Below, one piece after another: positions 1 through 64,000 of a stretch of 64,000 nt of DNA. The stretch covers positions 2,866,435-2,930,434 of the forward strand of contig OY282420.1 of NCBI GenBank assembly GCA_958295955.1, written 5' to 3'. The notes beneath the pieces were generated by a model. It was not told the DNA's origin. It searched no databases and saw only the letters and a list, made by a program, of their open reading frames with translations. The position numbers and the translations under genes were made by a program. This DNA is from an uncultured Bryobacterales bacterium. Its GTDB lineage: Bacteria > Acidobacteriota > Terriglobia > Bryobacterales > UBA6623. Numbering within the stretch: position 1 is the first letter of the stretch; each line of letters begins with the position of its first letter.

Positions 1-1
1 T

Positions 2-106
2 GGCGTCGCGCCCTCCATGATGTACGGCTATGCCTCGCTGGTCGTCCCCCGCGAACCGGGCCAAGCCCGCAGCGGCGACGCCGAAGCCGCCGGCCTCGGC
101 CAATAA
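2..106 (+). CDS. 3' end of an unrecognised gene (partial)
   Basis: An open frame enters from the left edge and ends at a TAA at 104-106. The visible residues include SMMYGYASLVVPREPGQ and then ARSGDAEAAGLGQ. The last part matches the reading at 881-1021 (ARSGDIEAAGLDEF), which continues longer there, so this end looks like a truncated or rearranged version of the same C-terminus. The family is not recognised. It is followed at once by a decayed copy of the coiled-coil gene at 429-854, which suggests that the duplication of that gene rearranged this one. Confidence 0.4.
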   Translation, partial: GVAPSMMYGYASLVVPREPGQARSGDAEAAGLGQ

Positions 107-137
107 ACGAACAAGGCCGAACATGTGCAGTGGAGAT

Positions 138-364
138 ATGCCGCCCGCTATCGTGAGCATTGCGGCGATCGGCATTACGTTGGCCGGGCTGATCCTGAAC
201 GGCCGGCGTCAGACGCGCCGGGAATTCGAGCAACTGCGGGCGGAGACGATCTGCGCCGCGAAGTGAGCGGTTTGGGTTCGCGTCTGTCCTGCCTGGAAGG
301 TGCCGGCTCGGCAACCTTCTTCAGCCGCCCGCCGCTGGTCGAGACCGCCGAGCACGGCGATTGA
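138..364 (+). pseudogene. Decayed copy of the neighbouring coiled-coil membrane protein gene
   Basis: This stretch is nearly identical to the intact gene at 429-854, both at its start (MPPAIVSIAAIG versus MTPDIVSIVVIG, then LAGLILNG and QTRREFEQLRAE) and at its end (EVSGLGSRLS, then FFSRPPLVETAEHGD). Everything between is missing. At about position 249 the sequence jumps from the codons for RAET to those for LRREV, removing the whole coiled-coil repeat block and shifting the frame, so reading from 138 stops at 266. The matching 3' half lies in another frame and ends at 364. The shared flank after the stop (GCTGCCGCGATTGCAGTTGT) shows that the duplication extends past the gene. Confidence 0.75.
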
Positions 365-428
365 GCCTGTTGGCTGCCGCGATTGCAGTTGTCTCCTCGC
401 GAACCGGCAAGGCGTGTACAATGGGGAC

Positions 429-854
429 ATGACACCCGATATCGTGAGCATTGTGGTGATCGGCCTTACACTGGCCGGGCTGATTCTGAACGGGCAGCGT
501 CAGACGCGCCGGGAATTCGAGCAACTGCGGGCGGAGACGACCGCCCGCACGGATAAGCAAGATGCGCGCACGGATCAATTGAAGGCGGAGATGATCGCGC
601 GCATAGATCAATTGAAGGCGGAGATGATTGTGCGCATGGATAAGCAAGATGTCCGCACGGATCAATTGAAGGCGGAGATGATCGCGCGCATGGATAAGCA
701 AGATGCCCGCATGGATAAGTTGACGGCGGACGTGGCCGGCCTGCGCCGCGAAGTGAGCGGTTTGGGTTCGCGTCTGTCCCGCCTGGAAGGGGCCGTCTCG
801 GCAACCTTCTTCAGCCGCCCGCCGCTGGTCGAGACCGCCGAGCACGGCGATTGA
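429..854 (+). CDS. Small membrane-anchored coiled-coil protein with 7- and 11-residue modules
   Basis: This is a 141-residue protein of unknown function. Residues 4-20 form one hydrophobic helix (IVSIVVIGLTLAGLIL), followed by a basic stretch and a long charged helix. Residues 42-95 are built from two unit types: DKQDART-like units of 7 residues and DQLKAEMIARI-like units of 11 residues, in the order 7-11-11-7-11-7. Both lengths fit coiled-coil geometry (heptad and hendecad). The C-terminus (FFSRPPLVETAEHGD) is identical in the decayed copy upstream. The start at 429 was chosen because the homologous copy begins at the same place; a longer frame back to 300 reads through the duplicated flank. 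No partner gene is evident. Confidence 0.7.
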   Translation: MTPDIVSIVVIGLTLAGLILNGQRQTRREFEQLRAETTARTDKQDARTDQLKAEMIARIDQLKAEMIVRMDKQDVRTDQLKAEMIARMDKQDARMDKLTADVAGLRREVSGLGSRLSRLEGAVSATFFSRPPLVETAEHGD

Positions 855-880
855 GCCGGCCGGCTGCCGCGATTGCAGTT

Positions 881-1021
881 GTCCCCGGCGAGCAGCGCCC
901 GGCCCGCAGCGGCGACATCGAAGCCGCCGGCCTCGATGAGTTCCTCACCGTGAACCGCGACCGCCAACTTTTCGACCTGCCGCCCAAGACCGACGCCGGC
1001 GAGGAGACCTCAGATGCCTGA
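881..1021 (+). pseudogene. Orphan C-terminal fragment matching the gene at the left window edge
   Basis: The reading from 881 begins VPGEQRPARSGDIEAAGLDEF, continues with LFDLPPK and ends ETSDA at a TGA at 1019-1021. It has no start codon of its own. Its first 20 codons align with the end of the frame at 2-106. The likely history is that a gene whose C-terminus is preserved here was split when the coiled-coil gene and its flanks were duplicated. Function unknown. Confidence 0.4.
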
Positions 1022-1063
1022 ACTTGCCAATCCATCCGGCGACCGATTTACAAGGCTTGGCCT

Positions 1064-1225
1064 ATGCCGCAACTGAAACGGCGCCGGAAACGGCAGGCAA
1101 CAACATACGTTCGGACATTGCCGCTCTCGAAGACCGGGATGAACGACAAAATCTCCGGCCTGAAGTGGATTCTCGGTCTCATCGCCGCCGGCGTTATCGG
1201 GCGGTTCCGCCAAACCGAAACCTGA
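1064..1225 (+). CDS. Possible small basic membrane peptide
   Basis: A 53-codon frame starts MPQLKRRRKRQ and ends with a hydrophobic segment (KWILGLIAAGVIG) then GRFRQTET. An internal ATG at 1139 gives a 28-residue form holding only the membrane segment. It lies between the coiled-coil debris and the acyl-CoA ligase. It may be a real small membrane protein or another fragment of the degraded locus. There is no recognisable family, and the upstream ribosome-binding signal is weak. Confidence 0.3.
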   Translation: MPQLKRRRKRQATTYVRTLPLSKTGMNDKISGLKWILGLIAAGVIGRFRQTET

Positions 1226-1274
1226 CCGGCAGGGGCGCTTGCGGAGCAGGTTATACTTGCAACACGGGGGCGGT

Positions 1275-2882
1275 ATGCGCAACGGCGTTTCGTTCGACAA
1301 CTTGAACCCCGCGGCGTTTCTGGAGCGCAGCGCGCTGGTGTATCCCGGCAAGCCCGCCGTCATTCACGGGGAGCGGATCTACAGCTACGCGGAGTTCCGC
1401 GAAAGGGTCTGCCGCCTCGCCGGCGCGCTGCGCGGCCTGGGCGTGGGCCGGGGCGACCGCGTTGCGATCCTGTCGCCGAACACGCCGGCGATGCTTGAGG
1501 CGAAGTTCGGCCCGCTGCGCATCGGCGCCGTGCTGGTCCCGCTCAACACGCGCCTCGGCTCGCGGGAAATCGCCTACATCCTGAATCATTCCGGAGCGAA
1601 AGCGCTGCTCTTCGATACGGAGTCGGCGGACACCGTGCGCGGCCTGACCGCGGATTGTCCGGGCGTCGAGACCTATGTGCGGATAGCGGACGGCGCGCCC
1701 GACGCCGCCGATATCGCCGGTCCGGAATACGAATCGCTGCTGCCGGCGGCGGACCCGGTCGAAGAGCCCGTGGAACTCGACGAGCGCGAAACGATCGCCA
1801 TCAATTACACCTCGGGCACGACCGGCTTTCCCAAGGGCGTCGTCTTCCATGCCCGGGGCGCGTATCTCAATGCGCTGGGCGAAGCGATGGAGACGGGCAT
1901 GAACGCGGAAACCGTCTATCTCTGGACGCTGCCGCTGTTCCATTGCAACGGCTGGTGCTTTCCCTGGGGCGTCACCGCCGTCGGGGGAACGCACGTTTGC
2001 CTGCGCAAGATCGACCCGGCGGAAATCTATCGCCTGATCGAGATTCGCGGCGTTACGCATTTGTGCTGCGCCCCTACCGTCTTGACCGCGCTCTATTCGT
2101 CGCCGGCCGCGCAGGGGCGGCGGCTGGACGGACTCACGATCGCGACCGCGGGGGCGCCGCCCGCGCCGCACGTCATCCGTACGATAGAGGGCATGGGCGC
2201 CAAGGTTCATCACCTGTACGGGCTCACCGAAACGTACGGCCCCCACACGATTTGCGCCGAGCAGCCGGGTTGGAGCGGTCTGGCCGCCGCCGAGCGGGGC
2301 CGGATCAAGTCCCGCCAAGGCGTCCCTTACGGCATCGCGCACACCGGCCTGCGGGTCGTCGACAGCGATATGGCCGAAGTCCCTTGGGACGGCGAGACCC
2401 TGGGCGAGGTCGTCATGCGCGGCAACAACGTCATGACCGGCTACTACAACGACCCGCAAGCCACCGCCAAGGCGTTCGCCGGCGGTTGGTTCCACTCCGG
2501 CGACCTTGCCGTGCGCCATCCCGACGGCTACATCGAGCTTCGCGACCGCGCCAAGGACATCATCATTTCGGGCGGCGAAAACATATCGAGCCAGGAAGTC
2601 GAGAAAGTGATTATGGATCACCCGGACGTTCTCGAAGTCTCGGTCGTCGGCGTCCCCGACGAAAAATGGGGCGAGGTTCCGAAGGCGTTTGTCGTTCCCG
2701 TCCCCGGCGCCGGGCTGTCGGCGGCGCAGGTGATCGCCTTCACGCGCGAGCGGATGGCTCATTTCAAGTGTCCCTGGCACGTCGCGTTCGGCGAGTTGCC
2801 GAAGACCGCCACGGGAAAGATCCAGAAGTTTGTCCTGCGGGAGCGCGAATGGGCAGGCCGCGAGAAGCGGATTCAAGGTTGA
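1275..2882 (+). CDS. Acyl-CoA synthetase (AMP-forming, ANL superfamily)
   Basis: This 535-residue enzyme activates a carboxylic acid, probably a fatty acid, with ATP and CoA by way of an acyl-adenylate. The ANL signatures appear in order: the phosphate-binding loop YTSGTTGFPKGV, the GLTETYGP motif, GWFHSGDLAV with the ribose-binding aspartate, then RAKDIIISGGENISS, and the C-terminal TATGKIQKF with the catalytic lysine of the adenylation step. Length and layout fit medium/long-chain ligases of the AlkK/DmdB type; the substrate cannot be read from sequence. The start at 1275 (MRNGVSFDNLNP) follows a GGGGGCGG ribosome-binding-like sequence and matches the family N-terminus better than the upstream start at 1239. 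Confidence 0.9.
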   Translation: MRNGVSFDNLNPAAFLERSALVYPGKPAVIHGERIYSYAEFRERVCRLAGALRGLGVGRGDRVAILSPNTPAMLEAKFGPLRIGAVLVPLNTRLGSREIAYILNHSGAKALLFDTESADTVRGLTADCPGVETYVRIADGAPDAADIAGPEYESLLPAADPVEEPVELDERETIAINYTSGTTGFPKGVVFHARGAYLNALGEAMETGMNAETVYLWTLPLFHCNGWCFPWGVTAVGGTHVCLRKIDPAEIYRLIEIRGVTHLCCAPTVLTALYSSPAAQGRRLDGLTIATAGAPPAPHVIRTIEGMGAKVHHLYGLTETYGPHTICAEQPGWSGLAAAERGRIKSRQGVPYGIAHTGLRVVDSDMAEVPWDGETLGEVVMRGNNVMTGYYNDPQATAKAFAGGWFHSGDLAVRHPDGYIELRDRAKDIIISGGENISSQEVEKVIMDHPDVLEVSVVGVPDEKWGEVPKAFVVPVPGAGLSAAQVIAFTRERMAHFKCPWHVAFGELPKTATGKIQKFVLREREWAGREKRIQG

Positions 2883-2914
2883 ATCGAATGGTCGAATCGA
2901 ATGCCGTCCGGTCT

Positions 2915-3994
2915 ATGTCGTTATCGATGAGAACCGCGCTGTTGTTTCCGCTGCTTGCGGCGGCCGTCTTGGGCGCCGAGGTCGAGACCGTAGCCGGCGT
3001 GGGGGTCAGCGGCGCAACCGGCGACGGCGGCGCCGCGGCGGCAGCCAGGGTCGGCAACCCTTACGGACTGACCCTCGGCCCCGACGGGGCGCTCTACGTC
3101 TGCGAGATCGATACGCACCGCATCCGCCGCATCGACCTCGTCTCCGGCGGCATCTCGACCGTTGCGGGAACCGGTGTTCGCGGCTACTCGGGCGACGGCG
3201 GACCGGCGGCCGCGGCGCAGCTCAACGAGCCTTACGAGGTGCGCTTCGACGGCGCCGGGAACATGTACTTCGTGGAGATGAGGAACGCGGTCGTGCGCCG
3301 CGTGGACGCCGCGACCGGCATTATCGAAACGATCGCCGGGACGGGCGAGGCCGGGTTCTCCGGCGACGGCGGCGCCGCCCGGCAAGCCGCGTTGGCCAGG
3401 CCGCACTCGATCGCGCTCGACGGCAAGGGGTCGCTGTACGTCGCCGATATCGGGAACCACCGCATCCGCCGCGTCGACCTCGCCTCGGGCAAGGTTTCGA
3501 CCTTCGCGGGAACCGGGGCGCGGCAGCCCACGCCGGACGGCGCTCCGCTCGCAGGAACTCCGCTCAACGGCCCGCGCGCCCTTGCCTTCGACAAAAACGG
3601 AGATATGTTTCTCGCTCTGCGCGAAGGGAATGCCGTCTATAAGCTCGACATGAAGCGGCGGCGCTTCGAGCACGTCGCCGGAACCGGCGAAAAAGGCTAC
3701 GCAGGCGACGGGGGGCCGGCCAAGCGGGCCAAGCTGTCGGGACCCAAGGGAATCGAGGTCGGCCCCGACAACGCCGTTTACATCGCCGATACCGAAAGCC
3801 ATACGATCCGCCGCATCGACCTCGCCTCGGGGATCATCTCGACCGTGGCGGGCGACGGCTCGCGCCGCGACGGCCCCGACGGCGACCCGCTGCAATGCGG
3901 CCTCGCCCGGCCGCACGGCATTTACGTCGATTCGCGCGGAACCCTGTATATCGGCGACAGCGAAAACCACCGCGTGCGCGTAGTGCGCCGATAA
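2915..3994 (+). CDS. Exported NHL-repeat beta-propeller protein
   Basis: A signal peptide (MRTALLFPLLAAAVLGAE) is followed by about six NHL-type repeats. Each carries a blade such as PDGALYVCEIDTHRIRRID and an inter-repeat tag TVAGTGxxGYSGDGGPA. Such propellers are common exported proteins in acidobacteria; they bind ligands or scaffold and have no assigned catalytic role here. In-frame starts exist at 2888, 2915 and 2927. All keep the signal peptide, and 2915 is taken as a compromise since none has a clear ribosome-binding site. The gene begins within 35 bases of the acyl-CoA ligase stop, so co-transcription is possible. It converges on nadA, with a 22-bp gap containing the palindrome CCGCTGCAGCGG. 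Confidence 0.85.
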   Translation: MSLSMRTALLFPLLAAAVLGAEVETVAGVGVSGATGDGGAAAAARVGNPYGLTLGPDGALYVCEIDTHRIRRIDLVSGGISTVAGTGVRGYSGDGGPAAAAQLNEPYEVRFDGAGNMYFVEMRNAVVRRVDAATGIIETIAGTGEAGFSGDGGAARQAALARPHSIALDGKGSLYVADIGNHRIRRVDLASGKVSTFAGTGARQPTPDGAPLAGTPLNGPRALAFDKNGDMFLALREGNAVYKLDMKRRRFEHVAGTGEKGYAGDGGPAKRAKLSGPKGIEVGPDNAVYIADTESHTIRRIDLASGIISTVAGDGSRRDGPDGDPLQCGLARPHGIYVDSRGTLYIGDSENHRVRVVRR

Positions 3995-4016
3995 GGCTCC
4001 CGCTGCAGCGGCGGCG

Positions 4017-5072
4017 CTATTGAATCGTCAGCATGCGGTCGATGGCCAGTTGCGCCTTGCCCGCGATTTCCGGGTCGACCGTGACTTCGATTTCGTCGTT
4101 CTCCAGCGAGGCGAGCAGCTTGCCGAGCGTATTCATTTTCATGTATTCGCAAGTCGCCTCGGCGCTGACGGGGTGGAAGGTCTTGCCGGGAATTTCGCGG
4201 CGCAGCCGGTAAACCATGCCGAGCTCCGTGCCGACGATGAATTCCTTGGCCGGGGACGCCTGCGCATGGCGGATCATGCCTTCGGTCGAGAGAAAAAACG
4301 CCCGCTGATAGGGCGAATTGCCCTGCATGACTTTCGACATGCAATGCGCAGCGCAGCCGCATTCGGGGTGGATGAGCAACTCCGCGTCGGGCCGGCGGTC
4401 GAATGCTTCTTCGAGCGCGGTCTCGCCGATTTTGGCGTGAACGTGGCAGCAGCCGTCGTAGAGGTCGATCAAGGTCGGGTCGGCGACGCTGCTCTGCGCG
4501 ATGGACACCGACCCGAGAAACTTGTCGGGCAGGAAAAGGATGCGTTTCCCCGGGTTCCGCCGCGCGGCGTGGTCGAGAACCTTGGCGGCGTTCCGCGAAG
4601 TGCAGATGTAATCGCTGACGGCCTTTGTCCCGGCGTCGGTATTGACGTAGGAGATCACGATGCCGTCGGGATTGCGGCGCTTCCAATGGACGATCTTGGC
4701 GTAGTCGATCGACTCGACCAACGAGCATCCGGGCCGGTCGGGCATGTAAACCTTGGCGCGGTCGCCGACGATGGTCTTCGCCGTCTCGCCCATGAACCAC
4801 ACGCCGCAAAAATCGACCCGCGGAGAGTCTTGCGCGGCCACGTAGCGGCTCAGTCCCAGCGAATCGCCGACTTGGGCGGCGCTTTCCTGCAGCTCGGGAA
4901 ACTGGTAGTTATGGGCGACGACCAGCGACCGCTTGCGCGGAACGAGATCGCGGACTTTTCTGCCGGCGGCGATAAGCTCGTCGACAAACTCGCGGGTATA
5001 ACGTCCGGGATAGAGATCGCCCGCATGACGGTTGAACTCGTCGTACCAATCCTCGAACCGCAGCTTTTCCAT
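4017..5072 (-). CDS. nadA: Quinolinate synthase
   Basis: NadA condenses iminoaspartate (from aspartate oxidase) with dihydroxyacetone phosphate to give quinolinate, the first pyridine of de novo NAD synthesis, using an oxygen-sensitive [4Fe-4S] cluster. The three family cysteines are visible in DFCGVWFMGETAK, in HPECGCAAHC and in ATCEYMKMNTL. VAHNYQ near the N-terminus and the MGETAK and CCHVHAKI stretches are also typical. The 351-residue form starting MEKLRFEDWY is chosen; an upstream in-frame start at 5111 adds only a non-conserved tail. It lies 46 bp downstream of an A-type Fe-S carrier, a sensible partner for loading its cluster. nadB and nadC are not in the window. Confidence 0.95.
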   Translation of the reverse strand: MEKLRFEDWYDEFNRHAGDLYPGRYTREFVDELIAAGRKVRDLVPRKRSLVVAHNYQFPELQESAAQVGDSLGLSRYVAAQDSPRVDFCGVWFMGETAKTIVGDRAKVYMPDRPGCSLVESIDYAKIVHWKRRNPDGIVISYVNTDAGTKAVSDYICTSRNAAKVLDHAARRNPGKRILFLPDKFLGSVSIAQSSVADPTLIDLYDGCCHVHAKIGETALEEAFDRRPDAELLIHPECGCAAHCMSKVMQGNSPYQRAFFLSTEGMIRHAQASPAKEFIVGTELGMVYRLRREIPGKTFHPVSAEATCEYMKMNTLGKLLASLENDEIEVTVDPEIAGKAQLAIDRMLTIQ

Positions 5073-5118
5073 GCAGCCCCTCGCTCGAACGGCGCCGTTC
5101 GCGCCGCCCACTTTTATC

Positions 5119-5439
5119 TTATACCTGGAACGATTTGCCGCAACCGCAGCTTTTCCCGGCGTTCGGATTCTTGAACAGGAAGCGCTGCTCGAGGACGGTC
5201 TCCACGTAGTCGAGCGTCATGCCGTCCAGGTATTGGAAGCTCTTGGGATCGACGCACAAGCGGACCCCGTCCACTTCGAAGACATTGTCGCCGGCGCGCG
5301 GCCGGGTTTCGTATTTGAACTTGTATTGCAGCCCGGAGCAGCCGCCGCCGACCACGCCCAGGCGCAGCAGTCCTCCGGGGTTGCCGCTGTCGAGCATGCC
5401 GCGAATCCTGTTCGTCGCGCTGGTGGTGACCTCGATCAT
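5119..5439 (-). CDS. A-type iron-sulfur cluster carrier (IscA/ErpA/SufA family)
   Basis: This 106-residue protein has the three conserved cysteines of A-type carriers: one in VVGGGCSGLQY and two in the C-terminal SCGCGKSF. Such proteins accept Fe-S clusters from a scaffold and deliver them to apo-enzymes. Full length matches the family. It is the first gene of a probable two-gene unit with nadA, whose product needs a [4Fe-4S] cluster. Which subfamily (IscA, SufA or ErpA) it belongs to is not decidable from sequence alone, so no symbol is given. Confidence 0.9.
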   Translation of the reverse strand: MIEVTTSATNRIRGMLDSGNPGGLLRLGVVGGGCSGLQYKFKYETRPRAGDNVFEVDGVRLCVDPKSFQYLDGMTLDYVETVLEQRFLFKNPNAGKSCGCGKSFQV

Positions 5440-5469
5440 CGCTAATACTACTACGATGATAGCTCAAGA

Positions 5470-5509
5470 TCGACGGGCAATGACCGCAATCGACGGGCAA
5501 TGACCGCAA
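5470..5509. repeat. Perfect 20-bp tandem direct repeat
   Basis: The unit TCGACGGGCAATGACCGCAA occurs twice in direct succession, at 5470-5489 and 5490-5509, and a partial echo (GGTCGAGC) follows. It lies in the 99-bp gap between the A-type carrier start (5439) and the end of the restriction-enzyme gene (5539). It could be a slippage product, a regulator site upstream of the iscA-like/nadA unit, or a scar of the restriction-modification insertion. Confidence 0.8.
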
Positions 5510-5538
5510 CGGTCGAGCTATGCCGCCCGCTCCCGATC

Positions 5539-6600
5539 TCACGGTCCCGGCGTCTCCTCGTCCGCATCGCCGGGAAGAGACGACCTCCCATCGTTCTCGG
5601 CCTCTCCTTCGATTTCCCGAACGATCCTGAACGACTCATTGCCGACGCCGACCGAGATATCCTCCGCACCCATGCGCAGGGTAAGATCCGGTAATGAGTG
5701 AGGCGCTTTTTCCAAGAGCGCTTGAATAGGGCCGTGGACGTATCGTTTCAAAAACATCGCCATCGTTGGCCCTGCCATCTCATCCAAGTGTTTCCAAGCC
5801 GCCTCGCCGACATAAACCTCACCCTCTTCCGACTCGAATGCCTTACAGAGTTCGTGCAACTTGGGGTTCGGCGTAGCGTCGAGGACAATCAATACCGGAA
5901 CGAAACCGCTCACGCGACAGTCACGCGGGAAATTAAGTTCCTCACGCCAACGGCCCTGACCGGAAGCAGCGATCGTCACGCGCAACTTGAACTCATATGC
6001 ATGATTGTGCTTGATACAATCTACTTGCCGTCCTTTGTGTGGGCTGTCGTGTCTATGAATAGGGCTCCTGCGGGCGCCGGCCGGAACGCCTCCGATGGCG
6101 GCGGCGATAATCGGCTCAAACAGATAACCGGTTTCCTGAGCAGCCCGGTTATCGATGTCGAACATCCATTTTCGCCATAAGAGCAACGCAACCAGAGCCT
6201 GAGGACTGAGTTTTCCGAACTCAAGGAGCGCCCGCGGTCCCACCTGTTCCATCGTCGGGATGGGCTGTGTATTCAGGATTCGTTCGTATTTCAGCCGGGT
6301 CTTATGGAGCTTGGCGAGGTTGGCAAAGTATGTATCCGCATCCGGCGCCAGCCCCACAAGCCGCTCCAGCAATGGCAAGAAGGTGACATCTGGAATTTCC
6401 AACGAGCCAATGGACTTGCCGCCAAAGAACGCCGGCAGTTTTCCCGGAAGCTCTGGAAACTCGGCCTTGAGGTCGAGGTCCGCAACGACTGTGCCGAGGA
6501 TATAAACACACGCGCCCTCTGAGAGAGCTGCTCCCGGAGTTCCGCCTCCGATGGCGCGAGCCCTCTCCAGCATGGCGAGTTGTGCTTGGCTGAGCGCCAC
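5539..6600 (-). CDS. Putative type II restriction endonuclease
   Basis: This 353-residue protein is encoded immediately after a C5 DNA methyltransferase, with TAG/GTG overlap (TAGTG), the classic layout of a type II pair. A PD-(D/E)xK-like core can be read: an acidic helix (AQETGYLFEPI, E156 and E162), then VDC with D194, and AYEFKLR with E203 and K205. The match is by pattern, not by named family; the recognition sequence is unknown. Translation from the GTG at 6600 is probably coupled to the methyltransferase. The stretch is visibly lower in GC than the flanking tex-rnhB genes, consistent with horizontal acquisition. Confidence 0.7.
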   Translation of the reverse strand: MALSQAQLAMLERARAIGGGTPGAALSEGACVYILGTVVADLDLKAEFPELPGKLPAFFGGKSIGSLEIPDVTFLPLLERLVGLAPDADTYFANLAKLHKTRLKYERILNTQPIPTMEQVGPRALLEFGKLSPQALVALLLWRKWMFDIDNRAAQETGYLFEPIIAAAIGGVPAGARRSPIHRHDSPHKGRQVDCIKHNHAYEFKLRVTIAASGQGRWREELNFPRDCRVSGFVPVLIVLDATPNPKLHELCKAFESEEGEVYVGEAAWKHLDEMAGPTMAMFLKRYVHGPIQALLEKAPHSLPDLTLRMGAEDISVGVGNESFRIVREIEGEAENDGRSSLPGDADEETPGP

Positions 6601-7829
6601 TAGAAAAACTCGAGTTGCCGAGCAGTTGGCTGAAAATTGGTCTCGACCGTGTCCGTGACATGCCTCAACACCGGACTTACTCCGTCCGACAACCCCGGTA
6701 CGAAACTTATCAGCGCTCCGGGCATCGCCTCATTTTTGGGGTGTTGCAAGTCCCGGACAAGACTTCGCGCTACCACTTCGGCCAATTTTGGAGGTACGGC
6801 GTTGCCAATAAGCAACGTCCGCTCCGCTTTCGTCCCATAGAATACGAAATCGTCCGGGAATGTCTGGAGTCGGGCGCATTCCCTTAGTGTTAGGAACCTG
6901 TCCTCCGAAGGATGGATAAACTCGCTGCCGGCCCCTCCTGTAATTGCCTTCGACGGCTCATCCGGTCTGAGACGCCGCATTCCCGCCGGCGCTCCTCCTC
7001 GCCGTTCCGTTGGAGTCCCGTCCTTCACGCGCCTATAAGCCCGCCGCCGGTAGCTCTGGTGCCAGAGCGCCTCTGGAAGGTCACGCATCGTCTGCCCCGG
7101 CTGCAACGCCTTGATCTTGTGCAAGCGTTCCCCATTTATATGCCCGCTGTAGTGATCCGCAGGTTGTCCGGGCGCGTCTCGCGTTGGTTGCGGGAGGTCT
7201 TTGATTGCCTCCCCGACCGTTTTCGTCAGCGCGAGGCGAGCCGCTGCCAGATGCGCTCCGGGCGCCCCGAAGGCGCTGTGCGTGGGTTCTGGAAAAGTTG
7301 GATCGAATCCGAATCCTCCGATCGCCAGTACCCGCTTCCTGTGCTGTGGGACTCCGAAGTTCGCTGCATTGATCTTTCGCAGATGAATACGGTATCCCGC
7401 GGCGATCAAAGGGTGCAGCAACTCGTGAATCCGCATTCCCCGTTCGCTGGTCAGGAAGCCCTCGACGTTTTCGAAAACGAATGCTTCGGGCTTTACCCGC
7501 GCGACAACCTGCGCAAAAGTAGAGACGAGAGAATTCCGCTCGTCCCCCATCCTACGCATTCCCGCCGATGAAAAGCCTTGGCATGGCGGCCCCCCGATAA
7601 TCACTGTCGGCCGCGGGCAATGCGTGTCGGGTTCAATCTCCACGCATTCCGCCTTGCTCTTCAGGTTGCGTCCGAACGTCTCGACGGCCGCCGGGCTGCG
7701 GTCGGCGGCCCATAGCGTCCTGAAGCCTGCCCTTTCGAATCCGAGCGACAAGCCTCCTGCCCCTGCAAAGAGGTCCGCCACCGTCAGGAGCGTCGAATTG
7801 CCCGTTGCCGTTCGGTTACTCGTTTGCAT
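6600..7829 (-). CDS. DNA (cytosine-5)-methyltransferase, type II RM
   Basis: This 409-residue enzyme transfers a methyl group from S-adenosylmethionine to C5 of cytosine in a specific DNA sequence and so protects it from the partner nuclease. The C5-MTase motifs are in order: I (DLFAGAGGLSLGFERAG), IV with the catalytic cysteine (GGPPCQGFSSAG), VI (FENVEG), VIII (QHRKRV), IX region (RLRPDEPSKAITGG and LTLRECARLQTFP) and X (LLIGNAVPPKLAE). The target-recognition region lies between VIII and IX. It starts only 10 bp after the GH15 gene, so it probably shares that transcript. Lower GC than its upstream neighbours suggests acquisition. Confidence 0.95.
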   Translation of the reverse strand: MQTSNRTATGNSTLLTVADLFAGAGGLSLGFERAGFRTLWAADRSPAAVETFGRNLKSKAECVEIEPDTHCPRPTVIIGGPPCQGFSSAGMRRMGDERNSLVSTFAQVVARVKPEAFVFENVEGFLTSERGMRIHELLHPLIAAGYRIHLRKINAANFGVPQHRKRVLAIGGFGFDPTFPEPTHSAFGAPGAHLAAARLALTKTVGEAIKDLPQPTRDAPGQPADHYSGHINGERLHKIKALQPGQTMRDLPEALWHQSYRRRAYRRVKDGTPTERRGGAPAGMRRLRPDEPSKAITGGAGSEFIHPSEDRFLTLRECARLQTFPDDFVFYGTKAERTLLIGNAVPPKLAEVVARSLVRDLQHPKNEAMPGALISFVPGLSDGVSPVLRHVTDTVETNFQPTARQLEFF

Positions 7830-7839
7830 GTCGTCTCAA

Positions 7840-9642
<1,803 letters not shown>

Positions 9643-9643
9643 G

Positions 9644-9925
9644 CTATCGCCGCCTGATGCGCTGGATCTCTTCGACCGCCATCCACAGATTCACCATGCC
9701 GAGACCCGAGATGGCGCCGCGCAGATAGTTGCTCAACCAGAGCGAGCCGTGCCGCGGTTGCAAGCTGAAGAAGTAGTTGTTGTCCCATAAGAGCGTCCAG
9801 GGCAGCAGCAGCAGCACCAGGCCGACTTCAAGACAGAACAACAGAAATACGATCTGACTCAGCAAAATCGTCCTGTGGCCGGCAGGGTCCGGCGCGCCCG
9901 GCGGCGAGAAGGGAGTGATGCTCAT
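9644..9925 (-). CDS. Small two-helix membrane protein of unknown function
   Basis: The start at 9925 ([13 protein letters not shown]) overlaps the rnhB stop in an ATGA arrangement, which decides it over the upstream start at 10018. The 93-residue product has a strong hydrophobic helix ([27 protein letters not shown]) and a weaker one ([18 protein letters not shown]) and ends RIRRR. No family is recognised. It is wedged between rnhB and the GH15 gene with coupled spacing, so it belongs to the same transcript. Confidence 0.8.
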
Positions 9926-10584
9926 GGGAACAAGTTTAGCTGCCGCCCGGGAGCGTCCGGCAGGACGGCGGCGGCCCGGGCCGCCGGCGAGAAGCTCATG
10001 CGGTGCAGCGGAGTGCATCCGTATGCGGCGAGGGCGGCCAAATGCCGCGGCGCCGCGTAGCCTTTATTGGCGCCCAGGCCGTAAGCGGGATAAATGCCGT
10101 CCCAGACTTGCATCCAGCGGTCCCGCTCGACCTTCGCCACGATGGAGGCGGCGGCAATGGAGCGGCTTTTGCGGTCGCCCCCGATCAGCGCCGTCTGCGC
10201 GACCGGCGCGTCGATGGAGAGGGCGTCCACCAGCAGGTGATCGGGTTGCAGCGGCAAGCCTTCGACCGCCAGCTTCATGGCCAGGCGGGAGGCTTGCAGG
10301 ACGTTGAGAAAATCGACGGTTGCGGCGTCGGCGGCGCCGACCGATACGGCCAAGGCGCGCTCGCGGATGCGTTCTGCAAGCGCCTCGCGTTTGTGGGCGT
10401 CGAGCAGCTTGCTGTCGTTGAGCCCGCGCAGCGGCTTGTCCGGGTCCAGAACGACGGCGGCGGCGACCACGGGGCCGAAGAGACACCCCCGGCCGACTTC
10501 GTCAACGCCGGCGATGACGCGGCAGCCCTGTTTGCGGACCTGCCGCTCGTAGCGCGCGGTGGGGTGTCCGTATTTGGAAGGCAC
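9922..10584 (-). CDS. rnhB: Ribonuclease HII
   Basis: RNase HII removes ribonucleotides embedded in DNA and RNA of RNA-DNA hybrids. The catalytic DEDD set is visible: AGVDEVGRG (Asp-Glu), LLVDAL (Asp) and KVERDRWM (Asp). SIAAASIVAKVERD is the family signature. At 220 residues it is full length, with a short N-terminal basic extension (ARYERQVRKQGC). It follows tex by 16 bp and overlaps the next gene by 4 bp. Confidence 0.95.
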   Translation of the reverse strand: MPSKYGHPTARYERQVRKQGCRVIAGVDEVGRGCLFGPVVAAAVVLDPDKPLRGLNDSKLLDAHKREALAERIRERALAVSVGAADAATVDFLNVLQASRLAMKLAVEGLPLQPDHLLVDALSIDAPVAQTALIGGDRKSRSIAAASIVAKVERDRWMQVWDGIYPAYGLGANKGYAAPRHLAALAAYGCTPLHRMSFSPAARAAAVLPDAPGRQLNLFP

Positions 10585-10600
10585 AACCGGCTTCGCGGGC

Positions 10601-13321
10601 TCAGGTCTTGGTGCGGTATTTGTCCTTCAGCAGTAACAGCTTGTCCGCCATGCTCATGCTGCCGATGCGCCGGGCTTCGCGCGCCAATTCTTTCTCGTTG
10701 GGGCCGAATTGGCGGCCGGCGGCTTTTTTGCCGTTGGACGCCTGCCGCCTCGGCGCTCGACTGCGGCGCGGGGCGCCGTTGGACGCCGCTCCGCGCGCGC
10801 GTTCGGCAGCCGCGCGCTGCCGCTTGCGCTCAGGCCGCGGCTCGCGCATCGAGAGCGAAATGCGGCTGCCGTTTTGCTCGAGACCGGTTATGAACACGGG
10901 GACGCGGTCGCCCGTCTTGATCTCCGGCTTCGATTCCTTGACCAACTCATCGGCCATCTGCGAAACGTGCAGCAGGCCGTCATGGTCGCCGCCGATGTCG
11001 ATAAACGCTCCGAAAGCGGTGACGGTCGAGACCGTCCCTTCGACCTTCGCGCCGACCTGGAGATCGTCGTTCGTACGCAACTCGACGCCCGGCTTCGGCA
11101 TTTGAAATTCGCCCCGCACATTGCGGCGCTGCGGATGCAACTCCCGCACTAACGCCTGCAATCGGGGCAGAGGATGGTCTTGACCGGCGAACTCGCCAAG
11201 GTTCAACTTTTCGAGCGCCGCGGGATCGGAGAGGACTGTTTCGATATCCGATTCGGCCGCCGATACGAGCCGCTCGACCAACGGATAGAGGGCTGGATGC
11301 ACGCCGGTATCGTCGAGCGGATTCTCGCCTCGAACCCGCAGAAAGCCTGCCGCCTGCCGGTAGATGCGGTCGTTGAGGCCCTGTGCCTTGCGGCAGTCCT
11401 CGCGGAAGGCCAAAGGGCCGTTCGCGGCGCGGTACTCGACGATGCGCTTGGCCAACCGTTCGGTCAAGCCGGGAACCAGGGCCAAGAGTTCCTGCGGCGC
11501 GCGGTTGAGATCGACGCCGACCTCGTGAACGCACTCCTCGACTGTCGCTTGCAGCGCTTCGCGCAATCTCTTGGGCTCAACCTCATGATGTCCGGGGCCG
11601 ATGCCGAGCGTTTTCGGATCGACCTTGACCAGTTCGGATAACGGGTCTTGCACCCGCCGGGCGAGGCAGGCGGCGCTGCGCACGGCAGGTTCGTATTGCG
11701 GCATGTCCCGTTTGGCCGACTTGGAATTGGCGTAAATCCACGCGCCGGCGGAGTTGACCGCTTGCCAAACGATTTGCGTCCGCCTCGATTGGCGAATTTG
11801 CGCCCGCAAGAAGCGCTCGACCCGGCGCAGTCCGGGCCCGTTGGGAAAGACCACCAGATCGACCTTGTGCTCCGCCAGCAACTCGGCCAGGCTTGCCTCC
11901 GGCGTTGCTTCGCGCCGGACCTGTTTAGGCGCAGCCGGCGGCGGCTCGGCAACGCTTGCCGCGGCCGGCGCCGCGGACTGCTCCGTTTCGGCGGCGCCGG
12001 CGGCGGAAGCGGCTTCGACAGCGGCCGCGTTTGCGTCTTCGGGAGGGGCGGACGGGACAGGCTCCGCAGCCTCGGCCTGCGCCGCTGCGTCCTCGGCCGC
12101 CCGCGGCGCTGCGTTTTCGGGCGCGGCTTCTTCCTGCTTGGAATCCGCTTGCCGCGGCGCCGTTTCCGGCGCGTCCGACGCAGCCGGTTCGGCGGCCGGC
12201 GGCGCCTGCCTGCCGAGTTTTCCGCCGCCGTTTTCGGCAGCGCCCGGAGCCGCCTTCTCAGTATGAACGACCGCGCAGCCTACGACTTCTCCCTCGGGGT
12301 TGACCACTGCCGCGCGCCAGCCGCCCGCCCTGCCGATCTCCAGCCCGGCGATCGTCAAGCCGCGCGCGGGCGGGGCCAGCAGCGTTTTGCGCAGGCTTTT
12401 CTGGAATGAGCGAACGGCCTGCGCATCGCTGCGGTCTTCGACACTCTGCAGAACGTCCTCGCGCAGGCCGGCCAGCGTCCGGCTTTTAACGGCGGTTTCG
12501 GCAATCCGTGCGATATGGGGGGCGTACGGCGATTCCTTGTCGGTGAGCAAGCAGGCGTCGAGATAGTCCTCCGCTGCTTTCGCCGGAACATCCAAGGCAT
12601 AGTTCAAGACTCCGTCACACGCCGCGCGTCGAATCGCCAGCATCTGGCTCCACGATATTTTCGAAGCCTTGGAGCGGTAACCAATCAGATGCCGCTGCTT
12701 TGCGGCTTTCTTTCCCGGTGCGGCGGAGGCGACGATCTCGCCGTCTCGCAGGAACAATTTCCGCAACTCGCGGCGGATTTCCGGTTTTTCGCTCAGCCAG
12801 CGGGCGGCGATTGCGTAAGCGCCGTCCAGCGCTGCGGCAGCGTCGGCGACGCCTTTGTCGGCATTGACGAACTTCACGACCTCGGCGTCGATGTCCAGCG
12901 CGCGGTTTTGATCCCAGAGAAGCCGCGCGAGCGGCTCGAGCCCCCGCTCGAACGCTTCATCGGCGCTGTCCCGCTTCTTGGGGCGGTAAGGAAGATAAAG
13001 GTCTTCGAGACCGCGGCGGTCCATCGTCCGTTCCAGACGCTGCCGCAGTTCGGGCGTCAGCATGCCGCGCCGCTCGACCGCCGCCAGGATCGAAACCTTG
13101 CGGTCGGCAAGCTCCAGGCAGCCCTTGAGATGCGCATGGACATCGCGGATGGCCCGCTCATCGAGCCCGCCGCACACGTCGGGCCTGTAGCGCGCCAGAT
13201 AGGCTGGAGCCGCGCCCTTTTCCAGTGCTTGCACCAACTGGAGGAGATTCGCCAGTTGGATTTTCGCTTCCTCGGAAACCTTCAGGTAGGCTTCTGCAGG
13301 AAGACCCGTAAGTGCTTTCAT
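10601..13321 (-). CDS. tex: Tex-family S1 RNA-binding protein with an extra Ala/Pro/Glu-rich insert
   Basis: Tex is a conserved transcription-associated protein built of an N-terminal HTH region, a YqgF/RuvC-like domain, tandem helix-hairpin-helix motifs and a C-terminal S1 domain. Here the start MKALTGLPAEAY is chosen over the 29-residue longer reading. HhH is seen at LLALVPGLTERLAKRIVEYRA and S1 at VGAKVEGTVSTVTAFGAFIDIGG with GLLHVSQ. Residues about 354-468 are an alanine-, proline- and glutamate-rich low-complexity insert inside the YqgF-like region, and the C-terminus has a basic tail (RRSRAPRRQ). The total of 906 residues exceeds the usual 720-780. It heads the run into rnhB. Confidence 0.92.
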   Translation of the reverse strand: MKALTGLPAEAYLKVSEEAKIQLANLLQLVQALEKGAAPAYLARYRPDVCGGLDERAIRDVHAHLKGCLELADRKVSILAAVERRGMLTPELRQRLERTMDRRGLEDLYLPYRPKKRDSADEAFERGLEPLARLLWDQNRALDIDAEVVKFVNADKGVADAAAALDGAYAIAARWLSEKPEIRRELRKLFLRDGEIVASAAPGKKAAKQRHLIGYRSKASKISWSQMLAIRRAACDGVLNYALDVPAKAAEDYLDACLLTDKESPYAPHIARIAETAVKSRTLAGLREDVLQSVEDRSDAQAVRSFQKSLRKTLLAPPARGLTIAGLEIGRAGGWRAAVVNPEGEVVGCAVVHTEKAAPGAAENGGGKLGRQAPPAAEPAASDAPETAPRQADSKQEEAAPENAAPRAAEDAAAQAEAAEPVPSAPPEDANAAAVEAASAAGAAETEQSAAPAAASVAEPPPAAPKQVRREATPEASLAELLAEHKVDLVVFPNGPGLRRVERFLRAQIRQSRRTQIVWQAVNSAGAWIYANSKSAKRDMPQYEPAVRSAACLARRVQDPLSELVKVDPKTLGIGPGHHEVEPKRLREALQATVEECVHEVGVDLNRAPQELLALVPGLTERLAKRIVEYRAANGPLAFREDCRKAQGLNDRIYRQAAGFLRVRGENPLDDTGVHPALYPLVERLVSAAESDIETVLSDPAALEKLNLGEFAGQDHPLPRLQALVRELHPQRRNVRGEFQMPKPGVELRTNDDLQVGAKVEGTVSTVTAFGAFIDIGGDHDGLLHVSQMADELVKESKPEIKTGDRVPVFITGLEQNGSRISLSMREPRPERKRQRAAAERARGAASNGAPRRSRAPRRQASNGKKAAGRQFGPNEKELAREARRIGSMSMADKLLLLKDKYRTKT

Positions 13322-13371
13322 TGCAAGACTAAAAAGACCAACGAGAAACTTTTTGTATGATAAGGGATAGG

Positions 13372-13986
13372 ATGCTCCCGCGGCGAGTGCGCAACGCAAT
13401 TTTAACACTCGCCGTGCTTTTCATTACTTCTTTTCCCAGCGCGGCCCAGGTCATCCAATTCCGCTCAAGCGGTCTCGACTATCAAGCGCTTACGAAGCAG
13501 GGACTGACCCTGATGTTCGCCCGCATGCCGCTTACCGCGGGGCGCTACTCCGTACTGCAAATCGCTCTCAACAACGGCAGCGTACACACTTGGAAAGTTG
13601 AAGCGACGGATTTCTATTTCGAGTCGGCAGACGGCATGCGGGTGCGCGCCATATCCGAGCAGACCGTGGTCGGCGACTTCTTTCGCAACGCCGGCCGCTC
13701 CGAGATGCTCGAGTTGCAGACGGTGTACGAGAAGGCATTGTACAGCAACGAGCATATCCGTTCCAACAACGGCTACGAGCAACGCCGCAAGTCGGCGTTG
13801 GCGATCGGCCCGAAGGGCTTGAAAGCGGCGGCGGCGGCATCGGCGATCGCCTTCGTGAGCGGGAAAATCGGCCCCGGCGACTCGACGGACGGGGCCGTGT
13901 TTTTCCCCACCGGCGGCCGCGGCCTGGGGCCGGGCCGGGTCATCGCCCAGCTTGGCGAGGAACGCTTCGAGTTCCTGCCGCAGTAA
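13372..13986 (+). CDS. Exported protein of unknown function
   Basis: A 204-residue protein with an N-terminal signal peptide (RNAILTLAVLFITSFPSAAQ). The mature part (VIQFRSSGLDYQALTKQG, then TLMFARMP and LQIALNNGSVHTWKVEATDFYFES) looks like a small beta-rich secreted domain. A glycine-rich C-terminal part (FFPTGGRGLGPGRVI) follows an Ala-rich helix. The ATG at 13372 is preferred over that at 13357 because AAGGGA lies at proper spacing. It is transcribed divergently from tex across 50 bp that must hold both promoters. No family is recognised. Confidence 0.75.
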   Translation: MLPRRVRNAILTLAVLFITSFPSAAQVIQFRSSGLDYQALTKQGLTLMFARMPLTAGRYSVLQIALNNGSVHTWKVEATDFYFESADGMRVRAISEQTVVGDFFRNAGRSEMLELQTVYEKALYSNEHIRSNNGYEQRRKSALAIGPKGLKAAAAASAIAFVSGKIGPGDSTDGAVFFPTGGRGLGPGRVIAQLGEERFEFLPQ

Positions 13987-14000
13987 TCGTCCTCCGCGCA

Positions 14001-15092
14001 TTACAACCGCTGAAAGGTTTTTTCGAGGAACCCCTTGATCAACGCGGTCTGCTCCCCCGCTTCGACCAGAAACGCGTCGTGTCCGTAATTGGACTCCAGC
14101 TCGACGTAGGCAACGTCGAGGTTCCTCGACCGCAGCGCCCGCACGATCTCTTGCGACTGATAGCTCGGGTACAGCCAATCCGAGGTGAAGCTCAAGACCA
14201 GAAACCGCGTGCCGCTGCCGTCGAAGCGGGCTTCCAGCGGGCCGCCGCCCGCGTTCAGATCGAAGGTGTCCATCGCGCGCGTGATGACGATGTACGAATT
14301 CGCGTCGAAACGGCTCACGAATTGACCGCCGCGGTAGCGCAGATAGCTTTCGACCTCGAACATGCTGTCTTCGTCGGCTAATTTGAGGCGGCGCCGGCCG
14401 AATTTTTCGCGCATCGAGTCGTCGCTCATGTAGGTGATGTGGCCGATCATGCGCGCGACGGCCAGACCGCGTTCGGGGTGCTTCGCGTCGTAGTAGTCGC
14501 CGCGGTGAAAATCCGGATCGGCCACGATCGCCTGCCTGCCGACTTCGTTGAAGGCGATCTGCTGCGCCGAATGGCGGTGAGTGGTGGCGATCGGCATGGC
14601 CGCGGCCACGGATTGGGGATACGAGACTGCCCATTCCAACGCCTGCATGCCGCCCATCGAACCGCCGGCGACCGCCAGCAGCTTCTCGATGCCCATCGAA
14701 TCAGTCAACTTCTTTTGCAAACGCACGATATCGCGGATCGAAACAGGCGGGAACTTCGATCCGTAAGGGTGTCCGCTCCGCGGATCGATCGAGCTCGGTC
14801 CCGTCGTGCCGCTGCAGCCGCCCAGCACGTTCGACGAAATCATGAAGTAGCGGTTGGTGTCGAATGCCTTGCCCGCGCCGATCATGTTGTCCCACCAGCC
14901 GGGCTTGCCGGTTTGCTCGCTGATGCCGGCGGCATGGGCATCGCCCGAAAATGCGTGCAGGATCAAGATGGCGTTCGATTTCTCGCGGTTGAGCTCGCCG
15001 TAGGTCTGATAGGCGATATCCACCGGTTCGAGCGCCCGGCCGCAATCGAGTTCCAGGGAATCGAAGCGCGCGGTGTGAGTGGTTACGATCAT
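14001..15092 (-). CDS. metX: Homoserine O-acetyltransferase
   Basis: MetX is an alpha/beta hydrolase-fold enzyme that acetylates homoserine with acetyl-CoA in methionine synthesis. It shows LHAFSGDAHAAG, GTTGPSSIDP, the nucleophile elbow GGSMGGMQALEW (Ser), LSFTSDWLYPSYQS (Asp) and NYGHDAFLVE (His). At 363 residues from the ATG at 15092 it has the family length; the longer ORF only adds a non-conserved leader. It stands alone; metW lies far away at 57042. A succinyl- rather than acetyl-transferase specificity cannot be excluded. Confidence 0.93.
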   Translation of the reverse strand: MIVTTHTARFDSLELDCGRALEPVDIAYQTYGELNREKSNAILILHAFSGDAHAAGISEQTGKPGWWDNMIGAGKAFDTNRYFMISSNVLGGCSGTTGPSSIDPRSGHPYGSKFPPVSIRDIVRLQKKLTDSMGIEKLLAVAGGSMGGMQALEWAVSYPQSVAAAMPIATTHRHSAQQIAFNEVGRQAIVADPDFHRGDYYDAKHPERGLAVARMIGHITYMSDDSMREKFGRRRLKLADEDSMFEVESYLRYRGGQFVSRFDANSYIVITRAMDTFDLNAGGGPLEARFDGSGTRFLVLSFTSDWLYPSYQSQEIVRALRSRNLDVAYVELESNYGHDAFLVEAGEQTALIKGFLEKTFQRL

Positions 15093-15313
15093 TCGAGTCT
15101 GACTATGCGCCCTGGTTTTACTATAAGCCGCGGCGGCCCACGACTTTGACCGAGTAAGATAGTAAGAGGATTCGCGCTGCAAGGCTGGGCGTAGTCCGCG
15201 GCCGCGTTCCTGCGGCGTCGCAAGCGTTCACGACGCCCGAACGGAAGAAACGCCGCGGCGGCCTTGGCGCATTCCGGTCATCGGCAACGAAGAGAATTCA
15301 GAAAGGCGAGAGC

Positions 15314-17173
15314 ATGTCCATTGCGCTCAGTGCGGATACCCTTGCAGGGTTAAGAGAAAAAGCCACGAAGATGCGGATTCATTCCGTCCGCTCGACCAGC
15401 GCCGCGGGGAGCGGCCATCCGACAACGTGTGCTTCGGCGGCTGAGATCATGGCCGCGCACTTTTTTTCGGTGATGCGCTACGACCCGGAAAATCCGGGCA
15501 GCGAGGCGAACGACCTTTTCATCCTGTCGAAAGGCCATGCGGCGCCCGTGCTCTATGCGGCTTGGGCCGAGGCGGGTTACTTCACCGCAGACGACCTGCT
15601 CACGCTGCGCAAGATCGACTCCGATCTCGAGGGCCACCCGCCGACCACGCTGCCGTTTGTGGACGTAGCGACGGGCTCTCTCGGCCAGGGTCTCAGCGTC
15701 GGCGTCGGCATGGCCCACGCCTGCAAGCTCGACGGCAACGAGCGCCGCGTCTTCGTTCTGATGGGCGACGGCGAGATCGCCGAGGGTTCGGTTTGGGAAG
15801 CCGCCGCGATGGCTTCCCACGACAAGCTCGACAACTTGATTGCGACCGTCGATGTCAACCGCCTCGGGCAAAGCCGCCCGACGATGCTGGAGCACGACAT
15901 GGACGCGCTGCAGGCGCGCTGGGAAGCCTTCGGTTGGCGGGCGCTGGTTGTGGACGGGCACAGCATCGAAGCCCTGCTCGACGCCTATGCAACCGCGCTG
16001 ACGGCGGCCGGCGCCCCGACCGTCGTTCTGGCCAAGACGTATAAGGGCCGTGGCATTCCGTTCGCGGAAGACAAAGACGGTTGGCACGGAAAACCTTTCA
16101 CCGGCGAGAAGGAGCGGGAAGCGCTGGCGGCGCTGGAAGCGCAATTGACCGGCACCGAATGGGAGTGGCGGCCGACTCTGCCGACAGCCGTCAACGGCGC
16201 CGGCGCCGCGCCGCGGCCGATGCCCGCGCCGCCTTATGAAATCGGCGGCCCGGCGGTCGCGACGCGCGAGGCTTACGGCGCGGCGCTCGAGGCGCTGGCG
16301 AAGAGCGACGAGCGGGTCGTCGGCGTCGATGGGGACGTCGGCAACTCGACGTTCACGACGACGATCGCGCGCGTCGATGCAAGACGGCTGCTGCAAGGCC
16401 ATATCGCCGAGCAAAACATGATCGGCGTGGCGATGGGTCTGGCCTGCCGCGGCAAGATCCCGTTCGCTTCCAGCTTTGCCTGCTTCCTTTCGCGCGGATA
16501 TGATTTCATACGCATGGCGGCCATCAGCGAGACCAACGTCAAGCTGGTCGGCACCCACGCCGGGATTTCCATCGGCGAAGACGGCGCCTCGCAAATGGGC
16601 CTGGAAGACCTGGCAATGACCGCCGCGCAACCGAACTACACGGTGCTCTATCCTTCCGACGCGACCAGCGCGTGGCGCGCCATCGAGTTGGTCGCCCGCG
16701 TCGACGGCCCCGCCTACGTGCGCACAGGCCGGCCGAAGACCGGCATTCTTTACGGCGCCGGCGAGAAGTTCGCAATCGGCAAGGCCAAGGTGCTGCGGCA
16801 AAGCGGCAATGACCGCATCGCAATCGTCGCCGCGGGCGTCACGCTCTACGAGGCGCTTGCAGCCGCCGATGAACTGGCCGCAGACGGCATTGCGGCGCGC
16901 GTCATCGATCTGTTCAGCGTGCAGCCGATCGACAAAGCCGCGCTGGCGTCCGCCGCGGCCGCCGTCGGCGGCAAAGTGCTGACGGTGGAAGACCACTACG
17001 CCCACGGCGGTATCGGCGACGCCGTGCTTGCGGCCCTGGCCGAGGAAGATGCGCGCGTCCGCAAACTTGCCGTCCGCTCGATTTCGCGCAGCGGCAAGCC
17101 GGCCGAGTTGCTCGATAAATTCGGTATCTCCGCTCGCCATATTGCGGCGGCCGCCAAGGATATGGTCGGCTGA
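15314..17173 (+). CDS. tkt: Transketolase
   Basis: A thiamine-diphosphate enzyme that transfers two-carbon units between sugar phosphates (pentose phosphate pathway). The single 619-residue chain contains the ThDP pocket motifs AAGSGHPTT and GDGEIAEGSVWEAA, with the distal Asn in DVNRLGQS, then the pyrimidine domain with VDGDVGNSTF, the catalytic Glu in HIAEQNMIGVA, and SSFACFLSRGYDFIR. It is of the short type, like animal/TKTL and fused archaeal forms, rather than the about 660-residue E. coli type. A GAAAGGCGAG ribosome-binding site precedes the ATG. The DUF3604 gene follows 51 bp downstream. Confidence 0.93.
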   Translation: MSIALSADTLAGLREKATKMRIHSVRSTSAAGSGHPTTCASAAEIMAAHFFSVMRYDPENPGSEANDLFILSKGHAAPVLYAAWAEAGYFTADDLLTLRKIDSDLEGHPPTTLPFVDVATGSLGQGLSVGVGMAHACKLDGNERRVFVLMGDGEIAEGSVWEAAAMASHDKLDNLIATVDVNRLGQSRPTMLEHDMDALQARWEAFGWRALVVDGHSIEALLDAYATALTAAGAPTVVLAKTYKGRGIPFAEDKDGWHGKPFTGEKEREALAALEAQLTGTEWEWRPTLPTAVNGAGAAPRPMPAPPYEIGGPAVATREAYGAALEALAKSDERVVGVDGDVGNSTFTTTIARVDARRLLQGHIAEQNMIGVAMGLACRGKIPFASSFACFLSRGYDFIRMAAISETNVKLVGTHAGISIGEDGASQMGLEDLAMTAAQPNYTVLYPSDATSAWRAIELVARVDGPAYVRTGRPKTGILYGAGEKFAIGKAKVLRQSGNDRIAIVAAGVTLYEALAAADELAADGIAARVIDLFSVQPIDKAALASAAAAVGGKVLTVEDHYAHGGIGDAVLAALAEEDARVRKLAVRSISRSGKPAELLDKFGISARHIAAAAKDMVG

Positions 17174-17224
17174 CCGAGGCCGCGTGCTATGCTCGATGGG
17201 CTTCCGGCAAGGACGGTTTTCATC

Positions 17225-20167
17225 ATGCGCGCCTATTTTTTGACCATTGCTACTCTGCTGCCGGCGCTCGGCCTGTTCGCGCAGTCGTCCACCCAGACGA
17301 CGCTGCGCAATCCGCCGCCGTCGGCGGACCGCGTGCTGTTGATAACGTTCGGGATCGGCGACAAGAGCGAAATCGAGTGGGACGGCAAGATCGAGGTCGA
17401 GAACGGCGAATTGGCGCAACTCATCGGCTATGAAATGGGCCGCGGAGATGTCATTCATCCGCCGCGGCGCTGGGAAATGTCAACCAGGCCCGCGTTTGCC
17501 TTCAACCGCCGCAACCACGACGAGGACGTTCTCGAAGACCTGGCCCCAGGCGCCTACCTCACGCCGCGGTTCTACGTTTACCTGAACGGCTCGTCCGCAA
17601 CCCGCGTCAATATAACCACCGCTCAGGGGAATTTTTCGTTTTCGCTTGCGGAGATTCCCCCGGCCGGCCAAAAGACGTTTCTCGAGGGCCGCGCCGCCGC
17701 CGCCGATTCGCCTTATGGCATATTGATCGGCCGCGGCGCTGCCGGTCCCGCCAACGAGCGGCTGACCGACAACGATTTCGCCTCCGTAACGGTCGCCGGC
17801 GACGACACGGTTTGGGTCGCCTATTCCGGACATTCCGGCGGCAGCGACCGCGTCTATGTCGACCGGATTCTTCCCGGCCGCAGCGCCGTTCGGCAGAAAC
17901 GGCCGCACGCCGTCAGCCCCAAGGGCGGCGATGTCTATCGCACGGCCGTCGCCGAAGACGCCGAAGGCAATATCCGGGTCATCTGGTCCGAGCAGGTCAA
18001 GGGCAACTGGGATCTTTACTCCCGCGCCTTCGACGGCGAACACTGGGGCGGCATCGTCCGCCTGACGACCGCCCCCCAGCCCGACATCCACCACCGCGCG
18101 GCGCGCGGCCCGGATGGGCGTATCCATGTCGTCTGGCAAGGCGCCCGCGGCAACAAATTCTCGATTTTCCACAAGTCTTTCGATGCCGCAGCCGGTTGGA
18201 GCGAGGCGGTCCGCATCAGCGCGCTCGACGCCGGCAATTGCTGGGAGCCGTCGGTCGCCGTGGACGGCAACGGCTATGTCTATGTCGCCTGGGATCAATA
18301 CAGCGAAGCGCTGGGCTACGACGTTTATCTGGCGCGCAAAGCCGGAGCCGAATGGGACCGGCCGCTGGCCGTTGCCGCAACCGGGCGGTTCGAAGCTTAC
18401 GCCACCCTTGCCGCCGACAAGCAGGATCGGATCTGGCTCGCTTGGCACGAGTCGGGCATCAATTGGGGCAAGGATTGGGGCTATCCGCACGACATTCAGG
18501 CCAACGGCTCCGGGCTTTACAATTCCCGCAATATCCGCATGGCGGTTTACGAGGGCGGGAGGCTGCGAGCCCCCGCGCAGAGTCTCGATGCCGCGCTTCC
18601 CGACCCGGGACCGGGAAATAACTACTACGAATACCCGCAGTTGGCGGTGGACGGCGCCAACCGGGTCTGGGCGTTCTACCGTCTGCGGCGTCCGATGCAG
18701 CACAACGTCTATTGGCGCACTCCCGCGCACCACGCCTTGTGGGAGATTTACGCGAGCTATTACGACGGCGACCGCTGGTCGTCCATGATGTTGCTGCCCT
18801 ATTCGACGGGCCGCAACGACATGCGCATCGACGTGGCGCGCGATGCGCAAGGCAAGCTGATCGCGGCGTACCCGACCGATCGCCGCAGCTTCCGGGACTT
18901 CGTCAACATGATGCCCGATGTCTTCGCCGCCGGAATGCCGGCGGTCCCGGGCCAAGCTCGCGGCCACCGGCTCACTGCGTTCCGTCTCCCGCCCGCTCAA
19001 CCCGCGCGCCAGCCGCCGAACCGCCCGCGCCGCGAGATGCCGGCAACCGAGCCCGTGCATCCCAACGACGAAGCGGACGTCGCGCGCATCCGCGGCTACG
19101 TTTACGAGGTCAACGGCAAGCGCTACAAGATCTACCGCGGCGACATGCACCGGCACACCGAGATCTCATGGGACGGCTACAACGACGGCTCTACCGAAGA
19201 CACCTACCGCTACGCGCTCGACCCCGGCGCGCTCGACTTCCTGGCCATCACGGAACACAACTTCGGCGTAGCGGACGAATACGACTGGTTCCGCAGCCAG
19301 AAGTACGTCGACATCTTCCGCGTCGGGTCGTCGTTTGTCCCGCTCTACGGATACGAGCGGTCGATCAAATACCCCAACGGCCACCGCAACGTCGTCTTCC
19401 CCTACCGCGGCGCCCCGATTCTCGACTACCAGCATTACGAGTGGTCGTCCAGCGACAACTATCAGCGGCAGGGTCCCGAGCGTTTCTTCGCCTACCTGCG
19501 CAAATACAAAGCGGTGGCGATGCCGCATACATCCGGCACCGATATGGGCACTGACTGGGCGGACTACGATCCGCAAGTGGAGCCCATCGTGGAGATCTAC
19601 CAGAGCGACCGGAACAGCTACGAGTGCGAGGGATGCTGGCGCTCGGCCCCGAAAGACGATATACCCAAGCAATTCGGCGGCTACCGCCCCGACGGCATGG
19701 TTTCCGTTGCCTGGGAAAAGGGCTACCGCCTGGGCGTTCAGGCAAGCTCCGACCATCTCGCGGTACACACCTCTTACTCGATGCTGCTTGCCGAGGAGAA
19801 CTCGCGGAACGGCTTGGTCGATGCGATTCGCGCCCGCCGCACTTACGGCGCGACGGATAACATCATTGTCGATTTCCGCCTGGTGGAGGACGGCCGCGAG
19901 TATCTCATGGGCGAGGACGTCGCGGTCGCGGGACCGCCGAAATTCCGTGTGCATATCGAAGGAACCGACAAAATCGGAGACGTCGAGATCGTCAAGAACA
20001 ACAAAAAAGTTTACGCCTTGGCGCCCGACCGCAAGGTCGTCGATTTCGAGTACAGCGACAGCGGCAAACCGGGCGAGGAAGCGGATTTCTACTACGTTCG
20101 GGTGCGTCAGGCCGACCGCGACAAGCAAGTGGCCTGGGGTTCGCCGATCTGGGTGACGGGGCGTTAG
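17225..20167 (+). CDS. Exported propeller-DUF3604/PHP-like protein, paralogue 1
   Basis: A 980-residue protein with a signal peptide (LTIATLLPALGLFAQ), an N-terminal beta domain, a set of about 45-residue Asp-box/BNR-like blades (IRVIWSEQVKGNWDLYSRAF, IHVVWQGARGNKFSIFHKSF, VYVAWDQYSEALGYDVYLA, IWLAWHESG), a proline-rich linker and a C-terminal DUF3604/PHP-like domain. That domain has the putative metal ligands HxH in GDMHRHTEIS (about residues 642 and 644), ITEHNF, MPHTSGTDMGTDW and SSDHLAVHTSY, then a Tyr-rich Ig-like end. It is probably a periplasmic or surface hydrolase acting on a phospho-ester or glycan-linked substrate; that is inference. Two paralogues lie at 28996 and 47365. Confidence 0.8.
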   Translation: MRAYFLTIATLLPALGLFAQSSTQTTLRNPPPSADRVLLITFGIGDKSEIEWDGKIEVENGELAQLIGYEMGRGDVIHPPRRWEMSTRPAFAFNRRNHDEDVLEDLAPGAYLTPRFYVYLNGSSATRVNITTAQGNFSFSLAEIPPAGQKTFLEGRAAAADSPYGILIGRGAAGPANERLTDNDFASVTVAGDDTVWVAYSGHSGGSDRVYVDRILPGRSAVRQKRPHAVSPKGGDVYRTAVAEDAEGNIRVIWSEQVKGNWDLYSRAFDGEHWGGIVRLTTAPQPDIHHRAARGPDGRIHVVWQGARGNKFSIFHKSFDAAAGWSEAVRISALDAGNCWEPSVAVDGNGYVYVAWDQYSEALGYDVYLARKAGAEWDRPLAVAATGRFEAYATLAADKQDRIWLAWHESGINWGKDWGYPHDIQANGSGLYNSRNIRMAVYEGGRLRAPAQSLDAALPDPGPGNNYYEYPQLAVDGANRVWAFYRLRRPMQHNVYWRTPAHHALWEIYASYYDGDRWSSMMLLPYSTGRNDMRIDVARDAQGKLIAAYPTDRRSFRDFVNMMPDVFAAGMPAVPGQARGHRLTAFRLPPAQPARQPPNRPRREMPATEPVHPNDEADVARIRGYVYEVNGKRYKIYRGDMHRHTEISWDGYNDGSTEDTYRYALDPGALDFLAITEHNFGVADEYDWFRSQKYVDIFRVGSSFVPLYGYERSIKYPNGHRNVVFPYRGAPILDYQHYEWSSSDNYQRQGPERFFAYLRKYKAVAMPHTSGTDMGTDWADYDPQVEPIVEIYQSDRNSYECEGCWRSAPKDDIPKQFGGYRPDGMVSVAWEKGYRLGVQASSDHLAVHTSYSMLLAEENSRNGLVDAIRARRTYGATDNIIVDFRLVEDGREYLMGEDVAVAGPPKFRVHIEGTDKIGDVEIVKNNKKVYALAPDRKVVDFEYSDSGKPGEEADFYYVRVRQADRDKQVAWGSPIWVTGR

Positions 20168-20239
20168 CCGGGGTGTCCGCCCGCTGCTTACGGGCCGGCG
20201 CGGCGCGGCATCCGAGCGCATAGTATGATGAGAGGCGTC

Positions 20240-21481
20240 ATGGGCTCGCGGATGAAGGTCAGCGTTCTTTTCAGTTCGTTCGTGGTTACGGTTTTGCTCG
20301 TTCTGGGCGCCGTTCTCGGCAAAAGCGAAGAAAAAGAGGGCGCCTACCGGCCTCTCGCGGTCTATACCGAAGTGCTCGGCAGGATCAAGAGCGATTACGT
20401 CGAAGAGCCGGATATTCCGAAGGTTACGCAAGGCGCATTGCAGGGACTGGTCGAATATCTCGACCCCCAGTCGAGCTATCTTTCGGCGGAGCAGTATGCG
20501 GAATATCTCGAGGCACTGAAGAACGAGGACAAGGGAACCGGCCTGGCGACGGGCATGGTCGTCCACAAGCGCGTCAACTATACGACGGTGATGTCGGTGT
20601 TGCCCGGCTCGGCAGCCGACGAAGCGGGCATCCGGCCGGGCGATCTCGTCGAGGCTGTCGAGGGGATGAGCACCCGCGTGATGCCGCCTGCGTATTTGTT
20701 GGCGAAGCTCAGCGGAAAACCCGGCACGCGGGTCAACGTCATGATCCGCCCGGCAGCGGACTACGACTCGCCGCAGGAGCACGGTTTGCAGCGCAGCGCC
20801 GTGAAGTTGCCCGATGTCGAATCGGAGACGATCGAAGAGGATGTCGGGCTCATCAAGGTGGCGGCGCTGACGGCCGAGCACGTTGAGCGGATCGAGTCCG
20901 CGATCACGGCGCTGGAAGCCAACGGCGCGCGGAAGTTGATCGTCGATCTCCGCGGCAACTCGATCGGCGAAATCGCCAATGGCATTCGGCTGGCCGATCT
21001 GTTCCTCGACAGCGGCGTGATTGCTTCCGCAAAAGGCCGGAAATACGTCGAGAAAACGTTTACGGCCGACCCCGGTTCGACCGTGACGGCGCTGCCGGCG
21101 GTCTTCGTCATCGACCGGCCGACATCGGGCGCGGCGGAAGTTGCGGCCGCCGCCATCCTGCAGAACTCGCGCGGCGATGTCGTGGGCGAGAGCAGCTACG
21201 GTCTGGCGGCGCACCGAGAGATTATCGAGTTGGACGACGGCGCGGCCTTGTTGCTGTCGGTGGCGAAGTATCACGGGCCGGACGGCAAGGCGATCCACGA
21301 CGAGGGTCTGGAGCCCGGTTACCTCGTTGCGCCAAGGGACTTGCGCAGATTCCGCGAATTCCAGAGCGCCGGCCCGCGGTTGAACGAACCGGAACGCCCC
21401 CGGCAGACGCAGGTCGAGCCGCCGCCGGAGGGAAGGGCAGACCCGTTCCTGGAGAAAGCGCTCGAAGTTCTCAACCGTTAA
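20240..21481 (+). CDS. S41-type C-terminal-processing protease homologue lacking the catalytic dyad
   Basis: A 413-residue protein with an N-terminal membrane anchor (KVSVLFSSFVVTVLLVLGAVLG), a CTP N-terminal helix region, a PDZ domain (TTVMSVLPGSAADEAGIRPGDLVEAVEG) and the S41 core. In active CtpA/Prc the nucleophile lies in SASxE and the general base in TFGKG. Here the aligned segments read TSGAAEV (Ala at about 299 for Ser) and SSYGLAAH (Leu at about 322 for Lys). It is probably a pseudo-protease or regulator. The start at 20240 follows GAGGCG; ATGs at 20225 and 20228 are alternatives. Confidence 0.85.
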   Translation: MGSRMKVSVLFSSFVVTVLLVLGAVLGKSEEKEGAYRPLAVYTEVLGRIKSDYVEEPDIPKVTQGALQGLVEYLDPQSSYLSAEQYAEYLEALKNEDKGTGLATGMVVHKRVNYTTVMSVLPGSAADEAGIRPGDLVEAVEGMSTRVMPPAYLLAKLSGKPGTRVNVMIRPAADYDSPQEHGLQRSAVKLPDVESETIEEDVGLIKVAALTAEHVERIESAITALEANGARKLIVDLRGNSIGEIANGIRLADLFLDSGVIASAKGRKYVEKTFTADPGSTVTALPAVFVIDRPTSGAAEVAAAAILQNSRGDVVGESSYGLAAHREIIELDDGAALLLSVAKYHGPDGKAIHDEGLEPGYLVAPRDLRRFREFQSAGPRLNEPERPRQTQVEPPPEGRADPFLEKALEVLNR

Positions 21482-21646
21482 CAGTCCGTGGCGGAAGTCC
21501 CCTAGGGGCGCGGCGGGCTCCTGCGGTCGCTCGTCTTTCCGCCCGCGCCGGCGAGTCCTTTGAGTTCCCGCCCAATGCTGCATCGGTTCTCGGGCGCGTA
21601 ACGCCGCCTGCGTAACTTTTCCCGCGGGGGGACTGTTCGCCGCGGA

Positions 21647-22501
21647 TCAGAGTTCCTCGTACAGCCCCGGCAGGCTGCGCAGCAGCAGCCGCGACCAATT
21701 CCAGCCGGTCATGCCCTCGAAGCTGATCTCGGCCTGGATTTCCTCGGCCGACTTGCCGCTCCGCTTGATTGCGCGGAAGCGGGTGCGGAACAACTCATAG
21801 TCGGCGCGCCACTTGGCGATGTCGGTTCGCTTGCCCACCGGGCCGTGGCCGGGAATGACGGTGTCGAAGTCGAGCTGCAGAACCTGACTGATCGTGCGGT
21901 CCCAGGCCAATGCGCTACCGCCGTTGGCGTAGTCGATAAACGGCGCTCCGCGGATGAACATGTCGCCCGTGTGAATGACCTTGCGGTGCGGGAAGTAAAT
22001 CACCGAGTCGCCGTTTGTGTGCGCCCGCCCGAAGTGCATCACGCGAATTTCCTTACCCCCCAGATAAAGGGATGCCTCCTTGGCGTAGGTCAACCGCGAA
22101 GCGCCGGGCTGGGAATTTTTCAGCACGTTCGCGCGGGCGTTCTTGTGCATCACGATTTCCGCCTGCGCGAGCAGCTTGGCGTTGCCGCCGGAGTGGTCGC
22201 CGTGATGATGGGTGTTGACCACGTACCGCACCGGCCGGTCAGTGACGCTCTTGACCTTGGCCAGGATATTTTCGACGTCTCGGTCGAATTTGTCGTCCAC
22301 CAAGGCAACCCCTTCTTCCGTGACCAGAACGCCGATGTTTCCGCCGCCGCCGATAATCACGTAGAGGTCGTCGGCGATCTTGTCGATCGCGAGCTCGGCC
22401 GGCCGGGGTTGCCCGCCCTTGCGCTGTTGGGTCCAGGCCAGCCACAGGCTGCCGGCCGTCAAGAACGCCGCAATGAAACGGATCGCCGCAGCTTTCGTCA
22501 T
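21647..22501 (-). CDS. Exported metallo-beta-lactamase-fold hydrolase
   Basis: A 284-residue MBL-fold protein with an N-terminal hydrophobic signal or anchor (AAAIRFIAAFLTAGSLWLAW). Zinc ligands: THHHGDHSGG (HxHxDH), FGRAHTNGDSV (His), HTGDMFIRG (Asp) and IPGHGPVG (His), a complete binuclear site. The spacing resembles B3-like or quinoprotein-relay MBL proteins (SoxH/PqqB-like environment), not a proven beta-lactamase. It follows the DUF3467 gene by 38 bp on the same strand. Confidence 0.88.
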   Translation of the reverse strand: MTKAAAIRFIAAFLTAGSLWLAWTQQRKGGQPRPAELAIDKIADDLYVIIGGGGNIGVLVTEEGVALVDDKFDRDVENILAKVKSVTDRPVRYVVNTHHHGDHSGGNAKLLAQAEIVMHKNARANVLKNSQPGASRLTYAKEASLYLGGKEIRVMHFGRAHTNGDSVIYFPHRKVIHTGDMFIRGAPFIDYANGGSALAWDRTISQVLQLDFDTVIPGHGPVGKRTDIAKWRADYELFRTRFRAIKRSGKSAEEIQAEISFEGMTGWNWSRLLLRSLPGLYEEL

Positions 22502-22539
22502 CGTGGTTTCCTCCGATGAAATGGTAGCAGGCGCGCGCG

Positions 22540-22836
22540 TTACTGGACGGCGCTCGATTGCACCGCCGACGGGTCGAGCTTGATCTCGCCGAAGGTGGAT
22601 TCATATTGCGCCAGGTTCTGCGCCAAGACCGTATGCAGCGCCTTGGCCTGCTGGGGGCTCAGGTATATCCCTTGAAAGGCGCCGATTTCCATTTCGGTCG
22701 GCGACTTCTGATTCAGTCTTCCGAACTGAAGAAAGAAGTCCCATAGATTGACGCGCACCTGGACGCTGTTGGCGTATTCTTCGCGGTAGTTTTCTTGCTC
22801 CACGATGCGCACGTTAGCTTGTTTCTGTTCAGTCAT
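22540..22836 (-). CDS. DUF3467 family protein
   Basis: A 98-residue protein with the family pattern: EEYANSVQVRVNLWDFFLQFG, then MEIGAFQGIYLSPQQAKALHTVLAQNLAQYE. Its function is unknown; such proteins are cytosolic and widespread. Its start codon overlaps the predicted start of the sugar transferase on the other strand (22835), so the two promoters must lie inside each other's 5' ends. It is probably co-transcribed with the MBL-fold gene downstream. Confidence 0.8.
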   Translation of the reverse strand: MTEQKQANVRIVEQENYREEYANSVQVRVNLWDFFLQFGRLNQKSPTEMEIGAFQGIYLSPQQAKALHTVLAQNLAQYESTFGEIKLDPSAVQSSAVQ

Positions 22837-24316
22837 GTGTTTCCGATTCCGGCGCGGCGTTGAGCGCCAGCCTGCCTCTGATATTCTAAATGCCCAAGTG
22901 TTCGCGGGTCATCAGCAAAGAGCCGCCGTTCTCTTTGCGGCGGCCGATATCGTGTTGACCGTCATTGCTTTCGAGGCGGCCTATCAAACCCGCAGCTTGC
23001 TGCCGCTGAGGCAGTTTTCGATCGAAGCGCCGATTCGTTGGTCGATCCTGGTGGCGGTGCTTTTGGCCGTTGTCGGCGTCGGGCGCGCGATGGGCATCTA
23101 CGCGCGTCTGTACACCGGGAACGTCCGGCGGGCCGCCGTCGATACGCTGCGGCAGGTCGCGCTGAGCATGCTCGCGCTGATGGCCTTGCTGTACCTGCTC
23201 AACCTCGAAACGCCGATCAGCCGGCCGTTTACGGCGTTGCTCGCGGCGTACCTCGCCTGCGGGCTCATCGTTTACCGCGCTGCCGCCGGAGGATTCCGCG
23301 GAGAGTTGCGCAAAGCCTTGGGGGCGGAGGCTTCGTTTTTCGTTGTCGGCGACGGCGAGAAGGCGCTCGAGATGGCGCGCGAGCTCGAGGCGGCCGAACC
23401 CTACGGCGCGCGGCTGTCGGGGATCGTCGATTGCGGCCGCGGACTGGGCGCCTCGCAGCAACTGGTCAAGCAGTACCCCGTGTATCCGCTTGAAGCGCTG
23501 CCTCGTCTGCTCAACGAGCAAGTCGTCGATGAGGTTGTCTTCGCCGTTTCGGGAAAGCAGGTTTCCGAGCTCGAGGGGATGTTCGTGTTGTGTGACGAAC
23601 ACGGCGTGAAAACCAGGCTCGTCGCCGATTTCTTTCCGCACGTACACAGTCGGATGTACTTCGACCGATTCGGGACGAAGCCGCTGCTGACGTTCTCGAC
23701 TTCTCCAAGCGACGAGCTTCTGCTTCTCGCCAAGAGGATTTTCGACATCGTGCTGTCCGCCGCGAGCCTGGTTTTTCTGGCAATTCCGATGGCCGCTCTT
23801 GCCTGTGCGATCAAGCTGACATCCAAGGGGCCGGCAATCTTCGAGCAAACGCGCTGCGGGTTGAACGGCCGCGCGTTCAAGTTCTACAAATTCCGTTCGA
23901 TGGTCGAAAACGCCGAGGCGCTGCGGGCGGAAATCGAGCACCTCAACGAGAAGGACGGGCCGGCGTTCAAGATCGCGGACGATCCGCGCCTCACCGTCTT
24001 GGGTAGGTTTCTGCGGCGCTACTCGATCGACGAGTGGCCGCAATTCTGGAATGTCCTGCGGGGCGACATGTCGTTCGTCGGACCGCGCCCGGCCGTTCCC
24101 TCCGAAGTGGAGCGCTACGAAGTCTGGCAACGCCGCCGGCTCAGGATGAGGCCGGGGCTTACCTGCTTGTGGGCCGTCCGCGGCCGCGACAAGTTGGATT
24201 TCGCGACCTGGATGAAAATGGACCTCGAATACATCGATAACTGGTCGCTGTCGCTCGACATGAAAATCCTGCTGCAGTCGATCCCGCGCGTACTCGGCGG
24301 CAGGGGCGCAAGCTGA
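22835..24316 (+). CDS. Polyprenyl-phosphate sugar-phosphate transferase (WbaP/EpsE-type)
   Basis: This membrane enzyme starts exopolysaccharide or O-antigen units by moving a sugar-1-phosphate from a nucleotide sugar to undecaprenyl phosphate. Several N-terminal membrane helices (residues about 30-140) lead into a Rossmann-like CoA-binding domain (SFFVVGDGEKALEMARE), another helix (KRIFDIVLSAASLVFLAIP) and the catalytic sugar-transferase domain with GPAIFEQTRCGLNGRAFKFY, FRSMVENAE, DEWPQFWNVLRGDMSFVGPRP and LRMRPGLTCLWAVRGR. The start is uncertain: 22835 (ATG) or a GTG at 22898 that still keeps all helices. No glycosyltransferase cluster is adjacent. Confidence 0.9.
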   Translation: MCFRFRRGVERQPASDILNAQVFAGHQQRAAVLFAAADIVLTVIAFEAAYQTRSLLPLRQFSIEAPIRWSILVAVLLAVVGVGRAMGIYARLYTGNVRRAAVDTLRQVALSMLALMALLYLLNLETPISRPFTALLAAYLACGLIVYRAAAGGFRGELRKALGAEASFFVVGDGEKALEMARELEAAEPYGARLSGIVDCGRGLGASQQLVKQYPVYPLEALPRLLNEQVVDEVVFAVSGKQVSELEGMFVLCDEHGVKTRLVADFFPHVHSRMYFDRFGTKPLLTFSTSPSDELLLLAKRIFDIVLSAASLVFLAIPMAALACAIKLTSKGPAIFEQTRCGLNGRAFKFYKFRSMVENAEALRAEIEHLNEKDGPAFKIADDPRLTVLGRFLRRYSIDEWPQFWNVLRGDMSFVGPRPAVPSEVERYEVWQRRRLRMRPGLTCLWAVRGRDKLDFATWMKMDLEYIDNWSLSLDMKILLQSIPRVLGGRGAS

Positions 24317-24331
24317 CGCGCGGCGCGGGGG

Positions 24332-24350
24332 GCTCTGCGCTGGTCAGAGC
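24332..24350. terminator. Possible bidirectional terminator hairpin
   Basis: The inverted repeat GCTCTG-7 nt-CAGAGC spans the end of selB and the 27-bp gap between the convergent sugar transferase and selB genes. There is no U-tract, so factor-independent termination is doubtful. Confidence 0.3.
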
Positions 24351-26242
24351 ACGGTCCGCGTGTTGCCGGACCGCCGCGTAACTTTCTGCTTGTCGAAGTA
24401 TTCGAGCAGCGGGATCGCGTACTTGCGGCTCACGCCGGCCAGTTCCTTGAATTCCGGCACGCTGATCTCTTTCCCGCGCAGCGGCGCCAGCGAGCGGCGC
24501 AGCCCGGCCACGGCGCCGCTGTGAAAGACGAGATCGTTCGTCACCTTCAGCAGCAGACCTTCGCGCAGCAGGGTTTGCAGGATGCTCCGGCAGCGCGCCG
24601 CGTCGATATTGAGCGTCGGCAAAAACTCCTTCAAGGCCGGCGTTTGCAGCGCGGCGTTTTCGAATGCGCGCAGCATTTTCTCGCGGGCTTCCCGCTCGTC
24701 GGCCTGCATCACGATGCGGCGGCCGGCCAGGCGCGCCAACTCTCCGTCGATTTGCACTTTCTTTGCGGAAACCAGCTTATCGACCAGATAAGTTGCAAAT
24801 GCCTCCGGCGCCGGGCCCAGCTCGCTGCTGCGGACGGCTTCGAGCGGCGCTCCCGGGCGCAGCGGATTTTTTTCGTGAAAAGCAGCCAAGGCGTCGAGAA
24901 CGCGCTGCCCGGCTTGGGCGACGGCGCCCTGCGATGCGAGCAGCAGCGGATTCCGGCGAATCACGACGACGCCGGGCGTGCGGCCGGCGGCCGCGGCGAG
25001 CTCGTCCGCCGTACGGCCGCTGCGGGCGACAAGCTCCTCCGCGCCAACGCCGTACGGGTACTGCGCGCAAAGTTGCGCGAGCTTGTCGGCGCCGCTGCCC
25101 GTATGCAGCGCTTCGAGCAGCGGCCGCCAATTGTCTTTGAGGCGGTGGCGCGCCGCCAGCGGATCGAGCACGATTCCGCCGCCGATCGTAACCAGCGGAG
25201 AAAACTGCCGCAGGATGAAACGGTCGCCCGGCAACGCCAATACGTCCTCGTCGAGGCGCAACTGAACGAATGCGGCGGACCCGGGCGCCGGAGCCGGTTG
25301 CCCTGCTTCGCGTTCCAGCAGATAGACGCGGCCGACCGTCTCGGCAGTGCCGATGTGCAAATGAACCGGCGCGCCGTGCTTGAGCGGTTTGGCCGACGGC
25401 AGCAATTCCAGATGCGCGTCGAACTGCCGGGTCGAGCGAAAAAGCCCCGGCTCGACCAGCGTGAGACCGCGGCGCAGATCCGCTTTGCCGGCGCCGCTGA
25501 GGTTGATCGCCGTTCGCTGCCCCGCGACTGCTGCGCCCGACTTTTCTCCGTGAACCTGGATGCTTCTAACCCGGGCGCGGTCTCCGCCCGGCTGGACTTC
25601 GACTTCCGCGTCCGCGCGGAGTCTGCCGGAAGTAAGCGTCCCGGTCACCACGGTCCCGAACCCCTTCATGGAAAACACGCGGTCGATCGGCAGACGCGCA
25701 AAACCGCCGGCTCTCTTGGGCTCGACCGCGCGGCCCGCTTCGAGCAGCATCGCGCGGAGCTCCTGCAAGCCCGCCCCCGTCTGTGCGCTCACGGCGACCG
25801 TCGGCGCGGATTCCAGAAACGACCCCGCGACCGACTCCTCGACTTCGAGCTTGACCAACTCGACCATGTCGTCGTCGGCCAGGTCCGCCTTGGTCAGCAC
25901 GACGATGCCCCGGCGAATCCCCAACAGACGGCAGATGTCGAAGTGCTCGCGTGTTTGCGGCATCAGCGACTCGTCGGCCGCCACCGCCAGCAGCAGCAGG
26001 TCGATGCCGCCGGCGCCCGCCAACATGTTTTTTACAAAGCGTTCGTGGCCGGGAACGTCAACGAAGCCGAGCCGCAAGTCATCGCTCAGATCCAAATGGG
26101 CAAAGCCGAGATCGATGGTAATGCCCCGCCGCTTCTCTTCCTCCCAACGGTCGGTGTCGATGCCCGTCAGCGCGCGGACGAGCGACGTTTTGCCGTGGTC
26201 GATATGACCGGCTGTGCCGACGATGATGTGTTTGCGCTCCAT
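24344..26242 (-). CDS. selB: Selenocysteine-specific translation elongation factor
   Basis: SelB brings Sec-tRNA to UGA codons marked by a SECIS element. At 632 residues it has the EF-Tu-like GTPase ([23 protein letters not shown]), a domain II with [19 protein letters not shown], and the C-terminal winged-helix array that reads the SECIS ([64 protein letters not shown]). The last winged-helix motif is diagnostic against EF-Tu. Its presence implies that this genome decodes selenocysteine; selA, selD and tRNA-Sec are not in the window. Confidence 0.95.
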
Positions 26243-26337
26243 CGTCCGTTGACGGCGCCTGCCGGGAAACGTGCTTTCCCCTACCGGGTTTCGCAGTTTA
26301 CCGCGGATGCTTCCGCCAGAATAAAAGGAAAGAGACG

Positions 26338-27915
26338 ATGCTTACTCGTTGCGCGGTGCTGCTGGGGATTGGTGTTGCCGGGCTGCCGGCCCAGCCCGTC
26401 ACAATCGAGAACCGCTTCGGGGGAGTTTTCGTCGAGATCGTCAAGGGACGGAAACTGCTTGTCGGCCAAAGCGGCAAAACTCGCGAGGCGGACCGCGGGG
26501 ACGTATTCGTCGAACAGGGGCCGCAAGCCATGCGCATCGCGGTCCGGCCCAAGGACGGCGAAGCCGTTGACCTGCGGGTCATGGTTCCGTTCGGCATCCC
26601 GCTTGCCATCGCCACGAAAGACGGTGATATCGAGATCTCCGGCATGATGCAAAAGTTGTCCGTGCGGACCGAGAGCGGAGCGCTCACCATCGCCGCGCCG
26701 TGGGAAATCACGCGCCTCGACCTCGACGCGCGCCGCAAGCCTCCGCGCGTCGCAATGCCGCCCGATGCGAAGTTCATGCAGTCCCGCATTTGGATCGGGC
26801 CGAAGGAATCGATCTGGCGGCTGCGCGACCGGCTCGACGTCAACGCGGCGGTGTACGGCGACATCGAGGTCAAGTTGAGAAATTCGCCGGAGTTGATTCT
26901 AAAAACCTACCTACCCCCCGATGATTGGCCGCTCAAATCGCATTTGCGGTCCAGGGAAATCGCCGCGCGGCTGATTGCGCTGCGCAAGCAACGCGAACAG
27001 GGCAGGCCGGCGCCGGCCGGTCCGCCGTCTCCAGCGGCCGACGGTCCGCCGCAACCTGCAAGCGAGGCGCTGTTCGTTTCCAACGTGCGCATGGTCAGCC
27101 TGACGGCGGCTGTGAGCGACAGGCAGGGCCGCCCGGTAACGGACCTCGATCCCGGCGAATTCACGGTCGAAGAAGACGGCGCGCCGCAGAGCATTACTGT
27201 CGCGACCAAGGATTCTGCGCCGTTCAACATGGTCATCCTGCTCGATCTCAGCGGCAGCACGAGCATCGACCGCGTCCACATGCGCAACGTAACCGTGAAG
27301 CTGATCGAGTTGGCGGGCAAGGACGACCGCGTCGCGCTGTACGCGCTTGCCGGCGGCATGTTCCATGTCCTGGCCGCATTGACCGCGGATCATCGATCGC
27401 TCATCGAGCGGGTCGAGCGCCTGCCGAGGGCTGCTGGCGGCTCGCCGCTTTGGGACAGCATCGTTCTGGCCTACGGCGAAGAGTTGATCGACCGCGCAGG
27501 CGAGCGCAACGCCTTGATTATCATCAGCGACGGCATCGATAACCGCATCAGCAACCAGGAGGCGCCCTCGGCGCTCAACGCCGAGCGGCTGATCAACGCC
27601 GCCCGCGAGATGGATGCCCGCATTTATCCGATTTTTCTGCGCTCCGGCGAACGCTTCGCCCGCGGCTGGTCGGAGAAAGCAAGGAACCGCATGGACAAGC
27701 TCGCCGAGGTCACCGGCGGGCGCATCTTCCCGGCGCTCTCCATTGCCGACGTGGAGCCCGTGCTCCCGCGCTTGGCGGAGGAGTTGCGCAGCGTATATTC
27801 GATTGCTTATTACCCGGACAACCAGAATTTCGACGGCGGCTGGCGCAAGGTGAAGCTCCAAGTGGCCCGTAAGGATGTCGTGATTCGGGCGCGGCCCGGA
27901 TATTTCGCCAGATAG
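26338..27915 (+). CDS. Exported VWFA-domain protein (acidobacterial type)
   Basis: A 525-residue protein with a short signal peptide (RCAVLLGIGVAGLPAQ), an N-terminal beta-helix-like part with adhesin-type repeats (KDGDIEISGMMQKLSVRTES), a Pro/Ala linker and a VWFA domain: VRMVSLTAAVSDRQGRPV, DLDPGEFTVEEDGAPQSI, MIDAS DLSGSTS, LIIISDGIDN and YSIAYYP near the end. This domain set is the VWFA-related type typical of Acidobacteriota and is the best taxonomic hint here. GGAAAGAG precedes the ATG. Function unknown; probably a metal-dependent binding protein at the surface. Confidence 0.88.
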   Translation: MLTRCAVLLGIGVAGLPAQPVTIENRFGGVFVEIVKGRKLLVGQSGKTREADRGDVFVEQGPQAMRIAVRPKDGEAVDLRVMVPFGIPLAIATKDGDIEISGMMQKLSVRTESGALTIAAPWEITRLDLDARRKPPRVAMPPDAKFMQSRIWIGPKESIWRLRDRLDVNAAVYGDIEVKLRNSPELILKTYLPPDDWPLKSHLRSREIAARLIALRKQREQGRPAPAGPPSPAADGPPQPASEALFVSNVRMVSLTAAVSDRQGRPVTDLDPGEFTVEEDGAPQSITVATKDSAPFNMVILLDLSGSTSIDRVHMRNVTVKLIELAGKDDRVALYALAGGMFHVLAALTADHRSLIERVERLPRAAGGSPLWDSIVLAYGEELIDRAGERNALIIISDGIDNRISNQEAPSALNAERLINAAREMDARIYPIFLRSGERFARGWSEKARNRMDKLAEVTGGRIFPALSIADVEPVLPRLAEELRSVYSIAYYPDNQNFDGGWRKVKLQVARKDVVIRARPGYFAR

Positions 27916-27972
27916 CGGCGCAGCCGCGGAGGCGCATGCCGCCGGCGAATTGCACTATACTCGAATCCACGG

Positions 27973-28470
27973 ATGTTCGATTTGGGAAACCAACCGGCCC
28001 GAGTATTTACGCCGCTCGCCGCCGTTGTTTTGGGCGTAACCGTTCTGATCCCCGCCTGCTCGCAGGCGCCGCCGTTTCAGCCGAAATCCACCGTCGGCCA
28101 GTTGATGCATGATGTCGTTTATCCCCGCGCCCACGATGTCTGGAAATCGGTCGGCACGATCGTAACCGAGGAAGGCACGGAAGAGATCCGCCCCCGCACC
28201 GATATCGAGTGGGAAGTCGTCCACAGCGGCGCACGCACGCTGATGGAAGCGGGCAATCTGTTGATGATGACAGGACGCGCAAAAGACAACGACAAGTGGA
28301 TGGAACACTGCCAAGATCTCATAGAGGCCGCGGCGGCAGTGCTCGAATCGTCCGAAGCCTACGACGCCGATGCGGTTTTCGATCGCGGGGAATTGATCTA
28401 CAACGCCTGCCAAGGCTGCCATTGGGAATACCGCTACGAGGACGATCCGAGCATCATCCGCACTCGCTGA
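27973..28470 (+). CDS. Cytochrome c'-like lipoprotein
   Basis: A 165-residue protein with a hydrophobic N-terminus ending in a lipobox-like IPACS, then an all-helical body (VGQLMHDVVYPRAHDVW, LMEAGNLLMMTGRA, MEHCQDLIEAAAAVLES) and a single heme-binding CxxCH near the C-terminus (NACQGCHWEYR). A C-terminal heme site after four helices is the layout of cytochrome c'/c-556, which bind c-type heme and small gases. The lipid anchor would place it in the periplasm. It lies 58 bp after the VWFA gene. Confidence 0.7.
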   Translation: MFDLGNQPARVFTPLAAVVLGVTVLIPACSQAPPFQPKSTVGQLMHDVVYPRAHDVWKSVGTIVTEEGTEEIRPRTDIEWEVVHSGARTLMEAGNLLMMTGRAKDNDKWMEHCQDLIEAAAAVLESSEAYDADAVFDRGELIYNACQGCHWEYRYEDDPSIIRTR

Positions 28471-28529
28471 GCCGCCCCTCGTCTAACGCTTTGCCACAGG
28501 CTCGCATCGCCGGCGCGGCGGGCGGCGCG

Positions 28530-28944
28530 TCATGCTTCCATCCGGTTGCCTTTCAGGAATGCGACAACCGCGTCCTTGCATGTTTTCGAGGCGAGATAGG
28601 CGTCCTCGACGGCCCAGCTATCCATCTGGAACCAGCCCTCGAAACCGCCGTCGTACAGGATTTTGCACAGCTTCGGAATATCGTAGATTCCCTGTCCGCA
28701 GGGCAGGCGCCGCGATGTTCCGGCGCGGCCGTCGGGAAACGGCCGCAGCGTCGAATCGCCGTCGGAGAATTGGATGTAGCTAGTCGTATTTCTTGCCGTG
28801 ATGGGTCTCCGACGAGCCGAAGCCGTTCAGTCCGATCGCCGGCTTCCACGGCGATTTTTTCTCGGGTGCGGAAGAAGGCGGCGCGGTCGAGCAGCCCAGG
28901 GCCGCCAATTGCGCCGGAAAAACGCGGCGTGTCGAGGCGTTCAT
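28530..28944 (-). pseudogene. Truncated sugar-phosphate isomerase/epimerase-like gene with internal deletion
   Basis: From the ATG at 28944 the reading MNASTRRVFPAQLAALGCS gives a Tat/lipobox-like leader, then IGLNGFGSSETHHGKKYD, and a TAG. In the next frame the sequence continues TSYIQFSDGDSTLRPF, PCGQGIYDIPKLCKILYDGGF and EGWFQMDSWAVEDAYLASK to a TGA at 28530, the end of a TIM-barrel xylose-isomerase-like protein. An intact member has about 300 residues, so roughly the middle half is lost and the two ends are out of frame. It lies downstream of the DUF3604 paralogue 2 gene on the same strand. Confidence 0.75.
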
Positions 28945-28995
28945 CGCCGAACCATCGTACCCGGTTGCGTTGGGCGTGCGGCCCGGCTCGCGCGG

Positions 28996-31887
28996 TTAAC
29001 GGTAGTCCACCCAGATCGGGCTGCTCCAGGCCAGGGAGCCGTCCGACTGCTCGACGCGCGCGTAGTAGTAGCTCTCGCCCTCGGCCGGCGCATCGTCGCG
29101 GAATTCGAACACGATGTCCTTCGTTCCGGGTTCGGCCGTATAGACGAACTCGTTGTTCTTGATCAACACCACGCGCGCGATGGGCAGCGTGCCGACGGCC
29201 CGAACTTTCACCACTGGGGGTTCGCTGCTTGCAAACGCTTCGCCCATCAGGTGATCGCCGATGCGCACATCGACGACGATGTTGTCGGTTGCGGCGTAGG
29301 TGCGGCGCGCGCGCATCCCGTCCAGCAGGTCTTGCCGCGTCGTTTGCTTGTCGGCGGGAACCAGCACGCAGGCATACGCATCGTGCGTGCCGACGTGATC
29401 GGAGCTTGCCTGCACGCCGATCTTGATTCCCTTGGCCCATGCTTCCCAGACGAAGCCGTCCGGGCGCCACGCCTCGCCGTGGTGATAATAGCGTTTGTCG
29501 GGCGTTTCGGCGCGCGGCGCGCCGGGGTACTCGTAAGAGGCGTGGAGACCCTGGTAGATTTCGACGATGGGCTCGACTTCGGGGTCGCTGTCCCGCCAAT
29601 CCGTGCCCTGATCGGTGCCGGACGTGTGACCGGTCGTGATGCCGCCGTGGCGCCGCAAGTAAGGATAGAGCACGTCGCCGGTGTTGATTACGGCGTTCCG
29701 CTCGCCCGCTTGAATCGGCAGGCGGCGAATGCCGCGCCGGGCGAAGACGGTGTTGCGGTGGCCGTTGGGGTAGGGCAAGCTACGCTCGGTGCCGAACAGC
29801 GGCCAGAATCTTCCCGGCACGAGGAAGATGTCTTCGGACTTCTCCGTCCGCCACCAGTTGTACTCGACGCCCGGAACGGTATCGCCGCCGAACTGATGAT
29901 CGGCCACCATCATGAAGTCGTACGAGCCGGCCGTAATCGCGTAGCGGTAGAAATCGATCAGTCCGCCCTCGCCGATGCCGTCGCTGGAAATGTCGGTGTG
30001 GCGGTGGAGGTCTCCCCGCAGGATGCGGTAGCTTTTGCCGCCCGCCTCGTAACGGTAGGAACGGATGGCTGCCGTATCCGCCGCTTCGTTCGCGTGGACC
30101 GGCGCCGCGCGCACCGCGGCTTCGCGGAACGGCGCGAGCCGCGGCTGCCCTGCGCTGCGCCAGGCCGCCGCGCTCGGGTCCAAAGTCGTGTACGCAATAT
30201 GGGTTGTCTGCGCCGCGGGCGTCGGGCGGTTGCCGGCGCGGGCGGGCGAGCCGAAGGGCCGCGCATCGCGCGACCAGGCGAACCACAGCTTACCTCCGGC
30301 GGATAGAGCGCTCGACGCCCATACGTCGTTGCGTCCGTTGGTCGCATGCAGCTTGACCGCCGGAGTCCAACCCGAGGGTTCCAGCCTCGTCAGCAGCATT
30401 TCCCAGATGCCGCCCGCTCCCCAGTTGTTGTTGACGCGCGTCGTCGTGCTCGTCAGCGAGCGCACCATCGCCCACAGGTTCCCGTCGGCGTCCGTTTGCA
30501 GTCTCGCTTGCTGGACGTAATCTTTCGCTTCCGCGGGGATGGCGTCCATCAGCGCCGGCGGCTGCTTGAGGCGTTTGCCGTCAAGCACGGCGACCTTGAC
30601 GGCGCGGGTGCGGTACAGTCCCGCGCCGCCGCCCGGCTTGAAGCGCTGACTGCTCCAGTCCTTGCCCCAATTGGCTTCGCCGTGGTCCCAGGCGATCCAC
30701 AGGCGGTCGTTCGCATCGCAAGCGAGCGCGGCGTTCGCCTCGAAGGCAGGCGACGCGGTGATTTGCCGGATGCCGTCCCATGAGCCGCCGGCGTTGAGGC
30801 GGCGGACGTAAACATTGAAGTCGCCCGCCGCGTAGCCGTCCCAGCCGACCCAGACGTTGCCCTTGGAATCGGCGGCGATGTCGGGCGCCCAATTGTCGCC
30901 TTCCGGTCCGCTGACCACCGTCTCGCCGGACCAGGCCGAGCCGTCCCAACGCGCGTGCAAGATCTTCGAGACGCGGTCGCGGAAGCCTTGCCAGACGACG
31001 TGTACGCCGCCCTTGCCGTCCGCGGCGACTCGGTGGTAGAGGTTCTGCGAAGCCCCGCCGACCACAGCCACGCCGGATAGCGCTCCGTCGTCGAGGATAC
31101 GCGAAAAAATGCCCCATTCCCCCGATGGCGACTTGCCCGACCAGACTACGACGATGCGCCCGTCCGCCGCCTCGGCGACTGCCGCGCGGAAATTGTCGGT
31201 GTATTCGCCTTGGGGCGAAACGCGGATCGGCTTGCCCCAGCCGCCGGCGCCGTGCCGGGCCAGCCAGACGGCGTCTTTTTCGTTTTTGTAGCCGATCCAC
31301 GAAAGCCAGACCGATCCGTCGCCGGCCGCCGCCAGAGCTGCGTAGTCGTTGTAGCTCTCGCCGGAGGTGAAATCCACGGTCGGCGCCGTGCGCTCGACCA
31401 GCGCGGCGCCGTCGAGAAAGCTTTTCGAGCGGCCGAAAGGAATTTCGGCCGGCGTGAACGAAAACGAGCCCATGACCGTTTCGATTGCGACCGCCGCGTC
31501 CTCCGGGGCGTCCAGCGCGGCGACGACGCCGTTGGGGATCATGGCGAACGGCCGCGTATGCACCGGGTCGTAACCGCGCGGCATCGTCGAATCCGCGTAG
31601 CGCGTGACGCGGTTGGTCAACAGCCATGCATTCGGCGCAACGATCCGGTCGCGGCCTTCGAAGTGAACCCCTCCGAGGGAGAGCACTCGGCCCGGCGTCA
31701 CGGCGATCGAGCCGTCCCAGCGCTCGGGCGTGAGCCTGTCCATGCCGAACATCAGCCGCATCGTGATCGGCGCCGCAGCGCCGCCGGCGGCCGCCAATTC
31801 CGGAACTTGCGCCGCGGCGCCGGATGCCGCCGGCAGCAACAGCAAGAGAAACGAAAACGGCAAACGAGTCTTGCAGATCATCCGCAA
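28996..31887 (-). CDS. Exported propeller-DUF3604/PHP-like protein, paralogue 2
   Basis: This 963-residue paralogue has a signal peptide (RLPFSFLLLLLPAASGAAA), the N-terminal beta domain (ITMRLMFGMDRLTPERWDGSI), blades with VWLSWIGY, VHVVWQGFRDRVSKILHARW, VWVGWDGYAAGDFNVYVRRL and LWIAWDHGEANWGKDW, and the C-terminal hydrolase domain: RGDLHRHTDISSDG, MVADHQFGG, TGHTSGTDQGTDW and ASSDHVGTHDAYAC. The putative HxH, DH, H and DH ligands are all kept. It ends with the same YYYARVEQ-type beta module as paralogue 3. trpG/pabA starts upstream on the same strand and the broken isomerase lies downstream. Confidence 0.8.
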   Translation of the reverse strand: MRMICKTRLPFSFLLLLLPAASGAAAQVPELAAAGGAAAPITMRLMFGMDRLTPERWDGSIAVTPGRVLSLGGVHFEGRDRIVAPNAWLLTNRVTRYADSTMPRGYDPVHTRPFAMIPNGVVAALDAPEDAAVAIETVMGSFSFTPAEIPFGRSKSFLDGAALVERTAPTVDFTSGESYNDYAALAAAGDGSVWLSWIGYKNEKDAVWLARHGAGGWGKPIRVSPQGEYTDNFRAAVAEAADGRIVVVWSGKSPSGEWGIFSRILDDGALSGVAVVGGASQNLYHRVAADGKGGVHVVWQGFRDRVSKILHARWDGSAWSGETVVSGPEGDNWAPDIAADSKGNVWVGWDGYAAGDFNVYVRRLNAGGSWDGIRQITASPAFEANAALACDANDRLWIAWDHGEANWGKDWSSQRFKPGGGAGLYRTRAVKVAVLDGKRLKQPPALMDAIPAEAKDYVQQARLQTDADGNLWAMVRSLTSTTTRVNNNWGAGGIWEMLLTRLEPSGWTPAVKLHATNGRNDVWASSALSAGGKLWFAWSRDARPFGSPARAGNRPTPAAQTTHIAYTTLDPSAAAWRSAGQPRLAPFREAAVRAAPVHANEAADTAAIRSYRYEAGGKSYRILRGDLHRHTDISSDGIGEGGLIDFYRYAITAGSYDFMMVADHQFGGDTVPGVEYNWWRTEKSEDIFLVPGRFWPLFGTERSLPYPNGHRNTVFARRGIRRLPIQAGERNAVINTGDVLYPYLRRHGGITTGHTSGTDQGTDWRDSDPEVEPIVEIYQGLHASYEYPGAPRAETPDKRYYHHGEAWRPDGFVWEAWAKGIKIGVQASSDHVGTHDAYACVLVPADKQTTRQDLLDGMRARRTYAATDNIVVDVRIGDHLMGEAFASSEPPVVKVRAVGTLPIARVVLIKNNEFVYTAEPGTKDIVFEFRDDAPAEGESYYYARVEQSDGSLAWSSPIWVDYR

Positions 31888-31936
31888 CGCCCGCCATCAA
31901 CGATAGCAAGCCCCGCGGCGGCGCTGTGCCGGCGGG

Positions 31937-32500
31937 CTACAGGTTCAGAAAATTGCCCAGCAGACGCTTGCCGGCGGCGGTAAGAATCGACTCGGGGTGG
32001 AATTGCACGCCCTCGACGGGCAGTTCCCTGTGGCGCAGGCCCATGATCAGCCCGTCCTCCGTTCGCGCCGAGATTTCGAGCGCCGCCGGCAGGGAATCTT
32101 CCTGGACGATCAGAGAGTGGTAGCGCGTCGCCGTAAAGTCCTGCTCGATGCCTGCGAACACCGTCTTGCCGTCGTGATGGATGCGGCTTGTCTTGCCGTG
32201 CATCAGGTAGGGCGCGCGGACGACTTTGCCGCCGAACGCCTCGCCGATCGACTGATGACCGAGGCAGACGCCCAGGATCGGCGCCGCGCCGGCCATCTCC
32301 CGGATGAGCGCAACCGAGACCCCTGCTTCGCGGGGGGTACACGGCCCCGGCGAAACAACGATCTTTTCCGGCTGCATCTCACGGACCTGCTCTACCGTCA
32401 CCCGGTCGTTGCGCCTGACGACGATATCAGCGCCCAACTCGCCGAGGTATTGCACCAGATTGAAAGTGAACGAATCGTAGTTGTCGATGACCAGTAACAT
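31937..32500 (-). CDS. Anthranilate/aminodeoxychorismate synthase glutamine amidotransferase
   Basis: A class I glutamine amidotransferase of 187 residues that supplies ammonia to chorismate-using synthases in tryptophan or folate synthesis. [18 protein letters not shown] is the TrpG/PabA N-terminal signature; the catalytic triad is in [15 protein letters not shown] (Cys) and VQFHPESI (His, Glu); ATRYHSL and VSPGPCTP are also typical. The ATG at 32500 matches the family start; the frame upstream to 32539 is not conserved. trpE and pabB are not adjacent, so trpG and pabA cannot be told apart. Confidence 0.93.
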
Positions 32501-32712
32501 CCCAACTTTTATTGTGCCTGTCCGCCGGCCAATTCCCAAACGCTGAAGTTGCGGTAGCGGAATTGCGACCGGCGCATTTGCCGCAGGCCGACCCGTCCCG
32601 CGCCGGCAGCTAAAACGAGCGCCGCGTCAAGCCGTGCATGCCCACATTGTAGGCGCTGTGTGCTACCTTCAGCGTGGGCCGGGGCCGCCCGGCCGCACCC
32701 AGGGAGGACGAT

Positions 32713-33804
32713 ATGCAACGCCGCAGTTTCATTACCGGCGCCGCCGCCGCATCGGCGGCCGCATGCGCCGCGCCGCAGCCCGAACCCAAACCCGCGCGGC
32801 CGCCGCTAAAGATGCACGTCGGCGCGCAGCGCGGCCCGACCGACAGCGGGATGCTGCAATTTCTGAAGCGCCACGGCGTCAACAATTGCTGCGGCTTTCC
32901 GCCCGACCCGGGCGAGCGCGGCTACTGGCTTCCCGAAGACCTGGAGAAAACGCGCGATCTGTGCGCAGAGCACGGCGTCTCGCTCGACATGGTTGCGCTG
33001 CCCTTCCTCGCCTCCTCGCACATCGACCGCGAAAAGCGCGGCGCGATCATGCTGGGCCAATCGCCCGAGCGCGACAAAGACATCGACGACATCCACAAGA
33101 TGATCGAGGCCTGCGCGAAGACGAGCATTCCCGCCTTCAAGTACAACATGAGCATCCTGGGCGTGTTGCGCACCGAGCGTACGCCGGGCAGAGGCGGCTC
33201 GACCTATTCGAGTTGGCGTCTCGACGAAGCGCAGCCCGATCCGCCGCTCACCCGCGCCGGACGCGTCGACGAAGACGCGGCCTGGGAGCGCATTGCCTAC
33301 TTCCTCGAGCGGGTTATCCCCGTCGCCAACGAGTTCAAGATCCGCGCCGCCTGCCACCCGCACGATCCCGGCGTCCCGCCCGAGGGCTACCAGGGCGCCG
33401 CCCGCGTGCTGGGAACCCCCGAAGGTCTCTACAAGTTCATGGAGATCGAAAAGAGTCCTTATCACGGCTTCAATCTCTGCCTGGGCACGACGGCGGAAAT
33501 GCTGCAAGACCCGGCAACGGAAATCCACGAGGTCATCCGCCGCATCGGCAGCGAGAAGAAAATCTTCAACATCCACTTCCGCAACATCCGCGGACGCCGC
33601 GACCGTTTCGAAGAGGTCTATCCTGACGAAGGAGACATGAACATGGCCGCAGTCGCGCAAACGCTTTGGGATGTGGACTACCCCTACATGCTCATGCCCG
33701 ACCACGTGCCGCTCCACTCGGACGACCCCGACCGCCGGCAGGGGTTCGCTTACGGATTCGGCTATATCAAGGGAATTCTGCAAGCGCTCCGCGAGCGGGG
33801 GTAG
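32713..33804 (+). CDS. Tat-exported mannonate dehydratase-like TIM-barrel protein
   Basis: A 363-residue protein. The N-terminus MQRRSFITGAAAASAAACA is a twin-arginine signal with a lipobox-like end, followed by a Pro-rich spacer. The mature part shows mannonate dehydratase (UxuA-type) TIM-barrel traits: IRAACHPHDPGVPPEG, RVLGTPEGLYKFMEI, SPYHGFNLCLGTTAEM, NIHFRNIRGRRDRFEEVY and DEGDMNM. UxuA converts mannonate to 2-keto-3-deoxygluconate. KDPG aldolase at 58709 could act later in that route after phosphorylation. GGGAGGACG lies before the ATG. A Tat signal on such an enzyme is unusual. Confidence 0.8.
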   Translation: MQRRSFITGAAAASAAACAAPQPEPKPARPPLKMHVGAQRGPTDSGMLQFLKRHGVNNCCGFPPDPGERGYWLPEDLEKTRDLCAEHGVSLDMVALPFLASSHIDREKRGAIMLGQSPERDKDIDDIHKMIEACAKTSIPAFKYNMSILGVLRTERTPGRGGSTYSSWRLDEAQPDPPLTRAGRVDEDAAWERIAYFLERVIPVANEFKIRAACHPHDPGVPPEGYQGAARVLGTPEGLYKFMEIEKSPYHGFNLCLGTTAEMLQDPATEIHEVIRRIGSEKKIFNIHFRNIRGRRDRFEEVYPDEGDMNMAAVAQTLWDVDYPYMLMPDHVPLHSDDPDRRQGFAYGFGYIKGILQALRERG

Positions 33805-33892
33805 TGCTGCTAATCTGAAGGCAGTCCCTCGTTGGAACGCCGCCGCGGCGAAGACGCCGCTGAAATTTGCGGGAAGCGGTTCCCCTCGAAGC

Positions 33893-33968
33893 GGGGCGGT
33901 AGCTCAGCAGGTAGAGCAACGGCCTTTTAAGCCGTGGGTCCTGGGTTCGAGTCCCAGCCGCCTCACCA
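33893..33968 (+). tRNA. tRNA-Lys (anticodon UUU)
   Basis: A complete cloverleaf with acceptor GGGGCGG pairing with CCGCCTC (one G-U pair), D arm GCTCAGCAGGTAGAGC, anticodon stem ACGGC/GCCGT with loop CTTTTAA, T arm CTGGGTTCGAGTCCCAG, discriminator A, and CCA encoded. Confidence 0.95.
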
Positions 33969-34181
33969 TGTCTCCGCGGATACTGAGCGCCGGCTGCTCG
34001 TCTCCGCGCTGAGGAAAGTCTGAACAGCCCCTGCTTGGACCTCTGCCATGCTCCTTGTGCTCGCAGTTCCCGCAGCCCCGCTTCAGACTCATTCTTCGCT
34101 TGGAATAGAGGGACGGAAGGCGCGCTTGTGCTATATTCTTGGCGGCGGGCAACAACGGGTCCGTCCTGAGAGCCAATTTCA

Positions 34182-34256
34182 GCGGGAGTAGTTCAGTGGT
34201 AGAACGTCAGCTTCCCAAGCTGAATGTCGCGGGTTCGATCCCCGTCTCCCGCTCCA
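34182..34256 (+). tRNA. tRNA-Gly (anticodon CCC)
   Basis: A complete cloverleaf: acceptor GCGGGAG/CTCCCGC, D arm GTTCAGTGGTAGAAC, anticodon stem TCAGC/GCTGA with loop TTCCCAA, T arm CGGGTTCGATCCCCG, and CCA encoded. It borders the defence region that begins with the broken Fic gene at 34440. Confidence 0.95.
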
Positions 34257-34439
34257 TGCCGGCAACGATGCGCAGCCGGTGAGACGAGCGATCCGCTCCC
34301 GCGGGAATGGGTCGCTCTACGGCTATCCATGCCGGAGCGGAGCAAGTCGATAGCTCGTGCTGCGGCCGCCGGCCTTCCTGCGGACGAGGCGCCGCCGGCG
34401 CCGAGAGCGGCAATGTCGCGGAGAGCCGTGTCCTGCAAG

Positions 34440-34790
34440 CATTTCGTCGACCCGGATTCGCCGCATGCCGCTCCTACCCGTTGGAAAGAGAGAGGCGCGC
34501 CAAGCGAAAAGTCCTGCCGGGGTAAGCGTCCGGTCGTAGCGGCGCCCCGCATCGAGCATCATCTCGACGACGCCTTCGATTTTGCGGTCCGGCTGTTTCA
34601 GCCCGCCGGCATCCAGGCCGAGACGACGGGCGATCGACGAACGAACTTGCTCGGCATCCAACTTTTCCTCTTCGATTCCGCTCGTCTTGACGACATCCTC
34701 GGTGAGAGTCCGCAGGACTGCCTGTTGTCTGAGATCGAAGCCGAGCGATTTCATCCGCCCAATCAGCCGGCCCTGCCGATGTCAAACAGA
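34440..34790 (-). pseudogene. 5'- and 3'-truncated Fic/DUF4172 gene remnant
   Basis: The frame with ATG at 34754 reads MKSLGFDLRQQAVLRTLTED, then SSIARRLGLD, EGVVEMMLDAGRRYD and LFPTGRSGMRRIRVDE. This is the N-terminal DUF4172 and linker part of Fic-family AMP-transferases. Upstream codons in the same frame also fit (HRQGRLIGR), but a TGA at 34782-34784 interrupts them and the rest of the N-terminus is missing. After about 34450 the frame turns to arginine-rich noise and the HPFxDGNGR core of Fic is absent. It sits between tRNA-Gly and drmB. Confidence 0.65.
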
Positions 34791-34845
34791 GGCTTCCTGC
34801 CGAGGTTGTAGCAGCTAATCTCCGCATACAGTGCGGTGAATGCGA

Positions 34846-36654
34846 TCACGGGCCGAGGCCGGCGGCGTCGAAGAATGCTGCATCTTCTACGCTGACCGTC
34901 GGAACGACCAGCGCGCGGTCGAGGAAGTCGTTACGCTGCTCGCAACTTGTCTCCGCGATCAGCAGGCAGCCGTGACAGGCGGCGCCCTGCAATTGCCGGG
35001 ATTCGTAGGCGGCGTCCGGCGCATGCTCGGCGCACACCGGGTCGTTCGAGCACAGCAAATTCCCGTCAAGAGCGCGGCGCAGATGCTCCATGAAGCGGCG
35101 GCCTGCTTCGACCAGCCCGCCCAGGGTGCCGTCGGAGTCGGCAGAAGCCGTATAGATCAGGATGCCGTATCCGCTGCCGTCTGCGTACACGCGTTCCCGC
35201 AGAGACCCGACAGGGTACCCGCATTCGAGGGCAATCGACGTCATCAACATGTGGGAGAGCGAATGCAGCAGCACATAGGGCAGTCCGGGGAAGCCGTCTT
35301 CCGGCCGGTTGCGTTCCTTGGCCCATGTCCGCCAGCCGGCCTCGATTTTCCGGCCGCGCGCCCGCACGCCGGGACGCGCCAGCCACCGCTCGATCGCGCC
35401 CGGTTTGAAGGAAACGAACACGCCCTCGCCGCGGTTCTCGACCGCAGGCAGCCAGGTGATCGTCTCGGCCAGCGTCGCCCGCGTGACATCGAGGTCGAGT
35501 TCGCCGTTCTTATCCGGGCTGAACGCCTCGAAACGCGTGAAGCCGAGCAACGACACGACCTCGCGCAGCCGGTGGACCAGCGCCAGCTTGTCGACCATAG
35601 CGAAGAGGGGGTCGTTGCCGGGGCTCCACGCCGCGCGCGGCAAGGTCTCGGCATGGAACCGCGACCGCGGATCGTCTTCGCCGATGCAGGCGCCGCCCTT
35701 ATTGAGAATCTCGAACTCGGCGACCTTGACCGGCGCGTCCGCGCTTGCGCCGCCGCTTTTCTGCAGCCGGTACTCGGCAATCGTGTCCGTATCGGCGATA
35801 CCCGCGAAGGCCGCGGCCAGTTCCGGTATCATCCGGAAGTTGGCGAGCACGCCCAGATCGTCGGCGGCCTTCAGGCGCTCGTAATGGCGCGATACCTTGG
35901 CCGCCAGTCCGGCATCGGATTCCGGCAGTGAGATGACGCTCATCGTCTGCGGGAAGTAGGCGTTGCTGGCCGTGCGCACCAGCAAGCGGGAGGGTTCGTC
36001 GCAAGCCTCCGCTGCGTATTGCCCTATCCACGGCCGCCTGCCGCGGCAGCGGCCGAGCGCGCCGGTCTCGAAAGCCGCCGCCGTGCGGAGCGACTGCTCC
36101 GCGCCGCAATCGCACACGCCGAAGGTATCGGCGATATCGCCGCTCGTGCCGCGCTCCTCGATCCACAAGGGCCGCACGCAAGTCTTGCCGCCTTGATGGA
36201 CGAAAGCCCGCCAATTCAGATCGTCGATATGGCCGCGCCGGCAGCCGCAGACGAAGCGCACCGGCACGACCGGCTTGCGTTTGCCGTCGTCGCCGCGGAA
36301 GCGCCGCCCCTCCAGATGTGACCAGCGCACCAGGCGGCGACGGCGCCACTGCGGGTTGCCGGGCGAGGGCTTTGCGTCCTTGACGATGAACCAAGTGGGA
36401 AAAATGCGCACGCCGACCGGGGCGGGGCGCGCGGCGTTCTCCTCGTGCCGGGGCGGCGTGTACAGTTCGAGCGTCGGCACGTCGAGAAGCCGGCGCAGCT
36501 TGGCGGCGAGTCGCGGTTCGTCGATTTTCTCGCGCCGCAGGAAAGACCAGTCCCGCAAGCCGGAAACGATCACCGAATACTCGGGCAGGTCGAGCATCGC
36601 CCCCGGTCCGTGGATCGTGATCATCCGGCTCTGGCGAACGATGTTGTCAATCAT
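34846..36654 (-). CDS. drmB: DISARM protein DrmB (DUF1998)
   Basis: A 602-residue protein beginning IVRQSRMITIHGPGAMLDLP, typical of DrmB, with zinc-binding cysteine clusters (RFVCGCRRGHIDD, FGVCDCGAE, then ACHGCLLIAETSCEQRNDFLDRA near the end) and the DUF1998 block LPYVLLHSLSHMLM, AIDG-like YGILIYTASADSDGTLGGL. DrmB works with the helicase DrmA in the DISARM anti-phage system, where the pair binds DNA ends and single-strand overhangs. It starts 8 bp after drmA, so translation is probably coupled. No drmC (phospholipase D) follows; a Fic remnant lies there instead. Confidence 0.88.
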   Translation of the reverse strand: MIDNIVRQSRMITIHGPGAMLDLPEYSVIVSGLRDWSFLRREKIDEPRLAAKLRRLLDVPTLELYTPPRHEENAARPAPVGVRIFPTWFIVKDAKPSPGNPQWRRRRLVRWSHLEGRRFRGDDGKRKPVVPVRFVCGCRRGHIDDLNWRAFVHQGGKTCVRPLWIEERGTSGDIADTFGVCDCGAEQSLRTAAAFETGALGRCRGRRPWIGQYAAEACDEPSRLLVRTASNAYFPQTMSVISLPESDAGLAAKVSRHYERLKAADDLGVLANFRMIPELAAAFAGIADTDTIAEYRLQKSGGASADAPVKVAEFEILNKGGACIGEDDPRSRFHAETLPRAAWSPGNDPLFAMVDKLALVHRLREVVSLLGFTRFEAFSPDKNGELDLDVTRATLAETITWLPAVENRGEGVFVSFKPGAIERWLARPGVRARGRKIEAGWRTWAKERNRPEDGFPGLPYVLLHSLSHMLMTSIALECGYPVGSLRERVYADGSGYGILIYTASADSDGTLGGLVEAGRRFMEHLRRALDGNLLCSNDPVCAEHAPDAAYESRQLQGAACHGCLLIAETSCEQRNDFLDRALVVPTVSVEDAAFFDAAGLGP

Positions 36655-36662
36655 CGGATGTT

Positions 36663-39600
36663 CTATGCAATGTCCTTGCCTTCGGGCGTCTTGATCCCCA
36701 GCAGCACGCCCGGCTCCACGTCGCGCAGCGAGCGGGGCGCGCGGAAGCGAAGCTGGGTGTCGTTCAGCATATCCCTGTCGCGGTCGATCATCTCGCGCAG
36801 CAACGGCGTCGAAACGCCGCGCCCCCGGACATAACCGAACGCCGCACCGCCTTGTCCGGCTTCGCGGGCGAGTTGCGCCCAGTCGTCGATGAGGCTCTGT
36901 ACGCGGCCGCTGACGGAATCGCCGAATCCGGCCGGCAGTCCGGCGGCGTGGCTCTGCGCCCGGCCGGCTATCGCCTCGGCGATTTCCAGGGTCTCCGCGT
37001 CGTGGTCTGCGACGTCCTGCGCCGCCGACAACGGCGTCAGCGCCGGAATGCCGAGGCGCGCCAGCGCGACCGTGACCGCCGGCAGGCCGCGGTCCATGGC
37101 GCGCGGCGAGAACGGCGTGACGCTCGTCGCTTCGACGCCGCGGTAGAAGGATTCGTGATAGTTGGCGAAACGCTCGTAGTGCGAGCGGTCGCGCGGCTTG
37201 TGGATGTTCAGCAGCGTCACCACGAGGCCGGGGCGCGACGGGTCGCGTCCGACGCGGCTGGTGGCTTGAATGTATTCGGATGTGGTCTTCGGCTGGCCGG
37301 AAACGACCATCAGACCGAGCCGCATGATGTCAAGGCCGACCGAGATCATGTTCGTAGCCAGCGCCGCGTCGACTCGTCCCTTTTTGCTGAAGTCCAGGGC
37401 GAGCCTGCGCCTGGCCTCCGCGACATCGCCGGCGCCGACGCGCGAGGTCAACTCAACCGGCTCGAACGCGATGCGCCGGTCGGCGAATAGCCCTTCGGCT
37501 TCGTCGAGGCGCTTGCGGCCGGCGTAGGTCAGCAGCCGCGCTCCGACCTCGTCCTCGACAATGCGCCTGGCGCTGCCCAGTTCGCGCAAGGCGTTGAAAT
37601 AGGCGACCGCGGTCATGTACGGATCGGCCGGATTGGGGTCCGCGCCCGCTGCGCCGGCTGCTTCCCAGGCGGCCTGCGCCGCTGCCGGCAGCGTGGTCAT
37701 GGCCCGCAGAAAAATGACCTTCGGTCCGCGTCCCTGCGCAGCGATGCCGAGATAGAGCCGCGTATTTTCCTCATCCTCGGTTACCTGCTCGGCGAAAAAG
37801 GAGTTGCGCCGGTCGATGCCCGGCGGCGGAAACACCTGCACCGACGACCGGTTGAACAGGGCGCGGATCTGCTTGCTTGCCAAGCGCACGGTCGCGGTCG
37901 AGGCGATGATCTTGGGGCGCACTTCCGCGCCGCCGAGCGACCGCGTGCAAAGGCGGTCGACCGCCGTCTCGTAAAGTCCGGTCATGGTGCCGAGCGGTCC
38001 CGAGATGAGGTGCAACTCGTCTTGGACGATCAGATCGGGCGGTCTCGGGCCGCCCGCGCCGCCGCCGAAGAATTTTGCCGTCGCGCCGGTCCACGGCAGG
38101 GCCGCGAACTTGTCCGCCGTCGCGATCATGAAGGCCGGCAGGCGGCGGTAAATCGGCTCGTCCACGGCAACGATGGGCAGATGCCGCCGTCCTCCGTTGA
38201 AGTCGCAATGCCGGTCGGCGCAAGAGACGAGGAGGTCGGTCGGCTCATTGCTGTTCGGGTGCAGCCGAAACGAATGCTTGTCGAACGGCGCGCCGCACCA
38301 AGGGCATTGCCTGAGCGGCAGCGGCGGTTCCCGCGAGCTATCGCGCATAAACCGCAGGGTCTTCACGCGGGCCGTGTTGTCGTTTCCGTCGCCCCTGCGT
38401 CCCATGTAGTTGGGCGTCGCGGCGCTCCCGACCCACAGCGCGATCTCGAAAGGCCATGCGCCGAGCGTCTCAGATGTTTTTTCGCGTTCGAGCTCGAGCG
38501 CGCAGATCAGTGCTGCGGCGCGTCCGAGTTGGTCGAGCGTCAGTAGGCGCAGCGTGTAGCGCATCAACACGGAGAGGCCGCGATGGGCCGGGTCGGGGTG
38601 GCGCAGGCGGCGAAGAACGAGAGTGAAAGCCGCAAGGCCGAGATAGGCTTCCGTTTTGCCGCCGCCGGTCGGGAAGAACAGCAGGTCGACGATTTCGCGT
38701 TCGCTGTGCGTCGGCTCGGCGATGCCGCGCAGATTCATCAGGATGTAGGCAAGTTGGAAGGGGCGCCACGCCGGCGGGTCGACTTGATGGGGTCTTTTAC
38801 CCTCTTCCTGCGCGCGGCGCCGGCGCGCCGCGGCAGCCATGGCGCGGTTGGCGGCGCCGAATGCTTCCAGCACAGCGGGCTCGGCCAGCAGGTCGATGCC
38901 GGCCTGGATGCGATCGGCCGCCTGTGCGGCGCGGGTTGCCAATTTGCCGGCGACTTCCTTTCGTCGGCCGGTAAAGGCGCCCGCTCCGGTGCGCTGATCG
39001 TCGACCCAGCCGCGATATTGCCGCACCAGCGGATCCAATAGTTGTTTGGCGTGCGCCGCATCGGTCACCGCGCCGAGCTTCTCCATGTCGAATTCGACGC
39101 CGGCGATGCGGGCCGGCTCCACCCGCTCGACGCCGGCCCGCGGCATCCATTCGGTATGCACCCGCCGGCATTCGCCATCCGCGATGTCGGCGCGGGCCGC
39201 GACGTTGTGGCCGACCGCGTATTCGGCGGCGTCGCGGTAGTGCAGATCGGCCAGGCGCTCGTCCCAATCGTCGCTGTCGAGGCCGCGCAGGTCGCGGCGC
39301 GGGACAAGCGGAAGATCGGTCTCGACGCTCATCTCGACCTGGAAGGCGAAAGCTGTGTCCTGCAAGTCGCCGTCCGCGGCCGGCGGCCGGCGGTTGACGA
39401 CAAACAGCGAAACCGCGCGGATGTTCCGGTCGCCGTCGGGCGTCCGTATTGTGGTCGGCCGCACGAGGCAGACAAGCTTGAGGCCGCCGCTGCCGGGAAT
39501 GTCGTAGTCTGCCGGCGCGCCGACCGGAACGGCTGCAAGGTCGACGGCTACAGATTCCGCGCGTGGTTGGCGAACCCAGGGCGGCCTGCCCTCCCTGTCG

Positions 39601-40052
39601 GCCCTGCCGCCGGCGGGCGGCCCCTCCCGTTCCGCGGCGTTTCGCTCCTCTGCGCCGGGTTCGAGCGCATAATAGCCCCACGACACCGCAGCTTCGAGGC
39701 GCGATGTCTGCTCATCGACGAGGATGCTCAGCCCCAGCGATGACGGCAAGAAGACACGTTTGCCGCTGCCGCGGTCGGGCGTATTCGAGTCGTCGCCCCC
39801 GTGGGGAGGCTCGGCGGGCTCGTCGAATTCCTCTTCGCTGTCCTGCGTCCGCTGCTCGTGCGGCGCATCGGTCGGCGCCAGAAAGCCGGTCAGGTACCAG
39901 CGTGACGGCGCCTGCGGCAGGCGTTCGCGCTGCAAGTCCCGGTCGTGGGGCCGCGGGCCGATCAGGTCGAGCCGCAGCGCATCGACCAGCAGTTCGCGGA
40001 CCGCCGGGGAATCGGCGGGGGCCTGTCGAGCGGTCTTGGCGGCGGCGGTCAT
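36663..40052 (-). CDS. drmA: DISARM helicase DrmA
   Basis: A 1129-residue SF2-type helicase. Walker A is in LLFFPTGGGKTEAYLG, the Walker B-like motif in LIVQDELHLISGPLGTM, motif III in KIIASTATVR and the C-terminal helicase core in ALATNMISVGLDIMRLG with YIQATSRVGRD. A cysteine pair set (CPWCGAPF, SCADRHCDF) is inserted between the lobes, as in DrmA. The N-terminal about 400 residues are acidic and variable. DrmA-DrmB is the core of DISARM. It follows the PIN gene by 25 bp. Confidence 0.9.
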   Translation of the reverse strand: MTAAAKTARQAPADSPAVRELLVDALRLDLIGPRPHDRDLQRERLPQAPSRWYLTGFLAPTDAPHEQRTQDSEEEFDEPAEPPHGGDDSNTPDRGSGKRVFLPSSLGLSILVDEQTSRLEAAVSWGYYALEPGAEERNAAEREGPPAGGRADREGRPPWVRQPRAESVAVDLAAVPVGAPADYDIPGSGGLKLVCLVRPTTIRTPDGDRNIRAVSLFVVNRRPPAADGDLQDTAFAFQVEMSVETDLPLVPRRDLRGLDSDDWDERLADLHYRDAAEYAVGHNVAARADIADGECRRVHTEWMPRAGVERVEPARIAGVEFDMEKLGAVTDAAHAKQLLDPLVRQYRGWVDDQRTGAGAFTGRRKEVAGKLATRAAQAADRIQAGIDLLAEPAVLEAFGAANRAMAAAARRRRAQEEGKRPHQVDPPAWRPFQLAYILMNLRGIAEPTHSEREIVDLLFFPTGGGKTEAYLGLAAFTLVLRRLRHPDPAHRGLSVLMRYTLRLLTLDQLGRAAALICALELEREKTSETLGAWPFEIALWVGSAATPNYMGRRGDGNDNTARVKTLRFMRDSSREPPLPLRQCPWCGAPFDKHSFRLHPNSNEPTDLLVSCADRHCDFNGGRRHLPIVAVDEPIYRRLPAFMIATADKFAALPWTGATAKFFGGGAGGPRPPDLIVQDELHLISGPLGTMTGLYETAVDRLCTRSLGGAEVRPKIIASTATVRLASKQIRALFNRSSVQVFPPPGIDRRNSFFAEQVTEDEENTRLYLGIAAQGRGPKVIFLRAMTTLPAAAQAAWEAAGAAGADPNPADPYMTAVAYFNALRELGSARRIVEDEVGARLLTYAGRKRLDEAEGLFADRRIAFEPVELTSRVGAGDVAEARRRLALDFSKKGRVDAALATNMISVGLDIMRLGLMVVSGQPKTTSEYIQATSRVGRDPSRPGLVVTLLNIHKPRDRSHYERFANYHESFYRGVEATSVTPFSPRAMDRGLPAVTVALARLGIPALTPLSAAQDVADHDAETLEIAEAIAGRAQSHAAGLPAGFGDSVSGRVQSLIDDWAQLAREAGQGGAAFGYVRGRGVSTPLLREMIDRDRDMLNDTQLRFRAPRSLRDVEPGVLLGIKTPEGKDIA

Positions 40053-40077
40053 GAGCGGCGGATTCTTCTATCCTCGA

Positions 40078-40554
40078 TTATGCATGTTGCGGGCACAACT
40101 GCTTCACCGTGATCGAGAGATTGCGCAGGAGGGCGTGCTGTTGGCGCCAATCGCTGTCTGTCGCGTTGAGGATCAAGGCGTTCGCTGCAACGGCGACTGC
40201 CAGAAATTTGCGGTCGTCTCGATCAAGCGTGTTTTGCGGCAGTTCGGCGAAGCCCTGTTTGTCGTCGCCCACGGGCGTGACCGGGACAAGCGACACCCTT
40301 GACTGATCCGAGTGCATGTGATCGGAGACATATTTGAAGAACGCGTCGCCGACACCGGGTTGCCCCCGGAAGTTCAGGCGTCGCTTATACTCTTTCCAAA
40401 TCAAGTCTAGATCGTCCAGGATTACCACTGTCCCATCCGACCCAACATCGCGGATCGCCTTGGCGCACTCCAACTGGCACGGCTCGTCGGCATGAGTGCC
40501 GCGGCCATTGGCGGCAATTGGGACATTCGTGTCCACGACGACTTTGCCGCTCAT
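40078..40554 (-). CDS. PIN-domain nuclease-like protein
   Basis: A 158-residue protein. Acidic residues typical of the PIN active site are placed as expected: VVVDTNVPIAANG (Asp8), PCQLECAKAI (Glu), TLDRDDRKFLAVAVAA and LILNATDSDW (Asp cluster). PIN nucleases cut RNA or single-stranded nucleic acid and are often the effectors of toxin or abortive-infection modules. The start overlaps the ATPase stop (ATGA), so the two are translated together. The pair is spliced between drmMI and drmA and is not a standard DISARM gene. Confidence 0.8.
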   Translation of the reverse strand: MSGKVVVDTNVPIAANGRGTHADEPCQLECAKAIRDVGSDGTVVILDDLDLIWKEYKRRLNFRGQPGVGDAFFKYVSDHMHSDQSRVSLVPVTPVGDDKQGFAELPQNTLDRDDRKFLAVAVAANALILNATDSDWRQQHALLRNLSITVKQLCPQHA

Positions 40555-41915
40555 CGATCACCGTTGAGCTTGCGCTCCAGACCGGCAATTCTGATCGCGG
40601 AAATCTCGCCCAACTCGTCGCCGAAGAAGTTGTCGGGCCAATTCCGGATCTCGCCCCACTCATTGAGCTCGAGATCGGAGAGAGTTGCGGCGCCCTCGGT
40701 CATCGACGTGAAGTAGAGCTTGACATCCTCCGGGGCCGCCCGGCCTTCCGCAACGCGGCGTTGCAACCGCCGCAACAAGTGCTCGCTGTGACTCTCCACG
40801 ATGACCTGCACGTTGCGGGCGCCGGCAGCGGCGAGGATGACGTCGGCCAGACCGCTCTGGGCGGAAGGGTGCAGGTGGATTTCCGGATGTTCCAACAGAA
40901 CGATGGATCCCTCGGGAACGTAATAAAGGAGAACCAGCGCGGGCAGAACCTGAGACACGCCGAAACCGACGTCCGTCAACATCGCGGCGGCGCCCGCGTG
41001 GTCTTTTTTGACACGGACCCGGTAGAGCTTGGACCCCTCGGCGATCTCGCAGACATCGAACGAGTCGATCAGGCCGAGTTCCTTGAGCCAATGCGCAATC
41101 ATCTCCTGGAACGGCTTGTACCGTTTGCGTGTCCCGAGATTCCGCTGTTCCCGGCCTGCCGTTGCCGCCAGAATCGCATCGACCGTGCGTTCCCCGCGCG
41201 ACCCGACATCTGTCGGACCCGACCCGGCCCAGAGATACTCCCGCGCGGGACGCTCCCGCAGCGGACCAAGGTAGAAAATGCCGTCCATCAGGCGCTCGTA
41301 TTCGACCTCGAAGTCGCTGAGGAAGTCCGCGTTCCTATAGAACGCCCGCGTTTGCTCCGGGAAAAGATGGGTCTTGACCGGGCCTGGCAGCGGCCAGGCC
41401 CGCCCGCGGTTGCGGGCAAACCGGAAGCCGGCGGCGCCGCTCGCCGAAAGCTGAAATTCGGTCGATCCTTCACTCGCCGGCTCCAAGGTAAAAACCGCCT
41501 CCCCGAATTTGTACGTCAGGCGGTGGACCCAGGGTTTCACACGCCTCAGTCCCACCCCGCACCCCGTTTGCAGCCGTTTCGCTTGAAACAGAACGTCCGA
41601 TCGCCGACCTGCCGGATCGCCGACCCTCAACGTTTTGGGCAGGGTCCAGTCGAGGCGCCAGTCAATCCGCGCTTCTTCGTCGTGCCGGTGAACCAAGTCG
41701 TGGAAACTCCCCAGGTTGACAAGGGCGTTCGGACCTCCGAAGTCCAGCGCCAAGCCGCGGTCGGTCGCATTCTTGGTCTGCTTGAGCATGAGCAGGAACT
41801 GGAGCGCGCTGCTCTTGCCCGAGCTGTTGGCTCCGAACAGCCCGGTGACCTTGCCGAGCGGCATGTCCAGCTCGCGCCATGCCTTGAAGTTGGCGATCTT
41901 CAGTTTTTCAAGCAT
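40551..41915 (-). CDS. DUF3696-type AAA/ABC-like ATPase, partner of PIN nuclease
   Basis: A 454-residue SMC/ABC-like ATPase: Walker A GLFGANSSGKSSALQFL (residues 28-38), signature region TDVGFGVSQVLPAL, Walker B SIVLLEHPEIHLHP, H-loop VIVESHSEHLLRRL, and the C-terminal GEIRNWPDNFFGDELGEI that marks DUF3696. Such ATPases act as sensors or regulators of a linked nuclease in several anti-phage modules. It is followed with 4-bp overlap by the PIN gene. A short frame 41939-41992 (MTHSYGLGRR, then GIRPVR) ends just upstream and echoes the C-terminus of the ATPase at 50402. Confidence 0.85.
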   Translation of the reverse strand: MLEKLKIANFKAWRELDMPLGKVTGLFGANSSGKSSALQFLLMLKQTKNATDRGLALDFGGPNALVNLGSFHDLVHRHDEEARIDWRLDWTLPKTLRVGDPAGRRSDVLFQAKRLQTGCGVGLRRVKPWVHRLTYKFGEAVFTLEPASEGSTEFQLSASGAAGFRFARNRGRAWPLPGPVKTHLFPEQTRAFYRNADFLSDFEVEYERLMDGIFYLGPLRERPAREYLWAGSGPTDVGSRGERTVDAILAATAGREQRNLGTRKRYKPFQEMIAHWLKELGLIDSFDVCEIAEGSKLYRVRVKKDHAGAAAMLTDVGFGVSQVLPALVLLYYVPEGSIVLLEHPEIHLHPSAQSGLADVILAAAGARNVQVIVESHSEHLLRRLQRRVAEGRAAPEDVKLYFTSMTEGAATLSDLELNEWGEIRNWPDNFFGDELGEISAIRIAGLERKLNGDR

Positions 41916-41936
41916 GGTCTTCCCGCCAAACTTGCC

Positions 41937-41981
41937 GTTCAGCGAACGGGCCTTATTCCGCTTCTTCGTCCGAGGCCGTAT
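41937..41981. repeat. 45-bp segment also found at 50399-50443 (copy 1)
   Basis: 36 of 45 positions match the segment at 50399-50443, starting with 14 identical bases (GTTCAGCGAACGGG) and ending with GGCCGTAT. On the minus strand it encodes YGLGRRSGIRPVR and a stop, against YGLGRRGGVRPVR and a stop in the cassette ATPase. It looks like the leftover 3' end of a second copy of that gene, now just upstream of the ATPase-PIN pair. Confidence 0.6.
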
Positions 41982-42021
41982 GAGTGCGTCATCGTCGAAG
42001 TCTTTCGGATGCCGCTTGCCC

Positions 42022-44468
42022 TTAAGACATGATAGCCTTGCCGGTTACGGCGCTGGGGCGCCGTTCTTGGCGGGCGCGTTCGGCGTTCAGCGCCGGCAGG
42101 CGGGACAGGATTTCGTCGCGGACCGCGTCGGGCCAGCGGTGGCGCCAAGGCTTTTTCTTCTTGCCCCATGCTTCTTCGTCGACCGCGTAGTCGAGCAGGA
42201 ATGCGCAGTCGGTGGCGATATCCCGCCAGCCGTAGGTGTCGAGAACGGCGCGGTCCATCGCCGCGTGCAGCTCGCGCAGCTTGGCGATTTGCGGGCTGCG
42301 TTCCTCGGGGTCGTGGAAGCGGTTGTAGGTCTTGGTCAGGCCCTCGCCATTCGCGAGCATCAGCGCCGCGCGGAACTCGTAATATTCCCTGCCCGCGGCT
42401 TCCAGTGCCGGATGCGTTGCCCAGCCATCGGGGAAAGGGAAGGTCTCGAAACACTCGGAGGGGGTATAGCGAAGGTCGTCCTTCATCGACGAACCGAAGA
42501 ACCGCGCCCAGATTTCGTGGGCCCGGGATTGGAGGGCGCAGAAGGCGGCGTAGGTGTCATAGGGAAAGACAATCAGCCCGTCCGCGTAAATCATGTCTTT
42601 CGGCAGGAACGTAAATGCCGCTTGCTGCCCGACGCGGGAGATCGCCAACACGCGGCCCAGCCCAGTGATGGCGACGTGCAGTTTCGGGCGCGACCTTATA
42701 AACTGCCACCATTTCTCTCTCGCACCTCTGTCGTTTTGTGCATCCCGTTCCGGCTTCACCTTCTCCTCCACAATCGTCAGTAGTTCCGGCCAGTCCGCCG
42801 CTACTGGAGCGGGATAGTCCAGCGGCACGATTCCCGCCTGCAACCATTCTCTGCGTCGGTCTTCGCCGGCTTTCCGCCATTCTTGCCCCAAGTCTTCCCG
42901 GCGCAGCGGATAATCCCGGAAATTGACGACATAGCGGTGATGCTTGTGAGTCGGGCTTGTGTTGACTTCTTCGCCGCCGATGTAGGGAAAAATGATCTCC
43001 CGGTTGCGCGGGTTCTCGTCGATCAGCCGCTGCATCGCGGCGAGCGGAGTGGCAATGCCCTTACTGTCCGTGTCGTCGAAGGTGAAGCCCATGCCGAGAA
43101 CGATGCTGCCCTGAAAGCTTTTCCGCGCATTGGCCTTGAGCAGCGCCGGGTCGTCGTGGCCGCCGCGATGGAACAGGAACGCGGAGATCGTTTCCACTTC
43201 CCGGCCGTCGAGCTTCTTCGGGCCTGCCGGAAGCCCCTTGGCGATGTGGGCCACGCTGACGACAACGGCCGCCTCTCCGGGCCACTTGATCCTGCGGCGG
43301 GCGTTGTAGATGGCGCCGCCGTTCTTGCAGATCCAGCGCAGACCGGTCGCGCGCGTATCGCCTTGGCCGATGGTGTTCGTGGCGATGAGGCCGAGCCCAC
43401 CCCCCGTACGAAGAAGGGCGAACGAACGGCGAAAAAAATGGGCCGCGAGGTCGGCGTTGCCGTGGCTCTCCGCGTGCATCTGCTTGAGCCAGTCGGGGTA
43501 GCCCGCAACGTTCGCCTTCGCGACCGTGTTCTTGCCGGCGAACGGCGGGTTGCCGACAATGGAGTCGAAGCCCGGGTTCTCGCGGTTAAACACTTCAGGG
43601 AACTCGAGCTCCCAGTGGAACGGCGCGAGCGGCGGCTTCATGTCCGCAAGCGGGGCGGGAAGACGGCCGGCATTGCGCGCAACCAGGTGCGCATATTCGC
43701 TGCGTTTGCGCTCGCGCTCCTGCGGCTTGCTTGCGGCAAAGAACGCGGCCGGCGCCAGGTCGCCGAACCGGCGGACGCTTTGCATCTCGCGCTGCGCTTC
43801 CTGCCAAAGCTCGCGCAACTCCCGCTCGGGCGCCCCCTCGCCGGCAGCGCGGATCCGCCGGCGCAGTTCCGCGGCCCGCGCCGTATGCCCGCTCACCCGG
43901 ACGGTCTCGATGCCTTTCTGGAAGGGGGGCGCGTCCGCCTTCCAGTGGAACCCTTCGATCTGCCGCGGGGTCAGTCCCAGCAGCGAATCGCCGCGGCGCA
44001 GGGCGTGGTCGATGAAGGTGAACTCATGGTCGCCGGCGAACGTGGCCAGCCACAGCGACAGCCGCGCCAGATCGACGGCCATCGGGTTCTTGTCCACGCC
44101 GTAGAGGCAGCGCCGGCATCGTCCTCCGCTGGAACCACCCAAGTCGGCACCAGCACGGCGTGCAGTTCCGGCAGGGAGATTTCGAGTGCTTGGGCATGCG
44201 CGGCCGCATCCACGAGGTCGCCCTGCTCCCAGCCGAGATAGTCGCGGAACAGCCGCCGCAGATCGGGCGCGCGCCGGCGGGTTGCGGCGCCCTTGCCCTG
44301 TTCTTCCAACAACTCGCAGAAATCGCGCCGCCGGCCCGAGACGTTGCGGTCGGGGACGACTTGGGCGTCCGCCATGACCGCGGGCGCAACGACGAGGCCG
44401 ACAGGCTGGACGAAGCCGAGCCATTCCTGGTGCGCGAAGATCAGGCTGCGCCGTTCGCGGTCCGCCAC
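42022..44468 (-). pseudogene. drmMI: DISARM methyltransferase DrmMI with internal deletion and frameshift
   Basis: The N-terminal 110 or so codons from 44468 (MADRERRSLIFAHQEWLGF, LPELHAVLVPTWVVPAEDD) are in one frame. At about 44110-44130 the sequence jumps to the other frame with RRCLYGVDKNPMAVDLARL and then runs open to 42022. The segment that should carry the SAM-binding motif I (PxxGSGAFL-like) is missing. The catalytic NPPF is present (IVGNPPFAGKN), followed by a target-recognition region (ATGLRWICKNGG, RYTPSECFETFPFP). An intact DrmMI is clearly longer. As it stands the gene should make no active N6-adenine methylase. Confidence 0.75.
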
Positions 44469-44471
44469 GGC

Positions 44472-47315
44472 TTATCCCGTCCCCGGCCAGAGATAGACGA
44501 TGCCAAGAGGGTCGACGCGGGTTGCGCGGACGGTGTAAGCGTCGGCTATGCGCCCCGGCTCGGTTGCCGGTTCGTTTTGGATCGCCTTGAGCCGCTGCTC
44601 CCAGGCGCGGCGGTCCGCTTCACGCTGGCGTTGCTCGGCCGGATCGAAATCGAACGCCATCTGCCGGTCGTCGGCGCCGGCCGCCTCGGCGATCCTCTTG
44701 TGCCGGCGTTCGAGTAATGCGGTCATGCTGCGGCTTTCGCTCTGCGCCCTCTCGGCAAGGCGCGCCTGCGCCCGTTCGCACAGCGCGGCGGCGCGGCTTT
44801 CCAGATGTGGCCGGAGGTCCGCGATGTCGGCCTGCGCCGCCGCGGCGAGGCGGGCATAGATTCGCTGCGGGATACTGCTGCGTCCGGCCTCGTTGAGCGC
44901 CTCTTGCAGGGAGGCCGGCGTCGTCTGCTCGCCCGTCCGGCCGTAGGGGGCGAGAGCGCCCCGCCTCCGGCCGGGATCCACCCAGCGCGCGCGGCGCCGC
45001 CACTCGCCCATGCTCTCGCCGCGCCGCCTGCGTTCGCGCAATGTATCGAGCGCTGCCGCCCAGCCGGGATCGCGCGCCAGCGCATCGTCGTCGGCCGGGA
45101 AGTCGAAGGTGCGTGGCGCGCCCCTTTCCCGCGCGCGATTCGGGGCGGTCTCCGTGATTGCGGAAGCGCCGGCGAGCCGCAGGCTCATCGAAAGCGTCTG
45201 CCGGAACTGCGCCGCGGAGATGCCGATGTGCCGCCGCGACCGTTCCAGGCGGTTGCGCAGAGCGCCGACCTCTTCCTGCAGCTTGTCCTGTCGGAGGCGC
45301 GTATCCTCAAGCTCGGCGGCCGCGGTCTGCCGCCGATCGTCCACTGCCGCATTGCGGATGAAGTCCGCAAGCTCGTCGAGCTTGCCGCGCCGCATTCCCT
45401 CCTTGCCGATGTTTTCGGCCAAGCGGCCTTCGAGCACCCTGGCGACGCTGCCGAGTTCCTCGCGGATGCGTTCGGCCTTCTTGACCAGAACTTCGAGAAC
45501 GCGGTCTTCGGGCCGCTGCGTGTAAACGAAATAGCGGCAGAACACTTCGCCGGCCGGTTGCAGCTTGCGGTCGATACGGCCGTTGCGCTGGTCGAGGCGG
45601 CTGGGGTTCCAGGGCAGATCGAAGTGAAACAGATCGAGGCAGTGGCGTTGCAGGTTGAGCCCTTCCCGCGCAGCGTCCGTAGCAATAAGAATGCGCAGCG
45701 GATGATCTTGCGGCTCGATGTTGAAGGCGTGCTTGATATCCTCCCTCTTTTGCCGGGAGGTCATGCCGGAAAAAACGGCGATCCGCTCGACCGCTCTGTC
45801 GGTATGCGCGACTGCCTCGCGCAGGCGGAGTTCGAGATAACGGCGCGTATCCTCGTACTCGGTAAAGACGAGGAGGCGCCGGTCGTTCCATTCCGGCGGC
45901 GGCCCGGCCGTTGCGGACAGGCGCGGGCACATGTTCGCGCCGACCCAAGCGACGATCTTACGCATACGCGGATCGGCCGCATGGCGGTTGGCCTCGGCGA
46001 TCTCGCGCATCTCGTTGACGAGCGCCAGCTCGCGCTCGAGCGCCGCCCGCTTCGCCGCTCGGCCGGCGCCGCTCGATGCCGCCGTCGCCCTTGCCATGCG
46101 TTCTTCGAATTCGAGCTCGGATAGGTCGGGCGCGCCATCTGCCGTTTCAGTGCCGTCGTCCTCGCCTGCCGTCTCGAAAACCGCGGCGTCGGGATCGCCG
46201 CCGGCGGTCATTCGTTCGAGATCGGCAAGCAGCGTTTGGGACAGGTTCTCGGACTCGCGGGCTTCCTTCAGTGCGCGTTCGACGCTTTTGCGGTGGACTG
46301 CGAGCGTCCCCGCAAATGCTTCGATCGACGACAGCAGGCGCTTCTGCAAGCCGCCGATGACGAGCGCGCCCGCGGCCTGCCTCGACCGCGTTTCGTCCTT
46401 GAGCCGGTTTTCGCGTTCGAGGCGGTACGCATGCAGCTTCTCCGCCAGTACGAGCTCGGGCGCGTCCGTCGGCAGGCCGTCGATATCGATCTGCACCACG
46501 GCGCGCCGCGGGAAGCCGCCTTCGAGCGCGCGGACGTCGGATTTGAGGCGGCGCACCATGATTTCTTCGAGCTGTCCCTTGAGGACGCGCACGCCGCGGC
46601 AGAAACGCTGCGGGTCGAGGATTTCGAGCAGCGCCGAGAAACTGTTGGAGTGGCCGTTGTGCGGCGTGGCCGACAGGAACAGGCGGTGTTCGAAGCGCGG
46701 CGCGATGTCGCGGACGGCCCGCGTAATTTGGGAATCGATCGCATAGCGGACGCCGCTCGACGGCGCTGCATTGTGCGCCTCGTCGAGGATCAGCAGCGAT
46801 TGCGGCGCGAATTCGCCGAGCCAGTCGCGCAGTCCCGAGGCGTACGCTTCGTCGATGAGCAGGCGGTGCGACACCAGAAATCGCGAATGCGTCGTCCAGG
46901 GGTTGACCGAAAAACCGCGCTCGCGGCGCATGCGCGTCAGGTACGTCCGGTCGAGGATAGTGAAGGCGAGCCCGAAGCGTGTTTCCATTTCGTCGCGCCA
47001 CTGATCGAGCATGGAGGGCGGACAGGCAACGACGATCCGGTCGATACGACGGCGCAGCAGCAGTTCGCGCGCGATGAGGCCGGCTTCGATCGTCTTGCCC
47101 AGACCGACATCGTCGGCGATGAACAGGTTGACGCGCGGCAAGCGCAGCGCCTTGCGCAGCGGCTCGAGTTGATAGGCGTCGATGCGGATGCCGGCGCGGA
47201 ACGGTGCCTGAAAGAGGTTCGGGTCCGTCGCCGTCACGCAGTTCCATGACAGCGTGCGCAGGTAGGCGGCGAACAACTCGGGGTCATCGAAGCCTTTCTC
47301 GGCGACGGCGGACAA
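44472..47315 (-). CDS. drmD: DISARM SNF2-like helicase DrmD
   Basis: A 947-residue SNF2-family ATPase that heads class 1 DISARM. Motif I is FIADDVGLGKTIEAGL, Ia is IVVACPPSMLDQWRDEM, motif II LLILDEAHNAAP, motif III LFLSATPHNGH, and the second lobe has LLVFTEYEDTRRYLE, ILIATDAAREGLNLQRHC and RLDQRNGRIDRKLQP. A long coiled, Arg/Glu-rich C-terminal part follows (LRQDKLQEEVGALRNRL). It is 3 bp upstream of drmMI. The DUF3604 paralogue 3 gene ends 49 bp before its start. Confidence 0.88.
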   Translation of the reverse strand: MSAVAEKGFDDPELFAAYLRTLSWNCVTATDPNLFQAPFRAGIRIDAYQLEPLRKALRLPRVNLFIADDVGLGKTIEAGLIARELLLRRRIDRIVVACPPSMLDQWRDEMETRFGLAFTILDRTYLTRMRRERGFSVNPWTTHSRFLVSHRLLIDEAYASGLRDWLGEFAPQSLLILDEAHNAAPSSGVRYAIDSQITRAVRDIAPRFEHRLFLSATPHNGHSNSFSALLEILDPQRFCRGVRVLKGQLEEIMVRRLKSDVRALEGGFPRRAVVQIDIDGLPTDAPELVLAEKLHAYRLERENRLKDETRSRQAAGALVIGGLQKRLLSSIEAFAGTLAVHRKSVERALKEARESENLSQTLLADLERMTAGGDPDAAVFETAGEDDGTETADGAPDLSELEFEERMARATAASSGAGRAAKRAALERELALVNEMREIAEANRHAADPRMRKIVAWVGANMCPRLSATAGPPPEWNDRRLLVFTEYEDTRRYLELRLREAVAHTDRAVERIAVFSGMTSRQKREDIKHAFNIEPQDHPLRILIATDAAREGLNLQRHCLDLFHFDLPWNPSRLDQRNGRIDRKLQPAGEVFCRYFVYTQRPEDRVLEVLVKKAERIREELGSVARVLEGRLAENIGKEGMRRGKLDELADFIRNAAVDDRRQTAAAELEDTRLRQDKLQEEVGALRNRLERSRRHIGISAAQFRQTLSMSLRLAGASAITETAPNRARERGAPRTFDFPADDDALARDPGWAAALDTLRERRRRGESMGEWRRRARWVDPGRRRGALAPYGRTGEQTTPASLQEALNEAGRSSIPQRIYARLAAAAQADIADLRPHLESRAAALCERAQARLAERAQSESRSMTALLERRHKRIAEAAGADDRQMAFDFDPAEQRQREADRRAWEQRLKAIQNEPATEPGRIADAYTVRATRVDPLGIVYLWPGTG

Positions 47316-47364
47316 AGGCGATCCGGCCCGGTTCGGGAAGGCGCTCCGTCATCTGCCGGGCCGG

Positions 47365-50232
47365 TTAGCGGGCGCCGCCGGTTGTCACCCAGATGGGGGA
47401 CGACCAGGCGATCTGGCCGTCGTCCTGTTGCACCCTTACGTAGTAATAGCTCTCTCCCGGGCTTGGGTCGGCGTCGGTGAACTCGAACGAGACGTCGCGG
47501 TCGAGGTCGTGGCGGGTCAGGGCGAACTCCCGGTTCTTGACGATGTCGATTTGGCGGATCGGCTCCGTGCCGATTACCCGCACCGACAAGCGAAAGTCGC
47601 CGGATACGGTTACGATGTCGCCCTGCAGGTACTCCTTGCCGCCGGACCGCAGCCGGTAGTCCAGCACGATGTTGTCCGTCGCGCCGTAGGAGTGCCGCTT
47701 GCGCATGGCGTCGAGCAGCCCTTCGCGGCCGGCATCCTCTGAAATCGTGCAGGCGTAGGAAATATGCGTCGAAACGTGATCCGACGCCGCTTGCACGCCC
47801 AGCTTGTAGCCCTTGGCCCAGGCGTTCCAGACGTAGCCCGCGGGGCGGAAGCCGCCCGGCGCCGAGCGCGGATTGCCGGCGTACGCGGCTCGCGGCGCGC
47901 CTTCGTATTCGGCCGAGACGCGGTCGCCTTGATAGATCTCGACCAGCGGCTCGACTGCGGGGTCGTTGTCGCGCCAGTCGGTGCCCATGCTGGTCGCCGA
48001 GGTGTGCGAAATGGCGATGCCGTCGTTCTCCTTGAGGTAAGCGTAAAGGTCTTTCGTCCCCACGGGCTCGGGGTTGGCGAAGCGCCTGGTGACTTCCTCG
48101 GAAGAGAAGGGAAACAGCGGCGAGCCGAACTCCTCGCGCGAAATGCGGAACGGGCGGACGCCGCGCTTGGCGAAGATGATGTTGCGGTGTCCGTTGGGGT
48201 AGCGCACGCTGCGCTCGTAGGCGAACAGCGGCGTAAAGCTGCCTGGCAGATGGAAGCAGTCGGCGAACTGCTGCAGTAGAAAGTCGTGGTATTCCACGTC
48301 GGGGCCGCCCAGGTAGTTGTGCTCCGAGTTGGCGTAGAAGTCGAGGCTTGCCGCGTCGATGGCGTAGCGGTAGGCTTGCAGCAGGGAGCCGTCGTTGAAG
48401 CCGTCCATCGAAAACTCGGTGTGGCGGTGGGTGTCGCCGCGGTAAATCTTGTAGGTTTTGCCGCCGGAGACGATTTCGTAGTTGCGGATCGTTTCGAGGT
48501 CTCGGGTCTCGTTCGGATGGATGGGGTAAACCGTGATCTCCGGCTGCACGCGCGGTTGCAGGGCGTGCTCGCCACGGCGGGGCGCCGCCGGAACTTTGGC
48601 CACGCGGATGTCGTACTGCTCGGCCAGCATATCGGCAAAATCGCGGTTGTCGGTCGGCCAAGCGGCGGCGATGCCGCCGTCGCCGGTTTGCGCGAAACCG
48701 CTGCGCATGTCCAGGCGCCCTCGGCTGTGCGGGAAATAGACCGGCTCGCTCCAGGATCCGCCGGCGTAACGCACGCCCCACAACTCCCAAGTGGCGTAGA
48801 AAGCGTAAAAGTCTGAAACGATGTCCTGGATGCGCGGGTTGCGGCGCCGGAAGAATACCCAGACGCCCCCGTTGCCGTCGGCTTGAATCGTCGGAGAGTC
48901 GCTCCTGTCTCCGGGCAGGTCGGCAGGCAGCGCCGCCTCGAGCGCAACGGTCGGCTCAAGCCGGCGGCCGCCGTCGAGGACGGCGACGGCCATCGAGCGC
49001 CACGCGTACAGGCGTGTGCCTTCCTGCTCGAGGCCGAAGCCGTCGTCCTTGCCCCAGAGGGTTCCGCTTTCGCTCCAGGCCGCCCACAGGCGGTCGTCGG
49101 CATCGCAGGTCAGCGTAACGTGGGCTTCGAACTTCGGGGTATCGGCCAGCGGCCGGACGTCCTCCCAGCCTGCGCCGTTGTAGCGGCGCGTCAGGATGTC
49201 GTAGTTGCCCTTGTCGTAGGTGTCCCAAGCGACGTAAACGTTGCCGCTGCCGTCGGCGGCGACCGCCGGCTCCCAATCGTTGGCTTGAGACGTAGAGACT
49301 TTTTCCGCGGGCGACCACCGTTCGCCGTCGTGGTGGCGCGCGAAGATGTCGGAGCGGCCTTCGCGGAACCCTTGCCACACGACCCAGACGCGCCCCTCGG
49401 AATCCGTCGCCACGTTGTGGTAGAGGTCCGGTTCGGCAGCGCTCGTGAGGCGCTCGACCGCCGACCAGCGATCCCCGGCGAAGCTGCGCGCATAGAGGTC
49501 GCGGTTGCCGTCGACCTGGTCGGACCAGACTACCCGGATGCGGCCGTCGCCGCCGCGCGCGGCTTTCGCCAGGAAAACGTCGCCGGGCTTTTCGGTCACC
49601 GTTTCGATCTCGCCCCAGGAGCGCCCGTCGTAATGGTGCAGCAGGACTTCGTTCGCCCCGCCGCGGTAGGCGGTCCAGGCGACCCATAACTGCTCGTCCG
49701 GTCCGCTGGTTATGGACGCAAAGTCGTTTTGATGCTCGGCGCCGGATATCTTCTGCGTGGCGAGCGTTCTGTCCACGACCGCCCGCCCCCCGAGGAACCG
49801 CTGCGTCCGGCCAAGCGGCAGGTTGCGCAGATCGACCCGGAAGTTGCCCTGTTCGGTCTCGAACGCGACGCGCGTCCGTCCGCGGCTGCGGACGGCGGCC
49901 ACCAGACCCGGGCTGAAAATGTTGACGGGAATGCCCGTTACGGGCTGCGGCTTCGTCGGCGGATACCGAAAGTTCGGCCCTTGCCAGGAGGCCATTTCCC
50001 AGGAGGCGCCCGCAATACTGTCGTCCGGCTTGGGGCGCAGACTGGCGAGGCCGGCCGGTTCTCCGCCCGAGACGGAGAGTTTGCCGTCCCATCGCGTCGG
50101 CTGCTTGTCCCCGACGCCGAGCTGCACGCGGATGGAGACAAGTTGCGGATCGTCGAAAGGCTCCTGGGCATGGAGCGCGCAAGCGCCCGCCAACGCGAGC
50201 AGCGCGGTTAAACTGAAACGACCGGCCGACAT
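47365..50232 (-). CDS. Exported propeller-DUF3604/PHP-like protein, paralogue 3
   Basis: A 955-residue member: signal peptide (SLTALLALAGACALHAQ), N-terminal domain (VSIRVQLGVGDKQPTRWDGKL), blades with LWVAWTAYRGG, IRVVWSDQVDGNRDLYARSF, VWVVWQGFREGRSDIFARH, VYVAWDTYDKGNYDILTRRY and LWAAWSESGTLWGKD, and the hydrolase domain with RGDTHRHTEFSMDGFNDGS, ANSEHNYLGG, ISHTSATSMGTDW and AASDHVSTHISYAC. The putative metal ligands are conserved. The start at 50232 gives a good signal peptide; the ORF to 50319 is not needed. The gene lies between two defence loci but resembles paralogues 1 and 2 far more than any defence gene. Confidence 0.8.
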   Translation of the reverse strand: MSAGRFSLTALLALAGACALHAQEPFDDPQLVSIRVQLGVGDKQPTRWDGKLSVSGGEPAGLASLRPKPDDSIAGASWEMASWQGPNFRYPPTKPQPVTGIPVNIFSPGLVAAVRSRGRTRVAFETEQGNFRVDLRNLPLGRTQRFLGGRAVVDRTLATQKISGAEHQNDFASITSGPDEQLWVAWTAYRGGANEVLLHHYDGRSWGEIETVTEKPGDVFLAKAARGGDGRIRVVWSDQVDGNRDLYARSFAGDRWSAVERLTSAAEPDLYHNVATDSEGRVWVVWQGFREGRSDIFARHHDGERWSPAEKVSTSQANDWEPAVAADGSGNVYVAWDTYDKGNYDILTRRYNGAGWEDVRPLADTPKFEAHVTLTCDADDRLWAAWSESGTLWGKDDGFGLEQEGTRLYAWRSMAVAVLDGGRRLEPTVALEAALPADLPGDRSDSPTIQADGNGGVWVFFRRRNPRIQDIVSDFYAFYATWELWGVRYAGGSWSEPVYFPHSRGRLDMRSGFAQTGDGGIAAAWPTDNRDFADMLAEQYDIRVAKVPAAPRRGEHALQPRVQPEITVYPIHPNETRDLETIRNYEIVSGGKTYKIYRGDTHRHTEFSMDGFNDGSLLQAYRYAIDAASLDFYANSEHNYLGGPDVEYHDFLLQQFADCFHLPGSFTPLFAYERSVRYPNGHRNIIFAKRGVRPFRISREEFGSPLFPFSSEEVTRRFANPEPVGTKDLYAYLKENDGIAISHTSATSMGTDWRDNDPAVEPLVEIYQGDRVSAEYEGAPRAAYAGNPRSAPGGFRPAGYVWNAWAKGYKLGVQAASDHVSTHISYACTISEDAGREGLLDAMRKRHSYGATDNIVLDYRLRSGGKEYLQGDIVTVSGDFRLSVRVIGTEPIRQIDIVKNREFALTRHDLDRDVSFEFTDADPSPGESYYYVRVQQDDGQIAWSSPIWVTTGGAR

Positions 50233-50272
50233 GGCAGGAATTATATCAATGCGCCGCCGCTGCGGAATGCGC

Positions 50273-50376
50273 GTTTTTCCCCGCTTATGGGAACGCGCCG
50301 CGCCCGGCGGAACGTCCAATCGGCAGAAGCGGCCATGAATTGGCTCGAGAGCGAATGGTTCGAGCGGCTGCGGCTG
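50273..50376. repeat. About 105-bp direct repeat, left copy, flanking the three-gene cassette
   Basis: It matches 53697-53803 at most positions, including GGGAACGCGCCGCG, AGCGGCCATGAATTGGCTCG and GCGAATGGTTCGAGCGGCTG. It contains the upstream region and the first 14 codons of the gene at 53762. The match ends abruptly at CGGCTG, after which the sequence leads into the 3' end of the cassette ATPase gene. Confidence 0.85.
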
Positions 50377-50418
50377 GGGTCCTTCTCAACAGGCGAGTCG
50401 TTCAGCGAACGGGTCTGA
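50335..50418 (+). pseudogene. Truncated duplicate of the 5' end of the gene at 53762
   Basis: A 27-codon frame reads MNWLESEWFERLRL, identical to the start of the gene at 53762, then GSFSTGESFSERV and a stop inside the 3' end of the opposing ATPase gene. It is the gene fragment left on the far side of the cassette and probably not functional. Confidence 0.8.
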
Positions 50419-50443
50419 CTCCGCCTCGCCTCCCAAGGCCGTA
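50399..50443. repeat. 45-bp segment also found at 41937-41981 (copy 2)
   Basis: This is the 3' end of the cassette ATPase gene at 50402 and the bases beyond its stop. It shares 36 of 45 positions with the region just upstream of the ATPase-PIN pair, see the entry at 41937. Confidence 0.6.
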
Positions 50444-51856
50444 TCCTACCCTGAAGACATCCGGGATATTGCCCCGTCCGTCGCGCATACGCATAAAGAC
50501 ACCCAAAGATTCAAGATCTGCGCGAACACCCGCGGGGCCTTGCGAGATGCGGCTGGGGGGCAGCTTCACTTCTTGTTGTTTCATTTCTTCTGTGAGGCGT
50601 TCTATGACGCCTTCATTTTGCCAGCGATCCGCGATCTCGCGAAATACGCAAGGTACGACCATGCCTTCAAGCGGCCGCATGGCCCGATCCACCCATGGAT
50701 AGTCTTCCCTGAGTTCGCTGACCCGTATTTTCGAAGCCTCCTGCACGCCCCGCTTGATACTGTCGTAATGCAAGGAGTACTCGTGATCCGAGCGATTGGT
50801 TGCTGTATCTTCGGCAGCCGTTCGAAGCGCGGCGAGAAACGAGCGCGGGCTTACTCTGCCCTCTGTGTCCGCCAAGTGGTTTGGAACCCATGTGTAGGGG
50901 AAACCGCGTCTGGGGTTCGTGCCCATCCATGGGCCGGAAATGACATGAAATTTCTTTCTTTGATACTCTTCGCTGAGGATCGAGCGCCGTGGTAAGTCGA
51001 ACAGGAGCGCCTGCCTGTCGAGATTTACCGGCGCCGAATCTTCATCTCCAAGAAATGTCTGAAAAACTTCGCCGTTCTCGCCGTTCGTGAGGCTGTGCCA
51101 CAGGAGGCCATAAAGCTCGCGGCGGGGCCAACTCAGCTCAACGGCCGATGAAAGGATTTTCGATGCGTCCGGAAAATCGGCGATTTCGGTCTCGTTGACT
51201 TGGTCCGAGCGTAAGAACATTTTCACTCGAAGACGTTTGTACGAACGCATTTCAAGCGCGGTTTGCATCAGACCGCGAATCGCCCGATACATGCTCTGCC
51301 AGTCGTCGGCGCAACGGTCCAGGGCATCGAAGAGGATCAGAAAATAAATGCCCTTTCGGTCGGATTCATCGTCGCGTTGCTGAAACATGCGCTCGACCGA
51401 TTCCGGCTGGTTGTCGATGTATTGTGCGCGCTCCAGCCATGTATCTTGCCGCCTCAGAGGGTGGTTATCCGGCGCGAGTTGCCAAGCTTGCACCGTCCGC
51501 CAGACGATCCTGGGATCGAAGTCTTGACGCATCAGCTGTCCCAACACATCCTTGCTTGGGTACTCATCCGGAGCCGGCTTGACGCCGAACCCTGTCCGTA
51601 CCTCGGTGTCCACGCTCAATTTCGACCGGCTGTCCTGACTAGCGACCCATCGGCGGACATCCAGATCTTGAAGAGCGCTCCACCAAAAAGTCTTTCCGGC
51701 GCCGCGCATGCCGGTCACAAGCGGATTGTCCGGATCTATCGCTTTGATATGGGACCGCGGCAGATACACATGCTCCGGCGGCGGCGCTTCACCGTGGCTT
51801 GTCCCTTCCGGCAAATCGGCGAGCGCTTGGCGCGCCTTCCCAACGTCAATCGCCAT
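50402..51856 (-). CDS. P-loop ATPase (KAP/AAA-like), third gene of defence-like cassette
   Basis: A 484-residue ATPase with Walker A VTGMRGAGKTFWWSAL (about residues 47-57), a Walker B-like IYFLILFDALDRCADDW, and helical regions with WLERAQYID and FREIADRWQNEGVIERL. The arginine-like sensor RVKMFLRSDQVNE follows. It resembles STAND/KAP-type ATPases but is not identified further. The ATG at 51856 overlaps the upstream stop as TGATG; a GTG at 51859 is an alternative. Lower GC than the flanks. The C-terminus YGLGRRGGVRPVR is echoed at 41939. Confidence 0.7.
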   Translation of the reverse strand: MAIDVGKARQALADLPEGTSHGEAPPPEHVYLPRSHIKAIDPDNPLVTGMRGAGKTFWWSALQDLDVRRWVASQDSRSKLSVDTEVRTGFGVKPAPDEYPSKDVLGQLMRQDFDPRIVWRTVQAWQLAPDNHPLRRQDTWLERAQYIDNQPESVERMFQQRDDESDRKGIYFLILFDALDRCADDWQSMYRAIRGLMQTALEMRSYKRLRVKMFLRSDQVNETEIADFPDASKILSSAVELSWPRRELYGLLWHSLTNGENGEVFQTFLGDEDSAPVNLDRQALLFDLPRRSILSEEYQRKKFHVISGPWMGTNPRRGFPYTWVPNHLADTEGRVSPRSFLAALRTAAEDTATNRSDHEYSLHYDSIKRGVQEASKIRVSELREDYPWVDRAMRPLEGMVVPCVFREIADRWQNEGVIERLTEEMKQQEVKLPPSRISQGPAGVRADLESLGVFMRMRDGRGNIPDVFRVGYGLGRRGGVRPVR

Positions 51857-53157
51857 CACAACGCCTTTCTATCTTTGCCGATGTCGATGAGCCGATCGAA
51901 ACGGTTCAGGAATTGCGTGTAAGCCTGTGCTACGGTTACCCGTTCCAAATCGCGCAGCGAGGCGCCGGCGGCAAGACCGCGCGTCCAGTGAATGGCGATC
52001 GGATTATGCGGCGCGTCTTCGTCGTTCAGCGCGAAAGAGAACTCATTGCCGGGAACGGCGGACGGCGCCGCATAGTCGTACAGACGATCCCGGAATAAAT
52101 CCCATGACCGCTCTCGAAAATCTTGCAGGTATCGTTCCGTGTCGATCTCCGGAGTCAATGCGGAGACGATTGAGAGACGTTCCCTGATCTTTGTTGCCAA
52201 GTCGTCGTTCTGCCAATGACGAAAGAGGATATCGTAGTCGGTCCAGTTGCTCTCCGAATCGACGGCAAACAGCAAGACCTGAGCGTTGAGGTCGGTGACG
52301 GTCGCCGCCGCGATGTCGTGTAAGCCGCTGCGGCTTTCCAGCAGGACGACGGTCGGCTCGAAATCGCTCTCCTCCAGGCGTTGTAACAAATGTTCCAAAC
52401 GTTCCGGCCAAGATCTGTCGCAGGTATCCATATAGACACGCCCCAACTTGGCCAGATATTCTCCGGGTTTGTCGCCGTGCGCCGGCGCTACGCGCACGTC
52501 CCCTTCGAAATCCTGCGCCCATGCCGGGGCGGCAGTCATTTGTTCGAGTACGCGGTCGCCTTGTCCGACCAGATCTTCCACGAACCAGTCAGTGACGCCG
52601 AACTTGGGCCGCGCGTGGGCATCGAGCATCGCCGAAGACAGCCCCGGGGATTCCAGATACAGATCGACGACCAGCACCCTTTCGCCTTTGCGCGACAGAT
52701 GCCAGGCGAGAACGGCGGCAGTGGTGCTGCGTCCTACGCCGCCCTTGACCGAGAACAGCGTGCAGCGCCCCGGCGATTCCGTATGGAGCGAATCGCTGAC
52801 CGTCCACCAGTCTCGACCGGTCACCAAACGATCGACCCAATATACGCGGTCAAAGCCGCTGACTTTTTGTGCCGTACGGTCAAGAATTTCCAGCATGGCG
52901 GGGGCCGTGAATAGCACGGCGTCTTCCGGCAAACAGCCGTGCGCGCCCAAGACTTCGCGCAAACGTCCGGCGAGATGTTGCAGTGCCTCGCGGCAAGTTT
53001 CGTCCGTTTCGAGTTCGTTCGAGACCGACAGATGCACTATGCCTGACAGGTCCCGCACCAAGTAAAGAGGGAGGATGCCGTCCGGGAGATTTGCAGCATG
53101 GAGTACGCTGTCAGCGCGGTGGCGCATGTCATCGAACGAGACGAAATTGTTGCTCAT
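51856..53157 (-). CDS. KGGVGR-variant ParA-like ATPase, second gene of cassette
   Basis: A 433-residue protein. An N-terminal domain of about 145 residues (FVSFDDMRHRADSVL, LPDGILPLYLVRDLSG) precedes a ParA/MinD-type ATPase: deviant Walker A FSVKGGVGRSTTAAVLAWHL, VLVVDLYLESPGLSSAML, then GVTDWFVEDLVGQGDRVLEQM, VAPAHGDKPGEYLAKLGRVYMD, VVLLESRSGLHDIAA. The Arg in place of Lys/Gly spacing in KGGVGRS is the KGGVGR variant. Its stop and start overlap with both neighbours, so the three genes are one coupled unit. Its role is unknown; the N-terminal domain may be a sensor. Confidence 0.8.
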   Translation of the reverse strand: MSNNFVSFDDMRHRADSVLHAANLPDGILPLYLVRDLSGIVHLSVSNELETDETCREALQHLAGRLREVLGAHGCLPEDAVLFTAPAMLEILDRTAQKVSGFDRVYWVDRLVTGRDWWTVSDSLHTESPGRCTLFSVKGGVGRSTTAAVLAWHLSRKGERVLVVDLYLESPGLSSAMLDAHARPKFGVTDWFVEDLVGQGDRVLEQMTAAPAWAQDFEGDVRVAPAHGDKPGEYLAKLGRVYMDTCDRSWPERLEHLLQRLEESDFEPTVVLLESRSGLHDIAAATVTDLNAQVLLFAVDSESNWTDYDILFRHWQNDDLATKIRERLSIVSALTPEIDTERYLQDFRERSWDLFRDRLYDYAAPSAVPGNEFSFALNDEDAPHNPIAIHWTRGLAAGASLRDLERVTVAQAYTQFLNRFDRLIDIGKDRKAL

Positions 53158-53576
53158 ACCCGGCCGTCCTCCGCCGCGTGTTGCACCATGCGGCAAACCC
53201 CCTGAGCCGCTTTGCGACGGCGCTCTACTTTCGATTTCTCCAAATGGCGGCGGTGGGCATATCGGTTGTGGTGCGACCAGTCGGCGAACGGCGAGCCGCT
53301 TGGGAGCAGGTTCAGGTACCGCGCACCGTGCCGCCCCGAGGCAAAGGTTCTAAAAAGCGGCCAAAGGCGCTGCACATGCCGTCGATATTGCGTTTCGCGC
53401 GGCGTCCCGGTCTCATCGACAGGCATCCCCAAGGTTTTCATCACTGTTTTCAATCCGCATTCCGCGCTGAACCCGTACAACTGATCGGCATTTGACCAAC
53501 GGGCGTGATCGAAGAGTAACTCTGCATCTTCCCAGTGACGGCGGTGCGCGTCGCAGAAATCGGCAGTGTGCGCCAT
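53154..53576 (-). CDS. HEPN-like protein, first gene of cassette
   Basis: A 140-residue helical protein: HRRHWEDAELLFDHARWSN, ADQLYGFSAECGLKTVMKTLG, and a C-terminal NRYAHRRHLEKSK. The segment resembling xxLYGxxAECxLKxxM and the Arg-x(4-6)-His pattern (RYAHRRH) fit HEPN domains, which are often RNA nucleases or their partners in defence systems. This assignment is by pattern only. The ATG at 53576 is chosen; its stop overlaps the next start (ATGA at 53154-53157). Confidence 0.55.
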   Translation of the reverse strand: MAHTADFCDAHRRHWEDAELLFDHARWSNADQLYGFSAECGLKTVMKTLGMPVDETGTPRETQYRRHVQRLWPLFRTFASGRHGARYLNLLPSGSPFADWSHHNRYAHRRHLEKSKVERRRKAAQGVCRMVQHAAEDGRV

Positions 53577-53696
53577 CGTCGAAATTTTCAGTCGGGCGGT
53601 TGTGGGCGGGGCACTGAGGCTACCGCCTGCCTTCAATACATCATAATCTTGTCGGCTTTTGCGCCGCTGTTGCCGGATTTCGCCGCGGGAGCGAGC

Positions 53697-53803
53697 ATTC
53701 GTTCTTTCCCGCTTGAGGGAACGCGCCGCGCCGGCGCAGCGTCCAACGAGGAAGAGCGGCCATGAATTGGCTCGAAAGCGAATGGTTCGAGCGGCTGCGG
53801 CTG
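53697..53803. repeat. About 105-bp direct repeat, right copy, flanking the three-gene cassette
   Basis: It holds the upstream region and first 14 codons of the gene at 53762 and corresponds to 50273-50376. The two copies differ at about a tenth of positions, for example CTCGAA versus CTCGAG, so the duplication is not fresh or the copies have different origins. Confidence 0.85.
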
Positions 53804-54448
53804 TTGGTGAAGATCACTCTCGCCGCCGCTCTGCTCTATGTCGGCTACACCTTCTACGTGCGCTACCGGCTGGCGACCGTGAAGCCGCCGGAAGCCCCGG
53901 TTGTCGATCTGCACGACGACCTGTACGTACACCCCCGGAAGTCGTACGTGAGCGATTTCGAGTCGGCCAAGCGCAGGCTCACGGGTACGCCGCTATGGGT
54001 GAAGGAGGGCTACCGTTGGACCTACGAACCCGGCGGCCGGCTGTTCGCGCCGCTGGAGAAGATCGTCCCCGTCGATGTCGTCAGACGCGGCGGCAGCGTC
54101 TATCTCGCGTTCGAGAAAAACGGCAAGCAGGCGCGCGTTGCCGTCGGCGCGCCTGAGCGGGTTTACGTGGACGAGATGTTTTTCATCGAAGACCCGCGCG
54201 AGCTCTACGACCACTGGACCGAGGAGATGTGGGCCAAGGTCGAAAACCACGAAGTCGAGGCGGGGATGAGCGAGTTCCAGATCGCGTTCGCTCTCGGAGT
54301 GGGGCAGTTGATGCGGCAATCGGCGAATGCGGCGACCCGAATAGTGGACTACACCGCGTGCCTGCCGGCGGGTTGTGCGCCGGTGCGGGTTACTTACAAG
54401 CGGAATGTTGCGCAGAGCGTCGAGCCGATCCGACCGCCTGACGAGTAG
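53762..54448 (+). CDS. Membrane-anchored protein of unknown function
   Basis: A 228-residue protein with one N-terminal helix (LLVKITLAAALLYVGYTFYV) and a soluble part (DDLYVHPRKSYVSDFESAKRRL, LWVKEGYRWTYEP, VYVDEMFFIEDPRELYDHW, FQIAFALGVGQLMRQS). It has two close cysteines (TACLPAGCAPV). No family is recognised. A GAAGAGCGGCC run precedes the ATG. Its 5' end is duplicated at 50335, on the other side of the cassette. It converges on the DUF4202 gene and overlaps it by 59 bp. Confidence 0.75.
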   Translation: MNWLESEWFERLRLLVKITLAAALLYVGYTFYVRYRLATVKPPEAPVVDLHDDLYVHPRKSYVSDFESAKRRLTGTPLWVKEGYRWTYEPGGRLFAPLEKIVPVDVVRRGGSVYLAFEKNGKQARVAVGAPERVYVDEMFFIEDPRELYDHWTEEMWAKVENHEVEAGMSEFQIAFALGVGQLMRQSANAATRIVDYTACLPAGCAPVRVTYKRNVAQSVEPIRPPDE

Positions 54449-55043
54449 CCGGCGGCGCCAACGCCTTGCGCGCCAGAGCGGACAGATGAGCCGGCAGATC
54501 GAGCGCGAGGGCTGCCTGCCGGCCTTCCTCGGACATCTTCGCCCAGGTGCGGCGGAGGATGTTCAAGAGTTTCTCTTCGTCTTGCTTTTGCGCGAAGTCG
54601 TCGAAATAGTGCTCAAGGAATACCAGACAGGCGATGTCTTCCAGAAGCTGCGCCGCGGGATTCAGCTTGAGCCGCTCTTTGCGCAGGATTGAGGCGACCT
54701 CTTCGATCGTTGCTTCGGCATAGCCGCATGCGCGCATGACTTTGCTGGCGGTTTCCGCGTGGAAGGCGCCGAGTTCCCGGCGCCAACGCAGGTAGCCCGC
54801 GCGCGTCATCGGGTAGTCGACGCGCGGAATCTTCCAGCGGCAAATGTGCTGTGCGCGGACGGCCAGCTTGACGGCTGCGGAGGCTTCGGGGGCGAACTGC
54901 GCCAAGCGGTCGGACATGCGGCGGGCGTAGAGGAGTTCTTTGGCGACCGGCCCGGCGGGGGTTGGTTCGGTGTTGGGGTCCGCTGCATTGAGAGCGTCGA
55001 AGCCCTCGATGGCGCAGCGGAACCGTCGGCTATCGGCCTGCAC
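54390..55043 (-). CDS. DUF4202 family protein
   Basis: A 217-residue cytosolic protein from a GTG start, with RFRCAIEGFDALNAADPN, VRAQHICRWKIPRVDYPMT, AGYLRWRRELGAFHAETAS and CLVFLEHYFDDFAQK. The His/Asp pattern resembles an HD-type hydrolase but the function of DUF4202 is not established. The start overlaps the rsmE stop by 14 bp, so the two are co-transcribed in the order rsmE, DUF4202. Confidence 0.85.
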   Translation of the reverse strand: MQADSRRFRCAIEGFDALNAADPNTEPTPAGPVAKELLYARRMSDRLAQFAPEASAAVKLAVRAQHICRWKIPRVDYPMTRAGYLRWRRELGAFHAETASKVMRACGYAEATIEEVASILRKERLKLNPAAQLLEDIACLVFLEHYFDDFAQKQDEEKLLNILRRTWAKMSEEGRQAALALDLPAHLSALARKALAPPATRQAVGSARRSAQHSACK

Positions 55044-55758
55044 GATCGGCTCCTTCCGTCAGGCGTTGGTTGCGGCAGACGGCCGCGGCGCAGACGGCCG
55101 CGGTCTCCGCCCGCAGGATCAGGGAGCCCAGTCCGGCGCAGGCGATGCCGGCGGCTCTGGCGCGGTCGCGCTCGGCGTCGGTCCAGCCGCCTTCGGGTCC
55201 GACGAAAAACGTCAAGGGTCCCGCGGCCAGACTGTCCGGCAGCTTCGCGCCTTGCGGATCGAAGATGACCGCTCGAGCGGGTTCGGCGTCAGTGAGCGCA
55301 GGGGCGAACGCGCGCGGTTCATGCACTCGCGGGGCGGCGACGCGGCGCGACTGCTGCGCGGCTTCGAAGGCGATCCGGCGCCAGCGCTCGAGGCGTTTTC
55401 CGGCAGCGGCGGCCAAGCCTTTCCCGCTGCGCTCGGCGATAACCGGCTGAATGGAATCGACGCCGAGCTCCGTCAGCTTTTCGATTGCCCACTCGAAACG
55501 GGCGAACTTGAAGAGCGAGACGGCGGCCGCCAGCGGAGGCTCGGGCGGCGCGGCCGGCAGCTTGTCTTCGAGATCGAAGTCGACCGCCTGCGTCGAGCAG
55601 GCGGTCGTCACCGCCGAGAAGACGCAGGATTGATCGGAGACCTCGACGCGCTCGCCGCGGCGAAGCCGGACGACGCTGCACAGGTGACGGGCGCGGTCAC
55701 CCGTCACTCTTGCCCGCGATCCGTTGACGCGCTCCACGAATATGCGGCGCAAGGCCAT
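55030..55758 (-). CDS. rsmE: 16S rRNA m3U1498 methyltransferase
   Basis: RsmE methylates N3 of U1498 in 16S rRNA with S-adenosylmethionine. The 242-residue form starts MALRRIFVERVNGSRARVTG, followed by HLCSVVRLRRGERVEV, EWAIEKLTELGVDSIQPVIAE, WRRIAFEAAQQSRR and the SPOUT knot LTFFVGPEGGWTDAERDRA, LGSLILRAETAAVCAAA. All are family hallmarks. The longer ORF upstream is ignored because 55758 matches the family start. Confidence 0.95.
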   Translation of the reverse strand: MALRRIFVERVNGSRARVTGDRARHLCSVVRLRRGERVEVSDQSCVFSAVTTACSTQAVDFDLEDKLPAAPPEPPLAAAVSLFKFARFEWAIEKLTELGVDSIQPVIAERSGKGLAAAAGKRLERWRRIAFEAAQQSRRVAAPRVHEPRAFAPALTDAEPARAVIFDPQGAKLPDSLAAGPLTFFVGPEGGWTDAERDRARAAGIACAGLGSLILRAETAAVCAAAVCRNQRLTEGADRAGR

Positions 55759-55814
55759 CGGCGCCTTCCAGCTTACCGCTCTGCTCGAACGCCGCCTCTC
55801 GATAAACTTGAAAT

Positions 55815-57029
55815 TTGAAGAATGGGGAACAGGCGGCTTCGGCGGTCGAGCGCATCGCGCAAACGATCCGTAGGGAACTGGCGCCGCATTTTGCGGAACT
55901 GGCGCGCTGCCGATCTTGGCGGGAGTTGGCGTCAAGCCCGTTGTACCGGCAGGTGCGGCCATACGTGGAAGATGTTCTGCAGACGCCCGAGACGGGGGAT
56001 TTTTCGGCCGGCGCCGCGCCCGGCAAATCGCGCTACCGCGTGGTCGCCTGGAATCTCGAGCGCGGCATCGAGTACGAAGGGCAACTGAAGGAATTTCAAG
56101 CACACCCCTACTTGACATCGGCCGACGTGTTTTTGCTGACGGAGACCGATGTCGGCATGGCGCGGTCGGGCAATCGGAACATCGCCCGCGGGCTCGCTCG
56201 CGAGTTGGCGCTGCACTATGCCTTTACGCCGTGCTACCTGAACCTGGCCAAAGGCGCGGGCGTGGAAAACGATGCCGGGGGGCGCAACGAGCTCGGTCTG
56301 CACGGCAATGCGATTCTGAGCCGATACCCCATCCGCAACGCGCGCCCCGTGTTCTTGGAGAACGGCCGGGACAAGATGCGGGGACGCGAAAAACGTTTGG
56401 GCCGGCAGACCGCCGCGGCTGCGGAAATCGAGTTTCCCAATGCCGAGTTGACGGTTTGCTCGGTGCATCTCGACGCGCAATCGCGGAGGCGGCACCGCCG
56501 CGATCAAATGCGCGACGTTCTTGACGGACTCGGCGGCGCGGGACCGGCGGTCATCGGCGGCGATTGGAACACGACCACCTTCAATTCGTCGAGCGCCTTG
56601 CGGGCGATCATGGGCTTTTGGCGGCGGGTTTTCATGGGTCCCGGCCATGTCATCGAAAACCACTTTCTGCGTCCGTACGCGTGGTTCGAGCGCGAGCTCT
56701 TCGAGTTGCTCGAAACACGCGGCTTCGACTGGAGGCGGGCGAACTCTCTCGACGAGCGGACGACATCCTACGACGTGGACGATGTCAAGACGCACAAGAA
56801 TCTTCGCGAGTGGGTTCCGGCCTGGTGCTTCGATTTCATTCGCTGGTCGCTGCGCCGGCACGGCGGGAAATGCCCGCTGAAGATCGACTGGTTTGCGACG
56901 CGGGGCGTCGAGGCGGCCGATCCGGTGGTGCTCCACGAATTCCGCGAGGGACGCAAGCCGCTTTCCGACCATGACGCGATTGGGATCGACATCCTCGTCG
57001 GAGAGAGTCCGCAGACCGAAAAACTATAA
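55815..57029 (+). CDS. Endonuclease/exonuclease/phosphatase family protein
   Basis: A 404-residue EEP-fold phosphodiesterase. The core shows VVAWNLERGIEYEG, VFLLTETDVGMARSGN, GLHGNAILSRYPI, VCSVHLDAQSRRRHRRDQM, VIGGDWNTTTFNS and PLSDHDAIGIDI, the metal and catalytic residues of the fold. The substrate (nucleic acid, lipid or inositol phosphate) is unclear. The start is given as TTG at 55815; no in-frame ATG lies nearby before the conserved part, so the N-terminus is not certain. No signal peptide. Confidence 0.8.
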   Translation: MKNGEQAASAVERIAQTIRRELAPHFAELARCRSWRELASSPLYRQVRPYVEDVLQTPETGDFSAGAAPGKSRYRVVAWNLERGIEYEGQLKEFQAHPYLTSADVFLLTETDVGMARSGNRNIARGLARELALHYAFTPCYLNLAKGAGVENDAGGRNELGLHGNAILSRYPIRNARPVFLENGRDKMRGREKRLGRQTAAAAEIEFPNAELTVCSVHLDAQSRRRHRRDQMRDVLDGLGGAGPAVIGGDWNTTTFNSSSALRAIMGFWRRVFMGPGHVIENHFLRPYAWFERELFELLETRGFDWRRANSLDERTTSYDVDDVKTHKNLREWVPAWCFDFIRWSLRRHGGKCPLKIDWFATRGVEAADPVVLHEFREGRKPLSDHDAIGIDILVGESPQTEKL

Positions 57030-57041
57030 TGGAAAGATTCG

Positions 57042-57671
57042 ATGGCTACAGCCGAAGCGGTTCCCGGAGCGGAGTTCGTCCCCGAAGTTTTGGGGCGCGG
57101 CGATTACCGCATCATCGGCGAGATCATCGAGGGCGGGGCGAGCGTTCTCGATCTGGGCTGCGGCGAGGGCGACTTGCTGGATTGGCTTGTCGAGCACAAA
57201 GCGGTAAAAGCCCGCGGCGTCGAAATTGCGCCGGAAAAAGTGCGGCGGTGCGTGGAGTTGGGCCTTTCGGTCTATCAGGGGGACATCAGCCAGGGGCTGG
57301 CGGATTATCCCGACCGGTGCTTCGATTACGTGATTCTCAGCCAGACGCTGCAAGTCGTCAGGGAGCCTCTCGCGGTTCTGCACGAGATGATGCGCGTCGG
57401 GCGGCGGGCGATCGTCGTCTTCCCCAATTTCGGGCATTGGTCGGTGCGTCTTGCCCTGCTGTGGTCCGGCCGGGCGCCGCGCACCCGGCAACTGCCCTAC
57501 GAGTGGTACAACTCTCCGAACATCCACTTCTTGACCATTACCGATTTCGAAGCGTTGGCGCGGGAAGAGAACTTTCGAGTGGACAAGTCGTTTTTCGTGG
57601 ACGGCGGCAAGCGGGTGCGCCTGCTGCCGAATCTGTTTGCGGATTCGGCCGTGTACCTGCTGCGGCGTTAA
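57042..57671 (+). CDS. metW: MetW-family methyltransferase-like protein
   Basis: A 209-residue class I methyltransferase fold: ASVLDLGCGEGDLLDWLVE, ARGVEIAPEKVRRCVELGLSV, YQGDISQGLADYP, FDYVILSQTLQVVREPLAVL, RRAIVVFPNFGHWSVRL and LPYEWYNSPNIHFLTITDFE. The last two stretches are specific for MetW, which usually partners MetX in methionine synthesis. Here metX lies 42 kb away. It starts 12 bp after the EEP gene and converges on the GT9 gene with 4-bp overlap. Confidence 0.92.
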   Translation: MATAEAVPGAEFVPEVLGRGDYRIIGEIIEGGASVLDLGCGEGDLLDWLVEHKAVKARGVEIAPEKVRRCVELGLSVYQGDISQGLADYPDRCFDYVILSQTLQVVREPLAVLHEMMRVGRRAIVVFPNFGHWSVRLALLWSGRAPRTRQLPYEWYNSPNIHFLTITDFEALAREENFRVDKSFFVDGGKRVRLLPNLFADSAVYLLRR

Positions 57672-58699
57672 GCCGCCGGCCCCGGCTGCAGCAACTCGTC
57701 GACCGCCCGCTCGACGGCGCTCGGCTCGACCGACAGGATGCACTTGGGTTCGTCGAATGCATAACAGCGGTCTCCGGGGCAGGGTTTGCAATCCCACGCG
57801 GTTTCGACGACGCGGTGCGGAGCTTTCCAGGGGCGCCAGACGGCGGAGTTCGAGGACCCGTAAACGATCACGCTGGGCACCCGGAAGGCGGCGGCGATGT
57901 GCGCCGGGCCGGAGTCGTTACCGACGAACAGGCCGGCGCCGGCCAGCAGCGACTTGAGCTCGCCGAGCGCGAGCGGACCCAGGCAGGCGTAACCCTCCAG
58001 TTCGCCGAAGATCGCTTCTTCTCCGGGGCCGGCGATGAATACCGGCTCGAGGCCGTAGCGGCTGCGGATCGCTTCCGCGGTCAGACGGAAGTTTGCTGCG
58101 GCCCATTGCTTGGTGAAAGAGGCCGCGGTCGGGTGCAGAACCGCATACGGCCGTTGCCGGCGGCTCGCCTGCGCGCCGAGGCTCGCCGGCGGTATGGGCC
58201 GGCCGTCCCGGGGAGAGCGGGCGCCGAGAAAGATCGCTCCGGCGGCGTGATGCTCGGCGGTATGCACCGCGGCCTGCGGTGCGCGGCGCAGCGCTTCTTG
58301 CGCGCGGGGTATGCGCACGTTGTATGCCCAACCGTGCCGATAGTGGGCGTAGCCGGCGCGGTACGGCGCCCGCGACAACGCCGTCAGCCAGGCGCTCGTC
58401 GAGCCGCCGTGCAGATCCCAGCAAAGTCCGGCGCCGAGCGAGCGTATGCGCTGCAGAAGACCGAGCTTGCGCGGGAGCGTTGCGCCGCTCTCGATCGCCA
58501 GCAGGCCGTCGATGTCGGGGTGGTCTTCCAGGACGCCGGCGAAGCGCCGTTCGATGACGACGTGAATCCGTCCCCGGGGCAGATCTTGACGCAACATGCG
58601 GATGGCCGGCGTCGTTAGCACCGTATCGCCGAGCGAGCGCAGGCGGATGAGCACGATAGAGCCGCCGGGACCGAGCCGCTCAAGGATCGACCGGCGCAC
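57668..58699 (-). CDS. Glycosyltransferase family 9 (heptosyltransferase-like)
   Basis: A 343-residue GT9-type enzyme: IVLIRLRSLGDTVLTTPAIRML at the N-terminus, LCWDLHGGSTSAWLTAL, AVLHPTAASFTKQWAAANF, and the donor site LFVGNDSGPAHIAAAFRVPSVIVYGSSN with a C-terminal cysteine set (WDCKPCPGDRCYAFDEPKC). Such enzymes add heptose or related sugars in lipopolysaccharide synthesis. The acceptor is unknown. It is followed by KDPG aldolase on the same strand at a different reading. Confidence 0.88.
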   Translation of the reverse strand: MRRSILERLGPGGSIVLIRLRSLGDTVLTTPAIRMLRQDLPRGRIHVVIERRFAGVLEDHPDIDGLLAIESGATLPRKLGLLQRIRSLGAGLCWDLHGGSTSAWLTALSRAPYRAGYAHYRHGWAYNVRIPRAQEALRRAPQAAVHTAEHHAAGAIFLGARSPRDGRPIPPASLGAQASRRQRPYAVLHPTAASFTKQWAAANFRLTAEAIRSRYGLEPVFIAGPGEEAIFGELEGYACLGPLALGELKSLLAGAGLFVGNDSGPAHIAAAFRVPSVIVYGSSNSAVWRPWKAPHRVVETAWDCKPCPGDRCYAFDEPKCILSVEPSAVERAVDELLQPGPAA

Positions 58700-58708
58700 G
58701 CGCGGACC

Positions 58709-59362
58709 TCAAGCGGCCGCGCGGTAGTCGGCGACGACGTCCAGGAATGCCCGCGCCGCGTTTTCGATCTTGCCGAAGTCGCCGCTGTCGAGAGCGGCCC
58801 GGTTGACCAGCTCGGAGCCTACGGCCACGGCGCTTGCGCCCGCCTTGAGGAAAGCCGAGGCGTTGCCGAGCGTCACTCCGCCGGTCGGAACCATCAGGAT
58901 GTGCGGCAGCGGCGCTTTGAGCGCCTTGATATAGCTCGGGCCGCCGAGAGCGCCGACCGGGAAAATTTTAACCATGTCGGCGCCGGCTTCCCACGCCTGG
59001 ACCGCCTCGGTGGGGGTCAGCGCTCCGGACATGACGCATTTCGAATAGCGGTTGCACATCTCGATCGTGCCGCGGTTGAGCGCGGGGGTAACGAAAAATT
59101 CCGCGCCGGCCAACATGCAGGCCCGCGCCGTCTCGGCATCGAGGACGGTTCCCGCGCCGAGAATCAGCTCGTCGCCGAACTTGTCGGCGATCTTCTCGAT
59201 CACTTTCATCCCCCGCGGCACGGTCATCGTCACCTCGAGAATGTCGATGCCCGCCCGGTGGACGGCTTCGGCGGCGCGCAGGGACTGCTCGGCCGTATCC
59301 GTCCTGATAATCGGCACGATTTTCGTGTCGAGGATCGTTTGGATGGTGTCTTGCTTGGTCAT
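58709..59362 (-). CDS. 2-keto-3-deoxy-6-phosphogluconate (KDPG/KHG) aldolase
   Basis: A 217-residue class I aldolase of the Entner-Doudoroff or sugar-acid routes: IVPIIRTDTAEQSLRAAEA, LEVTMTVPRGMKVIE (Glu), LILGAGTVLDAETA, FFVTPALNRG, and the Schiff-base lysine in MVKIFPVGALGGPSYIKAL, then PTGGVTLGN. It cleaves KDPG to pyruvate and glyceraldehyde 3-phosphate. The ATG at 59362 begins MTKQDTIQTIL. The PQQ dehydrogenase gene lies 41 bp upstream on the same strand. Confidence 0.92.
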   Translation of the reverse strand: MTKQDTIQTILDTKIVPIIRTDTAEQSLRAAEAVHRAGIDILEVTMTVPRGMKVIEKIADKFGDELILGAGTVLDAETARACMLAGAEFFVTPALNRGTIEMCNRYSKCVMSGALTPTEAVQAWEAGADMVKIFPVGALGGPSYIKALKAPLPHILMVPTGGVTLGNASAFLKAGASAVAVGSELVNRAALDSGDFGKIENAARAFLDVVADYRAAA

Positions 59363-59403
59363 CTGACGGTTAACCGCCTGAAGTCGTGGGTTGCGGAACG
59401 GCG

Positions 59404-61008
59404 CTAGTCGCGGAGGCCGAAGACGAACATCGAATTGCCGGAGGCGATGGCCACCATTTGCTTGCCGCCGGCCTCGAACGCAAACGGCGATGCGGCGATG
59501 CGGCCGCCCAGATTCGTCGACCAGAGCATCTCTCCGTTGAATGCGTCGAGCGCCATGAAGTAGCCTTCCATACTGCCGGAGAACAGGATGTCGCCGCCGG
59601 TGACCAGCAGGCCGCTTTCGCTGACGCCGGTCATCTTGAACTCCCATTCCTTCTCGCCCGTCTCGGGGGAAAGCGCGCGGATCGCGCCGTGCCCCTGCTG
59701 CTCTTCGACATCGGCCATCGTGTTCGGCCAGACGCCGCGCGGGAGGCTGCCCACATAGCGGTTGCCGCGGGTGTACTGCGGGTCGCCCTTGTGGTAAACG
59801 CTGGAATACTCCCAGGCCGAGACGTAGAACAGGCCGGTTTTCTCGTTGTAAGCCGGAGCGTACCAGTTCGTTGCGCCCTGAACGCTCGGCCACACGCGCG
59901 TGCCTTCGCGCGTCGGCGACGCTTCGGGAATCTTGATCGGCCGGCCGCGCTCGTCGAGGCCCTTCGCCCAAGTTACCTTGACGAAATTGTTGCCGTGCAG
60001 GAACTCGCCCGTCGCGCGGTCGAGGACATAGAAGAACCCGTTGCGGTTGGCCCAGAGCATGAGCTTGCGCGGCTTGCCTTCCCACTCGCGGTCCACCAGA
60101 ACGGGAAGCTGCACCGCGTCCCAATCCCACTCGTCGTGCGGCGTGAACTGGAAGTGCCACTTGAGCTTGCCCGTATCCGGGTCGAGCGCGATGACCGAAT
60201 CGGTATAGAGGTTGTCGCCGAGGCGCACGTCGCCGTTCCAATCGGGAGACGGGTTGCCGACGCCCCAATAGGTCAGATTGAGCTCCGGGTCGTAAGAGCC
60301 GGTAACCCAGATCGAGCCGCCGCCGCGCTGCCAGGAATCCCCCGACCAGGTCTCGTGTCCGGGTTCGCCGGGGCCGGGGATCGTATAGAACCGCCAGAGC
60401 TCTTCGCCGGTCTGCGGATCGATCGCCATGACCCGGCCGCGAATGCCGTATTCGCCGCCGGCCGCGCCCAGAATGATTTTGTCCTTGACTACCAGCGGGG
60501 CGACAGTCAGCGAATAGCCGCCCGTCGGATCGACCAGTTGGCGCGAGAAAACCAGCGCTCCGGTCTTGGCGTCGACCGCCAGCAGCTTGCCGTCGATCGT
60601 GCCCATGTAGAGCGTGCCGCCCAGGATCGCCAGGCCGCGGTTCACGCGGCCGCAGCACACGTTCGTCTTGCTGTCGGGAATGTGCTTGTATTCCCAGAAT
60701 TTGCGTCCGGTCGCCGCATCCAGCGCAACGATGTCGTTGGGCATCTGGACGGCATAGACTACCCCGTCGACGATCAGCGGGGTCATCTCGAACTTTTCGA
60801 GCGAGCGGGCTTGAAACACCCACTTGAGCTCGAGGTCTTTGACGTTTTCGCGGCGGATCCCGGCGAGCGGAGTGTAGTGGTTGCTGTCGTACGTCCGCGA
60901 GTAGGTGAGCCAGTTGCCCGGCTCCTTGTCGGCGTTGAGAATGCGCTCGTAGGTCACTTGCGCCGCAAGCGCGGCGGCGCAGCTTAAGAGAAGTCCGAAA
61001 ATCCGCAT
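59404..61008 (-). CDS. PQQ-dependent alcohol/sugar dehydrogenase (quinoprotein)
   Basis: A 534-residue exported eight-bladed propeller dehydrogenase with signal peptide (IFGLLLSCAAALAAQ). Blade tryptophan motifs recur (ALDAATGRKFWEY, AVDAKTGALVF, AIDPQTGEELWRF, ALDPDTGKLKWHFQ, ALSPETGEKEWEF). The adjacent cysteine pair in NVCCGRVNRG forms the disulfide above PQQ; GNPSPDWNGD and TPHDEWDWD provide the metal and catalytic residues of the methanol/ethanol class. The electron acceptor is likely the diheme cytochrome c encoded 16 bp upstream. Confidence 0.92.
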   Translation of the reverse strand: MRIFGLLLSCAAALAAQVTYERILNADKEPGNWLTYSRTYDSNHYTPLAGIRRENVKDLELKWVFQARSLEKFEMTPLIVDGVVYAVQMPNDIVALDAATGRKFWEYKHIPDSKTNVCCGRVNRGLAILGGTLYMGTIDGKLLAVDAKTGALVFSRQLVDPTGGYSLTVAPLVVKDKIILGAAGGEYGIRGRVMAIDPQTGEELWRFYTIPGPGEPGHETWSGDSWQRGGGSIWVTGSYDPELNLTYWGVGNPSPDWNGDVRLGDNLYTDSVIALDPDTGKLKWHFQFTPHDEWDWDAVQLPVLVDREWEGKPRKLMLWANRNGFFYVLDRATGEFLHGNNFVKVTWAKGLDERGRPIKIPEASPTREGTRVWPSVQGATNWYAPAYNEKTGLFYVSAWEYSSVYHKGDPQYTRGNRYVGSLPRGVWPNTMADVEEQQGHGAIRALSPETGEKEWEFKMTGVSESGLLVTGGDILFSGSMEGYFMALDAFNGEMLWSTNLGGRIAASPFAFEAGGKQMVAIASGNSMFVFGLRD

Positions 61009-61024
61009 GAGTGGATGTGCCTTT

Positions 61025-61819
61025 CTATTCCGCCGCCTGGTTCGCTTCGGGTCCCCGCAAGCTCGCCAGATAGGCGATCAGGTCATCGAACTCACCGCCC
61101 TGGAACTGCCCTTCGTAGGCGGGCATGCTGGAATTGCGGTCGATCTCGAATTGCGCCAAGTCGGCCTTGCTCAGCGATACGAGCCTCTCGTTCGCATCGA
61201 GCAACTGCACCGAGAACGTATCTTCGTTCATGCGCCGGCCGTTGATTTTCTTTCCGTCTCGGGTGACGGCGCGTACGGACCAATTCTGCGGAAGGACGTT
61301 TTCGTTGGGTTTCGTCACCGACATCTGCAGGTGGCCCAGGGAGCGCCGTTCCCCGATGCGGCTCAGGTCCGGCCCCATGCGGCCGCCTTCGCCGTTGACC
61401 AGGTGACAGCCGCCGCAACCCTTGGCATTGTAAACGGCGAGGCCCTTGCTCGGGTCGCCCTTGGTCTGTTCCGCCGCCCGGCCTGCGCTCAGCGAGCGGA
61501 CATAGGCGACGATCTGCCACAACTGCCGGCCGTTGAAGAAAGTGCCCGGCATCTCGGTGCCGGGAATCCCCTCGGAGACGGTCTTGTAGATGTCGTCATC
61601 GTTCGCGCCGTGGCGGAACATGCCGGTCGTCAGGTCGGTTCCGCGATCGCCTTTCCCCTGGAGTCCGTGGCAGACGGCGCAGTGCGAACGGTAGATGCGG
61701 CCGCCGGCGGCGACGTCATCGGGCGATGTGTAGGGATTGCTCAGCGTGGCGTGGCCGTGCTGCGCGGCGGCGGGAACGACCGCCGCGAGCAGCAGGGCGG
61801 GAAGCAGTCGGTGTTTCAA
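61025..61819 (-). CDS. Diheme cytochrome c
   Basis: A 264-residue exported protein with signal peptide (LLPALLLAAVVPAAA) and two class I heme motifs: SHCAVCHGLQGKGDRG and KGCGGCHLVNGEGG. Likely distal methionines lie in GTEMPGTFF and SSMPAYEGQ. It is transcribed just before the PQQ dehydrogenase gene, so it should carry electrons from PQQ to the respiratory chain. Confidence 0.92.
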   Translation of the reverse strand: MKHRLLPALLLAAVVPAAAQHGHATLSNPYTSPDDVAAGGRIYRSHCAVCHGLQGKGDRGTDLTTGMFRHGANDDDIYKTVSEGIPGTEMPGTFFNGRQLWQIVAYVRSLSAGRAAEQTKGDPSKGLAVYNAKGCGGCHLVNGEGGRMGPDLSRIGERRSLGHLQMSVTKPNENVLPQNWSVRAVTRDGKKINGRRMNEDTFSVQLLDANERLVSLSKADLAQFEIDRNSSMPAYEGQFQGGEFDDLIAYLASLRGPEANQAAE

Positions 61820-61928
61820 GTGCCCTCCTCATCGACCGCGTCCGTCCGATCGGCGGACAAACGGCCCGCAGCTATCTTAGCGTATTCTCGCCGGCGGGCG
61901 GGTATCATGATGTTGAGAAACTTCAGTC

Positions 61929-62978
61929 ATGCCGCATCTACGCCGAATCCGCATGTTGCCCGGGCTTGCCGCCTGCGCGCTTTTCGCCTGTCTCGGCCTT
62001 GCTTTTGCCGCGGCCGCGGCCGAAACCGGAACGGTCGAGCGCATCGCGCTCCGCGGCCGCAGCCTCGAAGGCAACCTCTCCGGCGACTCGCCCGTGCGCG
62101 ATACGGCCGTTTACCTCCCTCCAGGCTATGCGGCGGATACGGACCGGCGCTACCCGGTCGTGTACATGCTGCACGGCTTTACCGACAGCGTGGCGAAGTG
62201 GTTCAGCAAGGAGCACTGGATCACGCTGCCCGACGTACTCGACCGCAGCCTCGCCCGCGGCGATACCCGGGAGGTCATCGTCGTTATGCCGGATGCGTTC
62301 ACGCGCTTCCACGGCAGCTTCTACTCGAGCTCGGCGGTCACGGGCGATTGGGAGCGGTTCGTGAGCGAGGAACTGCCGGCCTATATCGATGCGCGCTACC
62401 GCACCATCCCCAAGCGGGAGGCGCGCGGGCTTGCCGGGCATTCGATGGGCGGCTACGGCGCGATGCGCATCGGAGCGAAGCATGCGGATGTCTTCTCCGC
62501 CGTTTACTTGCTCAGCCCCTGCTGCCTGCAGCCGCGGGGAACTCGCGGCGGCACGCCCGATTGGGAGAAGGTCCAAACGATCGAAGAATTCGAAAAAGCC
62601 GGCTTCGGGGTCAAGGCCGTCATCTCGACCGCGGCCGCTTGGGCGCCGAACCCCGAAAACCCGCCGTTTTATCTGGATCTGCCGACAAAGGACGGCGAGC
62701 CGCAGCCGGCCGTCCTGGCAAAAATTACGGCGAACGCGCCGCTGGCGTTCCTCGACCAGCGCATCGACGCTTTGCGCAGCCTGAGCGGCATTGCCTTCGA
62801 CGCGGGCGACGCCGACCGCTCCATCGCCGCTGCGATTCGCGTGCTCGACAAGACGCTCGACCGATATGGCATCGCCCACGACTTCGAGATCTACGAGGGC
62901 AATCACATCAACCGCGTGGCGGCCCGCATCGAGACCAAGGCCATGCCGTTCTTCAGCGCAAAACTGGCCTTCGAGTAA
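61929..62978 (+). CDS. Exported alpha/beta-hydrolase esterase
   Basis: A 349-residue protein with signal peptide (LPGLAACALFACLGLAFAAAA). VVYMLHGFTDSVAKWF forms the oxyanion region, REARGLAGHSMGGYGAMRIG the nucleophile elbow (Ser in GHSMG), AFDAGDADRS the acid and YEGNHINRV the histidine. It belongs to the esterase D/FrmB-like group, which acts on various esters including polyester or acetylated sugars. It is divergent from the cytochrome c gene. An in-frame ATG at 61953 is an alternative start. Confidence 0.88.
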   Translation: MPHLRRIRMLPGLAACALFACLGLAFAAAAAETGTVERIALRGRSLEGNLSGDSPVRDTAVYLPPGYAADTDRRYPVVYMLHGFTDSVAKWFSKEHWITLPDVLDRSLARGDTREVIVVMPDAFTRFHGSFYSSSAVTGDWERFVSEELPAYIDARYRTIPKREARGLAGHSMGGYGAMRIGAKHADVFSAVYLLSPCCLQPRGTRGGTPDWEKVQTIEEFEKAGFGVKAVISTAAAWAPNPENPPFYLDLPTKDGEPQPAVLAKITANAPLAFLDQRIDALRSLSGIAFDAGDADRSIAAAIRVLDKTLDRYGIAHDFEIYEGNHINRVAARIETKAMPFFSAKLAFE

Positions 62979-63110
62979 AGCGCTGCGTTCTCCGCAACCG
63001 CAGGCAGACCGTCAAGTCGAACCTACGAAAATTTCAGATGGGACTTGCCGGGCGCGCCTAACGCTTGGGCGCCGCGCGCATGGCGGCGAGCCGGCGTTGT
63101 CGCAAGGCGG

Positions 63111-64000
63111 TTACTCTTTCCACAACCGCAGGCAGACCAGCGTGTTCTTGTCGCGGGCGAAGAAAAGCCCGTCCGCGAGCGCCGGGTAAGCTCGGGTTTC
63201 GGCAGGCAGGATTTGCGCCCGCGAGACCGAGCGAAACGCTTCCGGCGAGACCGCGAGCAGGTCGAGCTCGCCCGATTCCCGCAAGACCAGCAGGCGGTCG
63301 CCGACCCGCGTCACCGTGCCCGCGCCGTATTGGTCTGCGGACCAGAGCACCTTGCCGCTCGCCAATTCCACCGCGCGGAAACTCTGGCCGTATTCCTGGC
63401 GGCCGTGAAATCCGTAGAGTACGCCGCCGGCCAAAACGCCGGCCGCGTAGTGGTTGTTGAGGGAATCCCCGCCCGACCAGAGGTCCTCGAGAGCGCCGCC
63501 GCGCACGCGCAGCGCGACCGCGCCCGTGCCGTACGAGGCCGAAAGAAAGATCGTGCCGCCGGAGACGATGGGCGTTGCGGCGTTTACCGATGCCCTGCTG
63601 CGCGACCGCCAGCGCCGCTCGAAGCGCACCTCGCCGCTTGACGGATCGAGCGCGGCCAGACCTTCGCGGGTAAAGAAAACGACGAGCGTTTCGCCCTCGA
63701 ATTCGGCGGCGACCGGCGAGGAGTAGCTTGCTTCGTGGTCGGTGGCCTTCCACAGCAGCCGGCCGGTGTCTTTGTCGAGCGCGACGATGCCCGCGCCGCC
63801 GCTTCCGCCGACATTGGCGAACAGCCGGCTGCCCAGCACCAGCGGTGTCGAGGCCGCGCCGAAGAAGCCCTTGCGGACTCCGAACTCGCGATGCGTGTCG
63901 AGGCTCCAGACCGTGCGTCCGGTGGCGAATTCCAGGCAGCGCAGCACTCCTTGGGCGCCGAAAGTATAAATCTGCCCGCCGGCGACGACCGGCGTCGCGC
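63111..64000 (-). CDS. PQQ-like beta-propeller repeat protein (partial)
   Basis: The frame runs off the right edge and ends at 63111. Visible blades include CLEFATGRTVWSLDTHREFG, IVALDKDTGRLLWKATDHE, ALDPSSGEVRFERRW and AVELASGKVLWSADQYG. These are WD-like PQQ/BamB-type repeats without the cofactor residues of a dehydrogenase being visible in this part, so it is more likely a structural propeller of the kind common in acidobacteria and planctomycetes. The N-terminus is outside the window. Confidence 0.8.
   Translation of the reverse strand, partial: ATPVVAGGQIYTFGAQGVLRCLEFATGRTVWSLDTHREFGVRKGFFGAASTPLVLGSRLFANVGGSGGAGIVALDKDTGRLLWKATDHEASYSSPVAAEFEGETLVVFFTREGLAALDPSSGEVRFERRWRSRSRASVNAATPIVSGGTIFLSASYGTGAVALRVRGGALEDLWSGGDSLNNHYAAGVLAGGVLYGFHGRQEYGQSFRAVELASGKVLWSADQYGAGTVTRVGDRLLVLRESGELDLLAVSPEAFRSVSRAQILPAETRAYPALADGLFFARDKNTLVCLRLWKE

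Follow-up and report, generated by a model that had tools for sequence, protein, structure and literature searches.

The 64,000-nt stretch of DNA from an uncultured Bryobacterales bacterium analyzed here (hereafter the window) carries, at positions 50402-53576, a cassette of three overlapping genes, A, B and C, which is a member of PDC-M28, a phage-defence candidate in PADLOC-DB 2.0.0. Our analysis showed that this cassette is a real, conserved and mobile defence candidate. We consider it fairly probable that PDC-M28 acts as an abortive-infection system, in which a HEPN effector encoded by gene A is held and released by the products of genes B and C, and which often backs up modification-type defences as a second line.

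Identity and organization of the cassette

All three proteins matched PADLOC profiles over nearly the whole length of each model: A matched PDC-M28A (PDLC04558, 166.9 bits), B matched PDC-M28B (PDLC04559, 444 bits) and C matched PDC-M28C (PDLC04561, 571 bits). The PDC-M28B profile also catches ordinary MinD/ParA proteins and matches something in every genome of the phylum, so that high scores alone were used for this gene. The window cassette has the three proteins of PDC-M28, arranged as in the listed system, with no tested difference between the two. The initial annotation had proposed an undescribed system that matched none it could name; the cassette is in fact already listed and therefore does not represent a new kind, and what we add is a proposal for its mechanism with named residues and a recurrent link to methyltransferase genes. 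A guilt-by-embedding screen yielded the PDC entries in PADLOC, most of which, within the core set studied, still await validation (PMC12988326). Our literature search found no paper that names or characterizes PDC-M28, and nothing for KGGVGR or Sll1717, the family names that apply to genes B and C below.

The genes lie on the minus strand. Gene A (53154..53576, ATG at 53576, stop at 53154) encodes a predicted HEPN-fold protein of 140 aa, gene B (51856..53157, ATG at 53157, stop at 51856) a KGGVGR-variant ParA/MinD-like ATPase of 433 aa, and gene C (50402..51856, stop at 50402) a P-loop ATPase of 484 aa and of apparent AAA_16/NACHT/Sll1717 type, which starts at an ATG at 51856 or, alternatively, at a GTG at 51859. 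Both junctions overlap (GT-ATGA-GC between A and B, GT-TGATG-GC between B and C), which confirms the translational coupling described initially. The lower GC content noted at the same time was also borne out: it is 58.6% in the cassette and 65.0% in the remainder of the window, and just 0.3% of equal-length windows have a GC content as low. In close homologue pairs, dN/dS values of 0.03-0.27 for A, B and C reveal purifying selection. This selection, together with the conservation of the gene order in distant bacteria, identifies A, B and C as real genes rather than chance open reading frames.

Imperfect direct repeats of ~124 bp border the cassette on both sides and duplicate the 5' end of a neighbouring gene. 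The right copy (53681..53803, plus strand) is located at the intact gene (53762-54448; MNWLESEWFERLRL...), and the left copy (50252..50376, plus strand) is truncated, containing the upstream region and the first ~14 codons of that gene. The repeat has two copies in the whole genome, both flanking the cassette, an arrangement compatible with acquisition of the cassette by recombination. An empty site or ancestral junction was sought in relatives carrying the gene at 53762 and was not recovered; the relatives that have this gene contain different neighbours around it, so that the ancestral junction cannot be demonstrated from them.

Gene A: predicted HEPN fold and a probable non-canonical active site

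An AlphaFold2 model of gene A built with 11 homologues reached a pLDDT of 88.6 and a pTM of 0.86, and its top structural matches were HEPN domains with Z-scores of 12.7-11.1, although for helical bundles even a Z near 13 may be background. We therefore base the case on the unbroken run of HEPN matches and on independent Pfam matches. The best 16 VIA matches were all HEPN domains or HEPN-type nucleotidyltransferase partners (Z 12.7 to 8.0), among them TT1696 (12.7), AF0298 (12.6), the sacsin HEPN domain (12.2) and HEPN toxins (9). Foldseek gave weak E-values (0.12 and up), yet ranks 1-8 were all HEPN. Among the homologues of A, the most frequent Pfam match was AbiV (PF18728), found in 6 of 19 with a best E-value of 2.4e-4, followed by HEPN in 3 of 19; the window protein itself had no Pfam match, AbiV PF18728 included. 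Two homologues carry a HEPN annotation in public records. A sequence search of solved structures found no relative of A or of C. Judged by the model and these matches, gene A belongs to the HEPN superfamily and has its predicted all-alpha fold, in line with the HEPN-like character first ascribed to it.

Alignment of 33 homologues revealed the conserved positions R13, E39xxxK43, H67, W100 and R105-Y106. Arg13, His67, Trp100, Arg105 and Tyr106 are invariant (33/33), and Glu39 and Lys43 are present in all 32 homologues that could be read at these sites. The motif RYAHRRH, taken in the initial annotation for the catalytic site, was rejected: its Arg is found in 33/33 homologues, but a His at Rx4-6H spacing, 4-6 residues after Arg105, is found in just 7. 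The gene A family thus lacks the conserved Rx4-6H motif of canonical HEPN RNases. AbiV and the AF0298-type HEPN-T proteins likewise have no His after the Arg; they combine an Ex3[KR] motif with a His that is conserved in the insert separating helix 2 from helix 3, and this arrangement may form an alternative RNase site (PMC3710099). In the model of A, His67 directly precedes helix 68-80. The active site of A is probably an alternative arrangement of this AbiV/AF0298 type, made up of His67 and Arg105 with Glu39 and Lys43, and the match of the residue pattern makes RNase activity of A plausible.

Gene A further resembles AbiV, which acts in Lactococcus abortive infection, probably by inhibiting translation (PMC3231927), in its HEPN fold and in the alternative His that is conserved ahead of the Arg. 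AbiV differs from A in its length of 201 aa and in having no operon partners listed (PMC3710099), whereas A has 140 aa and shares an operon with two ATPases.

In one homologous locus, L042, gene A contains a frameshift. Because it falls within consecutive C residues of a metagenome assembly and L045, the sister locus, is itself intact, we set it aside as a likely sequencing error rather than a natural inactivation.

Genes B and C: an ATPase pair

Both partners had been described initially as nucleotide-binding proteins, B as a KGGVGR ParA-like ATPase and C as a P-loop ATPase, and both descriptions stand. Gene B matches the NCBIfam family of KGGVGR ATPases (NF047398) with 166.9 bits, above the cutoff of 90, and matches ParA/MinD profiles over the P-loop. 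The KGG-x-GR motif is invariant in 22/22 homologues; it keeps the signature Lys, and Arg replaces the P-loop Lys. The N-terminal domain of B (~125 residues) matched nothing, and an AlphaFold2 model from the single sequence had a pLDDT of 36 and no usable fold.

Gene C has a Walker A motif, GMRGAGKT, and, in the alignment, a Walker B motif, LFDALD. Its match to the Sll1717 family (NF047389) covers residues 140-414 and scores 58.4 bits, below the cutoff of 75, which by sequence makes C a relative of this family and not a member. Homologues of C have weak Pfam matches to AAA_16 (11/23) and NACHT (3/23), with a best E-value of 1e-5, pointing to AAA_16/STAND-like ATPases; the window protein had no match to Pfam AAA_16 or NACHT. 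In loci L043, L046 and L047, B and C are fused into one protein. These loci form a single clade on the tree of C, indicating one fusion event, and the fusion argues for physical contact between B and C.

Defence neighbourhood

The window contains a DISARM system on the minus strand (34846..47315), for which PADLOC matched DrmB (34846-36654), DrmA (36663-40052), DrmMI (42022-44424) and DrmD (44472-47315), all on that strand; PADLOC also matched HEC-03A/B embedded within it (40078-41915). The cassette had been placed beside this system. The DISARM is real, but it is not immediately adjacent, since a gene for an exported-looking DUF3604 protein of 984 aa (47365-50319) lies between them. This separation by an unrelated gene of 3 kb counts against a defence reading of the window locus.

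Elsewhere, homologous cassettes are embedded in defence operons. Five loci (L050, L051, L053, L054 and L059) are part of BREX-2 operons and run on the same strand as these. In the first four the cassette follows pglX and precedes the downstream pgl genes, where L051 runs off its contig, and in L059, from Streptomyces, it is located between pglW and pglX. L046 has the cassette within DISARM, between DrmMI and DrmA, and L047 stands directly before DrmD. According to the tree of C, embedding in BREX-2 and embedding in DISARM each arose at least twice. Further loci adjoin a Hma-type helicase and HEC-01 (L042, with L045 near-identical) or lie between a DUF1156 protein and a PLD-SNF2 helicase (L076). 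In L046, L051 and L054 gene A begins before the methyltransferase gene has ended, with a 4-bp ATGA overlap of start and stop codons, and cassette and methyltransferase are thus translationally coupled in BREX-2 as well as in DISARM.

In about one third of the loci no defence neighbour was recognised among the larger neighbours that were scanned, which counts against the defence reading. The survey did not place the homologues consistently outside defence islands, and the defence association suggested initially is upheld by the embedding in BREX-2 and DISARM, the proximity to Hma and the presence on plasmids and prophage-like contigs. Genomic context of this kind suggests a role in defence for the candidate cassette.

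Distribution and mobility

The A-B-C order recurs in at least six phyla and was found in Acidobacteriota, Pseudomonadota, Gemmatimonadota, Entotheonella, Deinococcota, Actinomycetota and Cyanobacteriota. Its distribution is patchy: gene C is present in 4 of 100 genomes of the window's order and in 1 of 18 of its family, the latter being the window's own genome. Plasmids, conjugative ones among them, and prophage-like contigs often carry the cassette, in several cases with a tyrosine recombinase next to it on the plasmid. It occurs on 10 IMG/VR viral contigs, in eight of which A, B and C were all detected. A tblastn search of INPHARED phages found no homologue of gene C, and a blastn search of E. 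coli with the Enterobacter gene as query found none either.

Proposed mechanism and alternative explanations

In the abortive-infection mechanism that we propose, A would be the toxic effector, predicted to cleave RNA or to block translation in another way through the non-canonical site of His67 and Arg105 with Glu39 and Lys43. A complex of B and C would hold A inactive and release it upon a change in nucleotide state or upon binding of a signal of phage or damage. Where the cassette lies inside a BREX-2, DISARM or other methyltransferase-helicase operon, sometimes co-translated with the methyltransferase, it would form a second line that acts if the first is defeated. Such an arrangement would resemble PrrC in the EcoprrI restriction operon (PMC3710099), where a HEPN effector controlled by an NTPase is likewise placed as second line inside a modification-type operon; PrrC differs in being a single ABC-ATPase-HEPN protein with the canonical motif. 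Backup HEPN effectors have also been reported in BREX loci (PMC12839542); the HEPN genes that the main text of that survey describes stand alone, and neither a ParA-like gene nor a cassette of three genes appears in it.

We hold a further reading tentatively, namely that PDC-M28 guards DNA-modification immunity itself: a non-canonical HEPN suicide effector, held by the ParA-like and AAA_16 proteins and translationally coupled to the methyltransferase of BREX-2, DISARM or a similar system, would be fired when a phage inhibits or bypasses the modification system. If true, this would make the cassette a two-ATPase counterpart of PrrC common to several unrelated first-line systems.

That the cassette is instead a toxin-antitoxin or plasmid-maintenance module, in which A is a HEPN toxin, B with C is its antitoxin or regulator and the benefit is stabilization of mobile elements rather than protection from phages, seems unlikely to us. 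HEPN-ParA/Soj dyads of the MAE_18760 family (Anantharaman et al. 2013, PMC3710099), in which a HEPN gene adjoins a ParA-like ATPase gene as it does here, were proposed to consist of a toxin plus regulator and postulated to be toxin-antitoxin pairs, and the frequent occurrence of the cassette on plasmids and prophage-like contigs, often by a recombinase, would suit such a function. However, the known dyad uses a different HEPN family with an intact Rx4-6H motif and has two genes without an AAA_16/NACHT-like third, whereas Rx4-6H is not conserved in A and the operon has three genes. Two large ATPases would be unusual for such a module, and plasmid maintenance leaves unexplained both the embedding in BREX-2, DISARM and a methyltransferase-helicase operon and the coupling to methyltransferase genes.

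We judge it improbable that A is a non-catalytic adaptor for RNA or protein and that the effect, such as translation arrest or DNA interference, comes from a B-C ATPase machine. Absence of the canonical RNase motif, with its His missing in 26/33 homologues, means that A could be a non-catalytic RNA-binding protein. In addition, a profile search did not find gene A in L047/L077, L078 and L073, which keep B and C or C alone, and distant homologues of C occur alone on Streptomyces plasmids; both observations indicate that A is not always needed and weigh against the abortive-infection mechanism as well. On the other hand, L078 and L073 are very distant homologues, and the strict conservation of His67, Arg105, Tyr106, Arg13, Glu39 and Lys43 exceeds what the fold needs and matches the proposed alternative active site.

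It is very improbable that the cassette serves BREX-2 and DISARM as an accessory for specificity or regulation (for example, in methyltransferase control) and is not an independent defence, as might be thought from the five BREX-2 operons and from the three loci in which A lies directly downstream of and overlaps the methyltransferase gene, because no BREX or DISARM accompanies most loci over the stretch examined, and there are intact A-B-C cassettes that stand on their own and evolve under purifying selection, which argues that the cassette can work by itself.

PDC-M28 has been one of many computer-listed defence candidates, and we found no proposed mechanism for it in the literature. The abortive-infection reading offers a testable one: it names the fold and the likely active-site residues of the effector, two ATPases encoded as a fusion in one clade, and a place that the cassette takes up repeatedly, just after the methyltransferase of BREX-2 or DISARM. 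Should both protection and a second-line role be confirmed, they would reveal how unrelated operons of modification-type defence come to recruit a shared backup effector.

Host operons and possible insertion sites

The DISARM operon of the window (34846-47315, minus strand) carries a further embedded two-gene candidate, HEC-03A/B (40078-41915), which lies between DrmA and DrmMI and consists of an OLD/AriA-like ATPase and a 158-aa partner without a Pfam match. The same DrmA/DrmMI interval is occupied by the PDC-M28 cassette itself in the homologous locus L046. At another locus (L076:4696-13548), the cassette is flanked by a PLD-SNF2 helicase and by a DUF1156 protein that is probably a DNA methyltransferase. 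This adds a third type to the methyltransferase-helicase operons in which the cassette occurs. On an Enterobacter plasmid, the cassette adjoins a gene for a TIR-domain protein (L055:13769-14572), with a tyrosine recombinase nearby, and this site may be a hotspot for defence cargo. The window cassette (50402-53576, minus strand) lies between imperfect direct repeats of about 124 bp (50252-50376 and 53681-53803), a possible trace of its acquisition by recombination; the left copy represents the 5' end of the gene at 53762 in truncated form.

Homologues outside the A-B-C order

Distant homologues of the P-loop ATPase C are solitary on Streptomyces plasmids (L084, L085, and L086), with neither the HEPN-fold protein A nor the ParA/MinD-like ATPase B detected beside them. 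On a viral contig, several small genes for ankyrin-repeat proteins stand in a row ahead of a very distant homologue of C (L073:6119-9008), in place of A and B. Finally, an Acidobacteriota genome contains a second pair of B and C homologues, which lacks gene A (L078:2104-18868) and adjoins Schlafen AlbA_2/HATPase proteins, a PHP-like SMC-type ATPase, a PglZ-domain protein, and a helicase. This pair possibly represents a related system that uses a different effector.
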